This document shows, piece by piece, positions 1 to 64,000 of a stretch of DNA of 64,000 nt. The position numbers and the translations under genes are program-made. The first letter of the stretch is position 1. The number at the start of each line of letters is the position of its first letter. Source of the DNA: Bacteroidales bacterium (GTDB taxonomy: Bacteria; Bacteroidota; Bacteroidia; Bacteroidales; F082); contig JAEEQP010000017.1 of assembly GCA_016285355.1 (NCBI GenBank), positions 4,951 through 68,950 of the forward strand, given 5' to 3'. Below the pieces are notes generated by a model that made no database searches, was not told the DNA's origin, and was given only the letters and a program-made list of their open reading frames with translations.

Positions 1-2
1 TC

Positions 3-380
3 GCTTACAACCCTGGCACAAATCAGTGGCGGGGAACGTTGGACTCCTTGGATGTATCCCAGATGTACATGATTCAAGTTGGTGCCGACTGCCAGATTAC
101 GCTGACAGGCACTTCCATCAACCCTAATGCGTGTCCCATCACCATCCATAATGGCAACAACTGGATTGCATTCCCGCTCAACGAAAACATGTCCGTCAGC
201 GACGCCTTCGATGGATTTGCCACCAACGGCGATATAATCAAAGGCAGAACCACCACCGCCAGATATAATAACGGTAATTGGCGGGGAGGTCTTGATAGTC
301 TTGAGCCTGGCCAGGGCTACATCTATAAGTCAAATGTAACGGAAACAAGGACTTTCACATTCCCTACAAGCGCAAAATAG
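3..380 (+). CDS. C-terminal end of a secreted/adhesin-like repeat protein (5' end outside window)
   Basis: The reading frame is open from the first bases (codons start at position 3) and ends at TAG 378-380, so this is the last ~125 residues of a longer protein. The TTG at 39 is an internal Leu codon, not a start. Two related segments are visible: the first residues (YNPGTNQWRGTLDSL) resemble the later YNNGNWRGGLDSL, so the protein ends in tandem modules. Each module has a W-x-A-F-P-L-like beta stretch followed by a G-rich turn, a style common in large Bacteroidales surface proteins. No enzyme motif and no T9SS sorting tail is visible. Function unknown. It is followed directly by a strong terminator. 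Confidence 0.6.
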   Translation, partial: AYNPGTNQWRGTLDSLDVSQMYMIQVGADCQITLTGTSINPNACPITIHNGNNWIAFPLNENMSVSDAFDGFATNGDIIKGRTTTARYNNGNWRGGLDSLEPGQGYIYKSNVTETRTFTFPTSAK

Positions 381-418
381 TCTGTATGATTTCGATGCAG
401 TAACGCACGAAAGGAAAC

Positions 419-452
419 GGCCACCTTGACATTGGAAAGGGTGGCCATTTTT
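419..452 (+). terminator. Rho-independent terminator after the first gene
   Basis: GGCCACC (419-425) pairs with GGTGGCC (440-446) across a 14-nt loop and is followed by ATTTTTG. It separates the truncated gene from UPF0371. Confidence 0.75.
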
Positions 453-474
453 GATGAAAAAACAAAAAACCGTC

Positions 475-503
475 TTTGCTTTTCCAAAAAAGCTGTACCT
501 TTG
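475..503 (+). promoter_or_regulatory. Bacteroidetes-type promoter of UPF0371 gene
   Basis: TTTG at 475-478 and TACCTTTG at 496-503 match the -33 TTTG / -7 TAnnTTTG pattern, with 17 nt between them, slightly short. The start codon lies 27 nt downstream. Confidence 0.5.
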
Positions 504-530
504 CATCCCGTATTTTAAGATTTTAGCACC

Positions 531-2030
531 ATGAGAAACGCTTCGACAGGCTCAGCGTCCGCTGCGGCAAAATACGGTTTCGACAACGAGAAATACCTCA
601 AAATCCAGTCTGAACACATCAAGGACCGCATTGCGAAATTCGGCGACAAGCTGTATCTCGAATTCGGCGGCAAGCTCTTCGACGACTTCCACGCCAGCCG
701 TGTGCTGCCTGGTTTCCAGCCCGACAGTAAGCTGAGAATGCTGTCACAACTTATCGATGTCTCCGAAATCATCATCGTCATCAGTGCCGTCGACATTGAG
801 AAAAACAAGGTGCGCGGCGACTTGGGCATCACCTACGATGTGGATGTGTTACGCCTCAGAGAGGCATTCATAAACCGTGGTTTCATGGTGAGTTCAGTGG
901 TGGTCACCCACTATAACGGTCAGGCCAGCACGGATGCCTATCGCAAACGCCTCGAACGCATGGGCATCAAAGTGTACTATCACCGCATCATCGAAGGCTA
1001 TCCCAACAACGTGGCCCTTATCGACTCGGAGGAAGGCTTTGGCCGTAATGACTATGTAGAAACTACGCGCCCCTTGGTAGTGGTCACGGCTCCTGGTCCT
1101 GGAAGCGGGAAGATGGCCGTCTGCCTGAGCCAACTCTATCATGAGAACAAGCGTGACGTCAAGGCGGGTTATGCCAAGTTTGAGACCTTTCCAGTGTGGA
1201 ACCTGCCATTGAAGCATCCTGTCAACGTGGCCTACGAAGCCGCCACCGCCGACCTTAGCGATGTCAACATGATCGACCCCTTCCATTTGGAGGCCTATGG
1301 CAAGACGGCGGTCAACTACAACCGCGACATCGAGATTTTCCCTGTGCTGAATGCCATTTTCGAGAGCATTTACGGTGAGAATCCCTACAAGTCACCGACG
1401 GACATGGGCGTCAATATGGTGGGCTACTGCCTCAGTGATGACGAAGCCTGTTGCGAGGCCTCGAAACAGGAAATCATCCGCCGCTATTATGCCGCACTTT
1501 GCAATCTGGCGATTGGCAAAGGCACTGAAAACGAGGTGAATAAAATCGCATTGTTGATGAAGCAAGCCAAAATCACTACGGCTGACCGCAAGACCACCAT
1601 TGCCGCGAAGGAACGGAAGGAAAAGGAAGGTGTGTCCTCTTCTGCCATCGAGTTGGAGGACGGCACGCTAATCACGGCGCACACCAGTACTCTGCTCGGT
1701 CCCAGCGCGGCCTTGCTACTCAATGCGACCAAACATTTGGCTGGCATCGACCATGATGTGAAACTCATCCCGCAGGCCATGATTGAGCCGATTCAGAAGA
1801 CTAAGGTCAACTTCCTGCATGGCAACAACCCGCGTCTGCATACGGATGAGGTTTTGGTGGCCCTTTCCATGCTCAGCCTTTGGGACGAGAATTGCAAGAA
1901 AGCCCTTGAGAGTCTGCCGCAACTGAAAGGCTGTCAGGTACATAGCACGGTGATGCTCAGCGAAGTGGACCAGAAGATTTTCAAGAAATTGGGCATCGGC
2001 TTGACTTGCGACCCTGTGGCTAAGAAATAA
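531..2030 (+). CDS. UPF0371 / DUF1846 family protein
   Basis: This 499-residue protein matches the size and conserved opening of the DUF1846 family (GFDNEKYLKIQ near residue 17, then FGGKLFDDFHASRVLPGF). A Gly-rich turn follows (TAPGPGSGKMAVCLSQL, residues ~184-200), suggesting a nucleotide-binding-like loop. Structures exist for the family, but I know of no firmly assigned reaction. The first ~15 residues (MRNASTGSASAAAKY) precede the usual family start and are encoded by a sequence containing CTTCGACAGGCTCAG, a repeat also found at 53896-53910. No other ATG lies nearer the conserved start, so this start is kept. The gene is single, with its own promoter and a convergent lipoprotein gene 1 nt beyond its stop. 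Confidence 0.85.
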   Translation: MRNASTGSASAAAKYGFDNEKYLKIQSEHIKDRIAKFGDKLYLEFGGKLFDDFHASRVLPGFQPDSKLRMLSQLIDVSEIIIVISAVDIEKNKVRGDLGITYDVDVLRLREAFINRGFMVSSVVVTHYNGQASTDAYRKRLERMGIKVYYHRIIEGYPNNVALIDSEEGFGRNDYVETTRPLVVVTAPGPGSGKMAVCLSQLYHENKRDVKAGYAKFETFPVWNLPLKHPVNVAYEAATADLSDVNMIDPFHLEAYGKTAVNYNRDIEIFPVLNAIFESIYGENPYKSPTDMGVNMVGYCLSDDEACCEASKQEIIRRYYAALCNLAIGKGTENEVNKIALLMKQAKITTADRKTTIAAKERKEKEGVSSSAIELEDGTLITAHTSTLLGPSAALLLNATKHLAGIDHDVKLIPQAMIEPIQKTKVNFLHGNNPRLHTDEVLVALSMLSLWDENCKKALESLPQLKGCQVHSTVMLSEVDQKIFKKLGIGLTCDPVAKK

Positions 2031-2031
2031 G

Positions 2032-2664
2032 TCAAAAAGTTCGTATTGCCCTCACATAATATTCCAGCGTTTTCATCGAGTCGCTGATGACGATTTGTCC
2101 GTTTTGAACACGCACGGCAGCTGCGCCTCGTGTGCCAGTCTCTGTACTTGACCAATAGGTTTTGTCTTCCAAAGTTGAGTAACCCATTGATTTCAAAGTG
2201 GCGTTCACGGCCTCTTGGTTCAGCAAAAGATAACGCAGCTCGTTGCTTGAAGGAACGTACCATTGCTTATTGTTGATTTTTCTGTGCTCATAATGCACAA
2301 GATTCCACGTGTTTTTCTGGTAGCTCCACAGAATGGCAGGGTAGTGGCGCATGTCATAAACATCCATAAGGATATTGGTGTTATTCCAGCCATCGTAGGG
2401 ATTGGTGGCACCTGTCTGACTGTTGATGTAATTGGTTTCGCACCAGGGCAAAAGAGTCTCGTCCAAACCGACCATCAGTCCGCCAGTTCCTCCCGCAATA
2501 GTGTGAAACACAATGCCTTCCAATGTATCGTTATGGAAATATTCCCCGATTTGATAAGAATGAAAGACAGGTGCAGGTGTGTCGCCATTTTGCGGGGACT
2601 CGTACTTTTTGCATGAGGCGAAAACGATTCCTAATAGGGCGAGAAAGAAAAGTATCTTTTTCAT
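2032..2664 (-). CDS. Small lipoprotein with Lcl/DUF1566-like C-terminal domain
   Basis: This 210-residue protein has a lipoprotein signal (MKKILFFLALLGIVFASC, cleavage before the Cys), so it is probably anchored in an envelope membrane. The C-terminal half has the WYVPSSNELRYLL, YWSSTE and YYVRAIRTF pattern of Lcl-C/DUF1566 or 'FISUMP'-type domains, C-type-lectin-like folds common on Bacteroidetes surfaces. The start at 2664 was chosen because the signal peptide begins there; the open frame extends upstream to 2961 through the divergent gene, but without a plausible protein. Ligand unknown. Confidence 0.65.
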   Translation of the reverse strand: MKKILFFLALLGIVFASCKKYESPQNGDTPAPVFHSYQIGEYFHNDTLEGIVFHTIAGGTGGLMVGLDETLLPWCETNYINSQTGATNPYDGWNNTNILMDVYDMRHYPAILWSYQKNTWNLVHYEHRKINNKQWYVPSSNELRYLLLNQEAVNATLKSMGYSTLEDKTYWSSTETGTRGAAAVRVQNGQIVISDSMKTLEYYVRAIRTF

Positions 2665-2680
2665 CAGAGTGATTTTTCTG

Positions 2681-2688
2681 CAAAAATA
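2681..2688 (-). promoter_or_regulatory. -7 element for the small lipoprotein gene
   Basis: On the minus strand this reads TATTTTTG, matching TAnnTTTG, 17 nt before the lipoprotein start. It is back to back with the GH89 promoter. Confidence 0.45.
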
Positions 2689-2708
2689 GGAAATCAGAGA
2701 AAAAGCTG

Positions 2709-2716
2709 TAATTTTG
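2709..2716 (+). promoter_or_regulatory. -7 element for the GH89 gene
   Basis: TAATTTTG matches the Bacteroidetes -7 consensus, 22 nt before the ATG at 2738. Confidence 0.5.
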
Positions 2717-2737
2717 CCTCGGAAAAATCCTATCATT

Positions 2738-4963
2738 ATGAAAAAACTATACCTCATCACTTTACTTAGCCTTGCGCTTTGTGTTTCCTGCGCGAAAAAG
2801 GAAACTGATCCTGAAGTCATCGCCATGCGCGGATTGGTGAACCGCGTCGTGCCTGAGTATTCCGAAAAGATTGTCCTTGAACGACTTGCAAATGACACTA
2901 TTGACCGTTTCGAAATCGAAATGAAAAGGAATAAACTCGTTATTCGAGGCAACAACGCCAATAGTATGGCTGTCGGCTTGAACCATTACCTGAAATACTA
3001 CTGCATGGCACAGTATTCATGGTTTAAAGAGGAACCTTTGCAAATTCCTGCTGCCATGCCGAAAGTGCCTGCCAAAGTCAGCCTGAGTGCACGCGTTCCT
3101 GAACGTTTCTTCTTGAATTACTGTACTTTCGGTTACACCTTACCTTGGTGGGGCTGGTCGGAGTGGGAGCATTTTATAGACTGGATGGCCCTCAACGGCA
3201 TCAACCTGCCACTGGCTATCACAGGTCAGGAGTCCGTGTGGTATGAAGTGTGGAGCGAACTCGGTCTCACCGACGAGGAAATCCGCAGTTACTTTACCGG
3301 TCCGGCGCATTTGCCTTGGCACCGTATGCAGAACATCGACCGTTGGGGTGGACCGTTGCCCATGTCGTGGTTGGAGAATCAAAAAGAATTGCAAAAGCAA
3401 ATTGTTGCCCGCGAGCGCGAACTCAACATGAAGCCTGTGTTGCCTGGCTTTGCGGGACATGTGCCGCCTTGCATCACAAGACTTTACCCCGAAGCACCTT
3501 TGGCCTCGTTAGGCGATTGGGCAGGCTTCGACAGCATCTGCTGGTGCAAGTTCCTCGACCCGCTTGACCCGCTTTATACCGAAATTCAGAAGAAATTTAT
3601 CGACAAGCAAACTGAGTTCTATGGCACCGACCATATTTATGGCATCGATATTTTCAATGAGCTCATTCCGCCGAGCTGGGAGCCTGAATATCTCAGTCGC
3701 GTGAGCCGTCAGGTGTATGAATCCCTCGAAGCCGCCGACCCCGATGCCAAATGGCTTGAGATGGCTTGGCTTTTCTGGAACGAACGTCAATACTGGGAAG
3801 TCGACAATCGCATAGAAGCCTACATCACCTCTATGCCCAAAGACAGACACATCATGCTCGATTACTACTGCGAAAGACAACCCGTGTGGGAGCGTACCAA
3901 CGCCTACTATGGCGTGCCTTACATTTGGTGCTATCTCGGCAATTTCGGCGGCAATTCCATGTTGGCTGGCAACCTTGACACGGTGAATGTAAGAATCGAA
4001 CGTGCTTTTGATAGGGGAGGTGACAATTTCATCGGCATCGGCTCCACACTTGAGGGCTTCGATTGTAACCCCTTCATGTATGAATATGTCTTCGAAAAAG
4101 CATGGGACAACCCACTTACGCAGGATGTGGATGCATGGGTGCTGCGCCTCGCTGACCAACGCGCTGGCAAGGAAGACTCGAACATGAGGGCTGCTTGGAC
4201 TTTGTTGGCCGATAGCGTATATAATAAGGTGTCGTCGCCGGGCCAGACCGTCCGCATCAATCAGAGACCGACCATGGGCGACATCAAAGAATACCGCCAG
4301 TATTATGTTGCTCCGACTTATTTGTACAGCAATATCACTTTATTAGATGTACTTGATGAACTGCTTGCCTCCGACTGCAACACTCGTACCCGTCATTTCG
4401 ATGCCGTCAACATCACGAGACAGTTGTTAGGCAACTATTTCAGCGACCTGTATGCCGATTATGTGAAGGCATATAGCGAAGGCGATTACGAGACTTTACA
4501 TCAGATTGAAAAAACTATGACCTCCATCCTTGATGACACAGATGCTATTTTGGCTACAGAGAGTGCTTTCCTCGTCGGTCGTTGGATTCGCGATGCGAGA
4601 GCCATCGGCATCACTGAAGAGGACAAAGACTACTTCGAAAGCAACGCCCGCAACATCATAACCACTTGGGGCGAGGAGGATGCTTTGCTGAATGAATACG
4701 CCAGCCGTGCCTGGGCAGGTCTCACGGCAACCTACTACGCCTACCGTTGGAAAGAGTTTTTCAAGGATGTGGATGCCGCCATCGAGGCAGGCCAGCCCTT
4801 TGATGAGAAGGCCTATCACGAGCGCATTTGTAAATATGAAGGCCAATGGTGGCGCGAACGCCTTGGTACTTTCAGTGCCGAGCCGCAAGGCGACGGCATT
4901 GCGTTAGCTAAAGCTATTGCCGACAAGTATCGTGCTGAAATGGAAGCCCGTTACAGGAAATAA
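2738..4963 (+). CDS. GH89 alpha-N-acetylglucosaminidase lipoprotein (NAGLU family)
   Basis: A 741-residue glycoside hydrolase predicted to release terminal alpha-linked GlcNAc, for example from mucin or heparan-type glycans. The signal ends in a lipobox (LALCVSC, then AKKE), so the enzyme is lipid-anchored. Family marks include the WWGWSEWEHFIDWMALNGIN segment, the FNELIPPSWEP segment carrying a likely catalytic Glu (~residue 308) and GSTLEGFDCNP further on, carrying a second Glu. Length fits bacterial GH89. The open frame starts earlier at a TTG at 2714, but ATG 2738 begins the signal peptide and sits after the -7 motif. With the GH95 gene at the far end it suggests host-glycan foraging. Confidence 0.92.
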   Translation: MKKLYLITLLSLALCVSCAKKETDPEVIAMRGLVNRVVPEYSEKIVLERLANDTIDRFEIEMKRNKLVIRGNNANSMAVGLNHYLKYYCMAQYSWFKEEPLQIPAAMPKVPAKVSLSARVPERFFLNYCTFGYTLPWWGWSEWEHFIDWMALNGINLPLAITGQESVWYEVWSELGLTDEEIRSYFTGPAHLPWHRMQNIDRWGGPLPMSWLENQKELQKQIVARERELNMKPVLPGFAGHVPPCITRLYPEAPLASLGDWAGFDSICWCKFLDPLDPLYTEIQKKFIDKQTEFYGTDHIYGIDIFNELIPPSWEPEYLSRVSRQVYESLEAADPDAKWLEMAWLFWNERQYWEVDNRIEAYITSMPKDRHIMLDYYCERQPVWERTNAYYGVPYIWCYLGNFGGNSMLAGNLDTVNVRIERAFDRGGDNFIGIGSTLEGFDCNPFMYEYVFEKAWDNPLTQDVDAWVLRLADQRAGKEDSNMRAAWTLLADSVYNKVSSPGQTVRINQRPTMGDIKEYRQYYVAPTYLYSNITLLDVLDELLASDCNTRTRHFDAVNITRQLLGNYFSDLYADYVKAYSEGDYETLHQIEKTMTSILDDTDAILATESAFLVGRWIRDARAIGITEEDKDYFESNARNIITTWGEEDALLNEYASRAWAGLTATYYAYRWKEFFKDVDAAIEAGQPFDEKAYHERICKYEGQWWRERLGTFSAEPQGDGIALAKAIADKYRAEMEARYRK

Positions 4964-4967
4964 GGAA

Positions 4968-5015
4968 GTCCCGAAGGGACGACAGCAATGTAGGTAGGTG
5001 GTGTCAACCCCTGCC
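4968..5015 (+). repeat. Short palindromic intergenic repeat (GTCCCGAAGGGAC type)
   Basis: GTCCC (4968-4972) and GGGAC (4976-4980) form a short perfect palindrome, followed by a G/T-rich stretch ending in CCCCTGCC. It resembles a repeat often seen after Bacteroidales genes; role unknown. Confidence 0.4.
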
Positions 5016-5032
5016 GATAAACACAAACGACC

Positions 5033-5512
5033 ATGAACATCACAGAAAAAGACAAAGAATATATGCGCGAGGCCATACGCCTCGCCGACGAGAGCGTGAA
5101 AAACGGTGGCGGTCCCTTCGGTGCCGTCATCGTGAAGGACGGAGAAATCATTGCGGGCAGCGCCAACAGCGTGACCCTCGACAACGACCCGACTGCCCAT
5201 GCCGAGGTGAACACCATCCGTCAGGCTTGCAAAAAATTAGGCACCTTCGATCTCTCGGATTGTGTTATTTACACTTCGTGCGAGCCCTGCCCCATGTGCC
5301 TCGGTGCCATCTATTGGGCGCATATCAAGTGCATTTATTACGGCAACACGAAAAAGGATGCCGCCGATATTAACTTCGCTGATGACTTCATTTACAAGGA
5401 GTTGGAGCAACGTAAGGAAAAACGTTTCGTTCCGCTTATATCGCTTTTACGCAACGAAGCCCTCAAGACCTTCCGTGCGTGGGAAGCAAAACAGGACAAG
5501 GTAGAGTATTAA
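5033..5512 (+). CDS. guaD: Guanine deaminase (cytidine/deoxycytidylate deaminase fold)
   Basis: A 159-residue zinc deaminase. The zinc/catalytic motif HAEVNTIR (~residues 53-60) and TSCEPCPMCLGAIYW (~83-97) are complete: His, the catalytic Glu and two Cys ligands. The C-terminal half, ending RAWEAKQDKVEY, and the length resemble the short bacterial guanine deaminases (B. subtilis GuaD type), which convert guanine to xanthine. A broader nucleoside/tRNA adenosine deaminase role is less likely but not excluded. It follows the GH89 gene by 69 nt with no obvious promoter of its own. Confidence 0.8.
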   Translation: MNITEKDKEYMREAIRLADESVKNGGGPFGAVIVKDGEIIAGSANSVTLDNDPTAHAEVNTIRQACKKLGTFDLSDCVIYTSCEPCPMCLGAIYWAHIKCIYYGNTKKDAADINFADDFIYKELEQRKEKRFVPLISLLRNEALKTFRAWEAKQDKVEY

Positions 5513-5546
5513 TTTCAAAAAGTGTCCTTGTAAGGGAAAATAGTAT

Positions 5547-5554
5547 TATCTTTG
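5547..5554 (+). promoter_or_regulatory. -7 element upstream of the TM1266-hydG pair
   Basis: TATCTTTG matches TAnnTTTG; a TTG at 5528-5530 could be the -33 element although the spacing (16 nt) is short. It leaves a leader of about 100 nt before the ATG at 5654. No riboswitch fold was recognised in that leader. Confidence 0.45.
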
Positions 5555-5653
5555 CAGCCGCAAAACCGCCGCACTCATCACTGAGATGAAGACAATGCGT
5601 TGACGTCGAGGTCGGTGCGGGAATCATAATCATCTGATCCGGAGGTCGTTCAA

Positions 5654-5917
5654 ATGGAAAGGAGAATAGGCACAGTCCTTATTTATGTGGAAAACAGGGA
5701 ATCCGCGCCCCAAGTCAACGCGGTGCTCTCCCGCCATGCGAGCATCATTATCTGCCGCCAAGGTTTTCCGCGCGAGCATTACAGCCTCATTTCCGTCATC
5801 TTTGAAGGCACCACAGACGAGATAGGTTCCCTCACAGGCCAGTTGGGTCGCATCGAAGGTATCGAAGTGAAGTCGGCGTTACTGAAAGGACATGAGACTT
5901 CAAGACATGAGACGTGA
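5654..5917 (+). CDS. TM1266-family putative iron-only hydrogenase system regulator
   Basis: This 87-residue protein has an ACT/NikR-C-like alpha-beta fold pattern: RIGTVLIYVENRE, a central ICRQGFP, then HYSLISVIFEGTTDEIGSLTGQLGRIEGIEVKSA in separate strands. The family is typically encoded beside [FeFe]-hydrogenase maturases, and here hydG follows within 82 nt. A metal- or ligand-sensing regulatory role is inferred from that association. The last ~10 residues (GHETSRHET) are encoded by a short direct repeat (GACATGAGAC twice) and are probably not part of the conserved fold. Confidence 0.75.
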   Translation: MERRIGTVLIYVENRESAPQVNAVLSRHASIIICRQGFPREHYSLISVIFEGTTDEIGSLTGQLGRIEGIEVKSALLKGHETSRHET

Positions 5918-5960
5918 GACAATGATTAATGTCCTGCGTCCCCAGTCCTATGTCCTACGT
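5889..5960 (+). repeat. Degenerate GACATGAGAC / GTCCTATGTC repeat between TM1266 gene and hydG
   Basis: GACATGAGAC occurs twice and is followed by GACGTGAGAC-like and then inverted GTCCTGCGTC, GTCCTATGTC and CCTACGTC copies. The two halves could pair imperfectly in the mRNA. The repeat overlaps the 3' end of the upstream gene. Confidence 0.45.
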
Positions 5961-5999
5961 CAAAGGAACTCTGAACAATAACTTAAAAATCAAACTGAT

Positions 6000-7454
6000 A
6001 TGCAATTTCATCCAGAAAAATGTCGTATTCCCGACGAGCCCAACAAGCCGTTTATCTCATCAGAAGAGATTTGGGATTACATCAACAACACCAAGAGTAC
6101 CCCTGAACGCGTGCACGAAATCATCCAAAAGTCGTTGGATAAGAACCGTCTGACCTTAGAAGAGACCGCCGTCCTCGTCAATACCACCGACCCTGCGCTG
6201 GTGGAAGAGATCAAGGAAGGTGCCCGCGAACTGAAGCGCCGCATCTATGGCAACCGTATTGTGCTGTTTGCCCCCCTCTATGTGGGTAACTATTGCGTCA
6301 ACAACTGCTCATACTGCGGTTTCCGCTCCTCCAACAAGGAACAGATTCGTACCACTTTGACTGACGAGGAACTCGTCCGCAACGTGGAAGCCCTCGAGGA
6401 AGACGGCCAGAAGCGCCTCATCCTCGTCTATGGTGAGTCACCGAAATACTCGCCCGAGTACATCGCCCACACAGTGAAGGTGACCTACGCCACCAAGAAA
6501 GGCAAGGGCAGCATCCGCCGTGTGAACATTAACGCTGCTCCGCTGGATGTGGAAGGCTTCCGCACCGTGAAAGAGGCCGGCATCGGCACCTATCAGATTT
6601 TCCAAGAGACCTACTGCCCCGAAATTTACAACGACTACCACCCGAAAAACACCCTGAAGGGCAACTACGAGTGGCGCCTGACCGCTATGGACCGCGCCCA
6701 GCAGGCTGGTATCGATGACAACGGTCTGGGTATCCTCTTCGGTCTGTACGACTGGCGTTACGAGGTGCTGGCCATGATTCGCCATACCAATCACCTTGAG
6801 GCTTGCTTCAACGTGGGTCCGCACACCATTTCGTTCCCGCGTATCAAAGATGCTTCAGGCTTGAGCATCGACAAGAAGTATTTCGTGGATGACGACACTT
6901 TCGAGAAAATTATCGCCATCTTCCGTCTGGCCGTGCCTTACACAGGCATGATCCTGACCGCTCGTGAGGATGCCGCCTTCCGCGTAAAAGCCATCGAATA
7001 CGGCATCTCGCAAATCGACGGTGGCACCAACTTACAGATTGGCGACTACAAATACCACCACGAGGAGGAAGAGAAGAACAGCGACAAGCAAGAAAACCAA
7101 AACCTGCACCGCGAGCAGTTCAAGATCGGCGACGACCGCAGCTTGGGCGAGACCATCGACGAACTCCTTGACCACGACTTCATCCCGAGCTTCTGCACTG
7201 CTTGCTACCGTTTGGGCCGCACAGGTGAGCACTTCATGGAATTCAGCGTTCCGGGCTTCATCAAGCGCTATTGCACGCCCAATGCCATCCTCACCCTGAC
7301 CGAGTATTTGGTCGACTACGCCACCCCTGAAGTGGCCGCCAAGGGTTGGAAGTGCATTGAGAACAACTTCAAAAACGTCGACCCGAAGTTCTTAGATGAG
7401 TTGAAGGCACGCATCGAGCGGATTAAGAACGGTGAGCGAGATTTGTATTTCTAA
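6000..7454 (+). CDS. hydG: [FeFe]-hydrogenase H-cluster radical SAM maturase HydG
   Basis: This 484-residue radical SAM tyrosine lyase makes the CO and cyanide ligands of the hydrogenase H-cluster from tyrosine. The SAM [4Fe-4S] motif CVNNCSYC (CX3CX2C, ~residues 98-105) is intact. The C-terminal auxiliary cluster motif is also present: FCTACYRLG, then a Cys 22 residues on at KRYC. Length and order fit HydG rather than ThiH. HydE, HydF and a hydrogenase are not in the window, so the rest of the pathway must lie elsewhere. It is followed by a strong bidirectional terminator. Confidence 0.93.
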   Translation: MQFHPEKCRIPDEPNKPFISSEEIWDYINNTKSTPERVHEIIQKSLDKNRLTLEETAVLVNTTDPALVEEIKEGARELKRRIYGNRIVLFAPLYVGNYCVNNCSYCGFRSSNKEQIRTTLTDEELVRNVEALEEDGQKRLILVYGESPKYSPEYIAHTVKVTYATKKGKGSIRRVNINAAPLDVEGFRTVKEAGIGTYQIFQETYCPEIYNDYHPKNTLKGNYEWRLTAMDRAQQAGIDDNGLGILFGLYDWRYEVLAMIRHTNHLEACFNVGPHTISFPRIKDASGLSIDKKYFVDDDTFEKIIAIFRLAVPYTGMILTAREDAAFRVKAIEYGISQIDGGTNLQIGDYKYHHEEEEKNSDKQENQNLHREQFKIGDDRSLGETIDELLDHDFIPSFCTACYRLGRTGEHFMEFSVPGFIKRYCTPNAILTLTEYLVDYATPEVAAKGWKCIENNFKNVDPKFLDELKARIERIKNGERDLYF

Positions 7455-7496
7455 AAGCTAAGTTCCTCAGAACCAGTCGAAGGGTCGACCGATAAA

Positions 7497-7530
7497 AAAG
7501 GTGCCATGAGATAAATCTCTTGGCACCTTT
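7497..7530. terminator. Bidirectional terminator between hydG and the T6SS locus
   Basis: AAAGGTGCCA (7497-7506) pairs with TGGCACCTTT (7521-7530), with an inner GAGAT/ATCTC pair. A-rich and T-rich flanks allow termination of both convergent transcripts. It marks the 3' end of the ~35-kb T6SS locus. Confidence 0.85.
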
Positions 7531-7557
7531 CGTATGTTTGTTGATAGTTTGTTATGC

Positions 7558-8427
7558 TTATTGACCAGAGAACATCGTTTTGAAGAAATGCTTTAGTCTC
7601 GAAGTTTGAGGTCGAGATTCGGATTCATCATAGACCGAAGCCAAGGCGATGCAAATATTGTCGTATCCTCCGGCATCTAAAGCAAGTTCCATAAGTTTAT
7701 CGCAACACTCATTAATGTTATGATAATATGTCTTGATTACTTTCTCAATTGTGTTGTTTGTACAGTAACCGCACAACCCGTCTGAACATAACAAAAACAC
7801 ATCATTGGGTTGAATGTTATAAGTGACGATATCAGCTTCAGCAGGGGCATCAAAGTCGCCCAATCCTCGCGTAATGAGGTTGCTGTCAGGATGAGACAGA
7901 GCCTTTTCTTCGGTCAATTCTCCTTTGTTGATGAGTTCCTGGACATAAGAATGGTCTTTTGTTAAAGCTTTCAAGCCTAAACGAGGAGTAAATACATAAC
8001 ATCGGCTGTCTCCGCACCAAGCGATAAAAGCTTTATCTTTCAATATCCAACATATAACAATAGTGGTTCCCATTCCAATGGTTTCGGGATGGGAAATCAT
8101 GTGCTCGTTAAGGTATCTGTCAGCAGTTGTTATTACATTTTTAAGAAAGGCTGTGATTTTTTCTTCCGAAGCAATAATTTGGGAAAAATTGGATGAATTG
8201 AAGGTTTTTTGTATACTTTCAATAGTCAAATTTGAAGCTACCTCACCTGCATTGGCTCCTCCCATCCCGTCAGCAACAACCAACACTGAACCTTTTTGGC
8301 CAATATGAGATTCTATTGCATTGTTGTTCCAATTGGGAGAACATAAATCGGGACAGAAGGTGAAGGCATCTTCATTATTGTCGCGTTCTTTGCCTGTGTC
8401 AGTTTTGGCAACAATTCTGATTTTCAT
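7558..8427 (-). CDS. PP2C-family Ser/Thr protein phosphatase (PppA/Stp-like)
   Basis: This 289-residue metal-dependent phosphatase has the expected order of PP2C motifs: KERDNNEDAF near residue 17, VVADGMGGANAGE near 51, GDSRCYVF near 139, LLCSDGLCGY near 213 and a final GGYDNICIAL. No signal peptide is seen, so it should act in the cytoplasm. It is the last gene of the locus, following a kinase and a WG-repeat protein, and most likely reverses the kinase's phosphorylation. In proteobacterial T6SS a comparable PpkA/PppA pair controls firing through an FHA protein; an FHA-like domain is encoded at 19370-21784. That regulatory link is inference. Confidence 0.88.
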   Translation of the reverse strand: MKIRIVAKTDTGKERDNNEDAFTFCPDLCSPNWNNNAIESHIGQKGSVLVVADGMGGANAGEVASNLTIESIQKTFNSSNFSQIIASEEKITAFLKNVITTADRYLNEHMISHPETIGMGTTIVICWILKDKAFIAWCGDSRCYVFTPRLGLKALTKDHSYVQELINKGELTEEKALSHPDSNLITRGLGDFDAPAEADIVTYNIQPNDVFLLCSDGLCGYCTNNTIEKVIKTYYHNINECCDKLMELALDAGGYDNICIALASVYDESESRPQTSRLKHFFKTMFSGQ

Positions 8428-8455
8428 ACTATTAAATTGATGAGGATGCGAACTG

Positions 8456-10213
8456 TTATAAATCGAAAGCAGGTTTTATGTCCTCTTTGGTTTTTTTCCT
8501 TACTTCAACCTTTTCCTTGTTTTTGGTTTTGGCAGATGGCTTTTCGTAATCAATTCTTACATCAAAAGTTGAAGGAGGACAGCCTTCTTCTATCACTTCG
8601 ATGGTCAGGTCGTTGATGCCATAGTTCAAATTTTCGACTTGAAACTCATACCGAGTGTCTGATATTTTTTTGGGATCATAGTCTATTGTATCAGGAACGA
8701 TTTTGACACTTTTATGATAATCGTATTTGTCATCAATGGTTTTTTGATCGTTAATGTCTATAGTGAAAGAAATAGTACCTTTTTTTATGATTTTAGTTTC
8801 AGATTTCACTATGTCGATAATGAAATGTTTTACATACCATGCAGGAATCTTCACCCTATAAATCGGAAAACTTATTCCATCAGAAATGACTTGAAAAGAA
8901 TATACATACGGTGAACTAAAATCGGTTATTTCATCAGGTAAGTTTTGTGGAATGCTTAGTTTGCATTGGTATTCGATGAAATTGCCACTTGGAGTGTCCT
9001 TTGTTTTTTTTGTATAAGGCTCTATTTCGCATCCCAAATCTGAATTTACTGTTTCTATTATTGTGTTTTCCGTAGGGATGAAATGTGGCATTTGTAGTCG
9101 AATACTGGTTTTATAAATTTTGTGACGAAAGCCAATTTCTTGGTCTTCATTGATGGATATTTTGAATTTCTCTTTTGATGCATGAAGTAGTCCTTGTTTC
9201 CCGGAAAGTTTCACGAAAGCGTTATTATCAAAGTAATCATAGATGGCTTCAAATTGTGCTGGTAATATTTGCTCACCGTCAATAGATAGACCCCATAAAC
9301 CGTTTTTTTGAGAAACATCTATAGGAGAAACAACAGTCTTTTGCGGGACTTTGTTGTTCTTAAATGAACAACGTTCAGCATTATACCAGATCTCAATGGG
9401 AACTAATCTCGCATTAAACCGAATTGAGATTTGATCTGTTTTTCCGCAATTTGCAATCATGGTAGAGTTTTCCAAATCCGTCACAGAAATTTTACCTTTC
9501 AACTTGGCTTGTTGTTTCAAGTCCTCTTCTTCCCGCCTTGCAAAGATGGGCCTGAGTTCCTTTCCTTCTCCCTCATAAAAATAAACCATGTGCTTGATTA
9601 CAACGATACAAAGCCCTTCATCGTTCATCGAAGAGATGAATTCTATATCGTCTGGAGAAAAAGTTTTGCCATTAAAAGAAAATGTTATCGGAGATCCATC
9701 TTTGTTGAATAGTACATTGTAAACATCTTTATCTTTGGGCTTTTCAGGGTTCTTGTATTTGCGGATTGAGGCATAGCCGTTCAGGAAAGGGTATGCATAA
9801 ACATATCCTTCTTTATCCAAACTTCCTTTGGTATCAACAAAATGATATCGGTCATTACTTATTACAACCATGTATCCGTTTGAATAGAAAGGATAGTCGT
9901 TTGCTACCTTACAGTTCTCAAGCGATGTGAACTTGCCATCAGTAGAGTAAAATCCAGTGATTTCGTCGGAATTTTGTTTAGTAGTTACAGCTAATCCTTC
10001 AGAGAAGGGGTATAGCTTATCGCTTGTCTTAAAAAGACGTTTCCCCTCAGGTGTCCAAATGATTTTTTCGTTTAACGAGTCAGTAATGATAAAATCGGCT
10101 CCTGTGGCGAAATAGATACTGTCGTAATACGGAGGGATAATCCAGTGTGCCACTTGAGCTTGGATGTGGCCTGCCATTAGCAGAGCCGACAATAAGATGA
10201 TTGCTTTTTTCAT
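8456..10213 (-). CDS. Secreted WG-repeat-like protein
   Basis: A 585-residue protein with a cleavable signal peptide (MKKAIILLSALLMAGHIQAQ). The N-terminal ~350 residues contain degenerate WG-type repeats: units with FSEGLAVT, NGYMVVI, NGYASIR and KNGLWGLSIDGEQILP that would form a beta-propeller-like scaffold. The C-terminal ~200 residues look like two beta-sandwich (Ig-like) domains, ending in a Lys-rich tail. Predicted periplasmic or surface protein. It lies between the kinase and phosphatase genes with gaps of 9 and 28 nt, so it is co-transcribed and may be a sensor or partner of that module. No enzymatic residues recognised. Confidence 0.6.
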   Translation of the reverse strand: MKKAIILLSALLMAGHIQAQVAHWIIPPYYDSIYFATGADFIITDSLNEKIIWTPEGKRLFKTSDKLYPFSEGLAVTTKQNSDEITGFYSTDGKFTSLENCKVANDYPFYSNGYMVVISNDRYHFVDTKGSLDKEGYVYAYPFLNGYASIRKYKNPEKPKDKDVYNVLFNKDGSPITFSFNGKTFSPDDIEFISSMNDEGLCIVVIKHMVYFYEGEGKELRPIFARREEEDLKQQAKLKGKISVTDLENSTMIANCGKTDQISIRFNARLVPIEIWYNAERCSFKNNKVPQKTVVSPIDVSQKNGLWGLSIDGEQILPAQFEAIYDYFDNNAFVKLSGKQGLLHASKEKFKISINEDQEIGFRHKIYKTSIRLQMPHFIPTENTIIETVNSDLGCEIEPYTKKTKDTPSGNFIEYQCKLSIPQNLPDEITDFSSPYVYSFQVISDGISFPIYRVKIPAWYVKHFIIDIVKSETKIIKKGTISFTIDINDQKTIDDKYDYHKSVKIVPDTIDYDPKKISDTRYEFQVENLNYGINDLTIEVIEEGCPPSTFDVRIDYEKPSAKTKNKEKVEVRKKTKEDIKPAFDL

Positions 10214-10222
10214 ATTATTTTA

Positions 10223-11737
10223 TTATTGGTTGATGAGTTGTTCTGTTAAGTCAGCTTCTAATTTTTCCTCTATCTTGTTCCTTGTTTTTTGTATTTTATT
10301 GACCATGGATGTATCTTGGATGGATTTTGCCCAATTCTCTGATATGTCCAAATATTTTTTGGCTTGTGAATAATCCAATTGTTTGTTGAGGCGTTCGTCG
10401 CCATAATAGGAAGCCAATCTGTATGCAACATCGGCGTTGATGTATGCATTTGACGAGTCGTTCAGCTCCAGAATGTCCATCATTAAAGCTCGGGTTTTTA
10501 CAATTTTTCCTTCATCTTTTGGGAAATTGTTAATGTCGACTTCAATGTTTAATAGTTTTTTACGTTGAACAGAAATGGGGTCGGAATACCATCCGTTAGT
10601 GAAAACAATCTGATACATAGCAGGTACATATTTCATGAATTTACTCAAACTGTCCATGTCCTTGAGACCAGAAAGAAGTGAATCAACGTTGTCAATGTTC
10701 ATTTGTCTTAAAGCGATTTCATATAATTCTTCCGTTGATTTTGCAACTGGAAGCTCTGGCTCTTGAGGTGGAATAAAGAAATAATAAACTGCTCCAGCGA
10801 TGAGAATGCATGTTAAAAGGCTAATAGTGATAATCAGAGGTTTCTTACGTTTTAAAGGATATTGTTTGGATTGAGCCGCTTGCTTGATCTGTTTTGCTGT
10901 GGGTCTTTTTTTGGGATTTTTTTGCAAACAAGCATGGATGAGATTCTTAATACTTGAAGGAAAACCAGAAAGGCTTGGCATAGGCGTGTGTGCATCTTGG
11001 ACTTTGCCACCTTCTTCACCGAATGGCACTTTTCCTGTCAATATCTCACACAATGTGGCACCAAAGGCCCAAATGTCGCTTTCAGTTGTGGGTGTGGGGT
11101 TGTCTTCAAAACGCTCAGGTGACATGTAGGCGAAAGTACCGCTGTGCTCAGTGTCATAATAGCTTCCGTGTGAACCGTTTGTCTTGGAACTGATGCCAAA
11201 ATCAGTAATGGCATAATTATGGTTGTTGTCGATGAGGATATTAGCAGGTTTGATGTCCTGATGGATGATTTGCGGTTGGTTGGAATGTAGTTTGGCCAAT
11301 CCCGATGCCACATCTGAAATGAATTTCCAAATCTCCTCGGTGGTTAGTTTCTTTCCGATAAGTTGTTCTGACGAACCATTCTTACAGTATGGTAATACCA
11401 GATACGGAACGTCTTGATAGATGGCAAAACTAGTGGGTTGGAGTAGATTCTCATGGCGGCATTCGTAAACAATTTTGTATTCATCGCGAAAACGTTGTTC
11501 ACCTTCGATGTCTAAAGCATTCTTAGGACGGTATATCTTGATGGCCACCAACATGCCTGTTTCATCGGCATTTCCGTTTATGGCTGTGCCTTCTTCGTCG
11601 TATTCAGTATCGATGGTAATAGTGTCCATGGCAAGCCAAACATCAGCTGTAGCACCATCTGTACTTAGCGGACGCAATAGTTTATAATGTCCGTCGAAAA
11701 GTTCTCCTTTTTCGGCAATTTCTTGTATATTAGTCAT
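10223..11737 (-). CDS. Transmembrane Ser/Thr protein kinase (PpkA-like)
   Basis: This 504-residue Hanks-type kinase has a cytoplasmic kinase domain (~residues 18-285) with VAIKIY (ATP-binding Lys), the catalytic loop HQDIKPAN (HRD variant with Gln), DFGIS, and SPERF in place of APE. A single membrane helix follows a Lys/Arg-rich stretch (~residues 300-322), and the C-terminal ~180 residues would be periplasmic and helical, a possible sensor. An upstream -7 motif suggests the kinase, WG-repeat and PP2C genes can also be expressed apart from the main T6SS operon. Likely targets include the FHA-bearing membrane protein of the same locus; this is inference from the proteobacterial Fha1 precedent. 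Confidence 0.9.
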   Translation of the reverse strand: MTNIQEIAEKGELFDGHYKLLRPLSTDGATADVWLAMDTITIDTEYDEEGTAINGNADETGMLVAIKIYRPKNALDIEGEQRFRDEYKIVYECRHENLLQPTSFAIYQDVPYLVLPYCKNGSSEQLIGKKLTTEEIWKFISDVASGLAKLHSNQPQIIHQDIKPANILIDNNHNYAITDFGISSKTNGSHGSYYDTEHSGTFAYMSPERFEDNPTPTTESDIWAFGATLCEILTGKVPFGEEGGKVQDAHTPMPSLSGFPSSIKNLIHACLQKNPKKRPTAKQIKQAAQSKQYPLKRKKPLIITISLLTCILIAGAVYYFFIPPQEPELPVAKSTEELYEIALRQMNIDNVDSLLSGLKDMDSLSKFMKYVPAMYQIVFTNGWYSDPISVQRKKLLNIEVDINNFPKDEGKIVKTRALMMDILELNDSSNAYINADVAYRLASYYGDERLNKQLDYSQAKKYLDISENWAKSIQDTSMVNKIQKTRNKIEEKLEADLTEQLINQ

Positions 11738-11808
11738 TTGTGTGTCTGTTGCAGTGTCTCATCTTTTTTACTTTGTGAATTCAACAAGGTATAAAAATGA
11801 TTTGGTTG

Positions 11809-11816
11809 CAAAATTA
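11809..11816 (-). promoter_or_regulatory. Candidate internal promoter for the kinase/phosphatase genes
   Basis: On the minus strand this is TAATTTTG, in the 119-nt gap between the glucosaminidase and kinase genes. A start near 11800 would give a ~65-nt leader. No clear -33 element was found. Confidence 0.35.
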
Positions 11817-11856
11817 CAGATTTTATTTGAATTATTGTAATGTCTTTATTTGTCTT

Positions 11857-12834
11857 CTATTTTAAAAACAGTTTTTCTCCTTCTTTCAGTTCGGAGAAAA
11901 GGTCTTTTTGGTTCATCTTGGCCAAACTTGCCGTTCTGATGCCAAATTGTTGAGCTATGCTATAAAAAGAGTCTCCCTTTTTTACTCGATAGAAGTCCTG
12001 TGAACCGTAAAATTTCCGTTTCTTTTTCTGTAAATATACAATGTCGCCTTCATGGATGTCGCTCTCACTTGTGGTTTCATTGTATTCCAATATTTTGTGC
12101 TTGGGAATATCATATTTCATAGCAATAGACGACAGCGTTTCTCCTGGATATAATATAGTGCATCGTACTTCATTTATTTCAACGACAAAATTCATGATAG
12201 CATGACCGACCTCTTCCTCTTCTTCTGTAGTTACAGAGGCGTCAATAACAAAATCATCGATTTTGGCAAGGTCTTCCACTTTTGTGTCTTTGGCAAAAAC
12301 GCCTTTTTTGCTTGGTTTGAGTTTTACGCCGCCATTGATGCTGTAAAGTTGGTAAGCGTCAATATAGCCGATTAGTGCTTTTGCATAGTTTTTTGCAGTA
12401 GCATATCCCGCTCTTTGGAGTCCGTTAGCCCAGCCACGATAATCATAAACGCTGATGTTGAATAAGAATTGGTAACGATAATTGTTTTTAATGAGCAAGG
12501 AATGGTCTTTAAATGATTCCTCAGCCGAGGAATAGACCCTGAACTTGCTTTTTACAACTTCGTCATCCCATGCCCGATATACACCGCCCGACCATCCTCC
12601 TATGGCTTTGATGCCAAAGTGATTGTTGGCGTTTTGAGCTAATTCGCTTAATCCTGCACCTGATTCAAGGATGCCTTGTGCCAAAGTGATGGGTGCTGGA
12701 ATGCCATACTGCTTTTCTTGATCCAATGCCAACGACTTGTATTGGTCGATGTAAGTCCGAATCTCTGAGGGAGACTGGGCAAAAAGTCTATAGAATATAA
12801 CAAGGAATCCTATGATGAAAAAGGGTTTCTTCAT
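11857..12834 (-). CDS. Secreted glucosaminidase with C-terminal LysM domains
   Basis: A 325-residue peptidoglycan hydrolase. After a signal peptide ending LFAQ it has a glucosaminidase domain (~residues 25-165): LAQGILESGAGLSELA with the catalytic Glu, NNHFGIK, and YRGWANGLQRAGYAT. Two LysM-like repeats follow (~residues 228-275 and 280-325: YPGETLSSIAMKYDIP and KKGDSFYSIAQQFGIR). It would cut glycan strands in the periplasm. It is the last gene of the core T6SS run, 10 nt after the lipase. It could open the cell's own wall for assembly of the secretion machine, or be an effector; the Sec signal favours the first. Confidence 0.85.
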   Translation of the reverse strand: MKKPFFIIGFLVIFYRLFAQSPSEIRTYIDQYKSLALDQEKQYGIPAPITLAQGILESGAGLSELAQNANNHFGIKAIGGWSGGVYRAWDDEVVKSKFRVYSSAEESFKDHSLLIKNNYRYQFLFNISVYDYRGWANGLQRAGYATAKNYAKALIGYIDAYQLYSINGGVKLKPSKKGVFAKDTKVEDLAKIDDFVIDASVTTEEEEEVGHAIMNFVVEINEVRCTILYPGETLSSIAMKYDIPKHKILEYNETTSESDIHEGDIVYLQKKKRKFYGSQDFYRVKKGDSFYSIAQQFGIRTASLAKMNQKDLFSELKEGEKLFLK

Positions 12835-12844
12835 TGATTACAAA

Positions 12845-13699
12845 CTAATCGTGTTTCATTCCCAACTCATCCAAAATAGTCGTCAACGCATGCCTTTTGA
12901 ATGTGTTTTTGTCATTCTGATTAAACACTATTTGTTTTCTGTCACCATAGGCTGACTGTCCGAACCAATGGAGAATAGAATTGAGAATCTCACCTTCTAA
13001 CACAAAGGCATGAATTCTTTCGGTTCTTCTTTGATAATGAAAAAGGTCAGCCTTATTATTCAGCAGCAACGTTGCCTTTTCTCGATAGGGATTCAGTCCG
13101 GCAGCGTTAAAGGTAATGGCATGTCGACGAGTAACTAGTGAATTATTAGATGCAAGTCCTCCACCAAGCGAGTGGCCAATAAACCAGAGTACGGCCTTGT
13201 CTCCTATCGCACTATCAATCTGTTTGGCCATCTGTACTGAATAGGTATATTGAGGGGAAAGTCCTATGAGTCCTTGACTGATATTGGAGAACCAATCTTT
13301 AACAGACGACATTTCTGTTCCCTCCGTACAATATGCATAATACTGAATACCATCGGCTTGTTTCTGAAACAACATAGAGTTGAAACCAGAGGCATCTCTT
13401 TTAAGTTTTAAATGGAAACCAGAGCCCATCAGTTTGTCAACTTCAGAAAATGTCATGGGACTCCAACCATCTATTAGCTCCGCTTTCGGTTTTTTCCCTT
13501 GATTCAGTGCATGATAAGCATATTGACACATGGCAGCAGCAGCCATTACGTCAATATCGTGTTCATTATCAGCTCGAGGACCAAATTCCCTAAGGGACAT
13601 TATTGTATCCGGTTTCAGTGTCGCGGAGCTAATACTGACTTCGGATAGATGGATGGATGGTTGAAGATGTTTGTTCCCAAGTGGCTTCATTGCCATCAT
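12845..13699 (-). CDS. Class-3-like lipase (alpha/beta hydrolase), candidate T6SS lipase effector
   Basis: A 284-residue protein without a signal peptide. It has the nucleophile elbow GHSLGGGLAS (~residue 176) preceded by ALLWF-type strand residues (KAVLWFIGHSLGG), and the AMCQYAYHAL / YYAYCTEGTE pattern of lipase class 3 (DUF2974-like) proteins. Its start overlaps the tssF stop by 4 nt (ATGA), so it is translationally coupled to a baseplate gene. A cytoplasmic lipase in a T6SS operon is a plausible effector, but no neighbouring immunity gene is obvious. A maturation or self-modifying role is the alternative. Confidence 0.65.
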   Translation of the reverse strand: MMAMKPLGNKHLQPSIHLSEVSISSATLKPDTIMSLREFGPRADNEHDIDVMAAAAMCQYAYHALNQGKKPKAELIDGWSPMTFSEVDKLMGSGFHLKLKRDASGFNSMLFQKQADGIQYYAYCTEGTEMSSVKDWFSNISQGLIGLSPQYTYSVQMAKQIDSAIGDKAVLWFIGHSLGGGLASNNSLVTRRHAITFNAAGLNPYREKATLLLNNKADLFHYQRRTERIHAFVLEGEILNSILHWFGQSAYGDRKQIVFNQNDKNTFKRHALTTILDELGMKHD

Positions 13700-15483
13700 T
13701 CCTCCAAATTTCTAAGTTTCACAATAATCGGCATGGTAATGCACGACTTGTTCTCTATCCTTTGCTGCATGAGTTGGTCAAAAGACCGTTTTTTGGCTTC
13801 CTCATAGTTCTTCTTATCCTTGAACTCAATGTCAATGTAAAGACCTCTTTGCAACGATTTCTTACCGCCTGTGCCTTCAATGCTCATCTTGATGAAGATT
13901 CGTTTGAATTCCTCCTTGCCGAACTCTGCCATGATTTCCTTGCGCAGGAAAGCATCAATGTCCATTTTGGTGTATAAACGGTCATTGGTGAGAGAATAGT
14001 AGCGTAGCAGTTCATAACGCTCGTCAGCCGAGGCTTTGTCGGTTCCGCCCATGGCAGAAACAACAACAGGCACTTTTTGTATGATGGAGGGCAGTTTTTT
14101 GTTCTCCAGGGTTTCGCCAATACTTGGGGTATTGCCTATTTCGCCTTGCGTGGAAATATAGTTGACTCTGATGGATGAGCTAGAGGAACTTTGCTTCATG
14201 TTTTTCATAACATAAGTGCCGCTGTCGAACTTGAATTTTTTGTTGGGCTCTTTGACGTTGTTGTTATTTCCAATTTTGTTAACTATCTCGCGCAACTGTT
14301 TGAGAGTCTTTTCGTCTTTTATGTCATTGTATTCGATGAAAGCGTAATAATCATCTACAAAATGGTTGTATAGGTTGCGTACATCTCTATAAAGATCACC
14401 GCTATGATAACACGTAGCATCAAAATCGCGAACAATGATTTCGTCGTCCAACCTGCTGAAACCTTGTTTGTTTGATGCCATGCTAGTTTCAAGGATGCGT
14501 AGGAAAAAAGAATCCTCTTGTTTCTGTAACTTGGCTATGGGTGAAGCTTGAGTGAGGGTGAGTGAACATAAATCGACATTGACAACGGGTATAACATTAA
14601 TAAGTATTTCGCATTCTTCGGGAACGACATAATCTTCAGGAAAATCAAGTTGTAGCCATAAGGGATTTGCTTCTTTTAAGGTTGTCAATGTGTTTTCTTC
14701 AAGCCATTGTTCAAACATTTTTGGGTATGCTCTAGGCTTGAAAAGATCGCGGCTGTTGATATTGTCAGTGAAAAAAAGAAATGCCGCATCTTTCATGTTC
14801 AAAAGACACTCTTTCCACACGTCCAGAAATGAGAAGAACTGTCCCGACGCTTGTTGTGCATCAAATGGCTCCACCATCTCCATTTGTTCCATTTCTCTTA
14901 TGGAAGCAAAATCAAGCTCCTTGCTCTCTGTTCCAACGTAAATATGTTTTGGAATGATTCCTTTTGTCCCTTTGATGAAAACAGAAAGCCCTTTTATGGA
15001 TTCAATTTCAGCATTCGTCTTTATACCAATCCATAATCGGTTGGGTTTGTACATGTATGCATTCTTGCTGTATTCGTTGTTTTGGTGCAAAACAATAATG
15101 TCAGAATAGGGAATGGCTAATGTGTTGAAAAGTGGAATATAGTTGAGAGGCTGCTTTCGCCCTTCGATTTTGTAGGAGAAAAAAGTTCCTGCACCAATTT
15201 GAAGGCTCTCGTCATCTTTATTAGTTTTGAATGTAGGGTTGATTAGAGTAATGGCTGGCACGGCCTCCACTTCCTGTCTTGGAATAAAATCGGTACAATA
15301 TCGTTCCACAATGCGTTGGTCTATGTCATCAATGTGATCCTGTATTTTTTGGGCTTCGTTCAATAAGGCAACGAGCATCATTTTGGCGACCGGATCCATC
15401 TGCTGGAAGTTGATATCGTCAGGCGAAAACAACTTTAATTGTTCGATGGCGTCATTGACTTTATTTTCTAATTCCAACTCCAT
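13696..15483 (-). CDS. tssF: T6SS baseplate subunit TssF (Bacteroidetes type)
   Basis: This 595-residue protein resembles the TssF/VasA baseplate wedge protein of Bacteroidetes systems: an N-terminal helix with DPVAKMMLVALLNEAQKI, then the beta-rich QIGAGTFFSYKI / PLWLQLDFPEDYVVPEECEILINVIPVVNVD region, and a C-terminal domain with a SADERYELLRYYSLTNDRLY segment. TssF joins TssE, TssG and TssK to form the baseplate that assembles around the VgrG spike. It lies directly after tssE (28-nt gap), and its stop overlaps the lipase start. Recognition is by overall pattern and by the neighbouring tssE-K-G genes. Confidence 0.8.
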   Translation of the reverse strand: MELELENKVNDAIEQLKLFSPDDINFQQMDPVAKMMLVALLNEAQKIQDHIDDIDQRIVERYCTDFIPRQEVEAVPAITLINPTFKTNKDDESLQIGAGTFFSYKIEGRKQPLNYIPLFNTLAIPYSDIIVLHQNNEYSKNAYMYKPNRLWIGIKTNAEIESIKGLSVFIKGTKGIIPKHIYVGTESKELDFASIREMEQMEMVEPFDAQQASGQFFSFLDVWKECLLNMKDAAFLFFTDNINSRDLFKPRAYPKMFEQWLEENTLTTLKEANPLWLQLDFPEDYVVPEECEILINVIPVVNVDLCSLTLTQASPIAKLQKQEDSFFLRILETSMASNKQGFSRLDDEIIVRDFDATCYHSGDLYRDVRNLYNHFVDDYYAFIEYNDIKDEKTLKQLREIVNKIGNNNNVKEPNKKFKFDSGTYVMKNMKQSSSSSSIRVNYISTQGEIGNTPSIGETLENKKLPSIIQKVPVVVSAMGGTDKASADERYELLRYYSLTNDRLYTKMDIDAFLRKEIMAEFGKEEFKRIFIKMSIEGTGGKKSLQRGLYIDIEFKDKKNYEEAKKRSFDQLMQQRIENKSCITMPIIVKLRNLEE

Positions 15484-15511
15484 ATTAACTGTCTCTATTT
15501 AAGTTCGTTGA

Positions 15512-16018
15512 TTAGTATTGCACCCTTCGCTTGGCTGTCGGCTCCATCAGAAACTCAACTCTCTTCTTGTATTGGTTTGTACTGATGCCACTATCTATCT
15601 CTCCTTCAATATTGATGCTGACAAGATGTTTCGACTGTACCTTCTGTTTCCGCTGTTGCTCTTTGTTGAATGCGGTATCTAGTTGGACTTCCACATTCAC
15701 ATTCTTCAGTTGTGGAGCATAGGTGAAAAGGCTTTTTTTAATACTCTCTTGACATTCCGATTTGGTGACTTCTGGTCCCATTGGACCAACTAGCATACCG
15801 CTTTGTCCGCTGTTGAAAGTACGGTATTGTATGTTGGAATACTCGTGGTTCCAATATTCAAATCCGAAGTCTGGGTCAGCAAGGAAACTTCCACGTGGAG
15901 TGAAAATGATAAGTTCAATAAGATTGTCAAGCAATTCAATCTGTGAGTTGAGATTGCGTTCCAATTCCAATACAAAATCAGAATCGTGATATGCCAAAGG
16001 CGTGCTAATAAAAGCCAT
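15512..16018 (-). CDS. tssE: T6SS baseplate subunit TssE (gp25-like)
   Basis: A 168-residue GPW/gp25-family protein. It carries the family segment FTPRGSFLADPDFGFEYW (~residues 39-56) and a C-terminal domain with the alternating beta pattern of gp25 (YAPQLKNVNVEVQL). TssE nucleates the sheath at the baseplate. The Arg-Gly-Ser-Phe and Asp-Pro-Asp-Phe-Gly residues match the conserved lysozyme-like gp25 core. It sits 5 nt after tssK and 28 nt before tssF, the usual baseplate order. Confidence 0.85.
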   Translation of the reverse strand: MAFISTPLAYHDSDFVLELERNLNSQIELLDNLIELIIFTPRGSFLADPDFGFEYWNHEYSNIQYRTFNSGQSGMLVGPMGPEVTKSECQESIKKSLFTYAPQLKNVNVEVQLDTAFNKEQQRKQKVQSKHLVSINIEGEIDSGISTNQYKKRVEFLMEPTAKRRVQY

Positions 16019-16023
16019 TTTGC

Positions 16024-17265
16024 TTAGATTTTAATCCAGGATTTGTAATCCTTGTGGAAGGTTAGCGAGAAGACATTTATCTCGCTTGCAACTCCATTGA
16101 GAACGGCTCTCAATTTGACGACCAAGGTTTGGTCGTCTTCGGGTTCTCTTTGGGAATTGAAACTGTTTTTTAGCTTCATGCCGAGTTGACTTCCCTTGGA
16201 TTTGGCTTCTTGGAACGAATTTCCTCCATCTGTTGAGAATTGCACTGTGGCTCCTGGTGTTGGGTTGAGTATGGGGACAAAGATGATGCTCTTACTACAG
16301 TTCTGATACAACTGGTCGTTTTCAATAGAAGGAGCGGCTGGTGCATTCAATTGTGGTTTTTCAGGTTCTTTTACTTCAGCATGGTTCAACTTTTCGTTGA
16401 TGGAGAACACAAATTCCAAACCCTCTTTGATCATTGGATATACATTTTGGTAATTGTATGGTTTCAGAGCGTAATTCCTGAAATTGTTAGCTTCGGACAA
16501 TATGAGGTTTTTGTCAAGTTGGCAGGCGACGGTGAAAGCTCCAACAAATTTCTGAATATTGGCCAACAACATCATGGGAGACATTAGGTCGCGATTTTTG
16601 TCGGTGTCAATGAGGGTTTGTTGTACAATAGGCCAAAAGAGGCGGAAAGCTTCATCGGTATCACCTTGCACCAGATCGAATAGCTTTGACTCAGTTTCAG
16701 CCAGGTTTTGAATAAATCTGTTCAACAAATCTTTATATTTTTGATGTGAAGACACAAACAGACAAGGGGGAACAAAATCGATTTCGTCAACATGCCATCC
16801 GCCGTAGTCCGTATCGACAAGATGTGCAATGGGCAGTGCATTGTCAGCAATGGAACTATTGACACCCACCAACGAAAACATGTACACGGGCTCTTCGTAT
16901 TCATCGCTTGTTTCTTCCCATTGCTCAGGATGCACATTGATGGTCAAATATAGTTCCTTGTCGTTTTGTATGACGGGCATTTGGATGCGTTTTTCCAAAT
17001 GGTTAGAATAACGCGTGTCATATTGCACATCGATAAGAGCTCCGCTTTTGGTAACAGCGATGCAGTCCAAAGCCTGTACTTCAACATATTCGGGATGGAT
17101 GTTTAATGAAAGTTGGAATGGACGAGCGCTAGGAAACAATCCGAATCGTCCAGCCGATGCTATTGTAAGGGCATTACCGATTCTGGATGCAGTGGCGTTT
17201 TCAGCCTTCCTCATGATTTCATCAGTCAGTCGCATTCCTTTTTTCCAACAAATTCTTTTTTCCAT
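16024..17265 (-). CDS. tssK: T6SS baseplate-membrane connector TssK (Bacteroidetes type)
   Basis: 413 residues from the ATG at 17265; the frame opens 9 nt earlier at a TTG, but the ATG gives the conserved start MEKRICWKKGMRLTDEIM. The RFGLFPSARPFQLSLNI region and the FVPPCLFVSSHQKYKDLLNRFI segment fit the TssK shoulder and neck domains. TssK trimers join the baseplate to the membrane complex. The C-terminal ~110 residues (after a Pro-rich linker APAAPSI) form a beta-rich domain that contains FSTDGG, probably a Chitobiase/beta-hexosaminidase-type C-terminal module, which is unusual at this position. tssG ends 5 nt upstream. Confidence 0.8.
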   Translation of the reverse strand: MEKRICWKKGMRLTDEIMRKAENATASRIGNALTIASAGRFGLFPSARPFQLSLNIHPEYVEVQALDCIAVTKSGALIDVQYDTRYSNHLEKRIQMPVIQNDKELYLTINVHPEQWEETSDEYEEPVYMFSLVGVNSSIADNALPIAHLVDTDYGGWHVDEIDFVPPCLFVSSHQKYKDLLNRFIQNLAETESKLFDLVQGDTDEAFRLFWPIVQQTLIDTDKNRDLMSPMMLLANIQKFVGAFTVACQLDKNLILSEANNFRNYALKPYNYQNVYPMIKEGLEFVFSINEKLNHAEVKEPEKPQLNAPAAPSIENDQLYQNCSKSIIFVPILNPTPGATVQFSTDGGNSFQEAKSKGSQLGMKLKNSFNSQREPEDDQTLVVKLRAVLNGVASEINVFSLTFHKDYKSWIKI

Positions 17266-17270
17266 AGTAT

Positions 17271-18149
17271 TCAAATATTCATGTTGTAATTCATAAAATT
17301 ATAAACAGACTCATTCGACAGGCATAGGGGATCAGTGTCATAGCTGATGTTGAACTTCAACACTACTTCCAATCCCATGAAATAGTCTTGGATGAACAGG
17401 CGAAAGGTCTCAATCTCTTCAATCACTTTCAAAAAGTCTGCATCACAAAAACTCTCAGGCCAAAAATGAATGTCGTATGTTGTAGCTTGTTCGTAAAACG
17501 TGTTATCGACATAAAAACCGTTTATGTCTGAACCAAGTTGGGTATCGTATCTTGGACAAGGGTCAGTGAATTCATGCTTTTTATCCTTAACGCTAATGTT
17601 CAAACCTTCTTCCATAAAAACTTTGCGTAACATCATGGTTAAATGGGTTCTGTTTCCACGAATCCATTTACAGAAAGGCAAAAAAGGAAGGGTCTGCTGG
17701 ATGAATCGGTTTTGCCGTTGTGCTTCGCTGATCTCATCACCGAGGATGTCAATCATGATTTTGTCGGTTTCAACATATTCCTTCAACCTCTCCCTGATGC
17801 TCATGCGCAGACGGAGCAACATCAGATCAATGGGCGCGAAAAACTTATAAGCATATTCTATCTCACGTTCCTGAGCTTCGCACTCTTCTTCAAATAATTC
17901 CTTTTCATTGGCGGCTGGCAAGTTGTCAAAGCGGTCAATGGGATGAAACATTAGTTCGGGTAGGACATTGTATAAGCTGGTACGTCCTACGGTTAGTTTC
18001 AATGTTCCATTTTCATGCTCCAAATCCATAAGGTCGTTGTATGCGTTACGTTTGTGTAGTCCGCTGAAAGCAACTTTGCACGAACCTTCTGGAAAATAGG
18101 ATAGAAGGAGCTCGATATTGAGGTCGTCGGGAATATTTCTGGGAAGCAT
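17271..18149 (-). CDS. tssG: T6SS baseplate subunit TssG (Bacteroidetes type)
   Basis: 292 residues from the ATG at 18149; an in-frame TTG at 18161 overlaps nothing useful and was not chosen. Recognised by position (tssG-K-E-F) and by the TssG-like pattern: an acidic, helical middle region with LRLRMSIRERLKEYVET, then PFLPFCKWIRGNRTHL, and a C-terminal beta segment FHFWPES-like followed by FNISYDTDP. TssG forms the (TssF)2-TssG wedge. It starts 12 nt after the E1 stop, which places the ubiquitin-like block and the baseplate genes in one transcript. Confidence 0.75.
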   Translation of the reverse strand: MLPRNIPDDLNIELLLSYFPEGSCKVAFSGLHKRNAYNDLMDLEHENGTLKLTVGRTSLYNVLPELMFHPIDRFDNLPAANEKELFEEECEAQEREIEYAYKFFAPIDLMLLRLRMSIRERLKEYVETDKIMIDILGDEISEAQRQNRFIQQTLPFLPFCKWIRGNRTHLTMMLRKVFMEEGLNISVKDKKHEFTDPCPRYDTQLGSDINGFYVDNTFYEQATTYDIHFWPESFCDADFLKVIEEIETFRLFIQDYFMGLEVVLKFNISYDTDPLCLSNESVYNFMNYNMNI

Positions 18150-18161
18150 GATGAGAAGCAA

Positions 18162-19361
18162 TTATTGGAACGCAGCGGCATCAGCACAGAGTTCGACATG
18201 GAATATACCTTTTTCAGTGCTGACTTGGATTACATCGTATGGGGGTATTCCGATTTGTTGCAACGTGAGATCCTGATAGGGAAAATCGGCATCAATGTTC
18301 TCGTAAAATGATTTGTGGAATAAAGTACGGTGACTCAGTTTTCTTATTTCAGCATTTTTGTTGATGAAATGGTCGAGCTGTGACTCAGGAATCATGATTT
18401 TGAATTCCTTTTCTGGCTTGTCAGAAACAATTTTGTCGATAAATTTGTTGTTGCACATATTGATTTCTACATTGTCCACATTGAGAAGTGACTTTAGGGA
18501 AGCAAGGACATCTTTCACAGATTGTGTTGCTGAAAGTTTTGTTCCTTCCATAATATTATCCCAAAGTTCATGGGCAGTACAATTGTTTTTCCATGAGGCA
18601 AACTTGAAGACCTTGGTGCTATTGGTCATTCCGTCATAATGGAACATTTTTCCCTGCAAGGTGCGGAATTGCGGAGCGGCCTCGGTATCGAGGTGGATGA
18701 TTTTCATGGCCTCTTGGACTTGCATGGCTCCTATGATGGATGCACTAATGGGCGTAGTGGCCACTCGTCCTGCAGAACTTTGAAGACGAACCACGTCAGC
18801 ACACCCTGTCCTTAGCATGATGTTGTTGAATTCATCTCGTGAGAGGCCACATTCATAACATGCCAAGCCAGGTGTATACACTTTTACGACTCCTGTCATG
18901 TTCTCGATACTGCCGTCAACCCAAGTTTTTCCAGCCCTCATGCACAAACGGTTGAGTTGATAGCGCGCAATGCGGCTGTCGAGGCAGCCAATGACTACAT
19001 CCACCATGTGATAGATGCCAAAACCGACATCTGAAAACAGATTGCCCACAATTGGAATAACGTTGATTTGTGGATTGATTTCCATCGCACGTTTGGCTAC
19101 AATCTCAGCTTTATAGGAATGATTGTATGCGTCTTCCTCCCTGAAAAGGACTGAACGGGTGAGATTTGACAATTCTATTTGATCAAAATCGACCACATAA
19201 ATGTGACCGACGCCGAAGAGGGCCAAATCTTTTACGACCTCATTGCCTAAGGCTCCAGCACCTGCAACCAGCACCCGAGCATTTTTGACTTTTTCTTTCT
19301 TGAACCAGGAAAGCAGGGTAAAAACGCCCTCGCCCCATTCATATTTGTTATTGTTTTCCAT
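18162..19361 (-). CDS. E1-like (ThiF/UBA) ubiquitin-like activating enzyme
   Basis: This 399-residue protein has a ThiF/E1 adenylation domain (~residues 20-260). Visible features are GAGALGN (34-40), the ATP-side DFDQIELSNLTRSVLF (58-73, with the conserved Asp and Asn-x-x-Arg), DVVIGCLDSR (121-130), a Cys pair CYEC (168-171), Cys187 as a candidate catalytic Cys, TTPISASIIGAMQVQEAMK (202-220), and a later NNCTAH that may complete a zinc site. The C-terminal ~130 residues end in LTLQQIGIPPYDVIQV, resembling the beta-grasp ubiquitin-fold domain of E1s. Expected role: adenylate and thioester-bind the Ubl encoded at 26515-26844. It is flanked by the RING-FHA gene (8-nt gap) and tssG. Confidence 0.9.
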   Translation of the reverse strand: MENNNKYEWGEGVFTLLSWFKKEKVKNARVLVAGAGALGNEVVKDLALFGVGHIYVVDFDQIELSNLTRSVLFREEDAYNHSYKAEIVAKRAMEINPQINVIPIVGNLFSDVGFGIYHMVDVVIGCLDSRIARYQLNRLCMRAGKTWVDGSIENMTGVVKVYTPGLACYECGLSRDEFNNIMLRTGCADVVRLQSSAGRVATTPISASIIGAMQVQEAMKIIHLDTEAAPQFRTLQGKMFHYDGMTNSTKVFKFASWKNNCTAHELWDNIMEGTKLSATQSVKDVLASLKSLLNVDNVEINMCNNKFIDKIVSDKPEKEFKIMIPESQLDHFINKNAEIRKLSHRTLFHKSFYENIDADFPYQDLTLQQIGIPPYDVIQVSTEKGIFHVELCADAAAFQ

Positions 19362-19369
19362 GATGATTG

Positions 19370-21784
19370 TTAGTTTTCAACATATTGGAAAGTAGTATCT
19401 CCAATTTTAAAGATGTCATTATTATAAAGTGGCACAGGCTTGTTGTCGGAATTAAGCTCTGTTCTCGTATTGAAAATAATGAACGCTAATGGTTTCATCA
19501 TAGCCTGAGAACGAGCATGGTCAATGTAAAGTTGCACATGCTCCTTTGCCACTTTATTGCTCTTTTCCCAATTCATCATAATTTCACATTGTTGAGTCAT
19601 GCCAATCGTTACCTTATGGCCTCCTCCATTGGCGTTCATCCATTTATGGATTGGTATTTTTGTCCCAGCTTTGATTCCATCCTTAATGACAAGGAAGTAT
19701 TTCTCCGCCAACATTCTAACTGTAACAAGCGAGGCACCCAGTCCGCCGCCATAAATGACGAAATCAAGTAATAAATTCTTCCAACTTCCACGCATGTTGG
19801 TAATACTAGAGAAATATAGCACCATAAAACCAATGATAGCCGATGCCAAACCTCCTAAAAGGGCACTTTTGATTGGAATGGTGGATTTGATGGTAAGGCT
19901 TAGCGAAGTGCATATTGAGAATAGCAAGTAAGCGGGGAATGAATAATACCATCGGATGTAAGTGCTGTCAGGAGAAAGGCATAAGCATAGGATAATAGAT
20001 CCCAAGGCAAATGCAGCCATGCCGATAACACTTGACAACAAGGATAACCCCATGATTTTCAGCAAAGACTTCCAGTCTTTTCTCTTGATGCCGTCATTAT
20101 ATCTGAAAATGAGCGAGAGGAAAAAGGCTAAGAGTAGTCCTATGGTGAGGAAAGAAGAAATTTCTGTTGTACACAAATCTGTGATGTTCAAACTTTGTGC
20201 TTTCTCGCCGAAGAAGATCTTGACAATACCTTTTGCCAAACCTTTGAAAAGTCCTCTTCCAGTGAGGTCATAGATAATCCAACTGACCAAACCAGCAATA
20301 ACACCCATAATTGTCAAAGAACAGTCGCGCAATGTTTTCATGCTGAAAAGTTCTTTCCAATGAACATGATCTTGTATGCCTTCCTTACAGTTTTGCCCAT
20401 ATTCGACGCACTTGAAATCATTGGCTTTCCAACAATGCACATGCATAATATGTTTGCATTTGGTCACAACCTTTTCGTCTGGCATGATTTCCATTCTACA
20501 TAATGGACATCTTAGTTTGATATTCTTGACATTCTCTGTTAATACTATTGGTCTGTATCGTTTGTAGTATTTTGCAGCAAAGGCCTTCGACTTCACTCCA
20601 GGGATGAGTATTTTCATGATAATGATAAATAACACAATAGTAGCGAGTGCTACAATCAATGATATCAAGTACTTTTTTAATGATTCGCTTGTGTTTTCAG
20701 CTCGATTGGGCCATGGATTTAACGAGGTACCAATAGAAAATGATGCAATACCTATTCTTTGGTCATCCCACAGAGCTTCATAATTCACCATTTCTCCTGT
20801 ATAAGTGTTCTTCTCGGGAACTTGATAAGTGAGGGCAAAGTCGTACATTTCATTTCTGACGGCTTGCATAAAGCTTACCAACAAACTGTCGATATTATTG
20901 GAGGGCATATAGTCACCTAGGCGGCTACTGATGATGTTGCCGTTGGTGTCTCGTGGTTTAGTGACACTTTTCAGATGCCTTTCCAAACTTTCGTTGATAC
21001 CTTCTTCTGTCTTATAATAGAAGGCATATACTTTGGGTACATACTGAGCTGTTTTAAGATATTCATTGATTTCAAGAATTGTAAGATATTCTATACTAGG
21101 TATTTTACTGCTTTCAGTGAAAATAAATAATAAATTCTTTCCATCATTATTTTGAGCCCTTAGTGAGATGGTATCATTTATCTGATGACCAGCTTCCCAT
21201 TTGACGGAATCAATGAGGGTTCCATATCCCCACTCGAACTCTGAAAGCTTGCTATATAAAGCACTGTAAAAACATTTCTCATTGGCTCCCTTCTTAAATT
21301 GTTCTTTGAAATTTTTGTAGTTTTGTTTTGTAACCAATTTGCTTTGTGTGACGCTATCGCCGAAAAATGAAATGTACACACTACTATCATGAGCACTTTC
21401 AACCAGTGATTTGAGAGCTTCAAAGATTTGGCCTTTGCCCTCTATTGGTATATTCCTATCAATTAAGACGGAGAAAGTATAGCCGGCGGGTATACGTTGT
21501 CCTTCTGTTAAGGTCTTCACTTTCCAACGACTTCTTGGAACGGTGTCACCGTCCTCAATCAGGACGAAATGCGTTTCAAGATCAGGAGCATCTACCTCGG
21601 TCATACGTTTTCCGTTCTCATCGAGAGCTTTTAGAAAAAACGTAATGCTATCATTTCCAACATCATATACGTGATTTTCATTGCCAAACTGGATTTCATT
21701 CGGTTTTTGGGCATTGGCAGGAGATACCCAAATAAAAAACATACTGATAAGTAATCCGATGATTATCTTTTTCTTCTTGTCCAT
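19370..21784 (-). CDS. Multi-pass membrane protein: VWA-like, RING-H2-like zinc finger and FHA domain (candidate E3)
   Basis: 804 residues from the ATG at 21784, which begins a signal peptide/anchor (KKKKIIIGLLISMFFIWVSPANA). Residues ~100-285 form a von Willebrand A-like domain with an atypical MIDAS (VLIDRNIP). A membrane helix follows (~374-393), then a cytoplasmic zinc-ligand array C426-x2-C429-x13-C443-x-H445-x2-H448-x2-C451-x7-C459-x6-C466: the RING-H2 pattern except that the last pair is C-x6-C. Several more membrane helices lie at ~490-695. The C-terminal ~75 residues resemble an FHA domain (VTIGMTQQCEI, EHVQLYIDH, IFKIGDTTF). It starts inside the JAB gene (22-nt overlap). It may be the E3 and phosphosensor of the locus, and perhaps a membrane-complex part. 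Confidence 0.75.
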   Translation of the reverse strand: MDKKKKIIIGLLISMFFIWVSPANAQKPNEIQFGNENHVYDVGNDSITFFLKALDENGKRMTEVDAPDLETHFVLIEDGDTVPRSRWKVKTLTEGQRIPAGYTFSVLIDRNIPIEGKGQIFEALKSLVESAHDSSVYISFFGDSVTQSKLVTKQNYKNFKEQFKKGANEKCFYSALYSKLSEFEWGYGTLIDSVKWEAGHQINDTISLRAQNNDGKNLLFIFTESSKIPSIEYLTILEINEYLKTAQYVPKVYAFYYKTEEGINESLERHLKSVTKPRDTNGNIISSRLGDYMPSNNIDSLLVSFMQAVRNEMYDFALTYQVPEKNTYTGEMVNYEALWDDQRIGIASFSIGTSLNPWPNRAENTSESLKKYLISLIVALATIVLFIIIMKILIPGVKSKAFAAKYYKRYRPIVLTENVKNIKLRCPLCRMEIMPDEKVVTKCKHIMHVHCWKANDFKCVEYGQNCKEGIQDHVHWKELFSMKTLRDCSLTIMGVIAGLVSWIIYDLTGRGLFKGLAKGIVKIFFGEKAQSLNITDLCTTEISSFLTIGLLLAFFLSLIFRYNDGIKRKDWKSLLKIMGLSLLSSVIGMAAFALGSIILCLCLSPDSTYIRWYYSFPAYLLFSICTSLSLTIKSTIPIKSALLGGLASAIIGFMVLYFSSITNMRGSWKNLLLDFVIYGGGLGASLVTVRMLAEKYFLVIKDGIKAGTKIPIHKWMNANGGGHKVTIGMTQQCEIMMNWEKSNKVAKEHVQLYIDHARSQAMMKPLAFIIFNTRTELNSDNKPVPLYNNDIFKIGDTTFQYVEN

Positions 21785-23436
21785 ATTTTTAATTCTTCTA
21801 ATAATTGTTCTCCATAATAAGTTTCGTCGGTACACAGGTCATTAGAAATAATGGGTATGGTTGTAACCAGACCGTCAGTTTTCGAATAGACCAGTACGAA
21901 TTTGATTTTATCAAGATAGTTGGCGATAGCTTTCTTGATAGATGGGATGCTGCAATGGTTGGCCAAAACAAAACACCCAATGAGTTCGTTGTCAGATATT
22001 GATTCGGTATCCTCAACTTTGGCAGCTATATAATAGGTGGTTTGTTTCGGTTGCTGCTGGGTGAAACCGTGTACATAATAAACAGGATTGTGTTCTTGTT
22101 TGACTGTAAGCTTGTCTATGTCGATGATGACACTATTGGTGAGTCCGACAGAATAACATTGACTGATGCGTGATTTGGCAGTGGCCAGAGTATTAAATAG
22201 GTCTTCAGGTTTAATAGAGGTACGGCTGCTTTCCACCGCCCACTTGTACCACTCTTCTAATGAATAGAGTTTTGTCAGGTCCGCTTTCGAGTTGATATTT
22301 AGGTCGTGTTTAAAAGTAAAGATTCCCAGCTCTTGCGTGGGTGTAAGGATGTCGATAACAATAGCGGTCAGGAATTTTGGGTATGTGGGATGTTTGTGGA
22401 GGAGGTGCAAACTGCAATCGGTATTGCTGAAAAACACGCCTAAGCCTGGGTGAGAGTGTACCCAGCAGGTCAAGTCATATTGCAAGTCGGTTTCACGCCT
22501 CAATTTTCTAAGTTTTTCGCTGACCTTTAGCTTGATTTTAGCCCCAAAATTCAGTTCGTATTCAGCAAAAATGGCATCATCGCCTGGTTTGACAATTTCT
22601 TCTAAGGAAACACAATACTCGTCTTTTTCTGCATCGCGTATCCACCGTCCTAACACCATGCAGCCGTCTTCCTTGGGATTGTTGGGATTCCTAAGGTCTT
22701 CAGCATACATGTTGTAAATGTCTATGATGCAAGTGTTTTTGATGTACATGGTCTTGACTGCGGAATCGTTGCAGAAATCGGAACAGTTGACAGCAAGATA
22801 GTTGCTGTCTTTAAATACATCGTCAAGACTTTGTTTGTGAAGAATAGAGGTAGTCTTACGCCTTACGACAATATCGGTATTTCCTTCGCTACTGGATGTG
22901 GTTGCCATTAGGATGTTCTTTCTGGCTTTCTCGTTCCTTCGTCTGGCTTTGATTACAAAAACGACAACGACAGTTAGGATGAGCAAAAGGATTAAAGTCA
23001 GCACTATCCATTCCCATTGATGATTATCAGATTCATCGCTTTGAGGTTTGTTTTCCGACTCTTGGTTTTCAATCTCTTGACGTTTCTTTTTCAGGATGCT
23101 GAGCATATCCTTTTCTATGCATTGCTTGCTGATTTCCATTGGAGTCATGTCGGCAGTTTCAGGACTATTGTCTTTTATTCTGTATGTGCCGTAGTTGTCA
23201 TCATAAAAATCCAACTCTTCAAGGAAATTTCTGCTGAATCGGATTCCTTCTTCATCCGTTAAGGGAAGTTGTGATTGTGAGTTGACATGGGACTCAAATG
23301 TCTTCAGGATGACTTCCTTGTCAATTGATCCGTCAGCGTTTCGTCGTACGTCGTTGGTTTGCGCCTGTGTCATTGTCTCTATGGATAGTAATAGGGACAG
23401 GATAATTAAAGAAATGATACGGTAAATGTATTTCAT
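21763..23436 (-). CDS. Membrane-anchored JAB/JAMM metalloprotease (Ubl deconjugase/maturase-like)
   Basis: 557 residues from the ATG at 23436; a TTG 6 nt earlier is possible. A signal peptide is followed by an N-terminal extracytoplasmic helical region, a membrane helix (~143-163, WIVLTLILLLILTVVVVFVI) and a cytoplasmic JAB1/MPN domain. The zinc motif HSHPGLGVFFSNTD (H327, H329, D340; H-x-H-x10-D) is complete, and the preceding YELNFGAKIKL strand is typical. A second ~150-residue domain follows. JAMM proteins remove or trim ubiquitin-like proteins. It lies between two secreted/membrane proteins and the RING protein, so deconjugation probably takes place at the inner membrane. Confidence 0.88.
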   Translation of the reverse strand: MKYIYRIISLIILSLLLSIETMTQAQTNDVRRNADGSIDKEVILKTFESHVNSQSQLPLTDEEGIRFSRNFLEELDFYDDNYGTYRIKDNSPETADMTPMEISKQCIEKDMLSILKKKRQEIENQESENKPQSDESDNHQWEWIVLTLILLLILTVVVVFVIKARRRNEKARKNILMATTSSSEGNTDIVVRRKTTSILHKQSLDDVFKDSNYLAVNCSDFCNDSAVKTMYIKNTCIIDIYNMYAEDLRNPNNPKEDGCMVLGRWIRDAEKDEYCVSLEEIVKPGDDAIFAEYELNFGAKIKLKVSEKLRKLRRETDLQYDLTCWVHSHPGLGVFFSNTDCSLHLLHKHPTYPKFLTAIVIDILTPTQELGIFTFKHDLNINSKADLTKLYSLEEWYKWAVESSRTSIKPEDLFNTLATAKSRISQCYSVGLTNSVIIDIDKLTVKQEHNPVYYVHGFTQQQPKQTTYYIAAKVEDTESISDNELIGCFVLANHCSIPSIKKAIANYLDKIKFVLVYSKTDGLVTTIPIISNDLCTDETYYGEQLLEELKIWTRRKR

Positions 23437-23447
23437 AATCAATGAAT

Positions 23448-24722
23448 TCAGATGGATATTCGTTTATTGTTTCCTGTTTTGTTTTTGCCTTTGTCAATAG
23501 CATTGTGTACTGCGGTTTTGCTTTTTTGTCGTGCTTGGTTCATAGCCTTCCCTGTTTGTCTACGGATAGCACCTTGAGCTTTGCTTCTCGCCATGTTTTT
23601 GGCTCTGTTTTCCGCATCTTTCTGCATCTGCATCATGCTGCGTTGTGTCCTAATGTTGCGGAAGCTTTGCAACACTTGATTGCCCACAAAAAGCAAAATG
23701 GCCAATAACACGCCGCCAATAATTTTCCAAATATTGCGATTCTTTAGTTCTTTTATTTTCTCTGTAGCTTCTTTCTTATACTGACCGTTGGGATGAGTCT
23801 TTAGATAGATTTCATAATCGTCTTTTTTAAGACAATGTGCATAATCATCGTAGTCAGCCTTCCTTTCTGCCTCTTCTTGTGCGGCAAGGGCTTGAGCCTG
23901 GGCTTGTTCTTGTGCGGCAAGTTCTTGTTCTTTGGCTTGTTTCTCTAAATCCTTTTTTTTTGTATCATATTGTTCTATGAATCGTTCAATCTCTTGGGTA
24001 ATTTTTGTTTTGTCAACATTATATTTTTGCTTTTGGAGATTATTGTATACATCAACCAAGATGTCTTCAAAAGGAACTGACTCTTGTTTGGCAAGGAGCT
24101 CTTTGGCCAATTTGAGATTGTTCAGAGCGTTGGTTTCTTCTTCCGATACGGTCTCTTCTATTTCCTCTACTTGGTATTGTGGATCGGATTTAATTCTATT
24201 GTATTGGGAAGGCTTGGAATTGCTTCCCATCTTGACATTGAGATAGCCACACAAATATAAAATCTTGTATTCTCTTTTTCCTTCATAATGTGCTAGGTAG
24301 ATAGGAATGGATACGACTTTTTCACCTGGTGATTTTATCTCAAAGGATAGCGAAGGATAGGGTTGGTTGTCAAGGAAAAAATAGCTGTCTAAAGATTTGG
24401 AATAACCTATGTCCGATGGGATGGAGAAAGCCCGAGGGGTGATAATGCTGGTGAATTTTATGTCTTCTATCACTTCAATCCTATCGAAAAAAAGCAATTT
24501 GATTTCGCTACTCTTGCCATATCTTCCACGAAGGGCATCTCCAAGGTTTTTTCTTACGCTTTTGAACTTCAATTCAACCTTGTTGTCTCGTTGTGTCGTT
24601 TCATAAGTGACGATAATCCTATCACCCTGGTCAGAGCACAAAGTGTCTGTGATGATCCGTGCCGGGGAGAAAAGGCTTGCAGAGAGTGCGAGAATTAAAA
24701 GAAAAGTTCTGATACACTTCAT
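23448..24722 (-). CDS. Secreted/membrane coiled-coil protein of the Ubl-T6SS block
   Basis: 424 residues from the ATG at 24722, where a signal peptide starts (MKCIRTFLLILALSASLFSPA). A beta-rich N-terminal domain (~30-185) is followed by a long Glu/Lys/Ala/Gln-rich coiled coil (~210-310), a short DYDDYAHCLKKDDYEIYLKT helical repeat resembling a TPR-type unit, a membrane helix (~345-362, IIGGVLLAILLFVGNQVL) and a very basic C-terminal tail (~60 residues) that would be cytoplasmic. Its ATG overlaps the upstream stop by 4 nt. No family recognised. Topology suggests an envelope-spanning strut of the secretion machine. Confidence 0.6.
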   Translation of the reverse strand: MKCIRTFLLILALSASLFSPARIITDTLCSDQGDRIIVTYETTQRDNKVELKFKSVRKNLGDALRGRYGKSSEIKLLFFDRIEVIEDIKFTSIITPRAFSIPSDIGYSKSLDSYFFLDNQPYPSLSFEIKSPGEKVVSIPIYLAHYEGKREYKILYLCGYLNVKMGSNSKPSQYNRIKSDPQYQVEEIEETVSEEETNALNNLKLAKELLAKQESVPFEDILVDVYNNLQKQKYNVDKTKITQEIERFIEQYDTKKKDLEKQAKEQELAAQEQAQAQALAAQEEAERKADYDDYAHCLKKDDYEIYLKTHPNGQYKKEATEKIKELKNRNIWKIIGGVLLAILLFVGNQVLQSFRNIRTQRSMMQMQKDAENRAKNMARSKAQGAIRRQTGKAMNQARQKSKTAVHNAIDKGKNKTGNNKRISI

Positions 24723-25825
24723 TGTTTGTAGTCCTTGATGGCTTTGTAAACCTTTTTGATGTTCATTACAGTAATTCCTCCTTTCTTCCAATTAGAAGCA
24801 TGTTTTGCACATGTCGGATCGGAGCAGCATTTATAGAGCGTTTCCACTTCTTGCATCATTTCCTTCGATTTTTCTTTGTCTTTGTTGAGCAAATCCATGT
24901 AATGGTTGTTCAATAAATTGTAAATTTCTTCAAGTGAAAGCGACTGTTTGCAGAATTTGCAATAGTGAACGGTTTTATGCTTTGTCTTGTCGCAGCAATC
25001 GTATTTTGATTCTATATAGTCTTTTATGGCAATATCCATAGTGTCTAATTTTGATTTTAAATCCTCATACATTTTGTATTTGCTGCTTCCTGGTTCCCAT
25101 TTGGTTTTGGCTTCATTGATTTTTGTTTTTAAGTAATCTTTTTTATCTGTGTATACAAAGATTTGGTCTTCAAATTTAGGCTTGTGCAGTTTGTTGGTAC
25201 AAAATGCGTGAGCCTTTATGGAATCGTTGAAAACCGTAACCAATGAGTCGCACTGTTGTTCGAGTAGGAAATAGGTGGAATCCGTATTTTCAACAGAGAT
25301 TTCGATGGAAATCTCTTGAATGCTTTCTATGGTTCTCTTTTTTTTACCGCACAAGAACATCTCCTTCTCTTTGGCTACATGGATGGGCACTACACACTTA
25401 TAAATCTCCCCTTCTTTGACGGTGATTTTGGGAAACTGATATTCGTGTGTTCCGTATTCAGATGGAATACAAACAAAATCTTCTACATTTATAGTTTCAA
25501 CTTTTTGGACGAATTCGCCACCAGGTAAGTTTTCCGCAAAATAAACACCGATTTCACGAAGTGCTTTTTTGTCCAATGCCCGGTTAAACAATAAGAGCTG
25601 GTAATCATCGTCAGCTTTTTCCAATTTGATGAACACAGAAGTATTTCCTATAGCATCCGTCTCTCCTTTTTCTAAGATAAAGCGACACAACTCTGAAAAA
25701 TTATATATTATTAGTTGTTCGTGGGATGGATGGTCATCGCTCAGTTGGACATCAATTCGTTGCTGTCCAAACGCCATTGTAATGGCAAAGCAAAGTACCG
25801 TTAGCGTTAGGAAGGTTTTTCTCAT
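24719..25825 (-). CDS. Secreted protein of unknown function with Cys/His-rich C-terminal region
   Basis: 368 residues with a signal peptide (MRKTFLTLTVLCFAITMAFGQ). The N-terminal domain (~20-180) resembles that of the next gene in size and pattern (mixed beta, with ICKCVVPIHVA-like and KKKRTIESIQEISIEI-like segments), so the two may be distant paralogues. The C-terminal half contains clustered cysteines (YDCCDKTKHK, HYCKFCKQ, CCSDPTCAKH) able to bind zinc or form disulfides. It overlaps both the E2 stop and the next start by 4 nt, so it is tightly coupled in the Ubl block. Function unknown; an envelope component is the best guess. Confidence 0.6.
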   Translation of the reverse strand: MRKTFLTLTVLCFAITMAFGQQRIDVQLSDDHPSHEQLIIYNFSELCRFILEKGETDAIGNTSVFIKLEKADDDYQLLLFNRALDKKALREIGVYFAENLPGGEFVQKVETINVEDFVCIPSEYGTHEYQFPKITVKEGEIYKCVVPIHVAKEKEMFLCGKKKRTIESIQEISIEISVENTDSTYFLLEQQCDSLVTVFNDSIKAHAFCTNKLHKPKFEDQIFVYTDKKDYLKTKINEAKTKWEPGSSKYKMYEDLKSKLDTMDIAIKDYIESKYDCCDKTKHKTVHYCKFCKQSLSLEEIYNLLNNHYMDLLNKDKEKSKEMMQEVETLYKCCSDPTCAKHASNWKKGGITVMNIKKVYKAIKDYKQ

Positions 25826-26493
25826 ATCATACGGGGTTTTTTGATAAGTGGTTTAATTGGAGTCTGAGTGTCAGAGGCAGGTGTGGATGAAGGCTCAGGT
25901 TTTTTTATAGGCTCGGGAGTGGTTTGTGCAAACCTTGTCCAGCCATTAGGTTCGGCTTCCTCGCGCACCCATTCGGCCACATTCTGGTCTTCAGGGTAAG
26001 GATAGGTGTTTTGTGCGTGATAGAGTTGGTATTTCAGGTAGCGTTCCACGCGGAGCACTAAGGTCTTGAGCGAGGCCATCACCCCCATGTCTTTAATGGT
26101 GAGGCACACATGCCCTTTGAAACTTCCCGAGTAGCGGATGTTGGGATGCCATACATCGGTGCGGAAGGTGAAGATAGGATTGCCATCGGCAGCAGGATAG
26201 TTGTTGGGCAATATGATACTCATCTTGTGAAGGTTGCCGAAGATGGGTTCGCGGGGAATAGGAGAGTCTTTTACGCCCACAATGGATCTGACGCGATACC
26301 AAATCTCATATTCGACGGGGAGACCCATAGCGTTCTTCTTGCGGATAATATAGGAAATGGAAGGCTCACGCGGGTTGGCACTTTCGGCTTGACGTTTATC
26401 GCAGAGTGTATCAAGTTCTTTCCATTCCTGCCAAAGTGCCGCATCACGGGGCTTTAGCTTCTTTAGGTTGAAGTTATTAATGTTATCGTTCAT
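25822..26493 (-). CDS. E2-like ubiquitin-conjugating (UBC-fold) enzyme
   Basis: A 223-residue protein with a clear UBC core at ~residues 60-165: MSIILPNNYPAADGNPIFTF, then VWHPNI (HPN tripeptide at 116-118) and GHVCLTI with the candidate catalytic Cys130, followed by the helix LKTLVLRVERYLKYQL and a WVREEAE segment. The HPN-to-Cys spacing (12 residues) is close to that of eukaryotic E2s. A Pro-rich tail of ~45 residues (EPIKKPEPSS, PIKPLIKKP) follows. No signal peptide, so cytoplasmic. It lies 21 nt after the Ubl gene and overlaps the next gene by 4 nt. Predicted to take the Ubl from the E1 and pass it to targets. Confidence 0.9.
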   Translation of the reverse strand: MNDNINNFNLKKLKPRDAALWQEWKELDTLCDKRQAESANPREPSISYIIRKKNAMGLPVEYEIWYRVRSIVGVKDSPIPREPIFGNLHKMSIILPNNYPAADGNPIFTFRTDVWHPNIRYSGSFKGHVCLTIKDMGVMASLKTLVLRVERYLKYQLYHAQNTYPYPEDQNVAEWVREEAEPNGWTRFAQTTPEPIKKPEPSSTPASDTQTPIKPLIKKPRMI

Positions 26494-26514
26494 GGCTTGT
26501 GAGGTTGTGAAAGA

Positions 26515-26844
26515 TTAACCTGCAATAGGTTCACTGGTGAGTTCAAGATGGTCGCCAGGCTGCACATTGTAATCAGCCAGAGTGAGTTCGCGGCCCTCAT
26601 CATCCATAAATTCAAAAATGGTAGGCTCTTCACCTTCTTCGACGATTTGTCCCAAAAGGTATCTGATGGGGACGCCACCGTTGTCCATTTTCGGGAGTTC
26701 GAAAACCTCAACGATTCTATTGATTTGATCGCTGATGGTACTCATAGGGTTGGTTACCTCCACTTCCACTTCTTCATATTGAGTTCCAGGAAGGGTTAGC
26801 GTGATGACGAATGCATCATCGTAATAATTTTTTTCGTTTTCCAT
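26515..26844 (-). CDS. Ubiquitin-like beta-grasp protein (candidate Ubl modifier)
   Basis: This 109-residue acidic protein has a beta-grasp pattern: an N-terminal beta hairpin (FVITLTLPG ... EEVEVEVT), a helix (ISDQINRIVEVFELP), a YLLGQIV strand, and the typical final segment RELTLADYNVQPGDHLELT, like the last strands of ubiquitin and YukD. The C-terminus is short and ends in Ala-Gly, so a free terminal Gly could be adenylated without cleavage. It directly precedes the E2 gene. That context, more than sequence alone, supports a conjugated modifier; a non-conjugated YukD-like role is the alternative. Confidence 0.8.
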   Translation of the reverse strand: MENEKNYYDDAFVITLTLPGTQYEEVEVEVTNPMSTISDQINRIVEVFELPKMDNGGVPIRYLLGQIVEEGEEPTIFEFMDDEGRELTLADYNVQPGDHLELTSEPIAG

Positions 26845-26887
26845 GATTATTGTAGTTTAATTGTTGATTGTTTATTTGTTTAATTGT

Positions 26888-27949
26888 TTACCATATCCAT
26901 GCGCCTCGGGGCTGGTCGTAGTTCTCGCTGCGGAAGTACTCAAACTTGTTCTTGAACACGATAAGCTGGTAGGCTTCCTCGTTGATGATTTGTGGTTCTC
27001 TAAGCCCGTAGCGGTAGAGAGCTAATTGATATTTGTTCTTTATCGGGTCGATGTAGATAATGAAGTCCGTCTTGGTGTCAGCATGTGCACCATAGAAGCG
27101 GTCGAAGATGGCACGGATGGCTTCGTCTTCCAACCAGAAGTAAGCTGTGTACTCCGATTTCTTAATGTGCCATTTCACAGCTAATTTCTTTGGCTTGCCC
27201 GCTTCGTGATAGTTGAGCAGACCCCCGTCGTGCAGTTTGTCGTGGGTGCCGTCGTATAGAGTTTCCTCGATGAAATCAAACACAGGCTTCATTTCTTGTT
27301 CTTCCTCTGTATATTGCAGCCATTTTCCTTCTTCCTCATCCCAATGTCCGAACATCGGTAAATAGCGGTAGGTGAACTGTTTCATGTAGTTGTCGAAAAG
27401 GTCGCGGGGAGGGAGACCCTTGGTGGCGAGGTTTGCATAGGCTTCATCTGATGATTTCAGCATCATTTCCACATATTCGTTTCTCGACAAGTTTGTACTA
27501 GGACAGAAATCTTCAAAATCAACATCTGTTTCCTCGGCTTTCATCCAAGCCAATAGTTTTGCTCGTTTATCACCATGTAGCCATAGGGCAACTCGTCCAT
27601 AGGGAGCCATCCCTACAATAATGTAATTATACAATGGTTGTCCGTCTGTCTCATCAGTTTCTTGCAGCAATTGTTCTATAACGTCTTTGGGCAAATCTTC
27701 TTCAATTGAATAGAACTTGTTTTCAACCAACGATAGCCATATCATGTCAATTTCCGAAGGAACAGGGAAATCCTTTTCATCATCTATATGCATGGAAACA
27801 GGCTTGCCCCATTCGTCGGCAAAGGGACAGCAATAAGGTATGCTGATGCCATCGTCTTCAGACCACATCAGGTTTCCAAAGAATGTCTCTGAAGGAAACA
27901 ATTTAGGAGCATTGCCGCTCAAGGAATACGCATGTTTTGCCATAGCCAT
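26888..27949 (-). CDS. DUF2931-like protein
   Basis: A 353-residue protein without a signal peptide. The conserved-looking pattern WLSLVENKFYSIEEDLP, then IIVGMAPYGRVALWLHG (strand-turn-strand), and a later WHIKKSEYTAYFWLEDEAI recalls DUF2931 proteins, which are frequent next to Bacteroidetes T6SS phospholipase-like genes and often considered immunity or accessory proteins. It follows the DUF2235 gene by 16 nt, which fits an effector/partner pair. No catalytic motif is visible. The link to DUF2235 is inference from adjacency. Confidence 0.5.
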   Translation of the reverse strand: MAMAKHAYSLSGNAPKLFPSETFFGNLMWSEDDGISIPYCCPFADEWGKPVSMHIDDEKDFPVPSEIDMIWLSLVENKFYSIEEDLPKDVIEQLLQETDETDGQPLYNYIIVGMAPYGRVALWLHGDKRAKLLAWMKAEETDVDFEDFCPSTNLSRNEYVEMMLKSSDEAYANLATKGLPPRDLFDNYMKQFTYRYLPMFGHWDEEEGKWLQYTEEEQEMKPVFDFIEETLYDGTHDKLHDGGLLNYHEAGKPKKLAVKWHIKKSEYTAYFWLEDEAIRAIFDRFYGAHADTKTDFIIYIDPIKNKYQLALYRYGLREPQIINEEAYQLIVFKNKFEYFRSENYDQPRGAWIW

Positions 27950-27965
27950 AGTTATATTATACTCT

Positions 27966-29609
27966 TTAGCTGCCTTTCAGAGTATCTGTTCCATTTTCTG
28001 TGTATATTATTCTTTCGTAGCAGTAATTGTCATTATAATGAGGACCGTTGACAGAACCGGCACTTGAAGAAAAATGAAGATGCCGAAGGCGCAGGTTTTT
28101 ATAGTCCTCTTCTGATTTTGGAAAATAACACTGTCCGTAATTGCTACTACAACCTTTCCAAATGGATTTCATGTCCTCAAAGCTCTTGGGAAGTTTGTCT
28201 GGGATTGAGTGTTTTCCTTTTATACTGTCGCTCTCAAAAACATCACCATGCTTTTCGGCCATGATTACTAAAGGAAGATTTGAATAAATGCCAACGGAGA
28301 AGCGTTTGACATCAACATTTTCAACATTGTCGTTATCATCGAAGATGTCTTGTTCCATATCGTTAGGGGTATTCGTGTCGTCTTTTAGCCAACCTAATCG
28401 TTTTAAGTTTTCTAAAGTCATTTCAATTCCATCTTGCTTGGGGGAAACTTTCGATATTTTAAGCCGGTGTTTTCCCTTCCTTATAGGAAGAGACACTTCA
28501 CCTCTATATCCAGGCAATTCAGATCCCCCAATATCAGTATGTATTCCAGGTATCAGAAATTGTGTTACCTGCCCACCGTCAGGAAGAGCACATAGCGCAA
28601 AATTCTCTCTGTATTCGTCAAGAGCACAGATGTGTATTACCTTTTTAACAGATATGTCATGCGCAACGGTATTTAAGCCAAGGTCTCTCACGTTCTCATC
28701 ATGAAATGTGCTTGCTGTCACGGAAACACGCTCTATACCTGTCACGGGTACCGATAGTGCCGATGGAGCCCATTGAGGATTACGAATCACTCCTACAGAA
28801 GCAACAGTATCGTATACTCCCACATTGAATTTAATGTCCTTTTGTTTTGGGAATATTATTTTATCCTCACTACTACTATTGTTATTAGAGAATTTTTTGT
28901 TGTATTTCTTTATTCCTTTCCGAAGAATTGACGGTCTATTCCCTCGATTACAGCATAAATCCACAAAAAGCCGTGCTTCTGTAGCACCTCTGCTAAAACC
29001 AAAAACGTCAAATATATAATTAACCCCTGAAATGGAACTATCAAAATTAAAAAAGTTTATTCTTGTCACAAGAGCGTCCAAAGCATCCCAAATTTTCTGA
29101 ACCACACCGGAAACACCTTGGCCGGCCGCAAGTCCCGCAACACTGATTCCTTTTGAGACATTGGCAAAAGTTCCGCTGCCTGTAACATATATTTTATATG
29201 AATAATCATATTGTTCTTTAGGTTGGTAAAAACGCTCTAAGATTGCTATGTTGGTATATCCTACACCTTGCATAAAACTTCGAGGCATACCAAGTCGCCA
29301 ATTATTTCTTTTGTTTAAAATCTCTCTCTTGGTCTGCGTTTTGTCTGATGATAACTCAATAGATACTCGTTCTTTCTTTGTTAATTTGTCTAATTTCATA
29401 CCTGACAGGATTTCGTCGTTTTCTTTGATTTCCTGTTCTGTAGCTTCACTTTTTTTCTCTCTTGCCAATCTTCCCATCGTTACTTGGGCACGGTTGTTAT
29501 TTGTGCCATCAAAGAAAACACCAATGCGAACTTTTATGTCTACAGGCTCGTTCTCATTGCGTTCTGACTTATTTGCGGCTTGTGCATTTATTTCGGATAT
29601 TGAGGCCAT
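27966..29609 (-). CDS. DUF2235 / Tle1-like phospholipase-type alpha/beta hydrolase, candidate T6SS effector
   Basis: A 547-residue protein with the DUF2235 signature: RIGVFFDGTNNN near the N-terminus (~residues 27-38), the nucleophile elbow FGFSRGATEAR (~residues 210-220, GxSxG), VGVYDTVASVGV, HICALDEYRENF and the late FLIPGIHTDIGGS with Asp and His. DUF2235 includes Tle1 phospholipase effectors delivered by T6SS into rivals. No signal peptide, as expected for such effectors. It is encoded with PAAR and VgrG genes. A specific immunity gene is not certain; the adjacent DUF2931 gene is the best candidate. Confidence 0.82.
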   Translation of the reverse strand: MASISEINAQAANKSERNENEPVDIKVRIGVFFDGTNNNRAQVTMGRLAREKKSEATEQEIKENDEILSGMKLDKLTKKERVSIELSSDKTQTKREILNKRNNWRLGMPRSFMQGVGYTNIAILERFYQPKEQYDYSYKIYVTGSGTFANVSKGISVAGLAAGQGVSGVVQKIWDALDALVTRINFFNFDSSISGVNYIFDVFGFSRGATEARLFVDLCCNRGNRPSILRKGIKKYNKKFSNNNSSSEDKIIFPKQKDIKFNVGVYDTVASVGVIRNPQWAPSALSVPVTGIERVSVTASTFHDENVRDLGLNTVAHDISVKKVIHICALDEYRENFALCALPDGGQVTQFLIPGIHTDIGGSELPGYRGEVSLPIRKGKHRLKISKVSPKQDGIEMTLENLKRLGWLKDDTNTPNDMEQDIFDDNDNVENVDVKRFSVGIYSNLPLVIMAEKHGDVFESDSIKGKHSIPDKLPKSFEDMKSIWKGCSSNYGQCYFPKSEEDYKNLRLRHLHFSSSAGSVNGPHYNDNYCYERIIYTENGTDTLKGS

Positions 29610-29679
29610 AAGAAGGACAATACAATGGTTTTTGTTTAATTTTCAAGCAACTTTGAGAAATTATTTATAGTTTTGCGGC

Positions 29680-29937
29680 ATGAAAGTAATACCAGAATCT
29701 ATCAAAGAAGCAGCAAAAGGTTTAATTAACCGTTTTGGATGCCACATTAATTACATTGGCGAATACGAAGGTCAACAAGCTTATATGGCATGTTTTCCAG
29801 AGGGTTATTCATTAGGTTTTCCATTTCTTTATCTTTTATCAAGTGAAGGCTTGGTAAGAGAGATTACTGGTTTTGAATCACTTCGCATTCTGAACTCAAT
29901 CAACATTGAAGATGTCGGAGAAAGCGGGGTCAAATAA
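29680..29937 (+). CDS. Small acidic-to-neutral orphan protein on the opposite strand within the T6SS locus
   Basis: An 85-residue protein with FPFLYLLSSEGLVREITGFESLRIL, presumably a small alpha-beta fold; similar short proteins occur in Bacteroidales but I know no function. It is the only plus-strand gene between 7.5 and 42.5 kb. A -7 motif TAGTTTTG at 29668-29675 sits only 4 nt before the ATG, so the transcript may be nearly leaderless. Its last 42 nt overlap, tail to tail, the end of the PAAR-toxin gene. Position beside two effector genes makes an immunity or regulatory role possible, but this is speculation. Confidence 0.6.
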   Translation: MKVIPESIKEAAKGLINRFGCHINYIGEYEGQQAYMACFPEGYSLGFPFLYLLSSEGLVREITGFESLRILNSINIEDVGESGVK

Positions 29938-31389
29938 TTTGTTGTCGATTCTCATAATGCCTCTATGTTCTGCTGGGTACCAAGCACCCGAGGATGCCAA
30001 ATGATTGAGATTCATGTCCTCATTTCCAGAGCCAACTGAATTATCAATTTGAGGTTCTATATAACGTAATTCTCCCACTAATTCTCCATCACGAGGAGGA
30101 AAACGTTGTAATATGGTAGCATGTCCACCTTTATCTATTCCTCTTTTTATTATATTCCCGTTTTCATCTGTTAAATCACCCCTCCAACCAATATTTAGTT
30201 CATATATTCCTGGCTCTTTCGTGTTTTCATTAAAAAACTCCAAATAACGTTCTTTCGTCATCTTCATATCAGTATAACCTTTAGATTTAAGCCAATCATT
30301 CATCGTGATAGGAGTAGCAGGAGTGTCGTCAATGTTTTTCCATACATCGAATGCGTGTCCTGTAAAGAAATTTCCTTGACTTAAATACTCGACATTTGTA
30401 TTTGATTTTGTATTCCCTTTAGCTGTAACATTGAATCCTCTGATTCTTAATGCATATGCGGGTGAAGTTGTTGCACAATTGATTTTGAATGGATGAACAA
30501 AATTCTCTAATACTCCAAAAAAGTTGAATTTTTGTAAAAGATACCCCGGATTAGCGTATTGCGAATCAGCCTCTTTAACGGTCATCATTTTTTGTTTCTG
30601 GGTGTCTAGAGCCTTTTCTAATTCTAAATTGTTGATGGCTAAAGCCAACTTTTCCAATTTGGTTAGATTGTCTGGCATTTCCTTAACCATTTCTTGAGCA
30701 CGTTTTTTATCGTCATCTGTCAAAGTGGAAAACCTCTTCAATACTATTTCCTTTACCCTTTCTACTTCAGCGATTTTTCCTAGAATGCTATTTAGCGTTG
30801 TGGATTGTGTAGTATTAGGAGATGTTTGCGTGTTCCTATTATTTGAAGATGGTTGTTGTTCTCCCTGATTTGTATTACTTCCATTTGTAACATTCCCTAA
30901 CCCTGCAACAAAAGCATTCCTGTTTTCTCTTTTAAAATCATTACTGACAAATTGGCTGAGTGTTTGTTTGAAATTGCTTTTTAGCTTTTTTGTTACATAC
31001 TGCACTCCTTCCCCAACCTGCCCATCCGTAACCAAACTAATCGTCCCACCCCACATGCACTGGCATTTGCACGATTTCAGCAAAGCAGGCTGTCCCTTGA
31101 TGAGATAGTCCATCTTGCCTCCCATCCATGGAGCAGGGGTGTTGTGCATGCATGGCATAGGCGTGAGATGCCCATGTGCTGCAGCCGTGGCCGATGCCGT
31201 TGGTGGGAAACCCAACGAACGGCACAGCCCAAAAGGCGCAAGGTTCACCATCGATTTGTGGTCGCTGATATTCGCCATAGGTGGTCCCGTAAGGTTGACA
31301 GTGCGAATAGGAAGCACCGTCAAGTTGGCGGGGCTGGTGCCCATGGTGCAACGCATCACTGCTCCTGAACAAACGTAGGAATCTGACAT
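29896..31389 (-). CDS. PAAR-like (DUF4280) protein with C-terminal papain-fold toxin domain
   Basis: A 497-residue specialised T6SS effector. Residues ~1-125 are a DUF4280/PAAR-like tip domain: MRCTMGTSPANLTVLP, HLTPMPCMHNTPAPW, LKSCKCQCMWGG. A low-complexity Asn/Gln/Thr linker (~165-200) and a helical stretch follow. The C-terminal domain (~300-497) has INCATTSPAYALRIRGFNV with Cys305, DKGGHATILQRF with His423, and YIEPQIDN with a late acidic/Gln residue (E445/Q447): the Cys-His-(D/E/Q) layout of papain-like toxins and toxin glutamine deamidases (Tox-PL type). Predicted to sit on the VgrG tip and to modify a protein in the target cell. No immunity gene follows on the same strand. Confidence 0.75.
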   Translation of the reverse strand: MSDSYVCSGAVMRCTMGTSPANLTVLPIRTVNLTGPPMANISDHKSMVNLAPFGLCRSLGFPPTASATAAAHGHLTPMPCMHNTPAPWMGGKMDYLIKGQPALLKSCKCQCMWGGTISLVTDGQVGEGVQYVTKKLKSNFKQTLSQFVSNDFKRENRNAFVAGLGNVTNGSNTNQGEQQPSSNNRNTQTSPNTTQSTTLNSILGKIAEVERVKEIVLKRFSTLTDDDKKRAQEMVKEMPDNLTKLEKLALAINNLELEKALDTQKQKMMTVKEADSQYANPGYLLQKFNFFGVLENFVHPFKINCATTSPAYALRIRGFNVTAKGNTKSNTNVEYLSQGNFFTGHAFDVWKNIDDTPATPITMNDWLKSKGYTDMKMTKERYLEFFNENTKEPGIYELNIGWRGDLTDENGNIIKRGIDKGGHATILQRFPPRDGELVGELRYIEPQIDNSVGSGNEDMNLNHLASSGAWYPAEHRGIMRIDNKLFDPAFSDIFNVD

Positions 31390-31390
31390 T

Positions 31391-32650
31391 TTACTTTAAT
31401 GTGTAAACAACACCCACCTCAAAGGTAGGAATCCATACCTTGCCGCCGTTTTGCAGCAAGCCGGTATGCCATCCAGACAGATGCTTGCTATCATCCTTGA
31501 AACTGGTTTCGCCAACTTTTAGAATAGGATAATCCAGCTTGAAACCTGCATTCAATACAATTGGCGTATTTTTGAAAGGCATATAGGCTCCAACAACCAC
31601 ATTTGCCCAAAGATTGAACTTGTTGATTTCTGTTTCGACTTCATTTTCTTCGTAAAAATCCCTGTTGCTCACGAATCCCAGCTCCGGGATGTTTTCCAAA
31701 GTGACATCCCACTTTTCATAATAGCCTTTCACGCCATAAGTTCCTGTTCCGTCGATTTCAGGAGAACCAATATTAAGTGAAGGCGTGATACCCAATTTGG
31801 CATATACCGAAACCCTGTCCTTGAGAGGTTGGCCAATGCAAATACGGATAGGAATGTCTAAGTAGCTCATTGACAAGTGCTCTGCAAGATTTTCAAAAGA
31901 ATAAATGGCCTCGTAAGCATCTCCGTCTTTGTCTCTGAAACTACCGTCGCAATGCTCATATTGACTTAAATGGGCTGCCATGGTAAACCTACGGAACCCC
32001 AAACCTGCCTCAAATGAAATGGGAAGCGATTCTGAAAGGCGTGCTGTGCCGAAGTATAAAGCAAACTGTGTACCCAAAGGGATATCTTTGGCCCAAAGAC
32101 CATTGGCACTATTACCCAATAGCACGGTACCCAAACCAGCCTCCATCCCGATGACTGGTGTCTTTTCAGGAATGCTCTTTTTCTGGTTTTGCGTGATGCG
32201 CACGGCTTGCAATGAGTCCAACTGGGCTTGCAGTCTGTTGTTTTCTTCTTGCGCTTGGTTCAATTCATTAACCAAGCTATCAAGTTGGCCGCTCAGTTGG
32301 GTGATTTCTTCCGTTTTTTCTGCAATCTGTTGGTTGAGGGCAGAGATGTCGTCCTGATTCCCAGAGGATTTCTCCAATTGTTTGTTGAGTTGCTTCACTT
32401 CCTTATTGGTGGCATCCAATCGGTTTTGTAGGTCTTTTATATTGTTCTTAAGATTTTTGATTTCGTCCTGCAACTCATCGACGAGTTGATACTTTACCGA
32501 TTCGATGCGGTCCTCAACGGTGCCTTGATAGTATTGCACTGTGAGCGTTTTGCCGTCTTTGGTCTTGCCTCTGAGGGTGGAGCGTTGTGATTGTGCCCAT
32601 GCCGATGCAAAGAGAACGATAGCGAAAAGGGTTAAAAATAACTTTTTCAT
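31391..32650 (-). CDS. Outer-membrane beta-barrel protein with periplasmic coiled coil
   Basis: 419 residues: signal peptide (MKKLFLTLFAIVLFASAWAQ), a long heptad-type coiled coil (~residues 50-150, rich in Leu/Gln/Glu/Asn), then a ~250-residue region of alternating beta strands (VIGMEAGLGTV, FALYFGTARL, ISFEAGLGFRRF, VSVYAKLGITPSL) ending in VGVVYTLK, an aromatic/hydrophobic end typical of outer-membrane barrels. It follows the T9SS-sorted protein gene and precedes the PAAR gene by 1 nt. It may couple the T6SS channel to the outer membrane, a job for which no classical protein is encoded here; this is inference. Confidence 0.65.
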   Translation of the reverse strand: MKKLFLTLFAIVLFASAWAQSQRSTLRGKTKDGKTLTVQYYQGTVEDRIESVKYQLVDELQDEIKNLKNNIKDLQNRLDATNKEVKQLNKQLEKSSGNQDDISALNQQIAEKTEEITQLSGQLDSLVNELNQAQEENNRLQAQLDSLQAVRITQNQKKSIPEKTPVIGMEAGLGTVLLGNSANGLWAKDIPLGTQFALYFGTARLSESLPISFEAGLGFRRFTMAAHLSQYEHCDGSFRDKDGDAYEAIYSFENLAEHLSMSYLDIPIRICIGQPLKDRVSVYAKLGITPSLNIGSPEIDGTGTYGVKGYYEKWDVTLENIPELGFVSNRDFYEENEVETEINKFNLWANVVVGAYMPFKNTPIVLNAGFKLDYPILKVGETSFKDDSKHLSGWHTGLLQNGGKVWIPTFEVGVVYTLK

Positions 32651-32692
32651 ATTGATTTAGTGTTTTATAATGTTTTCAATGATTGATAATAC

Positions 32693-34663
32693 TTATTGGA
32701 TAATGATTTTCTCAACTTTGACAAAGCCAGATTGGTCAGAGATGTGGGCTACATAGACACCTTGAGGTAGACAAACGTTAATGCTGGTTTGCGAACCCGA
32801 CACGGTCTGGCTGTGAAGCAGTCTGCCGTCAATGGAGTAGATGGTGAGTTGGGCTTCGTTTTCGCTGCCGTTCACGATAAACAATTCGTCGTTGGAATGT
32901 GCAGGATTGGGGTAAATCGACAGGCGACCTGACGGGTGGGGGTTCTGATTATTCTCCACAAGGAATACAGGGCTGAAAGCACTACAACGCTCATCTTTGA
33001 ATATGCTGATACGAACCTTATAGTTGCCATCGGGCAGACCTCCCGGTTTATAATAATACTGTTTGTTGGCATATTGGATAAGGGTGTCGTTGCGATACCA
33101 TTGGAATGTGTAAGTGTTATTGGGGTTTGGATTTGGATAAATCAAGATGTATTTGATGCTGTTAGCGTATGATTTTGCCACGATATTGTGAATGTCGTTT
33201 CCATCGATACATGACGACACTTCAACTGGTAAAGTATAGGTGTTGGTGCAACTGGTGATGGTGTCCGTAACAATTACCGACACTTCTTGTATTCCAGCGG
33301 TTTTCCAGATTACCTTACAACCATTATCAATAATAATAATTTCGGCTTGCTCGTCCGATAAACTCCAATCGTATGAGTAATTGGCATAGTTGTTTATGCT
33401 ATCTATAACTTGATATTCGACTTCCTGATACGTGTTAACACTTTCATTTCCTTTTAAAGTCAAGCCTTCCAAACTGTTCACGGTGATTTGGACGGTGTTG
33501 CTATAAATGGATACCATCAAATACTTGGCACAATAGCGCAAATACCAACCATTGTAATTGGTATGAAGAGATTCGTTGTTGTAAACCTCATACGACTCAA
33601 AGTCATTGGTCTGTGATAATTGCCATTCGGTATGGGTTGGAGGAAGAAGAAGCTGAGGTTCTGTCAATGTGAGCGATTCTCCTGCACAGATAGCATCTGG
33701 TGCTTCAATAATGATGTAGATTTGTTTGAAGAAAGCAGTGAAGCTCATGTCGCTGGTGACCATAACATAGCGCGGGTTTTCTGTACTGTTGTCATCCCAG
33801 TGGTCGAAGCTATAACCCTCGGCAGGTATGGCGGTCAGCATGGCCGTGTCGCCATAATAATAGGTGCCGTAGCCAGTGACCGTACCCCAATCCTCGTCGT
33901 TTTGGGAGGTGGTGATAGTGTAGATTTGCGACTCGAAGTGTGCGACCAAATCGCGGTTGTGGTCTGCGGGGAAGGTATAGTCGGCACCAGCGTCGGGAAC
34001 CACTTCATCGTTTTCTGTCCAGTTGGAGAAGTTATAGCCTTCAGTGGGCGAGGCTGTCAGGGTGCAAGTTTCGCCAAGAGTATAGGTTTGTGTAAAGGTG
34101 CTGCTCCCGTTGATTGTGCCGCCATCGGTCGGGTCTGCATTGGCAGTGATGGTGTAAGTCTGTTGTTGTGGTTCGAAGTGAGCCACAAAGGTTCGACTAC
34201 TCATCACTTCAAAGGTCAAAATGGGATCTGTGCCGACTACTGTGTCACTCTCCTTCCATTCGGAGAAGGTGAAACCCTCGTTGGGCGAGGCTGTTAATGT
34301 GCATGTCTCGCCATAGTCGTATGTGCCATCGCCTGATACCGATCCGCCATCAGTCGGGTCGACAATGGCGGTGATTTGATAGCTTTGCACTTGAAAATGT
34401 GCCACATAGGTTGCCGATTCTGTTACTCTAAATTTATATAGCGAATCGGTCGATACCACAGAGCCGTTCTTAGTCCAGTTAATGAAACTGTAGCCCTCAT
34501 TAGCCTCCGCTATAATGGTAACCAATGTGTTGTATTCGTATGTACCTCCACCTGTCACTGTGCCGCCATTTGTTGGGTCAGCTATTACTGTGATGGTACA
34601 TTGTCCAAACATTGCTCCAGAAATCAGCAAGAGCAATGAGAATAATAGTAAACGTTTTTTCAT
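32693..34663 (-). CDS. T9SS-sorted surface protein with four InlB-type repeats
   Basis: 656 residues: signal peptide (ending AMFGQ), four ~70-residue InlB/Flg_new-type repeats (~residues 22-325), each with a DP-T/N-(D/N)GG turn, (T)YxxGE/DTxxLTAxPxEGY and a F-x-x-W core, then PKD/Ig-like beta domains (~330-560), and a C-terminal type-A T9SS sorting domain (~575-656: LSIYPNPAHSNDELFI ... GVYVAHI ... VKVEKIIIQ). It should be exported across the outer membrane by the type IX system and retained on the surface or released. Lying between vgrG and the barrel gene, it is an unexpected member of a T6SS operon. Confidence 0.8.
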   Translation of the reverse strand: MKKRLLLFSLLLLISGAMFGQCTITVIADPTNGGTVTGGGTYEYNTLVTIIAEANEGYSFINWTKNGSVVSTDSLYKFRVTESATYVAHFQVQSYQITAIVDPTDGGSVSGDGTYDYGETCTLTASPNEGFTFSEWKESDTVVGTDPILTFEVMSSRTFVAHFEPQQQTYTITANADPTDGGTINGSSTFTQTYTLGETCTLTASPTEGYNFSNWTENDEVVPDAGADYTFPADHNRDLVAHFESQIYTITTSQNDEDWGTVTGYGTYYYGDTAMLTAIPAEGYSFDHWDDNSTENPRYVMVTSDMSFTAFFKQIYIIIEAPDAICAGESLTLTEPQLLLPPTHTEWQLSQTNDFESYEVYNNESLHTNYNGWYLRYCAKYLMVSIYSNTVQITVNSLEGLTLKGNESVNTYQEVEYQVIDSINNYANYSYDWSLSDEQAEIIIIDNGCKVIWKTAGIQEVSVIVTDTITSCTNTYTLPVEVSSCIDGNDIHNIVAKSYANSIKYILIYPNPNPNNTYTFQWYRNDTLIQYANKQYYYKPGGLPDGNYKVRISIFKDERCSAFSPVFLVENNQNPHPSGRLSIYPNPAHSNDELFIVNGSENEAQLTIYSIDGRLLHSQTVSGSQTSINVCLPQGVYVAHISDQSGFVKVEKIIIQ

Positions 34664-34681
34664 ATTTAAAATATTTTGTAA

Positions 34682-36739
34682 TTAATTCACTTTTACGATA
34701 CTGGCCTTAATGTCTATCTTGCTGCCAGCATTGAGGGCCATTTCATTTTCGGCCTTGGCATGGTGTGTCTTGGAGTATTCGAGCAGTTGGTCTTTGGCTT
34801 CCTCGCGAATGTTCTCCGCAGTGAGCTGCAGCTTGTGCTCAATCTGCTCGTCTTTGTTGTCACCTATCTTGACAAACTGGTTCTCGCTTACTGAAAGCGA
34901 GTCGTTACGGTCAATGTTGGTAGTGCGGTCGTTGCCGGCATGTTCCCGGATGTCGTTGTCGGCAGTGCGCTGCATATCGTTGTCGGCGGCAAGGAACATG
35001 TCGTTGTGGGCTGTTTCCGAAATATCATGGTCGGCTGTGGCCGTAATGTCATGTCCGGCATGCATGATGATGTCGTTTTTGGCATAAAGCTCAATGTTGC
35101 CCGTCGATTCCAGCATGATGAGTTTGCGGTCGGTGGAGAAGGTGAGGATGTAATTCTCCTTTTCGTTGTCGTATATGCGGATGTAGCCGTCGTTGCCCTC
35201 ATCGTGTATCTCAATGGTATGGCCGTTTCGGGTACGGATGGCTTTGATTTGGTTCTTACTGTTGTTATTGGGCAGCCATTTGACATCAGGTGTTCCGTAT
35301 TGTGAATCACCATTATATAATGTGCCTTTCACGTAGGGTCGCTCTGCGTTGCCACCCTCGAAATCAATCATCACTTCCTCGCCAATTTCAGGAATGAAGC
35401 TGAAGCCTTTGCCCGCCCCAGCGTAGGGTTGTGATAATCTGAGCCAAGGGGTTTTCATTTTAGGGTCGAGTTGCGCTTGCCAATCGAATTGCACACGGAT
35501 GCGCCCCAAATCCATTGGGTCTTCATTGTCGGTCACTTTGGCGCGGCATGATGGAGCAATGGGATAGACGTCGCTGTTGGCGTATGGTGGATAGTCGCAG
35601 GCCGAAGGGATTCCAACGAAATAGTTGCTGTATGTTTCGTCTGCCGAGAAGGAATGGATGAGCTCTGTGATGAGGATTTCGTCTTGGTCTACATCACTTT
35701 TGGCATTGCTGATGCTGTCGGAAATGAAGTTGTCGACGATGATTAGTGTCGACCCAAGTTTAAGTTTTGAACAGTAGGTGTTGCCCGAATAAGTGAGCAT
35801 ACTTGCTTTTTCACCTCTACCTTGGGTCTTGGTAGAGACATTCAGGATGGTTTCACGACCGTCGTAATCGGCAAAACCGCCTGAATGCAAGTTTTGAAGG
35901 GTCGATTTACTGAAATTGTTAATGGAAGCTTCAAAAACACTGTCATTCAACTCATTGTATGAGCGATTCATCTCGCCAAGTCCGTCTTTTTCAGTAGCTT
36001 CGTATGCATTGTAGGAAGAGGTCACGTGGTTGAATGCCACGTGTTGCATTCTCATGTCAATGTTATAGGAAGGAATGTCTTTGCTCGGGTAATTGAGGCT
36101 GACAGATTCTTCTTGCTTTAGGTTACCGAATACAAATTGTTCGCCATTATTGTAAAACCATTCGCCATATCTGCGGGCCAGTCTTTGTAGGAATTGATAA
36201 TTCGTTTCGTTGTACTGTACACAATAGGCAATGTTGTCAGTGAATCGAGTGTCAACATTGGAGTCGAGGTGTTCGGTATAATCGTTGAGCACATCGTTGA
36301 CGATGTCATTAAGTGTCTTTCCTTCAAACGACATACAGTTGGGATTGTCGTCGAGCAAGGCATCCCAACTTCTTGCTTCCACATTGACATAATATCTACT
36401 GCCTATCCTGTTACCCGATGCGGAAAAGATGACTCCGCTGAATTTGATTTCAGCAGTTTTTTCGTTGCTGGTTTTGAGGGAAAGGTTTTCGATGTTGTCA
36501 GTATCAAGTGCAAGGTCGATTTCTTTGCCTATGAGTTGAGAACAAAGCGAGAATTTGGCCTCTTCAATGTCTTCCTCTGGACCTTTGTGAAGATTAAAAG
36601 TCAGCGTGTTGTGGGTCAGCAGTCCTTGGTGGAGTGAGAAATTGTCGAGACGCCATTGCGTGCCGCCAATAATGATGTCAAAACCTGAAGAAGAAGCATC
36701 GTCAATTTTGACAGATATGTTTTTTACTGAGATTGACAT
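34682..36739 (-). CDS. vgrG: T6SS spike protein VgrG
   Basis: This 685-residue protein has a gp27-like N-terminal half (NYQFLQRLARRYGEWFYNNGEQ and phage-D-type features), the OB-fold/gp5-like MDLGRIRVQFDWQ with TPWLRLSQPYAG and FSFIPEIGEEVMIDFEGGN, and a C-terminal beta-helix. The helix contains about seven 8-residue units, each with an (N/H)-D step (MHAGHDIT, ATADHDIS, ETAHNDMF and so on, ~residues 560-620), ending KIDIKASIVKVN. No extra catalytic domain is fused. It trimerises as the tip of the Hcp tube and carries the PAAR-like protein encoded downstream. It follows the second hcp by 3 nt. Confidence 0.93.
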   Translation of the reverse strand: MSISVKNISVKIDDASSSGFDIIIGGTQWRLDNFSLHQGLLTHNTLTFNLHKGPEEDIEEAKFSLCSQLIGKEIDLALDTDNIENLSLKTSNEKTAEIKFSGVIFSASGNRIGSRYYVNVEARSWDALLDDNPNCMSFEGKTLNDIVNDVLNDYTEHLDSNVDTRFTDNIAYCVQYNETNYQFLQRLARRYGEWFYNNGEQFVFGNLKQEESVSLNYPSKDIPSYNIDMRMQHVAFNHVTSSYNAYEATEKDGLGEMNRSYNELNDSVFEASINNFSKSTLQNLHSGGFADYDGRETILNVSTKTQGRGEKASMLTYSGNTYCSKLKLGSTLIIVDNFISDSISNAKSDVDQDEILITELIHSFSADETYSNYFVGIPSACDYPPYANSDVYPIAPSCRAKVTDNEDPMDLGRIRVQFDWQAQLDPKMKTPWLRLSQPYAGAGKGFSFIPEIGEEVMIDFEGGNAERPYVKGTLYNGDSQYGTPDVKWLPNNNSKNQIKAIRTRNGHTIEIHDEGNDGYIRIYDNEKENYILTFSTDRKLIMLESTGNIELYAKNDIIMHAGHDITATADHDISETAHNDMFLAADNDMQRTADNDIREHAGNDRTTNIDRNDSLSVSENQFVKIGDNKDEQIEHKLQLTAENIREEAKDQLLEYSKTHHAKAENEMALNAGSKIDIKASIVKVN

Positions 36740-36742
36740 GTA

Positions 36743-37156
36743 CTAAGTCCATTCGTTGGTGAATACTGCATTGTCAACGAAGCCACCGATGCGAATGATT
36801 TGGGCACTAATGGTGACAGTGGTGTACATCAGTTTGCTGTCGTTGTCGTTAAAGTAATCTTTGAGTTCGATGCAATAGGCGTTGATAAACTCTACGGTTT
36901 TATAACTTTTTTTGTTGTCGTTGGAATAGACGATGAATCTAAAATACCCGGATTGCACCTCTGTTTTATTGAACATCCATCTATAGAAAAACAGGTCGTC
37001 GTCGCTGTTGGCTGGCATGACGAAAGTGATGGTGCCACCTTGTGGGCGTGAAACAGGTTTACCTGTTTCATCAATGGCCTGATGAAAATTGTAGGCGCAT
37101 TCCACCACCCCGTATGTTTTGCCTCCTGCTATGGTAAGATTGCCTTGAAGTGCCAT
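36743..37156 (-). CDS. T6SS tube protein Hcp/TssD, second copy
   Basis: 137 residues from the ATG at 37156 (MALQGNLTIAGG); the frame extends 22 codons upstream through an intercistronic hairpin, so the later ATG is preferred. The beta-barrel pattern (YGVVECAYNFHQAID, GGTITFVMP, KTVEFINAYCIELKDYF, YTTVTISAQIIRIGG) is that of Bacteroidetes TssD. It differs strongly from the first copy (37231-37641), so the two may form distinct tube segments or carry different cargo. It lies just before vgrG. Confidence 0.85.
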   Translation of the reverse strand: MALQGNLTIAGGKTYGVVECAYNFHQAIDETGKPVSRPQGGTITFVMPANSDDDLFFYRWMFNKTEVQSGYFRFIVYSNDNKKSYKTVEFINAYCIELKDYFNDNDSKLMYTTVTISAQIIRIGGFVDNAVFTNEWT

Positions 37157-37173
37157 GATGTTGTCATTGGTTT

Positions 37174-37220
37174 GGAGCTCCTTGGGGGAGGAAAATTTCC
37201 TCCCCCAAATGAAATGCTCC
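37174..37220 (-). promoter_or_regulatory. Strong intercistronic hairpin between the two hcp genes
   Basis: A near-perfect palindrome at 37182-37208 (TTGGGGGAGGAAA, one base, then its complement) is extended by GGAGC (37174-37178) and GCTCC (37216-37220). It lies after the stop of the first hcp and before the start of the second on the minus strand. No long U-tract follows, so it is better seen as an attenuator, processing site or 3'-protecting structure for the upstream hcp mRNA than as a full terminator. Confidence 0.7.
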
Positions 37221-37230
37221 AAGTGATTGA

Positions 37231-37641
37231 TTAGTTGTTGTCAATTGTCCAACGGTTGTTGTGACGAGCGTTGCCCACTTGGATTTCCTTGGCGGAAATG
37301 GTGAACTCCTCGTATTGTTGGATTTCGTTCTTGTTGTCGTAGGTCTCGGCGTATTCCACCATATAACCTTCCTTGAAGGAAAGGTGTTTCATTTCGCCGC
37401 CCTGACGGTTGGGATAGGAAATGGTGCCGCTCTTGCTCATGTAAGTGTCGCACATCCATTCCATAAGGTCGGTGTTACCGTCATCGTTTGATTTCACTTT
37501 GACGTAGATTTTGCCACCACGGGTGGTGCCAGTGGGCTGTCCTTCAACGTCGGTTTGTTGGTTGAGTTCGTACCTTACGTACATCACTTCGCGTTCCTGA
37601 ATGCCGTCGGCATTGATTGTTACTGTTCTTGTAGCAGCCAT
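37231..37641 (-). CDS. hcp: T6SS tube protein Hcp/TssD, first copy
   Basis: 136 residues with the Bacteroidetes TssD pattern: VMYVRYELNQQTD, RGGKIYVKV, DLMEWMCDTYMSKSG, HLSFKEGYMVEYAETYD, FTISAKEIQVGN. Hexamers stack to form the inner tube that is propelled out. It directly follows tssC (73-nt gap) as the main tube gene usually does, and it is followed by a strong hairpin that could raise its mRNA level relative to later genes. Confidence 0.88.
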   Translation of the reverse strand: MAATRTVTINADGIQEREVMYVRYELNQQTDVEGQPTGTTRGGKIYVKVKSNDDGNTDLMEWMCDTYMSKSGTISYPNRQGGEMKHLSFKEGYMVEYAETYDNKNEIQQYEEFTISAKEIQVGNARHNNRWTIDNN

Positions 37642-37714
37642 AATTTTAATAATTTAATTGTTGATTAAGGTTTTGAATTATTGATTGATAATTCGTGATG
37701 GTTCACGAGTTATT

Positions 37715-39097
37715 TTATTTTACATCTTGTTCCCATTCGGCTCCGGCGGTGCCGTTGTGGCCTGTCAGTTCGATGAAGAAGTTCTTGGCCGCGAAGAAAG
37801 GCTTAAGTTCCACCTCGATCTTGATGTCCTTGGTCTTAGGATCTTGATCCAGCTTCTTGAGATTGTAGTTCTCGATGAGTTTTCCAGGGCCTTTGTAATC
37901 ACTGAGGAAGTCGTGGATAGCTTGCTGCAATTCGGCTTTGACGTTCGAGTTCCAGTTGATGAAGGCTTCGTCGTTGAAGAAGTTCTGGAACACCTTGCCA
38001 ATCCAGTCGAACACACGAACGATGGGGTATTCCTGCAAGCCGATGGTTGCACCGTTATAGAGCGAACGGTTGGAGAAAGCCATCGTACGACCGTCTTCTT
38101 CTACCATCGGGATGACGCCTTGGTCGATAAGGGCGGCGATTTGGGCTTTGCGCAAGTCGAGACGTGCACCTTTCACGTTGCTCATGGTGCCATATTTCTT
38201 ACCCGCTGCGCCTTGGGCGATAACGATTTCCTCCGTATTGGTCATGCGGCCAGCGAGGGCTCCTGAACCCGGGAGGTAGACATCATCGTCCTCACCAGCC
38301 AACTCGGACTTCTTACGGCCCAGGATGTAGTTGCAAGTCATGATGACATTGGCCAAGTGGACGTCTTGTCCTTGTAAATCAGCATAATCTAACTGGTTTT
38401 TCAGATCTTCAAAATCAGGACAATCCTTGAAGTCAGTCACCATGATGACCTTGTTGCGGTAAGCCGTGTCAGCCCACATCCTGATAGTGGTTGAATCACC
38501 AAGATAGCCGGGTATCACAAGAAGGCTATAGTTGTTCTTCAGGTTCAATCTGTCGTAATATTGCTCCAATTCCTCGCAAATGGCCTTGGTGTCATACGAG
38601 TCGTGTGAGCTTAATTCGTCTTTGTTTACATTCATCAGCGTGAGGCAATCGATCTTGCCTTGTCCAGCATTGGCGAAGAAGGCGTCAAGGGCACGGTAGG
38701 CGACTTCCAGGTTCCTGACTTCGTCATGAATGGTAAACAGGTTGTTCTTCACGTTTTCTTCGGCCTTGTCGCGTTTTGCCTTGCACGAATCAATGACGGC
38801 CATGGGGTCAGTTCCACCGCTTTCAAGGATGGAAACCCAAAGTTCAAGTTCGTTTTGCAGTTTCTTGCGGGCATCCTTGTAGGCCGCGTCATTTAGGAAT
38901 ATGTTCTTCACGGCTTTACGGCGTGGATCCATATTCTCTACACCTTTGAGAAGGCCTTTGAGCATTTGGAAACCACCGAACTTATCCAAGCCACCGATAC
39001 TTTCTTTCAGTAGCCCTTCGGGGTTTTCTATCTTTTTCCTTTCTTGAAGTTCAGGCGCTGCAGCCTGGGCTTCTTGTTTCATTTCTTCTGTAGCCAT
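37715..39097 (-). CDS. tssC: T6SS contractile sheath large subunit TssC
   Basis: A 460-residue protein with TssC/VipB pattern: GGLDKFGGFQMLKGLLKG, a central LLVIPGYLGDSTTIRMWADTAYRNKVIMVTD-type Rossmann region (in separate strands), and a C-terminal KGPGKLIENYNLKKLDQDPKTKDIKIEV handshake segment with ELKPFFAAKNFFIELTGH. It pairs with TssB (16 nt upstream) to form the sheath. The length and lack of the proteobacterial W-rich core fit Bacteroidetes type iii TssC. Confidence 0.93.
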   Translation of the reverse strand: MATEEMKQEAQAAAPELQERKKIENPEGLLKESIGGLDKFGGFQMLKGLLKGVENMDPRRKAVKNIFLNDAAYKDARKKLQNELELWVSILESGGTDPMAVIDSCKAKRDKAEENVKNNLFTIHDEVRNLEVAYRALDAFFANAGQGKIDCLTLMNVNKDELSSHDSYDTKAICEELEQYYDRLNLKNNYSLLVIPGYLGDSTTIRMWADTAYRNKVIMVTDFKDCPDFEDLKNQLDYADLQGQDVHLANVIMTCNYILGRKKSELAGEDDDVYLPGSGALAGRMTNTEEIVIAQGAAGKKYGTMSNVKGARLDLRKAQIAALIDQGVIPMVEEDGRTMAFSNRSLYNGATIGLQEYPIVRVFDWIGKVFQNFFNDEAFINWNSNVKAELQQAIHDFLSDYKGPGKLIENYNLKKLDQDPKTKDIKIEVELKPFFAAKNFFIELTGHNGTAGAEWEQDVK

Positions 39098-39113
39098 AGT
39101 TGTAGTGTCTTAA

Positions 39114-39569
39114 TTATTGATTCTCTTCAAGTTCAGCCAATAAAGCTTTCAACGCGCTGGTGAGATTGCCTCGCGCGGCTTCGTCCTTCAGGGCGTTACG
39201 TAAAGTCTTGTTCTTTTCTAATTGTGCGATGACGGAATTCAAGGCATCTATCTTGCCTTTTTCCGTGCTGAGGAGTTCGCTCTGCTCGATGAGTTGCTCG
39301 TCTTCAAAATCTTTGATGGATTTGAAGTCAAAATCTTCAAAAGCGGCACCACCTTCTTCTGTTTCAAGGGCGATACCTTTCTTGCTGGGTTGATAGTGTT
39401 CAAACACTTCTTTCATGTTTTTAGCTTTGAAGCCTTCGCGTTCCTCGTCGGTGTTGGGAGCTTCATCGGTGAATTGGTCGGCATAGAGCGTCCTGTTCTG
39501 TGGGAATTCGATGATACCATCTTGGGCATCAACATCCAGTACTTTTGAAATAACTGTTTTTCTTGCCAT
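39114..39569 (-). CDS. tssB: T6SS contractile sheath small subunit TssB
   Basis: 151 residues from the ATG at 39569 (MARKTVISKVLDVD); the frame runs 33 codons further upstream into the clpV end, but that part is a Lys/Asn/Gln-rich shadow of clpV. DEEREGFKAKNMKEVFEHYQP and the C-terminal Leu-rich helix (LRNALKDEAARGNLTSALKALLAEL) fit TssB of Bacteroidetes. It forms the sheath with TssC and carries the TssC-interaction and ClpV-recognition regions. Confidence 0.9.
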   Translation of the reverse strand: MARKTVISKVLDVDAQDGIIEFPQNRTLYADQFTDEAPNTDEEREGFKAKNMKEVFEHYQPSKKGIALETEEGGAAFEDFDFKSIKDFEDEQLIEQSELLSTEKGKIDALNSVIAQLEKNKTLRNALKDEAARGNLTSALKALLAELEENQ

Positions 39570-39594
39570 AGTTCTATGATTTTGTTGTTGATGA

Positions 39595-41880
39595 TTATTG
39601 TTTGTTTTCTTGTCCTTGTTCTTGTTCGGGTGTATCAATTTCCCAAGCCATCTCATTATTTTCTTCATTGTATTTCATGATTACTGTATCACCTGGATTT
39701 ATTTGGCCTGAAATAATGAGTTTTGACAAAGGTCGACGTATCTCTTTGCGGATGATGCCAAGGATAGGTCGTGCGCCATAATGGGCGTTGAAGCCGACTT
39801 TGGTGACGTACTTGCGTGCCGTTTCGTCAATCTCTAACTTGATGTTCTGCTCGTTGAGCGTCTTTAACAGGTTCTTGATGTGAATGTCGAAGATACGGTC
39901 TATCATCTCTTCGGTAATCGGCGAGAAGGGAACGATTTCAGTCAGACGGGCCAGGAATTCCGGACGGAACTGGCCTTGCATAACTTCCAAAAGTTGGTCA
40001 TGAGTCGGCACCTTACCTTCGCCAAAAGATTTGAAAATGTACTCGCTGCCGATGTTGGAAGTGAAGATGATGAGTGCATTGGAGAAGTCACCCACACGAC
40101 CCAAGCGATCATGAAGCTTGCCTTCATCGAGGATTTGGAGAAAGAGGTCAAATACAGAACGATGCGCTTTCTCGATTTCGTCGAACAGCACGACAGAATA
40201 TGGATGTTGCCTGATTTGGTTCACCAACAGGCCACCCTCTTCATAACCCACATAACCGGGAGGAGCACCATACAGCAGCGCCACAGAATGTTCTTCCTTA
40301 TATTCTGACATGTCGAAACGTAACATGGCAGTCTCATCGTTAAAGAGGAACTCGGCCAACGACTTGGCCAACTCCGTCTTACCAGTACCAGTAGGTCCAA
40401 GGAAGAAGAAAGAGCCAATGGGTTGCCCTTTCTTGTTGAGTCCTGAACGCGACTCGAAAATGGCGTCAAGGATACTTTTGATAGCGTGGTTTTGCCCAAC
40501 GACACGATTATGGAGGATTTTTTCTGCATTGGAAAGTTTCTGTCTTTCCTCTGATTGTATGTTGCCCATCGGGATGCCAGTCATTTTCGAGACCACATTG
40601 CGGACAGCATCTTTCTGAAGCTTTTCTTGTTTGGGCTCTTGTTCTTTTGACAAGGCAGCTATCTCATTGGCAATTTTTACCGAAGCCATGGCGCGATCAA
40701 GTAAATCCAAAGCGGAGGCAGGCAAACGACGGTCAGGCATGTAGCGTTTTGCTAAACGTACTATTTCGGCAGGCACTTCGTCTTCGATGCACAAATGATG
40801 GTATTGTTCATAGCCCTCTCGTTTTGAAAGGATGATATCAATGGCTTGGGCCTCATTGGGCTCTTCCACAGTGATTTTCTCGACGAAAGCCGTAAACTCT
40901 TTGTCTTTTTCGATGTCTTTGGTGTAGCCGTCTGTCGTTGTCGTGCAAAGGAACTGCATTTGGTTCTTTGACAACAATTTCTTGATGGCAGGCAGCAATC
41001 CGTTGAGTACCGATTGTTTGTCTTCGACGCGGTGGAAGTTCTCGATGACCAACAGCGGCTGTTCCACGTTCATAAGGTTGTTGGTCACGGTCTTGAACCG
41101 GTCTTCAATTTCTCCCTTGTAACTAACGCCTTGGCTGATGGCAATCAGGTCAAGTTCAAAAGGCTGCAGTTTTTCAAGCGAGGCAGGCACTTTTTTGTCG
41201 CGAATGCGTTGCAGGATGCCATGGATAAGGCTGGTTTTGCCAACGCCAGTCTCACCGACGATTAAGATATTGGCCCTGTCCTTACGGGCAAGTACCTCGA
41301 TGATGGACATAATCTCATGGTCAAAGCCAATGACCGTTGGCTCGTTCTCGTCACTTTGCATAGCCATGCAGTAGTCGCCCATTTCTGATGGAGTTTGCAC
41401 CTTATTATTATTAATAGAAGCCTTCACTGGATTTGATGTGCCATTGGCTTGCAGGGTGCTCAAAACTTTCTCTGGCTTGAGAGGTAAGGTCTTCAATTGC
41501 TCGTATGTGAAGCCAATGCCTGATGTAACAAGTGAGGCTAAAAGGCAAATAGCATTCATTTCCTCAAGACCGTATTTCTCACAAAGGTTCATGGCCTCCT
41601 TCACCACCGTTTCGGAATTGTGTGAGAGTTCGATCCCTTTCATTGTGTAAGGTGACTTGTCGCATTGTTGTATCCGCATATCAACCCAATCCACAAGGTA
41701 ATAGTAGTCTTCGTCAAGTGTGTCTTCAATGAAATTCACCAGCCCTGCACTTTTGTGCAAAAGTGCCCTAAAAAGATGAGCCGGCTCTATCTTGGGTGAC
41801 TTGTTGTCGTTTGCGTACGACTGTGCGATGTGCAGCAAGTCGAAAGGAAGGTCCTCAAGGAGTTTTGTATACTTATCCAT
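39595..41880 (-). CDS. clpV: T6SS sheath-recycling AAA+ ATPase ClpV (TssH)
   Basis: This 761-residue ClpA/B-type unfoldase has an N-domain (~1-150), AAA-1 with Walker A GETGVGKTSL (~residue 210), a middle helical part, AAA-2 with GPTGTGKTELA (~490), Walker B VVLFDEIEKAH, and a C-terminal D2-small domain ending in GDTVIMKYN. It disassembles contracted TssBC sheaths. Its place just upstream of tssB and within a T6SS locus distinguishes it from housekeeping ClpB; it also lacks ClpB's full-length middle coiled coil. Confidence 0.92.
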   Translation of the reverse strand: MDKYTKLLEDLPFDLLHIAQSYANDNKSPKIEPAHLFRALLHKSAGLVNFIEDTLDEDYYYLVDWVDMRIQQCDKSPYTMKGIELSHNSETVVKEAMNLCEKYGLEEMNAICLLASLVTSGIGFTYEQLKTLPLKPEKVLSTLQANGTSNPVKASINNNKVQTPSEMGDYCMAMQSDENEPTVIGFDHEIMSIIEVLARKDRANILIVGETGVGKTSLIHGILQRIRDKKVPASLEKLQPFELDLIAISQGVSYKGEIEDRFKTVTNNLMNVEQPLLVIENFHRVEDKQSVLNGLLPAIKKLLSKNQMQFLCTTTTDGYTKDIEKDKEFTAFVEKITVEEPNEAQAIDIILSKREGYEQYHHLCIEDEVPAEIVRLAKRYMPDRRLPASALDLLDRAMASVKIANEIAALSKEQEPKQEKLQKDAVRNVVSKMTGIPMGNIQSEERQKLSNAEKILHNRVVGQNHAIKSILDAIFESRSGLNKKGQPIGSFFFLGPTGTGKTELAKSLAEFLFNDETAMLRFDMSEYKEEHSVALLYGAPPGYVGYEEGGLLVNQIRQHPYSVVLFDEIEKAHRSVFDLFLQILDEGKLHDRLGRVGDFSNALIIFTSNIGSEYIFKSFGEGKVPTHDQLLEVMQGQFRPEFLARLTEIVPFSPITEEMIDRIFDIHIKNLLKTLNEQNIKLEIDETARKYVTKVGFNAHYGARPILGIIRKEIRRPLSKLIISGQINPGDTVIMKYNEENNEMAWEIDTPEQEQGQENKQ

Positions 41881-41895
41881 AATAGTTAAAGGTTG

Positions 41896-42447
41896 TTATA
41901 GTAATTGTAAACAGCTTGTCGGAACAAAAGCAATAGCCACGGCAGCTACACCTTCAATTTGTACTACGACTCGCTTGTTCCTATTGATTCTCTTGATAAT
42001 GCCTTCTACTCCAGCAAAATATCCATCAATGATTCTTACTCGCTTATTAGTTTTGTCATTAAGTTCTTCATAATTGAGAAAAAACACTTTGTCGTCTTGA
42101 GCCGAAGCTACCCTTATAAAGTTGTTCATTTGGTTGTCGGGTACGATCATGATTTCAGATTGCTTGGGATCTAATAACGATTTCTTCATCATATATCGCA
42201 AGGGTGAAAACTCTGCATGAGTCATTTTCAATTGGGTCAAAATCTCCTGTGAAGAATGGACAAAAATCAAATTGTGGATAGCTGGCAGCAACACTCGTTT
42301 TTTCCCTTCATCTTTGGTTTCCACCAACTCATAACGCATGGGAATGAAATTCTCAATATTTATTTTGTCAAGTAATTGTTTGATTTTCATTTCCCTATGG
42401 TAGGTTACACGCATAGGAAACCAATGGATTCCATCATTTGTAGCCAT
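41896..42447 (-). CDS. UpxY/NusG-family transcription antiterminator heading the T6SS operon
   Basis: A 183-residue NusG paralogue. The NGN domain opens with HWFPMRVTYHREMKIKQLLDKINIENFIPMRY and continues to LIFVHSSQEIL; the C-terminal KOW domain contains RVRIIDGYFAGVEGIIKRINRNKRVVVQI. UpxY proteins in Bacteroides sit first in capsule operons and prevent premature termination of that operon. Here it is the first gene of a ~30-35-kb run, 15 nt before clpV, so an equivalent role for T6SS transcription is likely. A ~180-nt leader could hold its loading site. Confidence 0.85.
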   Translation of the reverse strand: MATNDGIHWFPMRVTYHREMKIKQLLDKINIENFIPMRYELVETKDEGKKRVLLPAIHNLIFVHSSQEILTQLKMTHAEFSPLRYMMKKSLLDPKQSEIMIVPDNQMNNFIRVASAQDDKVFFLNYEELNDKTNKRVRIIDGYFAGVEGIIKRINRNKRVVVQIEGVAAVAIAFVPTSCLQLL

Positions 42448-42627
42448 TTCAATGCGCTATGAATTAAGAAAAAAGGAGAGGGACACTGCATTACAATATG
42501 CAGCAGTATTTCAAATTTTCTTGAATATGAAATCTATTCATATTGCGCTGATTTCCAGCTACATCGATGAATATTTTTATTTTCTTTATCTCATGCTTTG
42601 ATTTAAAAGCCAAAGTACATGAGTTTG

Positions 42628-42635
42628 CAAAATTA
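42628..42635 (-). promoter_or_regulatory. Candidate promoter of the T6SS operon with ~170-nt leader
   Basis: The minus strand reads TAATTTTG, the only good -7 motif I found in the 304-nt gap 42448-42752. A convincing -33 TTTG is not visible. The predicted leader (about 42620 to 42448) contains a short hairpin CTGCAT/ATGCAG (42486-42503), a possible pause or loading structure for the UpxY-like factor. No gene was found in this gap. Confidence 0.4.
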
Positions 42636-42700
42636 ATAAAAAAAGAACATTTTCGCATTTTTCAAGAAAAAAACAAAAATCTCATGTTTTTTTTAGTGAA

Positions 42701-42731
42701 AAAGCCCCTGCCGTATCATGGCAAGGGCTTT
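42701..42731 (-). terminator. Rho-independent terminator of the DPP IV gene
   Basis: AAAGCCCCTGCC (42701-42712) pairs with GCAAGGGCTTT (42721-42731) around an 8-nt loop; on the minus strand it is followed by a T-rich tract. It ends the DPP IV transcript before the T6SS promoter region. Confidence 0.8.
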
Positions 42732-42752
42732 GCTTTGCAAAAAGGATGTTTG

Positions 42753-44906
42753 TTACAGATTATCCTTAAAATACTGCACAATCTTAGCAACCAAATGCGC
42801 TCTATCCATGCCGTAAACATTATGGTCGTGGCCAGGATAGACGAAGTAGTCGAGTTGTTTGCCGTTGTGGATGCAGTTCTCGACGAAGACGAGGCTGTGC
42901 TGCCACATCACGACGGGGTCGGTAGTGCAGTGGATCATCAGGAGCTTGCCTTCGAGCCTGTCGGTCTTGTTTTCGAGGCTGGTCAACTCGTAGCCTTCGG
43001 GGTTCTCTTGGGGCGTGTCCATGTAACGCTCGCCGTACATGATTTCGTAATACTTCCAATCTAATACGGGACCACCTGCCACGCTGACCTTGAACACCTC
43101 GGGATGATTGATTTTCAGCGAAGTGGACATGAATCCGCCGTAACTCCAGCCATCGCTGCCGATACGGTTGGCGTCAACGTAGGGCAAGGTCTTCAGCCAT
43201 TCGATGCCCTTCATTTGGTCGCGCATTTCTAACTGTCCGCATTGGCGGTGGATGCACTGCTCAAAGGCCTCGCCACGGTCGGCGGAGCCACGGTTGTCAA
43301 GGGTGAAGACGAGGAAACCTTCTTGGGCCAAGTAATTCAGATAAATACCTGCGCCCGCCGTCCAAGTGTCGGTAATCAGTTGGGCATGAGGGCCGCCATA
43401 CACATAAACAATGACAGGATATTTCTTCGAGGCATCGAAATTGTAAGGCTTGATAAGGCGCGTGTAAAGCGTTTGGCCGTCTTCGGCTTTCAGGGTGCCA
43501 AGTTCAGTTGCGCCGATATTGTAATCCTTCAGCGGGTTTTCAGCCTCGTGCAAACGTCTGACAAACTTGCCGTTTTTGTCTTGCAAATCAACATTGTATG
43601 GTACATCGGTGCTGTTGTAGAAGTCGATGAAATACTTGCCGTCGGCGGAAGGAATCCCATCATGCGTGCCGTGTTCCTTGGTGAGTTGGGTCACCTTGCC
43701 GCTCTTCAGTTCCATCATGTAGCAGTGGCGTTCGAGCGGACTGACCTCGGTGCTGCGGTAGTAGAAGTATTTGCCGCTTGGCGAGAAACCGTCGAAGTCG
43801 GTGATGACGAACTTGCCCTTGGTCAGTTGGCGCGAAGTGCCGTTGCTGATGGTATATAAATAAAGGTGATAGTAGCCGTCACGCTGAGCCTTCCAGATGA
43901 ACTGGTCGGGGTTGTTGGGGAGGAAGTAGGCGGGACCTTGCGGCTCCACATATTGCTTGTCTTGGTCTTCAAAAATAGTCTGGATGAAGTCTCCAGTGAT
44001 GGCACTGTACTCGTTGAATTTCAGATGGTTTTGCCCACGGTTGAGTACACCGATATAGATACGTTCATTGTCAGGGTTCCAAGTAATGGCAGTGAGGTAT
44101 TGCTCAGCGGGTTCGCCAGTTTTTACAACGATTTCTTTGCCTGTGGCGATATTGTAAATGTGCAGTGTCACCTGATGGCTCGTCATGCCCGCCATGGGGT
44201 ATTTGATAGGATTGACTGTGGCGATACGTGTTTGGATGTCGACCAAAGGATAGTCGGTCACCATGCGCTCGTCCATGCTGTAGTAGGCTAAGAGCTTGCC
44301 GTCGGGCGACCAGAAAATGCCGCCATCGATGGCGAATTCATTGCGGTGCACGCTCTGACCTGCCACCACGCCTTCGGGGTTGTCTGTGATTTGGATTTGC
44401 TTGTCGCCTTTGGCCACATAGAGGTTGTTGTCGATGGTGTAGGCCACATTCAAGGTAGGCTTGCAGACATTCTGGTTCTCAGCCCCTTGCGGAAGCGAAG
44501 TGATGGCGTTAATGGTCTTCTTCTTGATATCCATCTTGTTGAGCGTGATGCCATTATCGCCTAAGCCAAAGAAATAGGCTTGGAAGTCATTGAGCCAGGT
44601 CAGTTGAGGAATGCGCTTCAACTCGTTGACGCCTTTGCCCAAAGTGTAGGCATTCAGCTCGTCAAGGGTGAGGAAAGAGGTTTCCTTTTTTGATTCAGGT
44701 GTCATCGTGACGATTTCGTTGTCCTTCACTTTCATGAGGATGTCGGTGTTGCCCACCCATTTCAGTTGGTTGGGGCGTTGGGCATAGATGGCGCGGTTGT
44801 TATACGAAGCGTCTTCGGGGGTGAACAACTGCTTTTGTTGTGATTGTGCCGGCACTGCGAAAGCGAGCATCACAGCTACCGATAAGAGGGTCAGAATTTT
44901 CTTCAT
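42753..44906 (-). CDS. Dipeptidyl peptidase IV-type S9 serine protease
   Basis: A 717-residue exported prolyl peptidase with signal peptide (MKKILTLLSVAVMLAFAVPAQSQ). The N-terminal ~450 residues form the DPP IV beta-propeller (for example GGIFWSPDGKLLAYYSMDE, with the conserved double-Glu area replaced by other acidic residues nearby), and the C-terminal alpha/beta hydrolase has YVYGGPHAQLI, the nucleophile GWSYGGFMS, and the late catalytic Asp/His pair in HCTTDPVVMWQHS and YPGHDHNVYG. It removes X-Pro dipeptides from peptides in the periplasm. Common in saccharolytic/proteolytic Bacteroidales. Monocistronic with its own -7 element and terminator. Confidence 0.9.
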   Translation of the reverse strand: MKKILTLLSVAVMLAFAVPAQSQQKQLFTPEDASYNNRAIYAQRPNQLKWVGNTDILMKVKDNEIVTMTPESKKETSFLTLDELNAYTLGKGVNELKRIPQLTWLNDFQAYFFGLGDNGITLNKMDIKKKTINAITSLPQGAENQNVCKPTLNVAYTIDNNLYVAKGDKQIQITDNPEGVVAGQSVHRNEFAIDGGIFWSPDGKLLAYYSMDERMVTDYPLVDIQTRIATVNPIKYPMAGMTSHQVTLHIYNIATGKEIVVKTGEPAEQYLTAITWNPDNERIYIGVLNRGQNHLKFNEYSAITGDFIQTIFEDQDKQYVEPQGPAYFLPNNPDQFIWKAQRDGYYHLYLYTISNGTSRQLTKGKFVITDFDGFSPSGKYFYYRSTEVSPLERHCYMMELKSGKVTQLTKEHGTHDGIPSADGKYFIDFYNSTDVPYNVDLQDKNGKFVRRLHEAENPLKDYNIGATELGTLKAEDGQTLYTRLIKPYNFDASKKYPVIVYVYGGPHAQLITDTWTAGAGIYLNYLAQEGFLVFTLDNRGSADRGEAFEQCIHRQCGQLEMRDQMKGIEWLKTLPYVDANRIGSDGWSYGGFMSTSLKINHPEVFKVSVAGGPVLDWKYYEIMYGERYMDTPQENPEGYELTSLENKTDRLEGKLLMIHCTTDPVVMWQHSLVFVENCIHNGKQLDYFVYPGHDHNVYGMDRAHLVAKIVQYFKDNL

Positions 44907-44931
44907 TTTCGTTCGAATTTGATATTTGGCG

Positions 44932-44939
44932 CAAAATTA
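44932..44939 (-). promoter_or_regulatory. -7 element for the DPP IV gene
   Basis: The minus strand reads TAATTTTG, 25 nt before the start codon; divergent with the toxin-antitoxin promoter. Confidence 0.5.
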
Positions 44940-44952
44940 GAAAAAATATGAC

Positions 44953-44960
44953 TATCTTTG
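44953..44960 (+). promoter_or_regulatory. -7 element for the toxin-antitoxin pair
   Basis: TATCTTTG matches TAnnTTTG. A transcript starting near 44967 argues for the ATG at 44986 as the antitoxin start, because the in-frame GTG at 44965 would lie at or before the transcript start. Confidence 0.5.
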
Positions 44961-44985
44961 CAGAGTGAACAAAAAAGATAAAGTT

Positions 44986-45252
44986 ATGACCGCAGCACAA
45001 TATGATGCAATGAATGTCCAGTTGTGGCAGAACATTGGTGCTATCGCTGATGACCAATCTCTTATGAAAAGGTTGGCGAAATATGTTGCCAAATTGGTGA
45101 AAGAGAAGAACGACTCAACATTGATGACTAAGGAAGAATATTTTGCAATGCTTGATAAGCGGGAAGAAGCCTATGCAAGAGGCGAGTATTCTGAAATGTT
45201 GCCGGGAGAAAACCTGACAGAACATTTGAGGAGGTTAGGTTATGACATATAA
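44986..45252 (+). CDS. Putative antitoxin of a YoeB/Txe-type module
   Basis: An 88-residue, mostly helical protein with MKRLAKYVAKLVKEK, LMTKEEYFAMLDKREEAYARGEYSEMLPGE and LTEHLRRLGYDI. It does not show a clear Phd/YefM DNA-binding motif, but short proteins of this pattern are often seen before YoeB/RelE toxins in Bacteroidales. Its stop overlaps the toxin start by 11 nt, the usual translational coupling. ATG 44986 chosen over GTG 44965 (see promoter). Predicted to bind and neutralise the toxin. Confidence 0.7.
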   Translation: MTAAQYDAMNVQLWQNIGAIADDQSLMKRLAKYVAKLVKEKNDSTLMTKEEYFAMLDKREEAYARGEYSEMLPGENLTEHLRRLGYDI

Positions 45253-45517
45253 AGTCAGAAACCAAACTCAAGCCGACGAAGACTTGGCTCGACTTGCCAA
45301 AAGTGAACCGAAAGCTTTCAAGAAAGCGCAACGCTTTATAGAAGAATTGCGTGAGCATCCCAAAACGGGTCTCGGACACCCCGAGCCGTTGAAAGGCAAG
45401 CCCGAAGGTCGTTGGAGTCGTGAAATCACAAAAAAACACCGCATGGTTTATCGCATCTTTGAAACCGAAGTGGTGGTACTTGTGATTTCTGCTTACGGCC
45501 ATTACGATGACAAATAA
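45242..45517 (+). CDS. YoeB/Txe-family mRNA-interferase toxin
   Basis: A 91-residue RelE-superfamily ribosome-dependent endoribonuclease. The YoeB hallmarks are present: ELREHPKTGLGHPEPLKG, GRWSREITKKHRMVYRI (catalytic Glu and Arg region) and the C-terminal SAYGHYDD with the His-Tyr pair. It overlaps the antitoxin and is followed after 6 nt by a transporter gene, which may be partly co-transcribed. Confidence 0.88.
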   Translation: MTYKVRNQTQADEDLARLAKSEPKAFKKAQRFIEELREHPKTGLGHPEPLKGKPEGRWSREITKKHRMVYRIFETEVVVLVISAYGHYDDK

Positions 45518-45523
45518 TCCCTC

Positions 45524-47137
<1,614 letters not shown>

Positions 47138-47169
47138 GTCAAGTCCTAGTCAGTCATGTCATCCATGAG

Positions 47170-47373
47170 CGTTTGCAGCAGCCATGTCATTCCAACGTAG
47201 GCCCAGCAGCCATGTCATTCCAGCAGAGGTATGTGCGTTGGCGGGAATCTATGGCTGCGTCATATAGTGCATAAGCTTTATCGGTCGGGAATCTATGGCT
47301 GCGTCATTTTTTATAGGCAGGGTTGCGCTGTGCTTCACCGCTGCCTTGACGTCGGGTCGCCCTTTCAGGGCTC
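47170..47373. repeat. Palindromic intergenic element, copy 1 (before fic)
   Basis: The segment AGCAGCCATGTCATTCC occurs at ~47176 and ~47205 and pairs imperfectly with GGGAATCTATGGCTGC at ~47243 and ~47287. A downstream block of ~60 nt (GCAGGGTTGCGCTGTGCTTC ... TTTCAGGGCTC, to 47373) recurs almost exactly after the fic gene. No gene is seen in 47138-47481. Confidence 0.75.
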
Positions 47374-47419
47374 AAGGAACTTTTTGAGCAAGGCCAATAG
47401 TATGGAGCCGAAAAGTTAT

Positions 47420-47427
47420 TATATTTG
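47420..47427 (+). promoter_or_regulatory. -7 element for the fic gene
   Basis: TATATTTG fits TAnnTTTG, 55 nt before the ATG at 47482. A GGAG shortly before the ATG may help ribosome binding. Confidence 0.45.
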
Positions 47428-47481
47428 CAGATTCTAAATGCAACTCAATGCAATGAGTTATGAACAAAAAATGATGGAGTA

Positions 47482-48522
47482 ATGAAAAAAGAGCAAGTTA
47501 ATAGGTTCCTTGAAGTGCTCAACGAATACCACTCATTGGGCATAGCGGAGCAGATAGACTACCAAAAGTTCTATCTTTACTCGCTCATTACCCATTCCAC
47601 GGCTATCGAAGGCTCGACGGTGACAGAGATTGAGAACCAGTTGCTGTTCGATGAGGGCATTACGGCCAAAGGACGTTCGCTTCAGGAGCAGATGATGAAC
47701 CTCGACCTGAAAGCGGCCTACGAGCACTCCATGCAATTGGCTCATAAGCACGTCGACTTCTCGGTAGATATGCTCAAAGCCTTGTCGGCATTGGTGATGA
47801 AGAATACAGGTTCGCAATATAACACGCCACACGGTTCGTTTGACGCTTCGAAAGGCGACCTCCGTTTGTTAGGTGTAACGGCTGGAACAGGTGGCCAGTC
47901 TTATATGAATTTCCAGAAAGTGCCAGTGAAGTTGGCTGAGTTCTGTCAGTTGACGAACGAGCGTCGTCATCAGTTGATGGATACCGATAGCATGATTGAT
48001 GAGTATCTGTTGAGTTTCGATGTCCACTGCCAGTTGGTGACCATCCATCCATGGGCAGATGGCAACGGACGCATGTCGCGCCTTGTGATGAACCATCTGC
48101 AATACGAGTTCGGATTGGTGCCAGTGAAGATTGTCAAGGAAGACAAGGCGGAATACATTCAGGCACTGGTTGAAGCTCGGAAACAGGAGTCGCTTGAACC
48201 GTTCCGTGAATTCATGATGGATGAGCACATTCGGAACCTCTGCAAAGAGATTGGGGAATATAAGCAATCGCTACACAATGACCCGATAAGCATTGCTCCT
48301 GACCCGATAAATACATTCTCTGACCCGATAAAACAACAATTGTATCGGGCTGTTCTACAGGATGGCTCGTTGAATTACGCTGGATATGCCGCATTGATAG
48401 GTGTTTCTGAAGCCACTATCAAACGTCGGCTCAATGAACTGAAAAAAGAAGGAGTCCTTGTCCGTATAGGCAGCAACAAGACTGGACACTGGGAAATAAA
48501 CAGCCATGTCATCTCCGCGTGA
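47482..48522 (+). CDS. Fic-family AMP-transferase-like protein with C-terminal winged helix
   Basis: A 346-residue Fic protein. The active motif HPWADGNGRMSRL (~residues 192-204; HPFxDGNGR with Trp for Phe) is intact. The N-terminal THSTAIEGST contains an S/TxxxE(G)-type inhibitory helix, so this is probably a class II, self-inhibited AMPylator. The C-terminal ~70 residues form a winged helix (YAGYAALIGVSEATIKRRLNELKKEGVLVRIG), suggesting DNA binding or target recruitment. Flanked on both sides by the same ~130-nt repeat, which hints at acquisition or duplication as a cassette. Confidence 0.9.
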   Translation: MKKEQVNRFLEVLNEYHSLGIAEQIDYQKFYLYSLITHSTAIEGSTVTEIENQLLFDEGITAKGRSLQEQMMNLDLKAAYEHSMQLAHKHVDFSVDMLKALSALVMKNTGSQYNTPHGSFDASKGDLRLLGVTAGTGGQSYMNFQKVPVKLAEFCQLTNERRHQLMDTDSMIDEYLLSFDVHCQLVTIHPWADGNGRMSRLVMNHLQYEFGLVPVKIVKEDKAEYIQALVEARKQESLEPFREFMMDEHIRNLCKEIGEYKQSLHNDPISIAPDPINTFSDPIKQQLYRAVLQDGSLNYAGYAALIGVSEATIKRRLNELKKEGVLVRIGSNKTGHWEINSHVISA

Positions 48523-48526
48523 GTCC

Positions 48527-48659
48527 AGCAGCCATGTCATTCCAGCTGAGGTATGTGTGTTGGCGGGAATCTATGGCTGCGTCATTTTTTTATTTTTTAT
48601 AGGCAGGGTTGCGCTGTGCTTCACCGCTGCCTTGACGTCGGGTCGCCCTTTCAGGGCTC
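48527..48659. repeat. Palindromic intergenic element, copy 2 (after fic)
   Basis: Near-identical to the element before fic: CAGCAGCCATGTCATTCC, GGCGGGAATCTATGGCTGCG and the ~60-nt block ending TTTCAGGGCTC at 48659. It differs from copy 1 mainly by lacking ~50 nt (one extra right half). Confidence 0.78.
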
Positions 48660-48790
48660 GGCCTCGGCAGTCATGTTATCCTTGATTGTGTGCAGCAGCC
48701 ATGTCATCCCTGCGTAGGGCAGATGGGATGGCATGGGATCTCTGGCTGCGTCATCTAGCGCATAAACTTTGCTGAACGGAGGGATTTTTC
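48660..48790. repeat. Palindromic intergenic element, copy 3 (degenerate)
   Basis: GCAGCAGCCATGTCATCCC (~48691) and GGGATCTCTGGCTGCGTCAT (~48736) repeat the two halves; TAGCGCATAAACTTT after it matches TAGTGCATAAGCTTT in copy 1. With copy 2 it fills the gap before the ATPase gene, which otherwise holds only a promoter. Confidence 0.6.
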
Positions 48791-48846
48791 TTCCAATAAA
48801 AGCAAAAAAAGTAACCATAAAATGAAAATAATTCAAATTTAATACT

Positions 48847-48854
48847 TATTTTTG
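48847..48854 (+). promoter_or_regulatory. -7 element for the RloA-like ATPase gene
   Basis: TATTTTTG fits TAnnTTTG. It contains the TTG at 48852 with which the frame opens, so the true start must be downstream (ATG 48882). Confidence 0.55.
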
Positions 48855-48881
48855 CAGGAAAATTACAAATACAGCATCAAA

Positions 48882-50132
48882 ATGGTACTTGAGATTCGTT
48901 TGGAAAACTTTTTTTCGATTAATGAAGAAGTGGTGCTGGATATGCGAGCCGCCCGCATCCAGACCAAAAAAGCCGTAGAGTTAGAGGGCAACACTTTTGC
49001 CTGCAACGATGAGCGAATGCTGAAAAGTGTGGCCATCTATGGAGCCAATGCCTCAGGAAAAAGCAATGTCATCAAAGCCATCCGAGCCTGTGTGCAAATG
49101 ATTTTTGAGTCGCACAACTACAACGAGAACACTGTTTTCGGTTTTACGCCTTTCAAGTTTGGTGGCATTGGTAGGCCGAGCCGTTTCCTTATCCGCTTCT
49201 TGATAGATGGCATCGAATATGAGTATTCGTTTTCGATGACGCAATTGGAAATCATTACCGAGGAGCTGTATTACTATCCGCACGGTCGTCGTTCGTTGGT
49301 CTTTGTCCGTGATGAGAGGAGAGGCCCCGACAAGAAAAACATCTACGAATTCCGTTCCGCCATTTCAAGGCCGATGGATGTGGCCACAAGCACTTCCAAA
49401 AAGACTTTGTTTGTCTCTCGCGCCAGCCAGATGGACCGAAAAGTCGCTAAAGATGTCTTCCAGTATTTCAATGAGCGGTTCATTTTGAATTATTTCGGCT
49501 ACAATTCGTATTCCATAGAGACCTTGCTCAACCAGAACAAGGATTCCTTGTTGAGAGTGTTGCATGTAGCAGATAGCGATATTATTGATATTCAGTCCCA
49601 GCGCGAATTGAAACCCTTGACCATGGCCACCTACGATTTACAGAACAACCAGATTGTGTCGAGGGATGAAATTCAGAAGATGCAGTTGAAAATCACCACA
49701 TTCCATAGAAACAATCCTGAAATTCCGTTCGACTTTCATCAGGAAGAATCGCAGGGAACGCAGGCCTTGTTTTACATGATGCTGACCATCATGAACATTA
49801 TCAAGGAGAACAAGGTGCTGCTGATTGATGAGATTGACACCAGTTTGCACAACAAATTGGTGGAGTACATCATCGGCCTGTTCCATCAGAGCGAGGCCGC
49901 GCAGTTGATATACACGACTCACAACACCTATCTCCTTGACACTAACGAGCTGCGCAAGGACCAGGTCTATTTCGTGAACAAACGCAAGGATGGCTCCTCG
50001 GAGTTGTATTCTTTATTCGATTTCAAGGACTTCCGCGAGAACATGGATTTGGAAAAGGCTTACATGCAGGGGCGTTTCGATGCTATTCCTTATATTGACG
50101 AATCGGCGGAAAACCTCAAACAGTTGGGCTGA
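48882..50132 (+). CDS. RloA-like AAA ATPase (abortive-infection/defence type)
   Basis: 416 residues from the ATG at 48882 (MVLEIRLENFFSINEEV). SMC/ABC-like ATPase with Walker A GANASGKSNVIKAI (~residues 59-72), late signature region QEESQGTQALFYMML, Walker B KVLLIDEIDTSLHNKL and the switch-His segment YTTHNTYLLD. This architecture is that of RloA, usually paired with RloB in phage-defence operons. The stop codon overlaps the start of an RloB-like frame exactly as in intact RloAB operons, but that partner is truncated here. The ATPase itself looks complete. Confidence 0.82.
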   Translation: MVLEIRLENFFSINEEVVLDMRAARIQTKKAVELEGNTFACNDERMLKSVAIYGANASGKSNVIKAIRACVQMIFESHNYNENTVFGFTPFKFGGIGRPSRFLIRFLIDGIEYEYSFSMTQLEIITEELYYYPHGRRSLVFVRDERRGPDKKNIYEFRSAISRPMDVATSTSKKTLFVSRASQMDRKVAKDVFQYFNERFILNYFGYNSYSIETLLNQNKDSLLRVLHVADSDIIDIQSQRELKPLTMATYDLQNNQIVSRDEIQKMQLKITTFHRNNPEIPFDFHQEESQGTQALFYMMLTIMNIIKENKVLLIDEIDTSLHNKLVEYIIGLFHQSEAAQLIYTTHNTYLLDTNELRKDQVYFVNKRKDGSSELYSLFDFKDFRENMDLEKAYMQGRFDAIPYIDESAENLKQLG

Positions 50133-50245
50133 TGGGCAGGACGGTGCGCAATTCTAAAGGGAAGACGATGAGGCCCAATTTCTTCGTCTTCTGCGAAGGG
50201 AAAATCCCCACTTTTCCGGAGCGTTTTTTCATTATCTTTGCCTGA
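50132..50245 (+). pseudogene. Truncated RloB-like gene (N-terminal 37 codons)
   Basis: The frame starts at ATG 50132, overlapping the ATPase stop, and encodes RNSKGK, PNFFVFCEGK and then loses similarity before TGA 50243-50245. RloB proteins start with such basic residues followed by a hydrophobic strand and (F/C)-E-G-x-T-E; here the motif is cut after CEGK. The rest of the ~200-residue nuclease-like (TOPRIM-type) protein is absent and the frame runs directly into the next gene's promoter, indicating a deletion. Confidence 0.6.
50233..50240 (+). promoter_or_regulatory. -7 element for the phosphodiester glycosidase gene
   Basis: TATCTTTG, 29 nt before the ATG at 50270, overlapping the end of the truncated RloB frame. 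Confidence 0.5.
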
Positions 50246-50269
50246 TGTTTAAATCACGAAAACCATCCA

Positions 50270-51133
50270 ATGAAAAAACAAATCCTCCTAACATTCCTCC
50301 TCGCCCTCGCCCTGAATGTCTTCTCCCAGAGCGATTCGGCGGCTTTTGTCCACGGTCCATGGCTGTCCGAAAAGGTCGACGGTCTGGTGTTGCGTCGCTG
50401 TCAGTTCAAGCACGAGAGCCTGTTTGCCTCCAACCAGCAGATCCTGGTCTGGGAGTTGGCGCCTACCGCCGATTTCACTTTGCGGCTTGCCTATCGGCCT
50501 GAACGGACCAAGACCTCCGATATGGCGCAGAAGCAACATGCCGTGGCTGCCGTTAATGGCTCGTTTTTCGACATGGACCGCCATCACCCTGTGTTGTTTT
50601 TGCGCGTCGACGGTGTGGATCTGGGTAGCACCTCGCCTGACGAAGCCCGATTGGCACGAGAGGACTACCAGTATGGCACGCTCGCCGTGGATAATGACCA
50701 TGTCTTCATCCTGAAAACCGACACGGTACCGCAATGGGAGGAAGGCTTGCCTTATCCCAACCTGATGACCGCCCGGCCTTTGCTGCTCTTCGACGGCGAG
50801 GCTGTGCCCTTGCGCGAAGACCTAGGCTTCGTCAGCGACAGGCACAACCGCACCGCCGTGGGCATCCGCGCCGATGGCACGGTGCTCCTCGTCGTGGTCG
50901 ACGGACGCGCTCCCGAGGCTGTGGGCATGTCGCTGCAAGAGCTTCAACAGGTGATGCGGTGGTTAGGCTGCCACACGGTGCTCAACCTGGATGGGGGAGG
51001 GTCGGCTACATTCTATGCGGATTGGGGCGGCAACCACGGCGTACTCAACTGTCCCTCCGACAATGGCCGCTTCGACCACGAAGGCGAGCGAGCGGTATCG
51101 AATGCTGTTTTGGTGGTAAAGAAACCTAAATGA
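50270..51133 (+). CDS. Secreted phosphodiester glycosidase (NAGPA domain)
   Basis: 287 residues with a signal peptide (MKKQILLTFLLALALNVFSQ). The NAGPA/DUF2233 domain is recognised by HAVAAVNGSFFDM, NRTAVGIRADGTVLLVVVDGR and the C-terminal LNLDGGGSATFY followed by the NCPSDNGRFDHEGERAVSNA end region. The family cleaves GlcNAc-1-phosphodiester-type or related bonds, for example in wall teichoic acid or phosphoglycans. The higher GC codon choice contrasts with the AT-rich gene after it. The last ~28 codons recur at 52797-52884 as a remnant. Confidence 0.85.
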   Translation: MKKQILLTFLLALALNVFSQSDSAAFVHGPWLSEKVDGLVLRRCQFKHESLFASNQQILVWELAPTADFTLRLAYRPERTKTSDMAQKQHAVAAVNGSFFDMDRHHPVLFLRVDGVDLGSTSPDEARLAREDYQYGTLAVDNDHVFILKTDTVPQWEEGLPYPNLMTARPLLLFDGEAVPLREDLGFVSDRHNRTAVGIRADGTVLLVVVDGRAPEAVGMSLQELQQVMRWLGCHTVLNLDGGGSATFYADWGGNHGVLNCPSDNGRFDHEGERAVSNAVLVVKKPK

Positions 51134-51257
51134 GGTTACCGCATGTAACACTGCGTTTTTGAAATCGCCATCGACAGCAACCTCGGTCTTGTCTATCTTG
51201 GCCATTATCAAACGGAGAAGATGATGGTAAAATTATTAGTTTAGAATATGACTAAAG

Positions 51258-51351
51258 ATTTTCGTATTTTTGGATAAACAATACAAAAACATTTCGGTAT
51301 TTTTGGATAAACAATACAAAAACATTTCGGTATTTTTGGATAAAATAGCTA
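51258..51351 (+). repeat. 33-bp tandem repeat (about three units) before the DUF4143 ATPase
   Basis: Units at 51258-51290, 51291-51323 and 51324-~51351 share CATTTCGGTATTTTTGGATA and AACAATACAAAAA. Every unit contains TATTTTTG, which fits the -7 promoter consensus, so the array could act as tandem promoters or as an operator. Apart from this the 306-nt gap 51134-51439 holds only a further -7 motif. Confidence 0.8.
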
Positions 51352-51381
51352 AAAAGATTTGCGTAAATCAAACTAAAAGCC

Positions 51382-51389
51382 TAATTTTG
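51382..51389 (+). promoter_or_regulatory. -7 element for the DUF4143 ATPase gene
   Basis: TAATTTTG fits the consensus, 50 nt before the ATG at 51440. Confidence 0.45.
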
Positions 51390-51439
51390 CGCTCGAAACC
51401 GAAGATTTAACGAAGATAAACCAAATATACGGTTAAAAA

Positions 51440-52771
51440 ATGGAACGGATTTTCAAGCGTAAACTATATGATCGGCTTCTCGAATGGAAGCACGTACAGA
51501 ATGGTAAGACTGCCATCTTGATAGAAGGGGCACGGCGTGTCGGCAAATCAACGCTGGTAGAGCAGTTTGCCAAAAACGAATACGAATCGTACATACTCAT
51601 CGATTTCAACGAGGCATCCGAAGAGGTGAAGTCTCTGTTCGACAATCTGATGAACAAAGATTTCATATTTCTGCAACTCCAGTCTATATATAATGTGATT
51701 CTGTATAAGCGCAAGTCTGTCATCATCTTCGACGAGGTCCAGAAATGCCCTAATGCCCGACAAGCCATCAAATATTTAGTTAAGGACGGTCGTTACGATT
51801 ATATCGAGACCGGCTCGCTCATCAGCATCAAGAAAAACACAAAAAATATCACACTCCCCAGCGAAGAGGAGCGTGTCACACTCTATCCGATGGATTTTGA
51901 GGAGTTCCGCTGGGCATTGGGCGACGAAGCCACAGTTCCTTTGCTCCGTTCATTCTACGAGCAGTGGCTTCCATTAAACAAGGCTCACCGCGAAAAAATG
52001 CGCGATTTCAGGCTTTATATGCTGGTGGGAGGTATGCCACAAGCAGTCGAAGCCTATCTTGAGACGAACAATTTTAGTATGGTGGACCTTGCCAAACGTG
52101 GTATCATCAGCATTTATCAAGATGATTTTCAAAAACTTGATTCGACAGGGCGTTTGGAAACGCTCTTTATGAATATTCCGTCGCAATTGAGCCAGACGAG
52201 TAACCGCTACAAGCCGTATGCTGTGCTTGGAGATGTGGACGAAACCAAAATGATGGAATTCCTGAAAGACCTTGAAGACAGCAAGACAACTCTTTTCTCA
52301 TATCATTCCAACGATCCCAACGTGGGCATGTCGTTGACAAAAGACATCTCTAAATTCAAGATTTTCTGTGCCGATACGGGCTTGTTTGTCACTCTTGCTT
52401 TTTGGGACAAAGACTATACCGAAAATGTCATCTATCAGAAACTGCTGAACGACAAGCTTGGCACCAATCTCGGTTATGTTTATGAAAATGTGATAGCCCA
52501 GATGCTGGCGGCATCGGGAAACAAACTATTCTATTACACTTGGCCGAAGGATGCCACTCACAACTACGAGATAGACTTTCTGCTCTCGCGTGGTGCGAAA
52601 CTTTATCCGATAGAGGTAAAGTCTTCTGGCTACAACTCTCACAAGTCGCTTGATGCGTTTTGTGAGAAATTTTCTCATATCGTGGGTCGTCGTTATTTGA
52701 TTTATACAAAGGATTTGAGGAAAGATAAGGAAACGTTGCTGGTCCCTGTATATATGACACCTTTGTTGTAG
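51440..52771 (+). CDS. AAA_14 ATPase with C-terminal DUF4143 domain
   Basis: A 443-residue protein with Walker A EGARRVGKSTLVEQFA (~residues 29-44), Walker B SVIIFDEVQKCPNAR, GSLISI sensor region, and a DUF4143 C-terminal half (KFKIFCADTGLFVTLAF, NLGYVYENVIAQML, nuclease-like FYYTWPKD ... YEIDFLLSRGAKLYPIEVKSSGY). The final part has the E-I-D-F / E-V-K-S pattern of a PD-(D/E)xK-like core. These proteins are abundant in Bacteroidetes; biological role unclear, some behave as accessory/defence genes. A C-terminal scrap of a relative lies at 54043-54114. Confidence 0.85.
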   Translation: MERIFKRKLYDRLLEWKHVQNGKTAILIEGARRVGKSTLVEQFAKNEYESYILIDFNEASEEVKSLFDNLMNKDFIFLQLQSIYNVILYKRKSVIIFDEVQKCPNARQAIKYLVKDGRYDYIETGSLISIKKNTKNITLPSEEERVTLYPMDFEEFRWALGDEATVPLLRSFYEQWLPLNKAHREKMRDFRLYMLVGGMPQAVEAYLETNNFSMVDLAKRGIISIYQDDFQKLDSTGRLETLFMNIPSQLSQTSNRYKPYAVLGDVDETKMMEFLKDLEDSKTTLFSYHSNDPNVGMSLTKDISKFKIFCADTGLFVTLAFWDKDYTENVIYQKLLNDKLGTNLGYVYENVIAQMLAASGNKLFYYTWPKDATHNYEIDFLLSRGAKLYPIEVKSSGYNSHKSLDAFCEKFSHIVGRRYLIYTKDLRKDKETLLVPVYMTPLL

Positions 52772-52884
52772 ATGTCAACGGCGACTTTGGCCAAATCAAC
52801 TGTCCCTCCGACAATGGCCGCTTCGACCATGAAGGCGAGCGAGCGGTTTCAAACGCTGTATTGATAATGAAAAAGCCTAGATGA
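52771..52884 (+). pseudogene. 3' remnant of a second phosphodiester glycosidase gene
   Basis: Immediately at the ATPase stop, an in-frame segment encodes VNGDFGQINCPSDNGRF and HEGERAVSNAVLIMKKPR before TGA 52882-52884. The last ~30 codons match the end of the glycosidase gene at 51047-51133 at both DNA and protein level with only scattered changes. No start or upstream catalytic part exists, so it is a gene fragment; the ATPase gene thus lies between two copies of the same 3' end. Confidence 0.85.
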
Positions 52885-52890
52885 GATACC

Positions 52891-53156
52891 GTTGTCGCAG
52901 CAACCATGTCATCCCAGTGTAGCCCAGCAGCCATGTCATCCCTACGTTGTTGCAGCAGCCATGTCATTCCTGCGTTGTTGCAGCAGCCATGTCATCCCTA
53001 CGTTGTCGCAGCAGCCATGTCATCCCTACGTTGTTGCAGCAGCCATGTCATTCCTGCGTTGTTGCAGCAGCCATGTCATCCCTACGTTGTCGCAGCAGCC
53101 ATGTCATCCCTACGTGGGCAGGTGCGGTGGCTTGGGATCTATGGCTGCGTCATTCC
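52891..53156. repeat. Expanded palindromic element with 28-bp tandem repeat array
   Basis: Six exact-length 28-bp units run from 52946 to 53113, preceded by two divergent ones (52891-52945). Every unit carries GCAGCAGCCATGTCAT. Units 1-3 (52946-53029) and 4-6 (53030-53113) form two identical 84-bp blocks, so a three-unit block was itself duplicated. The array ends with GGGATCTATGGCTGCGTCAT (53134-53153), the inverted half seen in the copies near fic. There are no spacers, so it is not CRISPR. The remaining part of the gap to 53355 shows nothing recognisable. Confidence 0.92.
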
Positions 53157-53355
53157 AGACCACCAAGAAAAAACAAAGGCATCCAACATCCATAGTCAAC
53201 CGGTCGGTAGTGCGCCGTGCGGCCTAAGCCGTGCATTCGAATGACAACGTGCTGAGCCTGCGCCGTGCAGTTCATCGTGAACGGGTGTTGTCGGCTCCGA
53301 GCAACGGTCAGTGTGGGGGTTCCGGTTCGCCCTATGAATGCGGATGCCCTAAAGT

Positions 53356-53811
53356 TCAGACCAGCTCGGTCTGGAAGTTCAGCGACTGGATCTCCATGTC
53401 GAGTTGGCGCAGTTGGGCGGAGCATTCGTCCGCCTGTTTGCCGATGGCTTTCACGTCGACCACGGTCACCGTCTTGATCTCCGAGCGTGAGTAGCGGTCC
53501 TGTCCCGCCGAGGCGGTCTCAAAGATGTTGCGCAGGTTGCCGACGCGCATGGTCAGCACATCCTTGCGGGCCATGAGTTGGGTGAGGGTGACGCCCTCGG
53601 CGTTCTTGGTCTGCATGTTGGTGGCGTTGATGCGCCAGATGAGGTCTTCCAGCTGTGTCAGGCACGCGTCGAGTTCCTTCATCAGCTCCGTGGGTTCTTC
53701 CGAAGGCGCGTCGCCCTCCTGCACTTTCACGTTGTTCTGTATGCGCTGTCCTAACTGTTGGATGCGCTTTTGCAGGTCTTTCCTGATGCTTAATGCTTCT
53801 GCCAGTTTCAT
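53356..53811 (-). CDS. DIP1984-family helical protein
   Basis: 151 residues from the ATG at 53811 (MKLAEALSIRKDLQKRIQQLGQRIQNN). The helical heptad pattern, the RINATN segment, LTQLMARKDVLTMRV and the end IGKQADECSAQLRQLDMEIQSLNF match the DIP1984 family of small cytoplasmic helical-bundle proteins, of unknown function. The open frame extends upstream to 54024 through low-complexity Pro/Arg-rich sequence that belongs to an intergenic repeat, so the internal ATG is preferred. Confidence 0.8.
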   Translation of the reverse strand: MKLAEALSIRKDLQKRIQQLGQRIQNNVKVQEGDAPSEEPTELMKELDACLTQLEDLIWRINATNMQTKNAEGVTLTQLMARKDVLTMRVGNLRNIFETASAGQDRYSRSEIKTVTVVDVKAIGKQADECSAQLRQLDMEIQSLNFQTELV

Positions 53812-53829
53812 AGTGGATGGAATTTGGGG

Positions 53830-53837
53830 CAAAGATA
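53830..53837 (-). promoter_or_regulatory. -7 element for the DIP1984 gene
   Basis: The minus strand reads TATCTTTG, 18 nt before the start codon, supporting the ATG at 53811. Confidence 0.5.
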
Positions 53838-53895
53838 GGGAAATAATCGGTTGTTTTGTCGATCTACTTTCTTTACTCGTCATCGCAGGCGGTCC

Positions 53896-53910
53896 CTGAG
53901 CCTGTCGAAG
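53896..53910 (-). repeat. Second copy of the CTTCGACAGGCTCAG 15-mer
   Basis: Reverse complement CTGAGCCTGTCGAAG is identical to 541-555 in the UPF0371 gene. It starts a GC-rich intergenic stretch (to ~54000) without a gene. Confidence 0.55.
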
Positions 53911-54042
53911 GGCCGCTGCCCCGCGTTTTGGCCGTGGCCCGCGCGCCCAACCCAGTGAAGGGTAGGCGAGCCCGGGAGGGGGTTCCTGTTCCCAAAAACC
54001 GCGGAAAGGTGTATAAACTGCCATTTCAAAAAGTTAGGAAAG

Positions 54043-54114
54043 GTGTATGCCAAAGACTTGGAAACCAAGGATGGAAGGGTCTTTTTGCTGCTTTATATGA
54101 CACTGTTGTTGTAG
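54043..54114 (+). pseudogene. C-terminal remnant of a DUF4143-type ATPase gene
   Basis: The frame reads VYAKDLETKDGRVFLLLYMTLLL and then TAG (54112-54114), which aligns with the end of the complete ATPase (IYTKDLRKDKETLLVPVYMTPLL, stop). Nothing upstream resembles the rest of the gene. Confidence 0.65.
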
Positions 54115-54187
54115 GTTGTTGGTTTATCGGTTGATTGAGGCGATGGAGAGGGGATAGGCTCAATTGTATTGTATTAAAATCTTGCAG

Positions 54188-54224
54188 TCTCCCCATAGGC
54201 CGAAAGGCTTGTGGGGAGATTTTT
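54188..54224 (+). terminator. Terminator-like hairpin
   Basis: TCTCCCC (54188-54194) pairs with GGGGAGA (54213-54219), with an inner GCC/GGC pair around GAAA, and is followed by TTTTT. It may have ended the gene whose remnant lies just before it. Confidence 0.6.
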
Positions 54225-54225
54225 A

Positions 54226-54303
54226 CAGGACTTTCGTGGGAACATGGACATGGAGAATGCATACATATAGGGACGTTTCTATGCTGTTCCTTATATTATG
54301 AGA
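54226..54303 (+). pseudogene. C-terminal remnant of an RloA-like ATPase gene with in-frame stop
   Basis: The frame reads QDFRGNMDMENAYI, stop, GRFYAVPYI. It aligns residue for residue with KDFRENMDLEKAYMQGRFDAIPYI near the end of the ATPase at 48882-50132; the stop TAG (54268-54270) replaces the CAG Gln codon. It is a decayed copy of that gene's end. Confidence 0.7.
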
Positions 54304-54403
54304 TTTGTAGTAGAGATTTTTTGGTTCTCTGTCTGTTAGTTTAATATTTTAATTGAATAAGAAAATCATTTTATTATTGGCTGAATCATATTTGTAAAAG
54401 TAT

Positions 54404-54411
54404 TATTTTTG
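54404..54411 (+). promoter_or_regulatory. -7 element for the dnd cluster
   Basis: TATTTTTG, 49 nt before the dndC ATG at 54461. The AT-rich surroundings make -33 assignment uncertain. Confidence 0.45.
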
Positions 54412-54460
54412 CATCATAAATTTGGTTCTTGTATAAAGCAATATAAATCAACTATGATTT

Positions 54461-55798
54461 ATGAATTTTGTTCAAAACATAATAGATGAAATAATAGACC
54501 AATACATGTTTGCGGATAATACAAAACGACCGTGGATTATTGGTTTTAGTGGTGGCAAAGATTCTACTGTTATGTTGCAATTGGTGTGGAAAGCTTTAGA
54601 AAAAGCAAAGCATTTTCACGGATTTGTTGCACGAGATATTTATGTTGTATGCAACGACACGATGATTGAGAATCCTATCATATTGGAATATGTAAACCGT
54701 GTATTAGACAAAATAGAATTGGCTGCTGTTGAACAAGATATGCCAATCAGAGTTATTAGAACTCGTCCCCGATTGGAAGATTCTTTATGGGTTAATATGA
54801 TTGGTAAAGGTTATCCAGCCCCCAATAATGCATTCCGTTGGTGTACTGAAAGATTGAAAATAAAGCCAACGGCTCGTTTTATTACAGAACAAGTTGATGA
54901 ATTTGGCGAGGCCATTATTTTGATAGGAACACGCTATTCTGAAAGTGCAAACCGCGCTCGAACAATGAACAAACATGCTGTTAAGGGAAAACGTTTGACC
55001 AAACATCCTACCCAGCCAAACACTTTCATGTATGCTCCGATTAGATATTTGATGTTGGAACAAGTTTGGTACATTATTAATACCATGCCTTCTCCTTGGG
55101 GCGCTAGCAATGAAGAATTATTTCATATTTATGCTAATGCGAGTGCGGATGACTATGAATGCCCTGTTGTTGTAACAAGTACTGAACACAAATCTTGCGG
55201 ACAGAGCCGCTTTGGATGTTGGATGTGTTCTGTTGTCAAGGAGGACAAATCAATGGCAGCACTAATCAATAACGGATTTCCGTGGCTATCTCCTTTATTG
55301 ACATATAGAAATGAAATAGTTTCTCAGCGTAATAGAACAGAAAATCGAATGGCTAAAAGAAGAAATGGAACCACGGCAGTAAATGATAGGGGTTCATATA
55401 AGCCAGAATACCGCGCGTTGTTATTGAAACGATTGTTGGAAACGCAAAAAGAGATACAACAGAATGGGCATAATGTTGAATTGATTACAAATCAAGAACT
55501 CATTGCGATTCAAACTATTTGGTATCGAGATTTTGTTTTCAATTACAAAGTTTCAAGAATATATCAAGATGTTTATAAAACAAAATTAGATATGAAAGAA
55601 CAGAATGAGAAAACAGAGAAAGAATTGGATCTGTTGAGAAAGTCATGCGATGAAAACCCTCATGATTTTGACTTAATCCAAGAGTTATTGACACTTCAGA
55701 AAAACAAGTCGCTTTTGAACCGAAAACGTGGTTTAGAAGATGATATAGAGTCACGTATTGAAGAATATATCAAAAGAGAAAAAGGAAATGCAGATTAA
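54461..55798 (+). CDS. dndC: DndC-like phosphorothioation sulfurtransferase (PAPS-reductase fold)
   Basis: 445 residues. PP-loop FSGGKDSTVML (~residues 29-39) for ATP binding, then NNAFRWCTERLKI, IGTRYSESANRA, and the cysteine set SCGQSRFGCWMC, which together provide ligands for a [4Fe-4S] cluster. DndC activates DNA or carries sulfur during backbone phosphorothioation. Its usual partner DndA (cysteine desulfurase) is not encoded here; a chromosomal IscS/SufS could supply sulfur, as in many dnd clusters. The C-terminal ~100 residues are a charged helical tail. First gene of a six-gene AT-rich cluster. Confidence 0.92.
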   Translation: MNFVQNIIDEIIDQYMFADNTKRPWIIGFSGGKDSTVMLQLVWKALEKAKHFHGFVARDIYVVCNDTMIENPIILEYVNRVLDKIELAAVEQDMPIRVIRTRPRLEDSLWVNMIGKGYPAPNNAFRWCTERLKIKPTARFITEQVDEFGEAIILIGTRYSESANRARTMNKHAVKGKRLTKHPTQPNTFMYAPIRYLMLEQVWYIINTMPSPWGASNEELFHIYANASADDYECPVVVTSTEHKSCGQSRFGCWMCSVVKEDKSMAALINNGFPWLSPLLTYRNEIVSQRNRTENRMAKRRNGTTAVNDRGSYKPEYRALLLKRLLETQKEIQQNGHNVELITNQELIAIQTIWYRDFVFNYKVSRIYQDVYKTKLDMKEQNEKTEKELDLLRKSCDENPHDFDLIQELLTLQKNKSLLNRKRGLEDDIESRIEEYIKREKGNAD

Positions 55799-57905
55799 GG
55801 AGATAACTTTAAATAACTTCCGAATATACAAAGGAGAAAACACTATCAACTTATTACCTGAAGGTGATAAAAACATCATTGTTATTAGTGGCAAAAACGG
55901 ATTTGGTAAAACTACGTTTTTAATGTCATTGGTATGGTGTCTTTATGGCAAACAAATGGATGCTGTTGATGAATTGTATAAAAAGGAAATTGCTGATAAA
56001 GGTGGATACGGAAAATATATTGGTAATACTCTTAATCGGTTGGCAAAGTTGGAAAGAGATTCAAAATTTTCAGTCTCAATAACATTCAAGGATGTAAAAA
56101 TCCCTGAAATAACTTGCAACGAGGTCAAGATTACTAGAACACTTGATACTATCACCAGCACTACTGATAAGGTTGAAGTATTGATTGATGGTTATCCGAA
56201 TCAACTAATCCAAGATTTGACTACTGATAAGCAAGATGGCGCAGAAATATTCATTAGAGACTTCATACTTCCTATTGAAATCGCAAAATTCTTTTTCTTT
56301 GATGCTGAAAAAATAGTTTCATTGGCTGAAATCAATTCGCCAGAACAAAGAAAACTTTTAAGCAAAGCATATACTGAGGTATTAGGAATTAAGAAGTATG
56401 AGGACCTAAAAGATCGTTTGGAAAATATACAAGATAAGTACAGGAAAAAATCAGCTACTCCAAAAGAAAAAGCGGAACTTAATCAGATAGAAACGGACAT
56501 TAAAAACAACACGATTGAAATTGAATCGATAGAAGAATCCATAAGAATTCTTGAGGAAGAAAAGATAGAGAAACAAGGAGAATCTAATGAAATCCAGATG
56601 AGGTTGGTTCAAGAGGGTAATGTAATGACATTGGAACAACTAAATAATTTGAAAAACGAGGAAAGGGCTCTAGACGAAAAAATAGTCTCTTTGCAGAACG
56701 AATTAAAATCCTTATTTGATTTAATTCCTTTTGGGTTGGCGGGAGAAACATTGATGGATGTTTCTACACAATTAGAGAATGAGAGGAATTATAAGGAAAG
56801 TAAATACAAGCAAGAGGATGTTAGAGAAAAATCGAAAAACATTATAAATGATATAGAAAAAGAAAGGGTAACTGAAAAACTTGTTTTTGATACAGAAATT
56901 CGCGATTTTTACGAGAAACAAATAGAGAAACAAATCAAGAAATATTTTTATTCCGATTTGCCAGAATTACCCAAAATGTTTCGTGCCCTTCATGATTTTT
57001 CTTCTGAGCAAACCAACGAAATATTATCATTGATAGGAAACCTAAAACACTCATTTAAAGAATCTTTTACCAAAATTAGTGATACTTATTCTCGAACGAA
57101 GAGTGATCTTGATTCCATTCGTAGGAAAATAAGAAATGCTGAAAAAGATACCGAGGACGAGTATTTCGCAGAATTAAGGAATAAAAAAGAGGGGTTTGAC
57201 AAAAGGGTTTTGAATATTAACAACGAGATACAAGATTATTATGAAAGAATTGGAGCTATAAAAGCTACGATTAAGAGTTTACGACAAAACCAAGAAACTT
57301 TGAGGAAGAAACTTGATGATTCTCGTCGTTATTCGGAAAAGGATCATAAAACAAATGAAGTCCTTCAAGAATTGAAACATTTTATCAAAGAGTTTAAAGA
57401 TACTACGAAAAAGAAATTGGGCGAAAACATTCTTGATGAATTACAGATTTTGATGCATAAGAAAGGTTTTATTCATAGAGTTGAAGTGTCAATAAATCAA
57501 GCAGGGGATGATATTGATATAATACTTTATAATGATAGGAATGAAAAAATAGATAAGAGTTCTTTGTCAATGGGAGAAAGGCAAATGTACGCTTCAGCAC
57601 TACTTAAATCCCTTGTTGCTGAATCTGATATCGAGTTTCCTGTATTTATTGACAGCCCGATGCAGAAGTTTGACCCAGAGCATTCAGAGAATGTAATTAG
57701 AGAGTTTTATCCCACAGTATCAAATCAAGTCGTTTTATTCCCATTGCTCATTAAAGAATTGTCAGAAAAAGAATACGAGCAGATGCTAAAACCAAATGTG
57801 AGCAAAGCATATCTAATTGACAATGTGAATGCAGATGCTTCGCGTTTTATTGAAGTTAACCCTGATTGTTTAATTGAAAAGTACTACGATTTATATGCAA
57901 ATTAA
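55788..57905 (+). CDS. dndD: DndD SMC-like ATPase
   Basis: 705 residues from the ATG at 55788 (MQIKEITLNNFRIYKGEN), which overlaps the dndC stop by 11 nt and has AAAGGAA before it; the frame opens 30 nt earlier at a TTG. Walker A SGKNGFGKTTFL (~residues 34-45), a Q-loop-like FFFFDAEK segment, a long antiparallel coiled coil (~215-540), the ABC signature LSMGERQMYASALL and Walker B FPVFIDSPMQKFD. DndD is thought to nick or remodel DNA and supply ATPase activity to the DndCDE complex. Confidence 0.92.
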   Translation: MQIKEITLNNFRIYKGENTINLLPEGDKNIIVISGKNGFGKTTFLMSLVWCLYGKQMDAVDELYKKEIADKGGYGKYIGNTLNRLAKLERDSKFSVSITFKDVKIPEITCNEVKITRTLDTITSTTDKVEVLIDGYPNQLIQDLTTDKQDGAEIFIRDFILPIEIAKFFFFDAEKIVSLAEINSPEQRKLLSKAYTEVLGIKKYEDLKDRLENIQDKYRKKSATPKEKAELNQIETDIKNNTIEIESIEESIRILEEEKIEKQGESNEIQMRLVQEGNVMTLEQLNNLKNEERALDEKIVSLQNELKSLFDLIPFGLAGETLMDVSTQLENERNYKESKYKQEDVREKSKNIINDIEKERVTEKLVFDTEIRDFYEKQIEKQIKKYFYSDLPELPKMFRALHDFSSEQTNEILSLIGNLKHSFKESFTKISDTYSRTKSDLDSIRRKIRNAEKDTEDEYFAELRNKKEGFDKRVLNINNEIQDYYERIGAIKATIKSLRQNQETLRKKLDDSRRYSEKDHKTNEVLQELKHFIKEFKDTTKKKLGENILDELQILMHKKGFIHRVEVSINQAGDDIDIILYNDRNEKIDKSSLSMGERQMYASALLKSLVAESDIEFPVFIDSPMQKFDPEHSENVIREFYPTVSNQVVLFPLLIKELSEKEYEQMLKPNVSKAYLIDNVNADASRFIEVNPDCLIEKYYDLYAN

Positions 57906-59469
57906 CATAAGAACATCTGAGGCGAATCAAGATATTGTCAGACAGCTCACGGCAAAATTGCCAGTCGGGACTAAGGAAAATGTTATTGCTCGAATAGCTT
58001 TGGCCTATTCTTTGCAAAGTGGAAAAAAGTTCTCTTCATCTGAATTTTCCGTATACGATTCAAAAGGCAAAGAGTATAAAGACCATATTCTATTTGATGA
58101 ACAATACCGTGATTTTTATATTGCATTAATTTGCCAGCATTATGGTATTTATAAAACTGACGAAAACATTAGAACCTATGTAAAACTACATATAGATCAT
58201 GGTTTGGAGCTTATGGACAATTTATTCCATAACAATAACAATTATACATTCATAGATTTCTTAGTTGAGCATTTGGATAAAGGAATTTCTTCTTTGAATA
58301 CGATAGAAAACGTATATGGAGCTGTTACGAACAACAATCAGAACATTGAGAAATCATCATTTGGCGAAGCTATTAAGATACCTATTGGAAATGATTTGAA
58401 TACAGGAGAAGAAGTCGTTTTGAATTTCAATAATACTAATTTGTATAACAACAACCATATCGCAATTGCCGGAAGTTCTGGGACGGGCAAAACGCAATTT
58501 GCGTTGTATTTATTGAAAGAAATTGCGGAAAAGTCAAATCATCTTGTAAATTTCATCTACTTGGATTTCAAAGGTTTGAAAGATGATGATTTGATAAACA
58601 TGCAGCCTTTCTTCGAAAAAACAAAGGCTAAATTTATTAATGCACCAATTACTCCTTTTCCTGTAAATCCTTTGTCTTTTATCGATAGCATTAACGATGT
58701 GAATAAACAAATGGGTATTGACAAGTTTGTTGACATTGTTTGCAAGTATTCTAATATTGGTATTAAGCAAAAAGGGAAATTAAGAGAAGCCACCCAAGAA
58801 GCTTTCTTGTCAAAAAAGCCAGGAGAGCACCCTGTTTTGCCAGAAATCAATGACAGATTGTTGGAAATTGTTGGAGATAAAAGAGATACACTAACAGAAA
58901 TAATTGGTGAATTAAGTCGGTATAATATTTTCCAAGAAGATAAGAAATCAAACAATTTTTTAAACCAAAATGTCTATCTTTCATTGTCTGGTGATTTGTC
59001 AAGTTCTGTTCGATTCACCTCTTTATTCTTGATTATTAACTACATCTATAATGTATTTATGAACATGGAGAGCTCGGCTGTAGATAATAGTCAAAGAGCA
59101 ATGCGCTACGTTTTATTGATAGACGAGGCTCATGTTATTTTTAAGGAAAAGAAGTATCAGGATATTTTAGAGAAGATATTACGCGAGATTCGTTCAAAAG
59201 GAGTTTCTGTTGTATTGCTTTCACAAGGAATAGAAGAGTTTAACCAACCTACATTTGATTTTTCGAGCATGTGTGAAATGGCATTCTTGTTGGATATTAA
59301 AGATAAGAACAACTCCAAAGCGATAAATAAATTCCTCGGTTTTAGTGACAAAGAGGGAATTAAGGCTTGTCGAAGTTTGGAGAATATAAAGAAAGGCCAA
59401 GCAATATCAAACATTAAGGAATTTGAAAAAGGTGAATTATTTGAAATCAAACAGTTTCATAAAGACTAA
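57895..59469 (+). CDS. DndE fused to a HerA/FtsK-type ATPase
   Basis: 524 residues from ATG 57895, again overlapping the upstream stop by 11 nt. Residues ~1-115 match DndE (MQINIRTSEANQDIVRQL, NVIARIALAYSLQSGKKF, HGLELMDNLF), the tetrameric nicked-DNA binding subunit. The remainder is a HerA-like ATPase: Walker A IAGSSGTGKTQFALYLL (~residue 196), FIYLDFKGL, Walker B YVLLIDEAHVIF and the following REIRSKGVSVVLLSQG. A HerA ATPase is normally a separate restriction subunit (DndH/DptH) in Dnd systems, so this protein physically joins modification and a motor. Confidence 0.88.
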   Translation: MQINIRTSEANQDIVRQLTAKLPVGTKENVIARIALAYSLQSGKKFSSSEFSVYDSKGKEYKDHILFDEQYRDFYIALICQHYGIYKTDENIRTYVKLHIDHGLELMDNLFHNNNNYTFIDFLVEHLDKGISSLNTIENVYGAVTNNNQNIEKSSFGEAIKIPIGNDLNTGEEVVLNFNNTNLYNNNHIAIAGSSGTGKTQFALYLLKEIAEKSNHLVNFIYLDFKGLKDDDLINMQPFFEKTKAKFINAPITPFPVNPLSFIDSINDVNKQMGIDKFVDIVCKYSNIGIKQKGKLREATQEAFLSKKPGEHPVLPEINDRLLEIVGDKRDTLTEIIGELSRYNIFQEDKKSNNFLNQNVYLSLSGDLSSSVRFTSLFLIINYIYNVFMNMESSAVDNSQRAMRYVLLIDEAHVIFKEKKYQDILEKILREIRSKGVSVVLLSQGIEEFNQPTFDFSSMCEMAFLLDIKDKNNSKAINKFLGFSDKEGIKACRSLENIKKGQAISNIKEFEKGELFEIKQFHKD

Positions 59470-59474
59470 TTTGT

Positions 59475-59990
59475 ATGAAAACTCCATTGAGTATTACTGC
59501 AATTAATAATGCACGTATTGAGAAAAACTATAATATTGAAAGTTTTGTTTTAAACATAGATACTTGGGCTAATATTGATCCGAAGTTATCCGCGTATTTT
59601 GCTGGTGGCACCAGATTCAAATTTGATGAGAATATTACCGATCATTTATCTACTAATAAAGGAATCTATATTTTTTATGTTGAACCTTGTTTTCCTTTCG
59701 CTCCCGAAACAAGATATTTAATGTATGTAGGGAAAGTGACAGGAACAAATACTTTTAAGCATCGCTTTTACAAATATGTGAATGCGATTGGAAATATTAA
59801 TGAAAAGGAAAACATCATGTTACTAACCAATTTATGGCCTGGAAAGACATGGGTATACGTTTATCCTCTGAATATGACCGATAAAGAAATAGAAGCAATT
59901 GAGGACAATTTAATTGATAATATTGTTCCTCCTTTAAATAGTCGAGTAAAATCAAAATCAGCAAAGAATAGTAGAAGTATTTTCGTCTAA
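59475..59990 (+). CDS. GIY-YIG-type nuclease of the dnd cluster
   Basis: 171 residues with a GIY-YIG core: KGIYIFYV (GIY-like strand, ~residue 58), MYVGKVTG (YIG-like, ~78), KHRFYKYV with Arg, and a C-terminal helix EAIEDNLIDNIVPPLNSR carrying the metal-binding Glu and Asn expected at the end of the fold. Such endonucleases cut DNA; here the position inside the dnd operon (5 nt after dndE-herA, 12 nt before dndB) suggests a restriction activity linked to the absence, or presence, of phosphorothioate. I do not recall it as a standard Dnd component. Confidence 0.8.
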   Translation: MKTPLSITAINNARIEKNYNIESFVLNIDTWANIDPKLSAYFAGGTRFKFDENITDHLSTNKGIYIFYVEPCFPFAPETRYLMYVGKVTGTNTFKHRFYKYVNAIGNINEKENIMLLTNLWPGKTWVYVYPLNMTDKEIEAIEDNLIDNIVPPLNSRVKSKSAKNSRSIFV

Positions 59991-60002
59991 TGTATAATTG
60001 TT

Positions 60003-61241
60003 ATGAATAAGTATTTGCACCTTCCTTGTTTAAGAGGAGTAATGGGAAATTGGACATACTATTGTTCAGTAATGAAAATAAAGGATGTCGTGAAACGTAT
60101 CATTACAGTTTCAGAATCTGAAGAATTGTATACCAAGAATATCAATGAGATTCTTCAGCGTGAAATTAGTTCGGTACGAATTAGGCAATTAAAAGAGTAT
60201 TTGAATAATAATTCAGAACACTTTTTTAGCAGTATTATTGTGGCCATTTTTCATGGAGACCCAAAGTGGTCAGATTTTGATTTAGAACCCTATTTTTCTG
60301 TTGACAATAAGATTCTGGATTCAGAAACAACGGAGTTTATTGAGAATAAACTTGGAGTTCTGTCATTATCTGGAGACGAAATAATATTTGCTCTAGATGG
60401 ACAGCATCGGATCAAAGGGATTCGGGAGGCGTTTAAACAAAACGAATCAATTGGAGAGGAGGACGTGTCTCTTATTTTTGTTGTACATGACCATGATAAT
60501 AAAGAAAGAACTAGACGTTTGTTTACTGTGTTAAACAAGTATGCACAAAAGCCCAAAGAAGCAGAATTGATAGTTTTGGATGAAGATGATGCAGCGGCAA
60601 TAATTACACGAAGGTTATTAGATACCCATGAGATTCTGAGGATGAAAAATGCGATTTCTAATTCGAACAGTCCAAATTTGCCATCAAACGATTTTTGTAG
60701 TTTTACCACATTGGTAATGCTTAATAGAATCAATAAGATTATCTTAGCAAATTATAAAATTGATTATACAAAGCGACCCAAAGATAACGTTCTGAATGAA
60801 TATTATCAGGTTTGTTCAATGTTTTGGGACTATTTTTTCAATCAATTTCCACAAATACAGCGTTTTATTCAAGGTGAAAATGTGATGTTCGAGAAAGGTG
60901 ATCTTTATAATAGAAATAATCAAACTGGTGGGAGCCTTTTATTGCGCCCCGTTGGTCAAAAAATATTTGCACAGATATACAATGCTTTTAATGAAAAAGG
61001 ACAATTAGAACAATTGACAGCGAAAATTCCATATTTAGATTTCAATTTGAATGGGCCATTATGTAAGTATATTACATGGAATAACAAGATTTTACCTAAA
61101 TCTGAGAGCTTACAAAAACGGTTGCTTTTTTATGTGTTAGGCCTTTTCCCTGATGAGTCTATACATGATGATTTGAAGAGCGTATATGAAAATTTTGGCG
61201 TACAATACAATAATAGATTTGAAATAATAGATGCGAGATAA
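60003..61241 (+). CDS. dndB: DndB-like DGQHR-domain protein
   Basis: 412 residues. The N-terminal LPCLRGVMGNWTYYCSVMKIKDV is typical of DndB, and the DGQHR motif itself is present in IFALDGQHRIKGIREAF (~residues 130-146). DndB regulates the dnd genes and influences modification in known systems. Normally dndB precedes or opposes dndC; here it is fifth in the operon, after the GIY-YIG gene and overlapping the Mrr gene by 11 nt, so it may be tied functionally to the nucleases. Confidence 0.88.
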   Translation: MNKYLHLPCLRGVMGNWTYYCSVMKIKDVVKRIITVSESEELYTKNINEILQREISSVRIRQLKEYLNNNSEHFFSSIIVAIFHGDPKWSDFDLEPYFSVDNKILDSETTEFIENKLGVLSLSGDEIIFALDGQHRIKGIREAFKQNESIGEEDVSLIFVVHDHDNKERTRRLFTVLNKYAQKPKEAELIVLDEDDAAAIITRRLLDTHEILRMKNAISNSNSPNLPSNDFCSFTTLVMLNRINKIILANYKIDYTKRPKDNVLNEYYQVCSMFWDYFFNQFPQIQRFIQGENVMFEKGDLYNRNNQTGGSLLLRPVGQKIFAQIYNAFNEKGQLEQLTAKIPYLDFNLNGPLCKYITWNNKILPKSESLQKRLLFYVLGLFPDESIHDDLKSVYENFGVQYNNRFEIIDAR

Positions 61242-62025
61242 AAACAATTTGACGATAATAGAGGCTGCTTTAACAGTTTTAAAGAAAGGAGAAAAAACAC
61301 AGTCAGTTCATGAGATATACAATGGTATTGTTGAGAATTCTTTGTATGTGTTTCATGCTCAAAACCCTTTGTCCGTTTTAAGAAGTGAATTGCGTAGCCA
61401 CTCTGTGGGAATTGATTTTCCAACAGCATCAAAGCATAAGTATTTTCTATATGATGAAACAAACGGAAAATTTAGTGCTTTGCAGAATGATGGTAAAGTT
61501 GATTATAATAGAGTGAATGCTGAAAGTTGTTTAACCCAACTCCGAAAACTATATGGTTACTATTTGAAAGATTTCAAAACAAACATTCTTGATCAATTGA
61601 AAAAGATGAATCCGTATGATTTTGAGTCATTTTGTATGAAACTTCTTAAAGTATATGGGTTTAGTAATGTGGCTGTCACACAAAAGAGTCGTGATGGAGG
61701 AATTGATGGTTACGGTAAACTAAGAGTTGGGCTTGCTCATATGAACGTGGCTTTTCAATGTAAGAGATGGGATAATGCAACAGTTAGCAGGAAAGAAATA
61801 GATGCTTTTAGAGGGGCAATTCAAGGAGAATATGAACAGGGCATTTACTTTACAACATCGTCTTTTTCTAAGGAGGCCATGAAGTTTTCCATCAAGTCAG
61901 GTGCGGTTCCTGTGATTTTAATAGATGGGAATATGATTGTTGACTTCATGATAGAAAAGCAGTTTGGCATTGAACATGAAGATTTGCCCATTTTTGTAAA
62001 TGCCATTGACAACATTTTCTCGTAA
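61231..62025 (+). CDS. HARE-HTH / Mrr-type restriction endonuclease
   Basis: 264 residues. Residues ~1-75 form a HARE-HTH domain (IEAALTVLKKGEKTQSVHEIYNGI, SVLRSELRSHSVG, KYFLYD), a DNA-sensing winged helix often attached to modification-dependent enzymes. Residues ~110-264 are an Mrr catalytic domain: PYDFESFCMKLLKVYGF, RDGGIDGYG (Asp), and FQCKRW (Gln-x-Lys), the PD-(D/E)xK core, followed by a GIYFTTSSFSKEA segment. It is the last gene and overlaps dndB by 11 nt. A second candidate nuclease for discriminating modified from unmodified DNA. Confidence 0.88.
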   Translation: MRDKNNLTIIEAALTVLKKGEKTQSVHEIYNGIVENSLYVFHAQNPLSVLRSELRSHSVGIDFPTASKHKYFLYDETNGKFSALQNDGKVDYNRVNAESCLTQLRKLYGYYLKDFKTNILDQLKKMNPYDFESFCMKLLKVYGFSNVAVTQKSRDGGIDGYGKLRVGLAHMNVAFQCKRWDNATVSRKEIDAFRGAIQGEYEQGIYFTTSSFSKEAMKFSIKSGAVPVILIDGNMIVDFMIEKQFGIEHEDLPIFVNAIDNIFS

Positions 62026-62244
62026 AGATTTGTGCTTGATCGGAAATAATTGGATACTCATTTCAAGGTAACAACCTAAACTGATAGTATCAACACCATA
62101 TTAATATTACTCATCAGTTCCAAAATGGAACATGAGCCAAATCCTTGTGGAACAGATATTTTTTTCGTCCCATCCCCTTGCGGGTTCACGGAAAAGTTGT
62201 AATTAATCTCGGCTTCGTGTTTGTCTATGATATGGTTTTTTTGG

Positions 62245-62252
62245 TATTTTTG
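62245..62252 (+). promoter_or_regulatory. Promoter of the GH95 gene
   Basis: TATTTTTG at 62245-62252 with TTTG at 62220-62223 (21 nt apart) is a good Bacteroidetes -33/-7 pair, 18 nt before the ATG. The rest of the gap 62026-62219 shows no gene. Confidence 0.55.
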
Positions 62253-62270
62253 CGGGAAAACAAATATCCC

Positions 62271-64000
62271 ATGAAACGCCTCCTATACATTGTCTTTTTG
62301 CTCATCATCGTCGGTTGCCAAAAGCAGTCCCCAAAGCCGCAATGGAACCTCACCCACACCGCTTCCGCCCAAATTTGGGAGGAATGTTTCCCCTTGGGCA
62401 ACGGCCACCTCGGTATGATGCCCGACGGCGGAGTGGAGGAGGAGAACATCACGCTAAACGACATCACCCTGTGGTCGGGGGCACCAAGCGACGACAGCAA
62501 CCCATTGGCCTTGCAATCCCTTCCGGAAATCCAAAGGCTGCTGAAAGAAGGCAAAAACGACGAGGCCCAAAACCTGATGTACGAGACCTTCGTCTGCGGC
62601 GGACAAGGCTCGGGCCACGGACAAGGCGCCACGGTGCCCTTCGGCTGCTACCAGACCTTGGGCGACATGACTGTCAAATACCAGTATCCCGATGAAGATT
62701 CCGTAACAAACTATCAACGAACGCTTTGCCTCAATGACGCCACTCACAAGGTGTCTTTCGAAAAAGGCGGGCAATGCTATGAGCGAGAGGCTTTCATTTC
62801 ACGTGTCGATGATGTAGCAATACTGCGTCTGACGGGTCCAGCCAAGATTTCACTCGGACTTTCAAGGCCGGAAAAGGCAGAAGTCATCACTGATGCCCAT
62901 TCCGTCATCATGTTCGGCCAGTTAGACAGCAACGTGGAAGGCGTGGAAGGGATGCGCTATTATGCCAAAGCACAAACGGTCGCCACGGACAACGAAACGG
63001 TCATCTATTTCTGTGCCGCTACCGTTTTCATGTGCGCCGACCCTCCCGAGGTCTACGTCAATGAACACCTGCAAAAGGCCATCGCGAAAGGCTATGATGC
63101 CGTGAAATGCGACCACCTGAAAGCCCACCATGAATTGTTTGACCGTGTGGAGCTGGTAATCGGTAATCCCAAAGAGAAACAAGACCTTACTTTGGATGAG
63201 CATTGGAAAGACTTCCTCGTCAACGACGACCCTTGGCTGCCAACTTGTTATTTCCATTATGGACGTTACCTGCTCATTAGTTCCACCCGCGAAGACCTGC
63301 TGCCACCCAACCTGCAAGGCCTGTGGGCCAACACCATCCAGACCCCTTGGAACGGCGACTACCACCTGAATATCAACGTGGAGATGAACCACTGGCCCTG
63401 CGAGGTCTGCAACCTCTCGGAGTTGCATCTACCATTAATCCATTTTGCCGAAGGGTTGATGCCCTCAGGACAACAGACCGCCCGCGACTTCTATGGCGCC
63501 CGAGGCTGGACGGCGCATGTGGTCTGCAATCCGTGGGGCTTCACGGCACCGGGTGAGCATCCCTCATGGGGTGCCACCAACACAGGTGGGGCATGGTTAG
63601 CTTTGCACGCTTGGCAGCATTATGAGTTTACACAAGACAAGGCTTTCTTGAAAGAGGTTTATCCATTAATGAAAGAGGCGGCCATGTTCTTCTTGGACGC
63701 AATGATAGAGGAACCCGAACACGGTTGGCTCGTCACCGCCCCAACGACCTCGCCTGAAAATGCCTTTTGGCTCAACGACAGCACCGCCGTCAGCGTGTGC
63801 ATGGGCAGCACCATGGATGTGCAGATTGTCAGCGTGTTGTATGATGCCGTCTGTCAGTCAGCGGAGATTTTGGGTGTGGATGCGGCTTTTTCTGATAGCC
63901 TGAAAACCGCGAAATCCCATTTTCCACCTATGCAGGTCAGCCAAGAAGGTTATTTGCAGGAATGGTTGAAAGACTACAAGGAAGTGGAGCCGCAGCACCG
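62271..64000 (+). CDS. GH95 alpha-L-fucosidase lipoprotein (3' end outside window)
   Basis: The first ~576 residues of a longer enzyme; the frame is open to the window end. It begins with a lipoprotein signal (MKRLLYIVFLLIIVGC). Family marks: IWEECFPLGNGHLGMM, NDITLWSG near the N-terminus, and the catalytic-domain segments LQGLWANTIQTPWNGDYH, LNINVEMNHWPCEVCNLSE, WGFTAPGEHPSWG, and WLVTAPTTSPEN with acidic residues. GH95 enzymes release terminal alpha-1,2-linked fucose or galactose from mucin or plant glycans. Paired with GH89 at the window's other end it fits a host-glycan degrader. Confidence 0.9.
   Translation, partial: MKRLLYIVFLLIIVGCQKQSPKPQWNLTHTASAQIWEECFPLGNGHLGMMPDGGVEEENITLNDITLWSGAPSDDSNPLALQSLPEIQRLLKEGKNDEAQNLMYETFVCGGQGSGHGQGATVPFGCYQTLGDMTVKYQYPDEDSVTNYQRTLCLNDATHKVSFEKGGQCYEREAFISRVDDVAILRLTGPAKISLGLSRPEKAEVITDAHSVIMFGQLDSNVEGVEGMRYYAKAQTVATDNETVIYFCAATVFMCADPPEVYVNEHLQKAIAKGYDAVKCDHLKAHHELFDRVELVIGNPKEKQDLTLDEHWKDFLVNDDPWLPTCYFHYGRYLLISSTREDLLPPNLQGLWANTIQTPWNGDYHLNINVEMNHWPCEVCNLSELHLPLIHFAEGLMPSGQQTARDFYGARGWTAHVVCNPWGFTAPGEHPSWGATNTGGAWLALHAWQHYEFTQDKAFLKEVYPLMKEAAMFFLDAMIEEPEHGWLVTAPTTSPENAFWLNDSTAVSVCMGSTMDVQIVSVLYDAVCQSAEILGVDAAFSDSLKTAKSHFPPMQVSQEGYLQEWLKDYKEVEPQH

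What the first reader, a model, noticed from the sequence alone, without database searches (positions are those of the whole stretch)
18162..26844. A complete ubiquitin-like pathway (Ubl, E2, E1, JAMM protease, RING-like protein) inside a T6SS operon
Seen: a beta-grasp Ubl ending in Gly, a UBC-fold E2 with HPN and Cys130, an E1 with ThiF and a C-terminal ubiquitin-fold-like domain, a membrane JAMM protease (HxHx10D) and a membrane RING-H2-like protein. They lie in overlapping or closely spaced genes between the Hcp/VgrG/effector genes and tssG-K-E-F. Known: Ubl-E2-E1-JAB operons (Bil-type defence, CBASS Cap2/Cap3, PRTRC) exist as separate systems. Inference: this set modifies T6SS structural proteins or effectors, or uses the machine for defence. 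I cannot exclude earlier comparative-genomic mention.
Basis: partly seen in the sequence, partly recalled or inferred. Interest (0 to 1): 0.95.

Follow-up and report, generated by a model that had tools for sequence, protein, structure and literature searches.

The report
Ubiquitin pathway inside a bacterial weapon
Some gut and rumen bacteria of the Bacteroidales carry genes for a ubiquitin-like protein, an E1, an E2, a RING protein and a JAMM-type protease inside the gene cluster of their type VI secretion harpoon, where these likely tag and untag a part of the harpoon itself and so would control its assembly.

Summary
Window 18162-26844 encodes a beta-grasp Ubl ending in Gly109, an E2 (HPN, Cys130), a ThiF-type E1, a membrane JAMM protease whose profile matches RPN11, and a membrane RING-H2 protein (predicted vWA-TM-RING-TMs-FHA). 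All lie in one T6SS operon (TssHBC-Hcp-Hcp-VgrG ... TssG-K-E-F). Of the 79 best E2-bearing loci, all Bacteroidota by title, 69 have T6SS genes on the locus. In an order-wide sample, 3 of 4 E2-positive genomes other than the query species have TssC, against 16 of 392 genomes. This T6SS is a separate branch from the TssN-bearing type. TssN, core of the known Bacteroidota membrane complex, is over cut-off in 1 of 69 such genomes (many are MAGs), TssR in 0 of 29. The operon instead brings membrane proteins with RING, JAMM and vWA domains, a kinase and a PP2C-like phosphatase. Best reading: a reversible Ubl pathway at the inner membrane that controls T6SS assembly, most likely through the baseplate. 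Conjugation and target are inferred. Against a strict membrane-complex replacement: G290 in this clade keeps the T6SS without the cassette, two other T6SSs (G279, G363) lack both cassette and TssN, and L028's genome has the cassette without TssC.

The parts
26515..26844 (-). Ubl, 109 aa, beta-grasp, C-terminal ...PIAG
25822..26493 (-). E2, 223 aa, HPN motif 116-118, Cys130, C-terminal Ile tail
24719..25825 (-). M5: protein with signal-peptide-like start, unknown fold, kept in the cassette
   Evidence: signal peptide by eye
23448..24722 (-). M4: signal-peptide-like start, hydrophobic stretch ~329-354, tail ending in -ISI
21763..23436 (-). Membrane JAMM/MPN+ protease (hydrophobic stretch ~140-168; E280, H328, H330, S338, D341, numbered from codon 23439)
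19370..21784 (-). Membrane RING-H2 protein, candidate E3: signal-peptide-like start, vWA ~94-314, TM, RING 426-466, further TMs, C-terminal FHA-like domain
18162..19361 (-). E1, ThiF-type, C187 candidate catalytic Cys, C168/C171 + C261/H264 candidate zinc site
17271..18161 (-). TssG (ORF; baseplate)
   Evidence: hhalign prob 99.9 to conventional TssG
16024..17274 (-). TssK (ORF; baseplate), extra C-terminal part and C-terminal Ile
   Evidence: (TIGR03353 1e-8, below cut-off)
15512..16018 (-). TssE (baseplate)
   Evidence: (GPW_gp25 below cut-off)
13696..15483 (-). TssF (baseplate)
   Evidence: prob 100, 1e-65
11857..12834 (-). Likely peptidoglycan hydrolase with LysM repeats (domain names by eye); relatives in 17 of 19 downstream stretches
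10223..11737 (-). Ser/Thr kinase with one hydrophobic stretch; relatives in 15 of 19 downstream stretches
8456..10213 (-). WG-repeat-like protein (name by eye); relatives in 12 of 19 downstream stretches
7558..8427 (-). PP2C-type phosphatase (name by eye); relatives in 12 of 19 downstream stretches
26888..27949 (-). DUF2931 protein; relatives in 44 of 79 loci
27966..29609 (-). Tle1-like candidate effector
   Evidence: 7.6e-16
29896..31389 (-). DUF4280 (PAAR-like by recall) protein with glutamine-amidase-type C-terminal domain, candidate effector
34682..36739 (-). VgrG
36743..37222 (-). Hcp/TssD 2
   Evidence: 1.6e-32
37231..37641 (-). Hcp/TssD 1
   Evidence: 8e-33
37715..39097 (-). TssC (sheath)
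   Evidence: 9e-134
39114..39668 (-). TssB (sheath)
   Evidence: profile matches the gene beside TssC in conventional L082, 4e-51
39595..41880 (-). TssH/ClpV
   Evidence: profile matches the ClpV-like gene of L082

Best explanation
In this operon, which encodes a type VI secretion system together with a ubiquitin-like protein, an E1, an E2, a membrane RING protein and a membrane JAMM protease and shows no tssN gene, the RING protein would act as the E3 that, with the E1 and E2, likely attaches the ubiquitin-like protein to a part of the secretion machine at the inner membrane, most likely the baseplate protein TssK, and the JAMM protease would take it off again. Shown: the gene set, its conserved motifs, its recurrence inside T6SS operons, and the absence of a TssN match over cut-off in nearly all of these genomes. 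Inferred: E1 C187 activates Gly109 of the Ubl, the Ubl passes to E2 C130, and the RING domain positions the E2 at the membrane. Also inferred: tagging licenses docking of the baseplate and tail, the task proposed for TssN's fixed ubiquitin-like domain in Bacteroides fragilis, and the kinase/phosphatase pair and the FHA-like domain tie this to a signal.
For: The cassette lies with T6SS genes in 69 of 79 loci. In the order sample, 4 of 5 E2-positive genomes have TssC (the query species among them) against 17 of 393 overall. Catalytic residues are kept: Ubl Gly109 34 of 34; E2 C130 19 of 19; E1 C187 68 of 68; JAMM HxH...S..D 26 of 26; RING ligands >=90%. TssN is over cut-off in 1 of 69 genomes with T6SS-linked loci and TssR in 0 of 29. 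TssN/O/P/Q/R queries from one conventional system hit 0 of 97 fetched stretches of cassette loci and their surroundings (sensitivity good for TssN, low for the others). TssC tree, unrooted: the 22 cassette rows and 7 TssN rows fall on opposite sides of a 100/100 branch. PMC10781749 (passages and section 11): tssN lies between tssK and tssG, TssN binds TssK and is proposed to dock the baseplate with its ubiquitin-like domain; here the RING and E1 genes lie directly beside tssG-tssK. TssK (32 of 35) and E2 (61 of 71) share a C-terminal Ile after variable linkers, background 43 of 608.
Against: No conjugate or target is known. G290, inside the cassette clade, keeps the T6SS but has neither E2 nor TssN. 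G279 and G363 have a T6SS with neither. L028's genome has the cassette without TssC, and L074 and L078 likewise. So neither part strictly needs the other. Many genomes are MAGs of untold completeness: 7 of the 40 T6SS-linked genomes show no TssC, so absence of TssN in a single genome is weak. The RING protein's FHA-like domain seems, by eye, to lack the phosphothreonine-binding Arg. The TssG C-terminal Ile/Leu also occurs in conventional TssG, and deep-branch E2s lack the tail. The TssK link rests on gene order and tails only.
Confidence: 0.45

Rival explanations
1. The Ubl is put on T6SS cargo (effectors, VgrG, Hcp, PAAR-like proteins) as a loading or self-protection tag, and removed before or after firing.
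For: In the window the Ubl lies next to DUF2931 and candidate effector genes. VgrG relatives are on 53 of 79 loci and DUF4280-protein relatives on 57 of 79, upstream of the Ubl.
Against: Effector content changes from locus to locus (Tle1 relatives on 16 of 79 loci) while the cassette stays. Candidate E3 and protease are membrane proteins. The Ile tail is on E2, TssK and M4, hardly on VgrG (0 of 49), Hcp (0 of 70) or DUF4280 proteins (1 of 43).
Confidence: 0.2
2. The cassette is a general membrane signalling or quality-control module of Bacteroidota (RING, JAMM, FHA, kinase) that one T6SS lineage has recruited; its targets are envelope proteins and not T6SS parts.
For: Stand-alone cassettes exist: L074 and L078, whose genomes lack TssC, and L075, L077 and L079, whose genomes have TssC of the conventional kind apart from it. 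In L028 the genes beside it read by eye as FHA, WG-repeat, LysM and peptidase proteins. In the E1 tree the five stand-alone rows are one side of a 99/96 branch (L028 lies on the T6SS-linked side).
Against: In the loci found the cassette is mostly with T6SS genes (69 of 79), and in 28 of 29 such genomes TssC is single.
Confidence: 0.22
3. It is an antiphage system of Bil/CBASS/Bub kind parked in a T6SS locus.
For: Same enzyme classes (E1, E2, JAB/JAMM, Ubl) as BilABCD (PMC11354881 passages). Bub E1 is a distant relative of this E1 (1.3e-10).
Against: PADLOC finds no Ubl, E2, JAMM or RING model match and only ThiF-part matches for E1. The fixed place inside one operon and the periplasmic domains do not suit a mobile defence island.
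Confidence: 0.07
4. The Ubl is a non-covalent structural part, as YukD is said to be in the ESAT-6 export system, and the enzymes do little.
For: YukD was reported not to be conjugated and to be a possible assembly factor (PMC1779556 passages). TssN and EccD carry fixed ubiquitin-like domains (PMC10781749 passages).
Against: Key residues of E1, E2 and JAMM and the Ubl C-terminal Gly are invariant in the sets aligned. Four of 34 Ubls have 2 to 4 residues after the Gly, as pro-forms do.
Confidence: 0.06

Closest known systems
T6SS subtype iii of Bacteroidota with TssNQOPR membrane complex (PMC10781749: passages, sections 11 and 33 read)
   Same: TssB, C, H, Hcp, VgrG, E, F, G, K; vWA domain in an envelope protein (TssR there, RING protein here); a ubiquitin-like domain in play (TssN there, free Ubl here)
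   Different: No TssN or TssR found; TssC on a separate branch (100/100); E1-E2-RING-JAMM-Ubl inside the operon; kinase and PP2C-like genes in the operon; TssK with other C-terminal parts
Caldiarchaeum subterraneum ubiquitin operon (PMC5654768, passages read)
   Same: Ub, E1, E2, RING, Rpn11/JAMM in one place; Ubl fold and JAMM profile match its ubiquitin and Rpn11
   Different: There a small RING finger protein, JAMM beside the operon, di-glycine end; here RING and JAMM in proteins with predicted membrane stretches, single Gly end, T6SS operon
BilABCD (PMC11354881, passages read)
   Same: Ubl, E2, JAB/JAMM, E1 encoded together
   Different: BilA has two Ub-like domains and BilD has an inactive plus an active adenylation domain; here one Ub-like domain and one ThiF domain, plus membrane RING; no RING was named for Bil in the passages shown
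CBASS Cap2 and Bub systems (recalled; BubCD appears only as a PDB match)
   Same: Prokaryotic E1 activity class
   Different: E1 match is loose; here E1 and E2 are separate genes
RING-E1-E2-JAB-YukD-like Ubl operons of Burroughs, Iyer and Aravind 2011 (recalled; the paper is not held)
   Same: Complete prokaryotic Ub sets with RING E3s were predicted there, as I recall
   Different: Whether a T6SS link was mentioned there could not be checked

Membership tests
T6SS (contractile tail secretion system) | sheath TssBC, ATPase TssH, tube Hcp, spike VgrG, baseplate TssE/F/G/K | tested here: met
   Pfam for TssC, Hcp, VgrG; profile comparison for TssK, G, F, E with a conventional system, prob 99.4-100; TssB and TssH by profile
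T6SS subtype iii (TssNQOPR type) | membrane complex gene tssN | tested here: not met
   Over cut-off in 1 of 69 genomes with T6SS-linked loci (completeness untold); 0 of 97 fetched stretches, 7 of 8 conventional loci
T6SS subtype iii (TssNQOPR type) | tssR | tested here: not met
   PF17643 in 0 of 29 genomes with T6SS-linked loci
T6SS subtype iii (TssNQOPR type) | tssO, tssP, tssQ | tested here: inconclusive
   Single-sequence queries hit 0 of 97 fetched stretches but also only 1, 1 and 3 of 8 conventional loci, so sensitivity is low
Eukaryote-like ubiquitin conjugation set (Caldiarchaeum type) | Ub-fold modifier with C-terminal Gly | tested here: met
   single Gly, no di-glycine
Eukaryote-like ubiquitin conjugation set (Caldiarchaeum type) | E1, UBC-type E2 with Cys, RING, Rpn11-like JAMM encoded together | tested here: met
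   RING by ligands and weak profile matches (0.02)
Eukaryote-like ubiquitin conjugation set (Caldiarchaeum type) | C-terminal ubiquitin-like domain in the E1 | tested here: inconclusive
   ~130 further residues after the ThiF part; no listed PDB match reaches there; not folded
Eukaryote-like ubiquitin conjugation set (Caldiarchaeum type) | ATP-dependent conjugation to lysines | not testable with these tools
   needs purified proteins
BilABCD | modifier with two Ub-like domains | tested here: not met
   109 aa, one beta-grasp domain
BilABCD | E1 with inactive plus active adenylation domains | tested here: not met
   399 aa with one ThiF stretch
CBASS Cap2 | E1-E2 fusion beside a CD-NTase | tested here: not met
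   separate E1 and E2 genes; no CD-NTase among the 20 window proteins put through Pfam; feature recalled

The most novel reading that the evidence does not exclude
A distinct class of type VI secretion system whose envelope platform is itself a ubiquitin ligase and deubiquitinase: RING and JAMM membrane proteins with periplasmic domains stand in for TssNQOPR, and reversible covalent attachment of a free Ubl replaces the fixed ubiquitin-like domain of TssN in docking and releasing the baseplate, under control of a kinase/phosphatase pair. To my knowledge it would be the first secretion machine built or gated by ubiquitin-style conjugation.
Probability: 0.3. Interest if true: 0.96.

Novelty: new variant of a known kind. 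Interest (0 to 1): 0.88.

Why it matters
As far as I recall, prokaryotic ubiquitin-like conjugation pathways have mostly been studied as phage defence. An E1-E2-RING-JAMM-Ubl set kept inside a secretion operon across dozens of gut and rumen species would be a house-keeping use of ubiquitin-type conjugation in bacteria, with a ready read-out (Hcp release). PMC10781749 reports that the TssNQOPR complex, or part of it, is in every Bacteroidota T6SS it found in 1253 complete genomes (section 11; its main model required at least one of the five genes, section 33). This lineage looks like an exception and raises the question of what anchors it.

Tried and rejected
Defence system: PADLOC gave no support beyond ThiF-part and kinase matches. 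Strict replacement of the membrane complex as a settled fact: lowered because G290, G279 and G363 have T6SSs with neither TssN nor E2, and L028 has the cassette without TssC. In G279 a TssP profile gives a weak match (1.6e-4), so it may keep part of the old complex. Weak TssN matches below cut-off: the one I read (L081, in G013) is a DsbD-like protein (name by eye); the five were not read. E1 nearer to eukaryotic E1 than to MoeB: not claimed, because the UBA7/UBA1 scores add up two domains; per stretch MoeB (95.8 bits) beats UBA7 (79.2 bits). Second MPN domain in the JAMM protein: hhalign probability only 17%, left open. TssK against the PDB: nothing. NCBIfam gave no family for Ubl, E2 or RING protein, and only weak off-target ones for JAMM. 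VIA-align rows for the RING model are filled by the vWA domain, so absence of other folds there says nothing.

Print searches: (listings), plus 'find' in PMC4714493 (no 'ubiquitin') and PMC10781749 (two places, on the EccD and TssN domain) showed no ubiquitin-like pathway tied to a T6SS. The library lacks most subscription papers; the 2011 RING paper and two 2024 Nature papers on bacterial ubiquitin-like systems (DOIs from memory) were not held.

Full report
What is there. The window is a Bacteroidales-like record for which no whole genome is held. On the - strand a row of genes runs from tssH (41880) to a PP2C-like gene (7558). Pfam names TssC (9e-134), two Hcp (1.6e-32, 8e-33) and VgrG. TssK, TssG, TssF and TssE were identified by profile-profile comparison with conventional T6SSs (prob 99.8, 99.9, 100, 99.4). 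Between the spike/effector genes and tssG lie Ubl, E2, M5, M4, JAMM, RING protein and E1, some with overlapping ends.

Recurrence. A scan of one genome per species for 84,980 species found 94 encoding stretches; the best 80 were kept as 79 loci, all titled as Bacteroidota, with many rumen and gut Bacteroidales. T6SS core genes lie on 69 of 79 and all five cassette genes on 64 of 79, in closely similar order. The ten without T6SS genes are L028, L036, L071, L072 and L074-L079, some of them short contigs. Downstream stretches fetched for 19 genomes hold TssF in 19, a LysM peptidoglycan-hydrolase-like gene in 17, the kinase in 15, and the WG and PP2C-like genes in 12 each. In a sample of 393 genomes of the order of Xylanibacter muris, TssC occurs in 17 and E2 in 5; four have both: G007 (the query species), G078, G210 and G274. 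The fifth, G030, is the genome of the stand-alone L074.

What the T6SS lacks. In Bacteroides fragilis the membrane complex is TssNQOPR; TssN interacts with TssK and is proposed to dock the baseplate with its ubiquitin-like domain, and TssR has a vWA domain (PMC10781749 passages; section 11). Here TssN is over the Pfam cut-off in 1 of the 69 genomes with T6SS-linked loci (L070, a Tannerella MAG), taking (0 of 29; 1 of 40) together. Over-cut-off matches outside these 69 are G033 (L076/L079) and G469 (L077), both stand-alone cases. TssR is in 0 of 29, and in 1 of all 33 searched (G033). TssC is single in 28 of those 29 genomes. In the remaining 46 genomes 36 have TssC, six with two matches, one of these (G427) apparently a gene split over contigs; 7 of the 40 T6SS-linked genomes there show no TssC, a sign of incomplete MAGs. 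Among the 17 TssC-positive genomes of the order sample, 7 have TssN, 4 have E2, none has both, and 6 have neither. In three of those six (G271, G302, G305) TssC lies on a short contig or at a contig end. In the unrooted TssC tree 22 cassette rows and 7 TssN rows fall on two sides of a 100/100 branch. Nine rows were in neither group; L073 has a long branch.

Results against a simple story. G290 groups with the window's clade (99/98) but has no E2 and no cassette gene in the 33 kb looked at. G279 and G363 group with the TssN side and have a T6SS with kinase, FHA-like and PP2C-like genes, no TssN and no E2 (FHA by eye); G279 has a weak TssP match. L028 has the cassette beside FHA-, WG- and peptidase-like genes (by eye) and no TssC in its genome. 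L074 and L078 genomes also lack TssC. L071's genome has a TssC of the conventional kind. So cassette and T6SS can live apart.

A tail shared by E2 and TssK. The last residue is Ile in TssK 32 of 35, E2 61 of 71, TssG 38 of 58, M4 35 of 61, TssE 9 of 18 and WG 6 of 13, against 43 of 608 unassigned ORFs of 200 aa or more, not all of which need be genes. The window's own WG protein does not end so. Conventional TssKs end otherwise (8 of 8 distinct), and G290's TssK lacks the Ile. TssG's tail is old, since the conventional TssGs listed end in Ile or Leu. Deep-branch E2s lack the tail. This hints that E2 and the baseplate meet the same partner; no reader is known.

How it most likely works. Shown: a full Ubl set with conserved key residues, kept in a T6SS lineage that lacks TssN in nearly all genomes searched. 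Inferred: E1 charges the Ubl, E2 carries it, the membrane RING protein positions E2 next to the docking baseplate, the Ubl is linked to TssK or a neighbour, and the membrane JAMM removes it (and trims pro-forms where they exist). The operon also brings periplasmic domains, in 18 of 79 loci a relative of the window's outer-membrane-type protein (31391-32650, type by eye) between RING and E1, and a likely peptidoglycan hydrolase, as an envelope-spanning complex would need. I give the dedicated-assembly reading 0.45, cargo tagging 0.2, a recruited general signalling module 0.22, defence 0.07 and a purely structural Ubl 0.06.

Known or new. Each part belongs to a known kind. The composition is closest to the Caldiarchaeum set (PMC5654768 passages). 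It fails two tested Bil features (two Ub-like domains, double adenylation domain; PMC11354881 passages). No paper found in the searches listed under Tried and rejected links a ubiquitin-like pathway to a T6SS. A 2011 comparative study of prokaryotic RING proteins that I recall could not be read and may hold an earlier mention.

Noticed in passing
window E2 25822, TssK 16024, M4 23448 (C-terminal ends); same genes in related loci: Shared C-terminal Ile tail on E2, TssK and M4 (also TssG, TssE, WG) far above background; some stand-alone systems show IKIRKK-like tails on E2 and RING protein.
   Followed up: partly
L028:1-18314: Cassette with no T6SS gene on the locus, next to FHA-, WG-repeat-, LysM- and peptidase-like genes (names by eye); genome has no TssC.
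   Followed up: partly
L110-L113 (G279, G363): Bacteroidales T6SSs on the TssN side of the tree without TssN, with kinase, FHA-like and PP2C-like genes near by; G279 has a weak TssP match.
   Followed up: partly
L108-L109 (G290): A T6SS inside the cassette clade without the cassette; carries a small zinc-ribbon plus FHA-like protein (by eye) and kinase-like genes.
   Followed up: partly
window 16024-17274 (TssK residues ~310-416): TssK ends either in a beta-sandwich-like extra domain (weak Pfam CHB_HEX_C, E 0.19) or in a shorter, often Pro-rich tail, depending on the species.
   Followed up: partly
L074, L075, L077, L078, L079: Stand-alone E1-E2 cassettes in Chitinophagales and other Bacteroidota; in L074, L075, L078 and L079 a Ubl-like gene lies between E1 and E2, and L075, L078 and L079 have a second JAMM gene.
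   Followed up: partly
window 21763-23436, residues ~415-558 of the JAMM protein: Region after the JAMM domain may be a degenerate second MPN domain; support weak.
   Followed up: partly
window 41896-42447: NusG-like protein just upstream of tssH (name by eye); relatives seen in 2 loci.
   Followed up: no
window 32693-34663: Secreted-looking repeat protein with a C-terminal sorting-like domain (by eye) inside the T6SS operon.
   Followed up: no
L070, L071 (Tannerella MAGs): Genomes holding Ubl/E2 loci and also TssN (L070) or conventional TssC (L071), either two systems or mixed bins.
   Followed up: no
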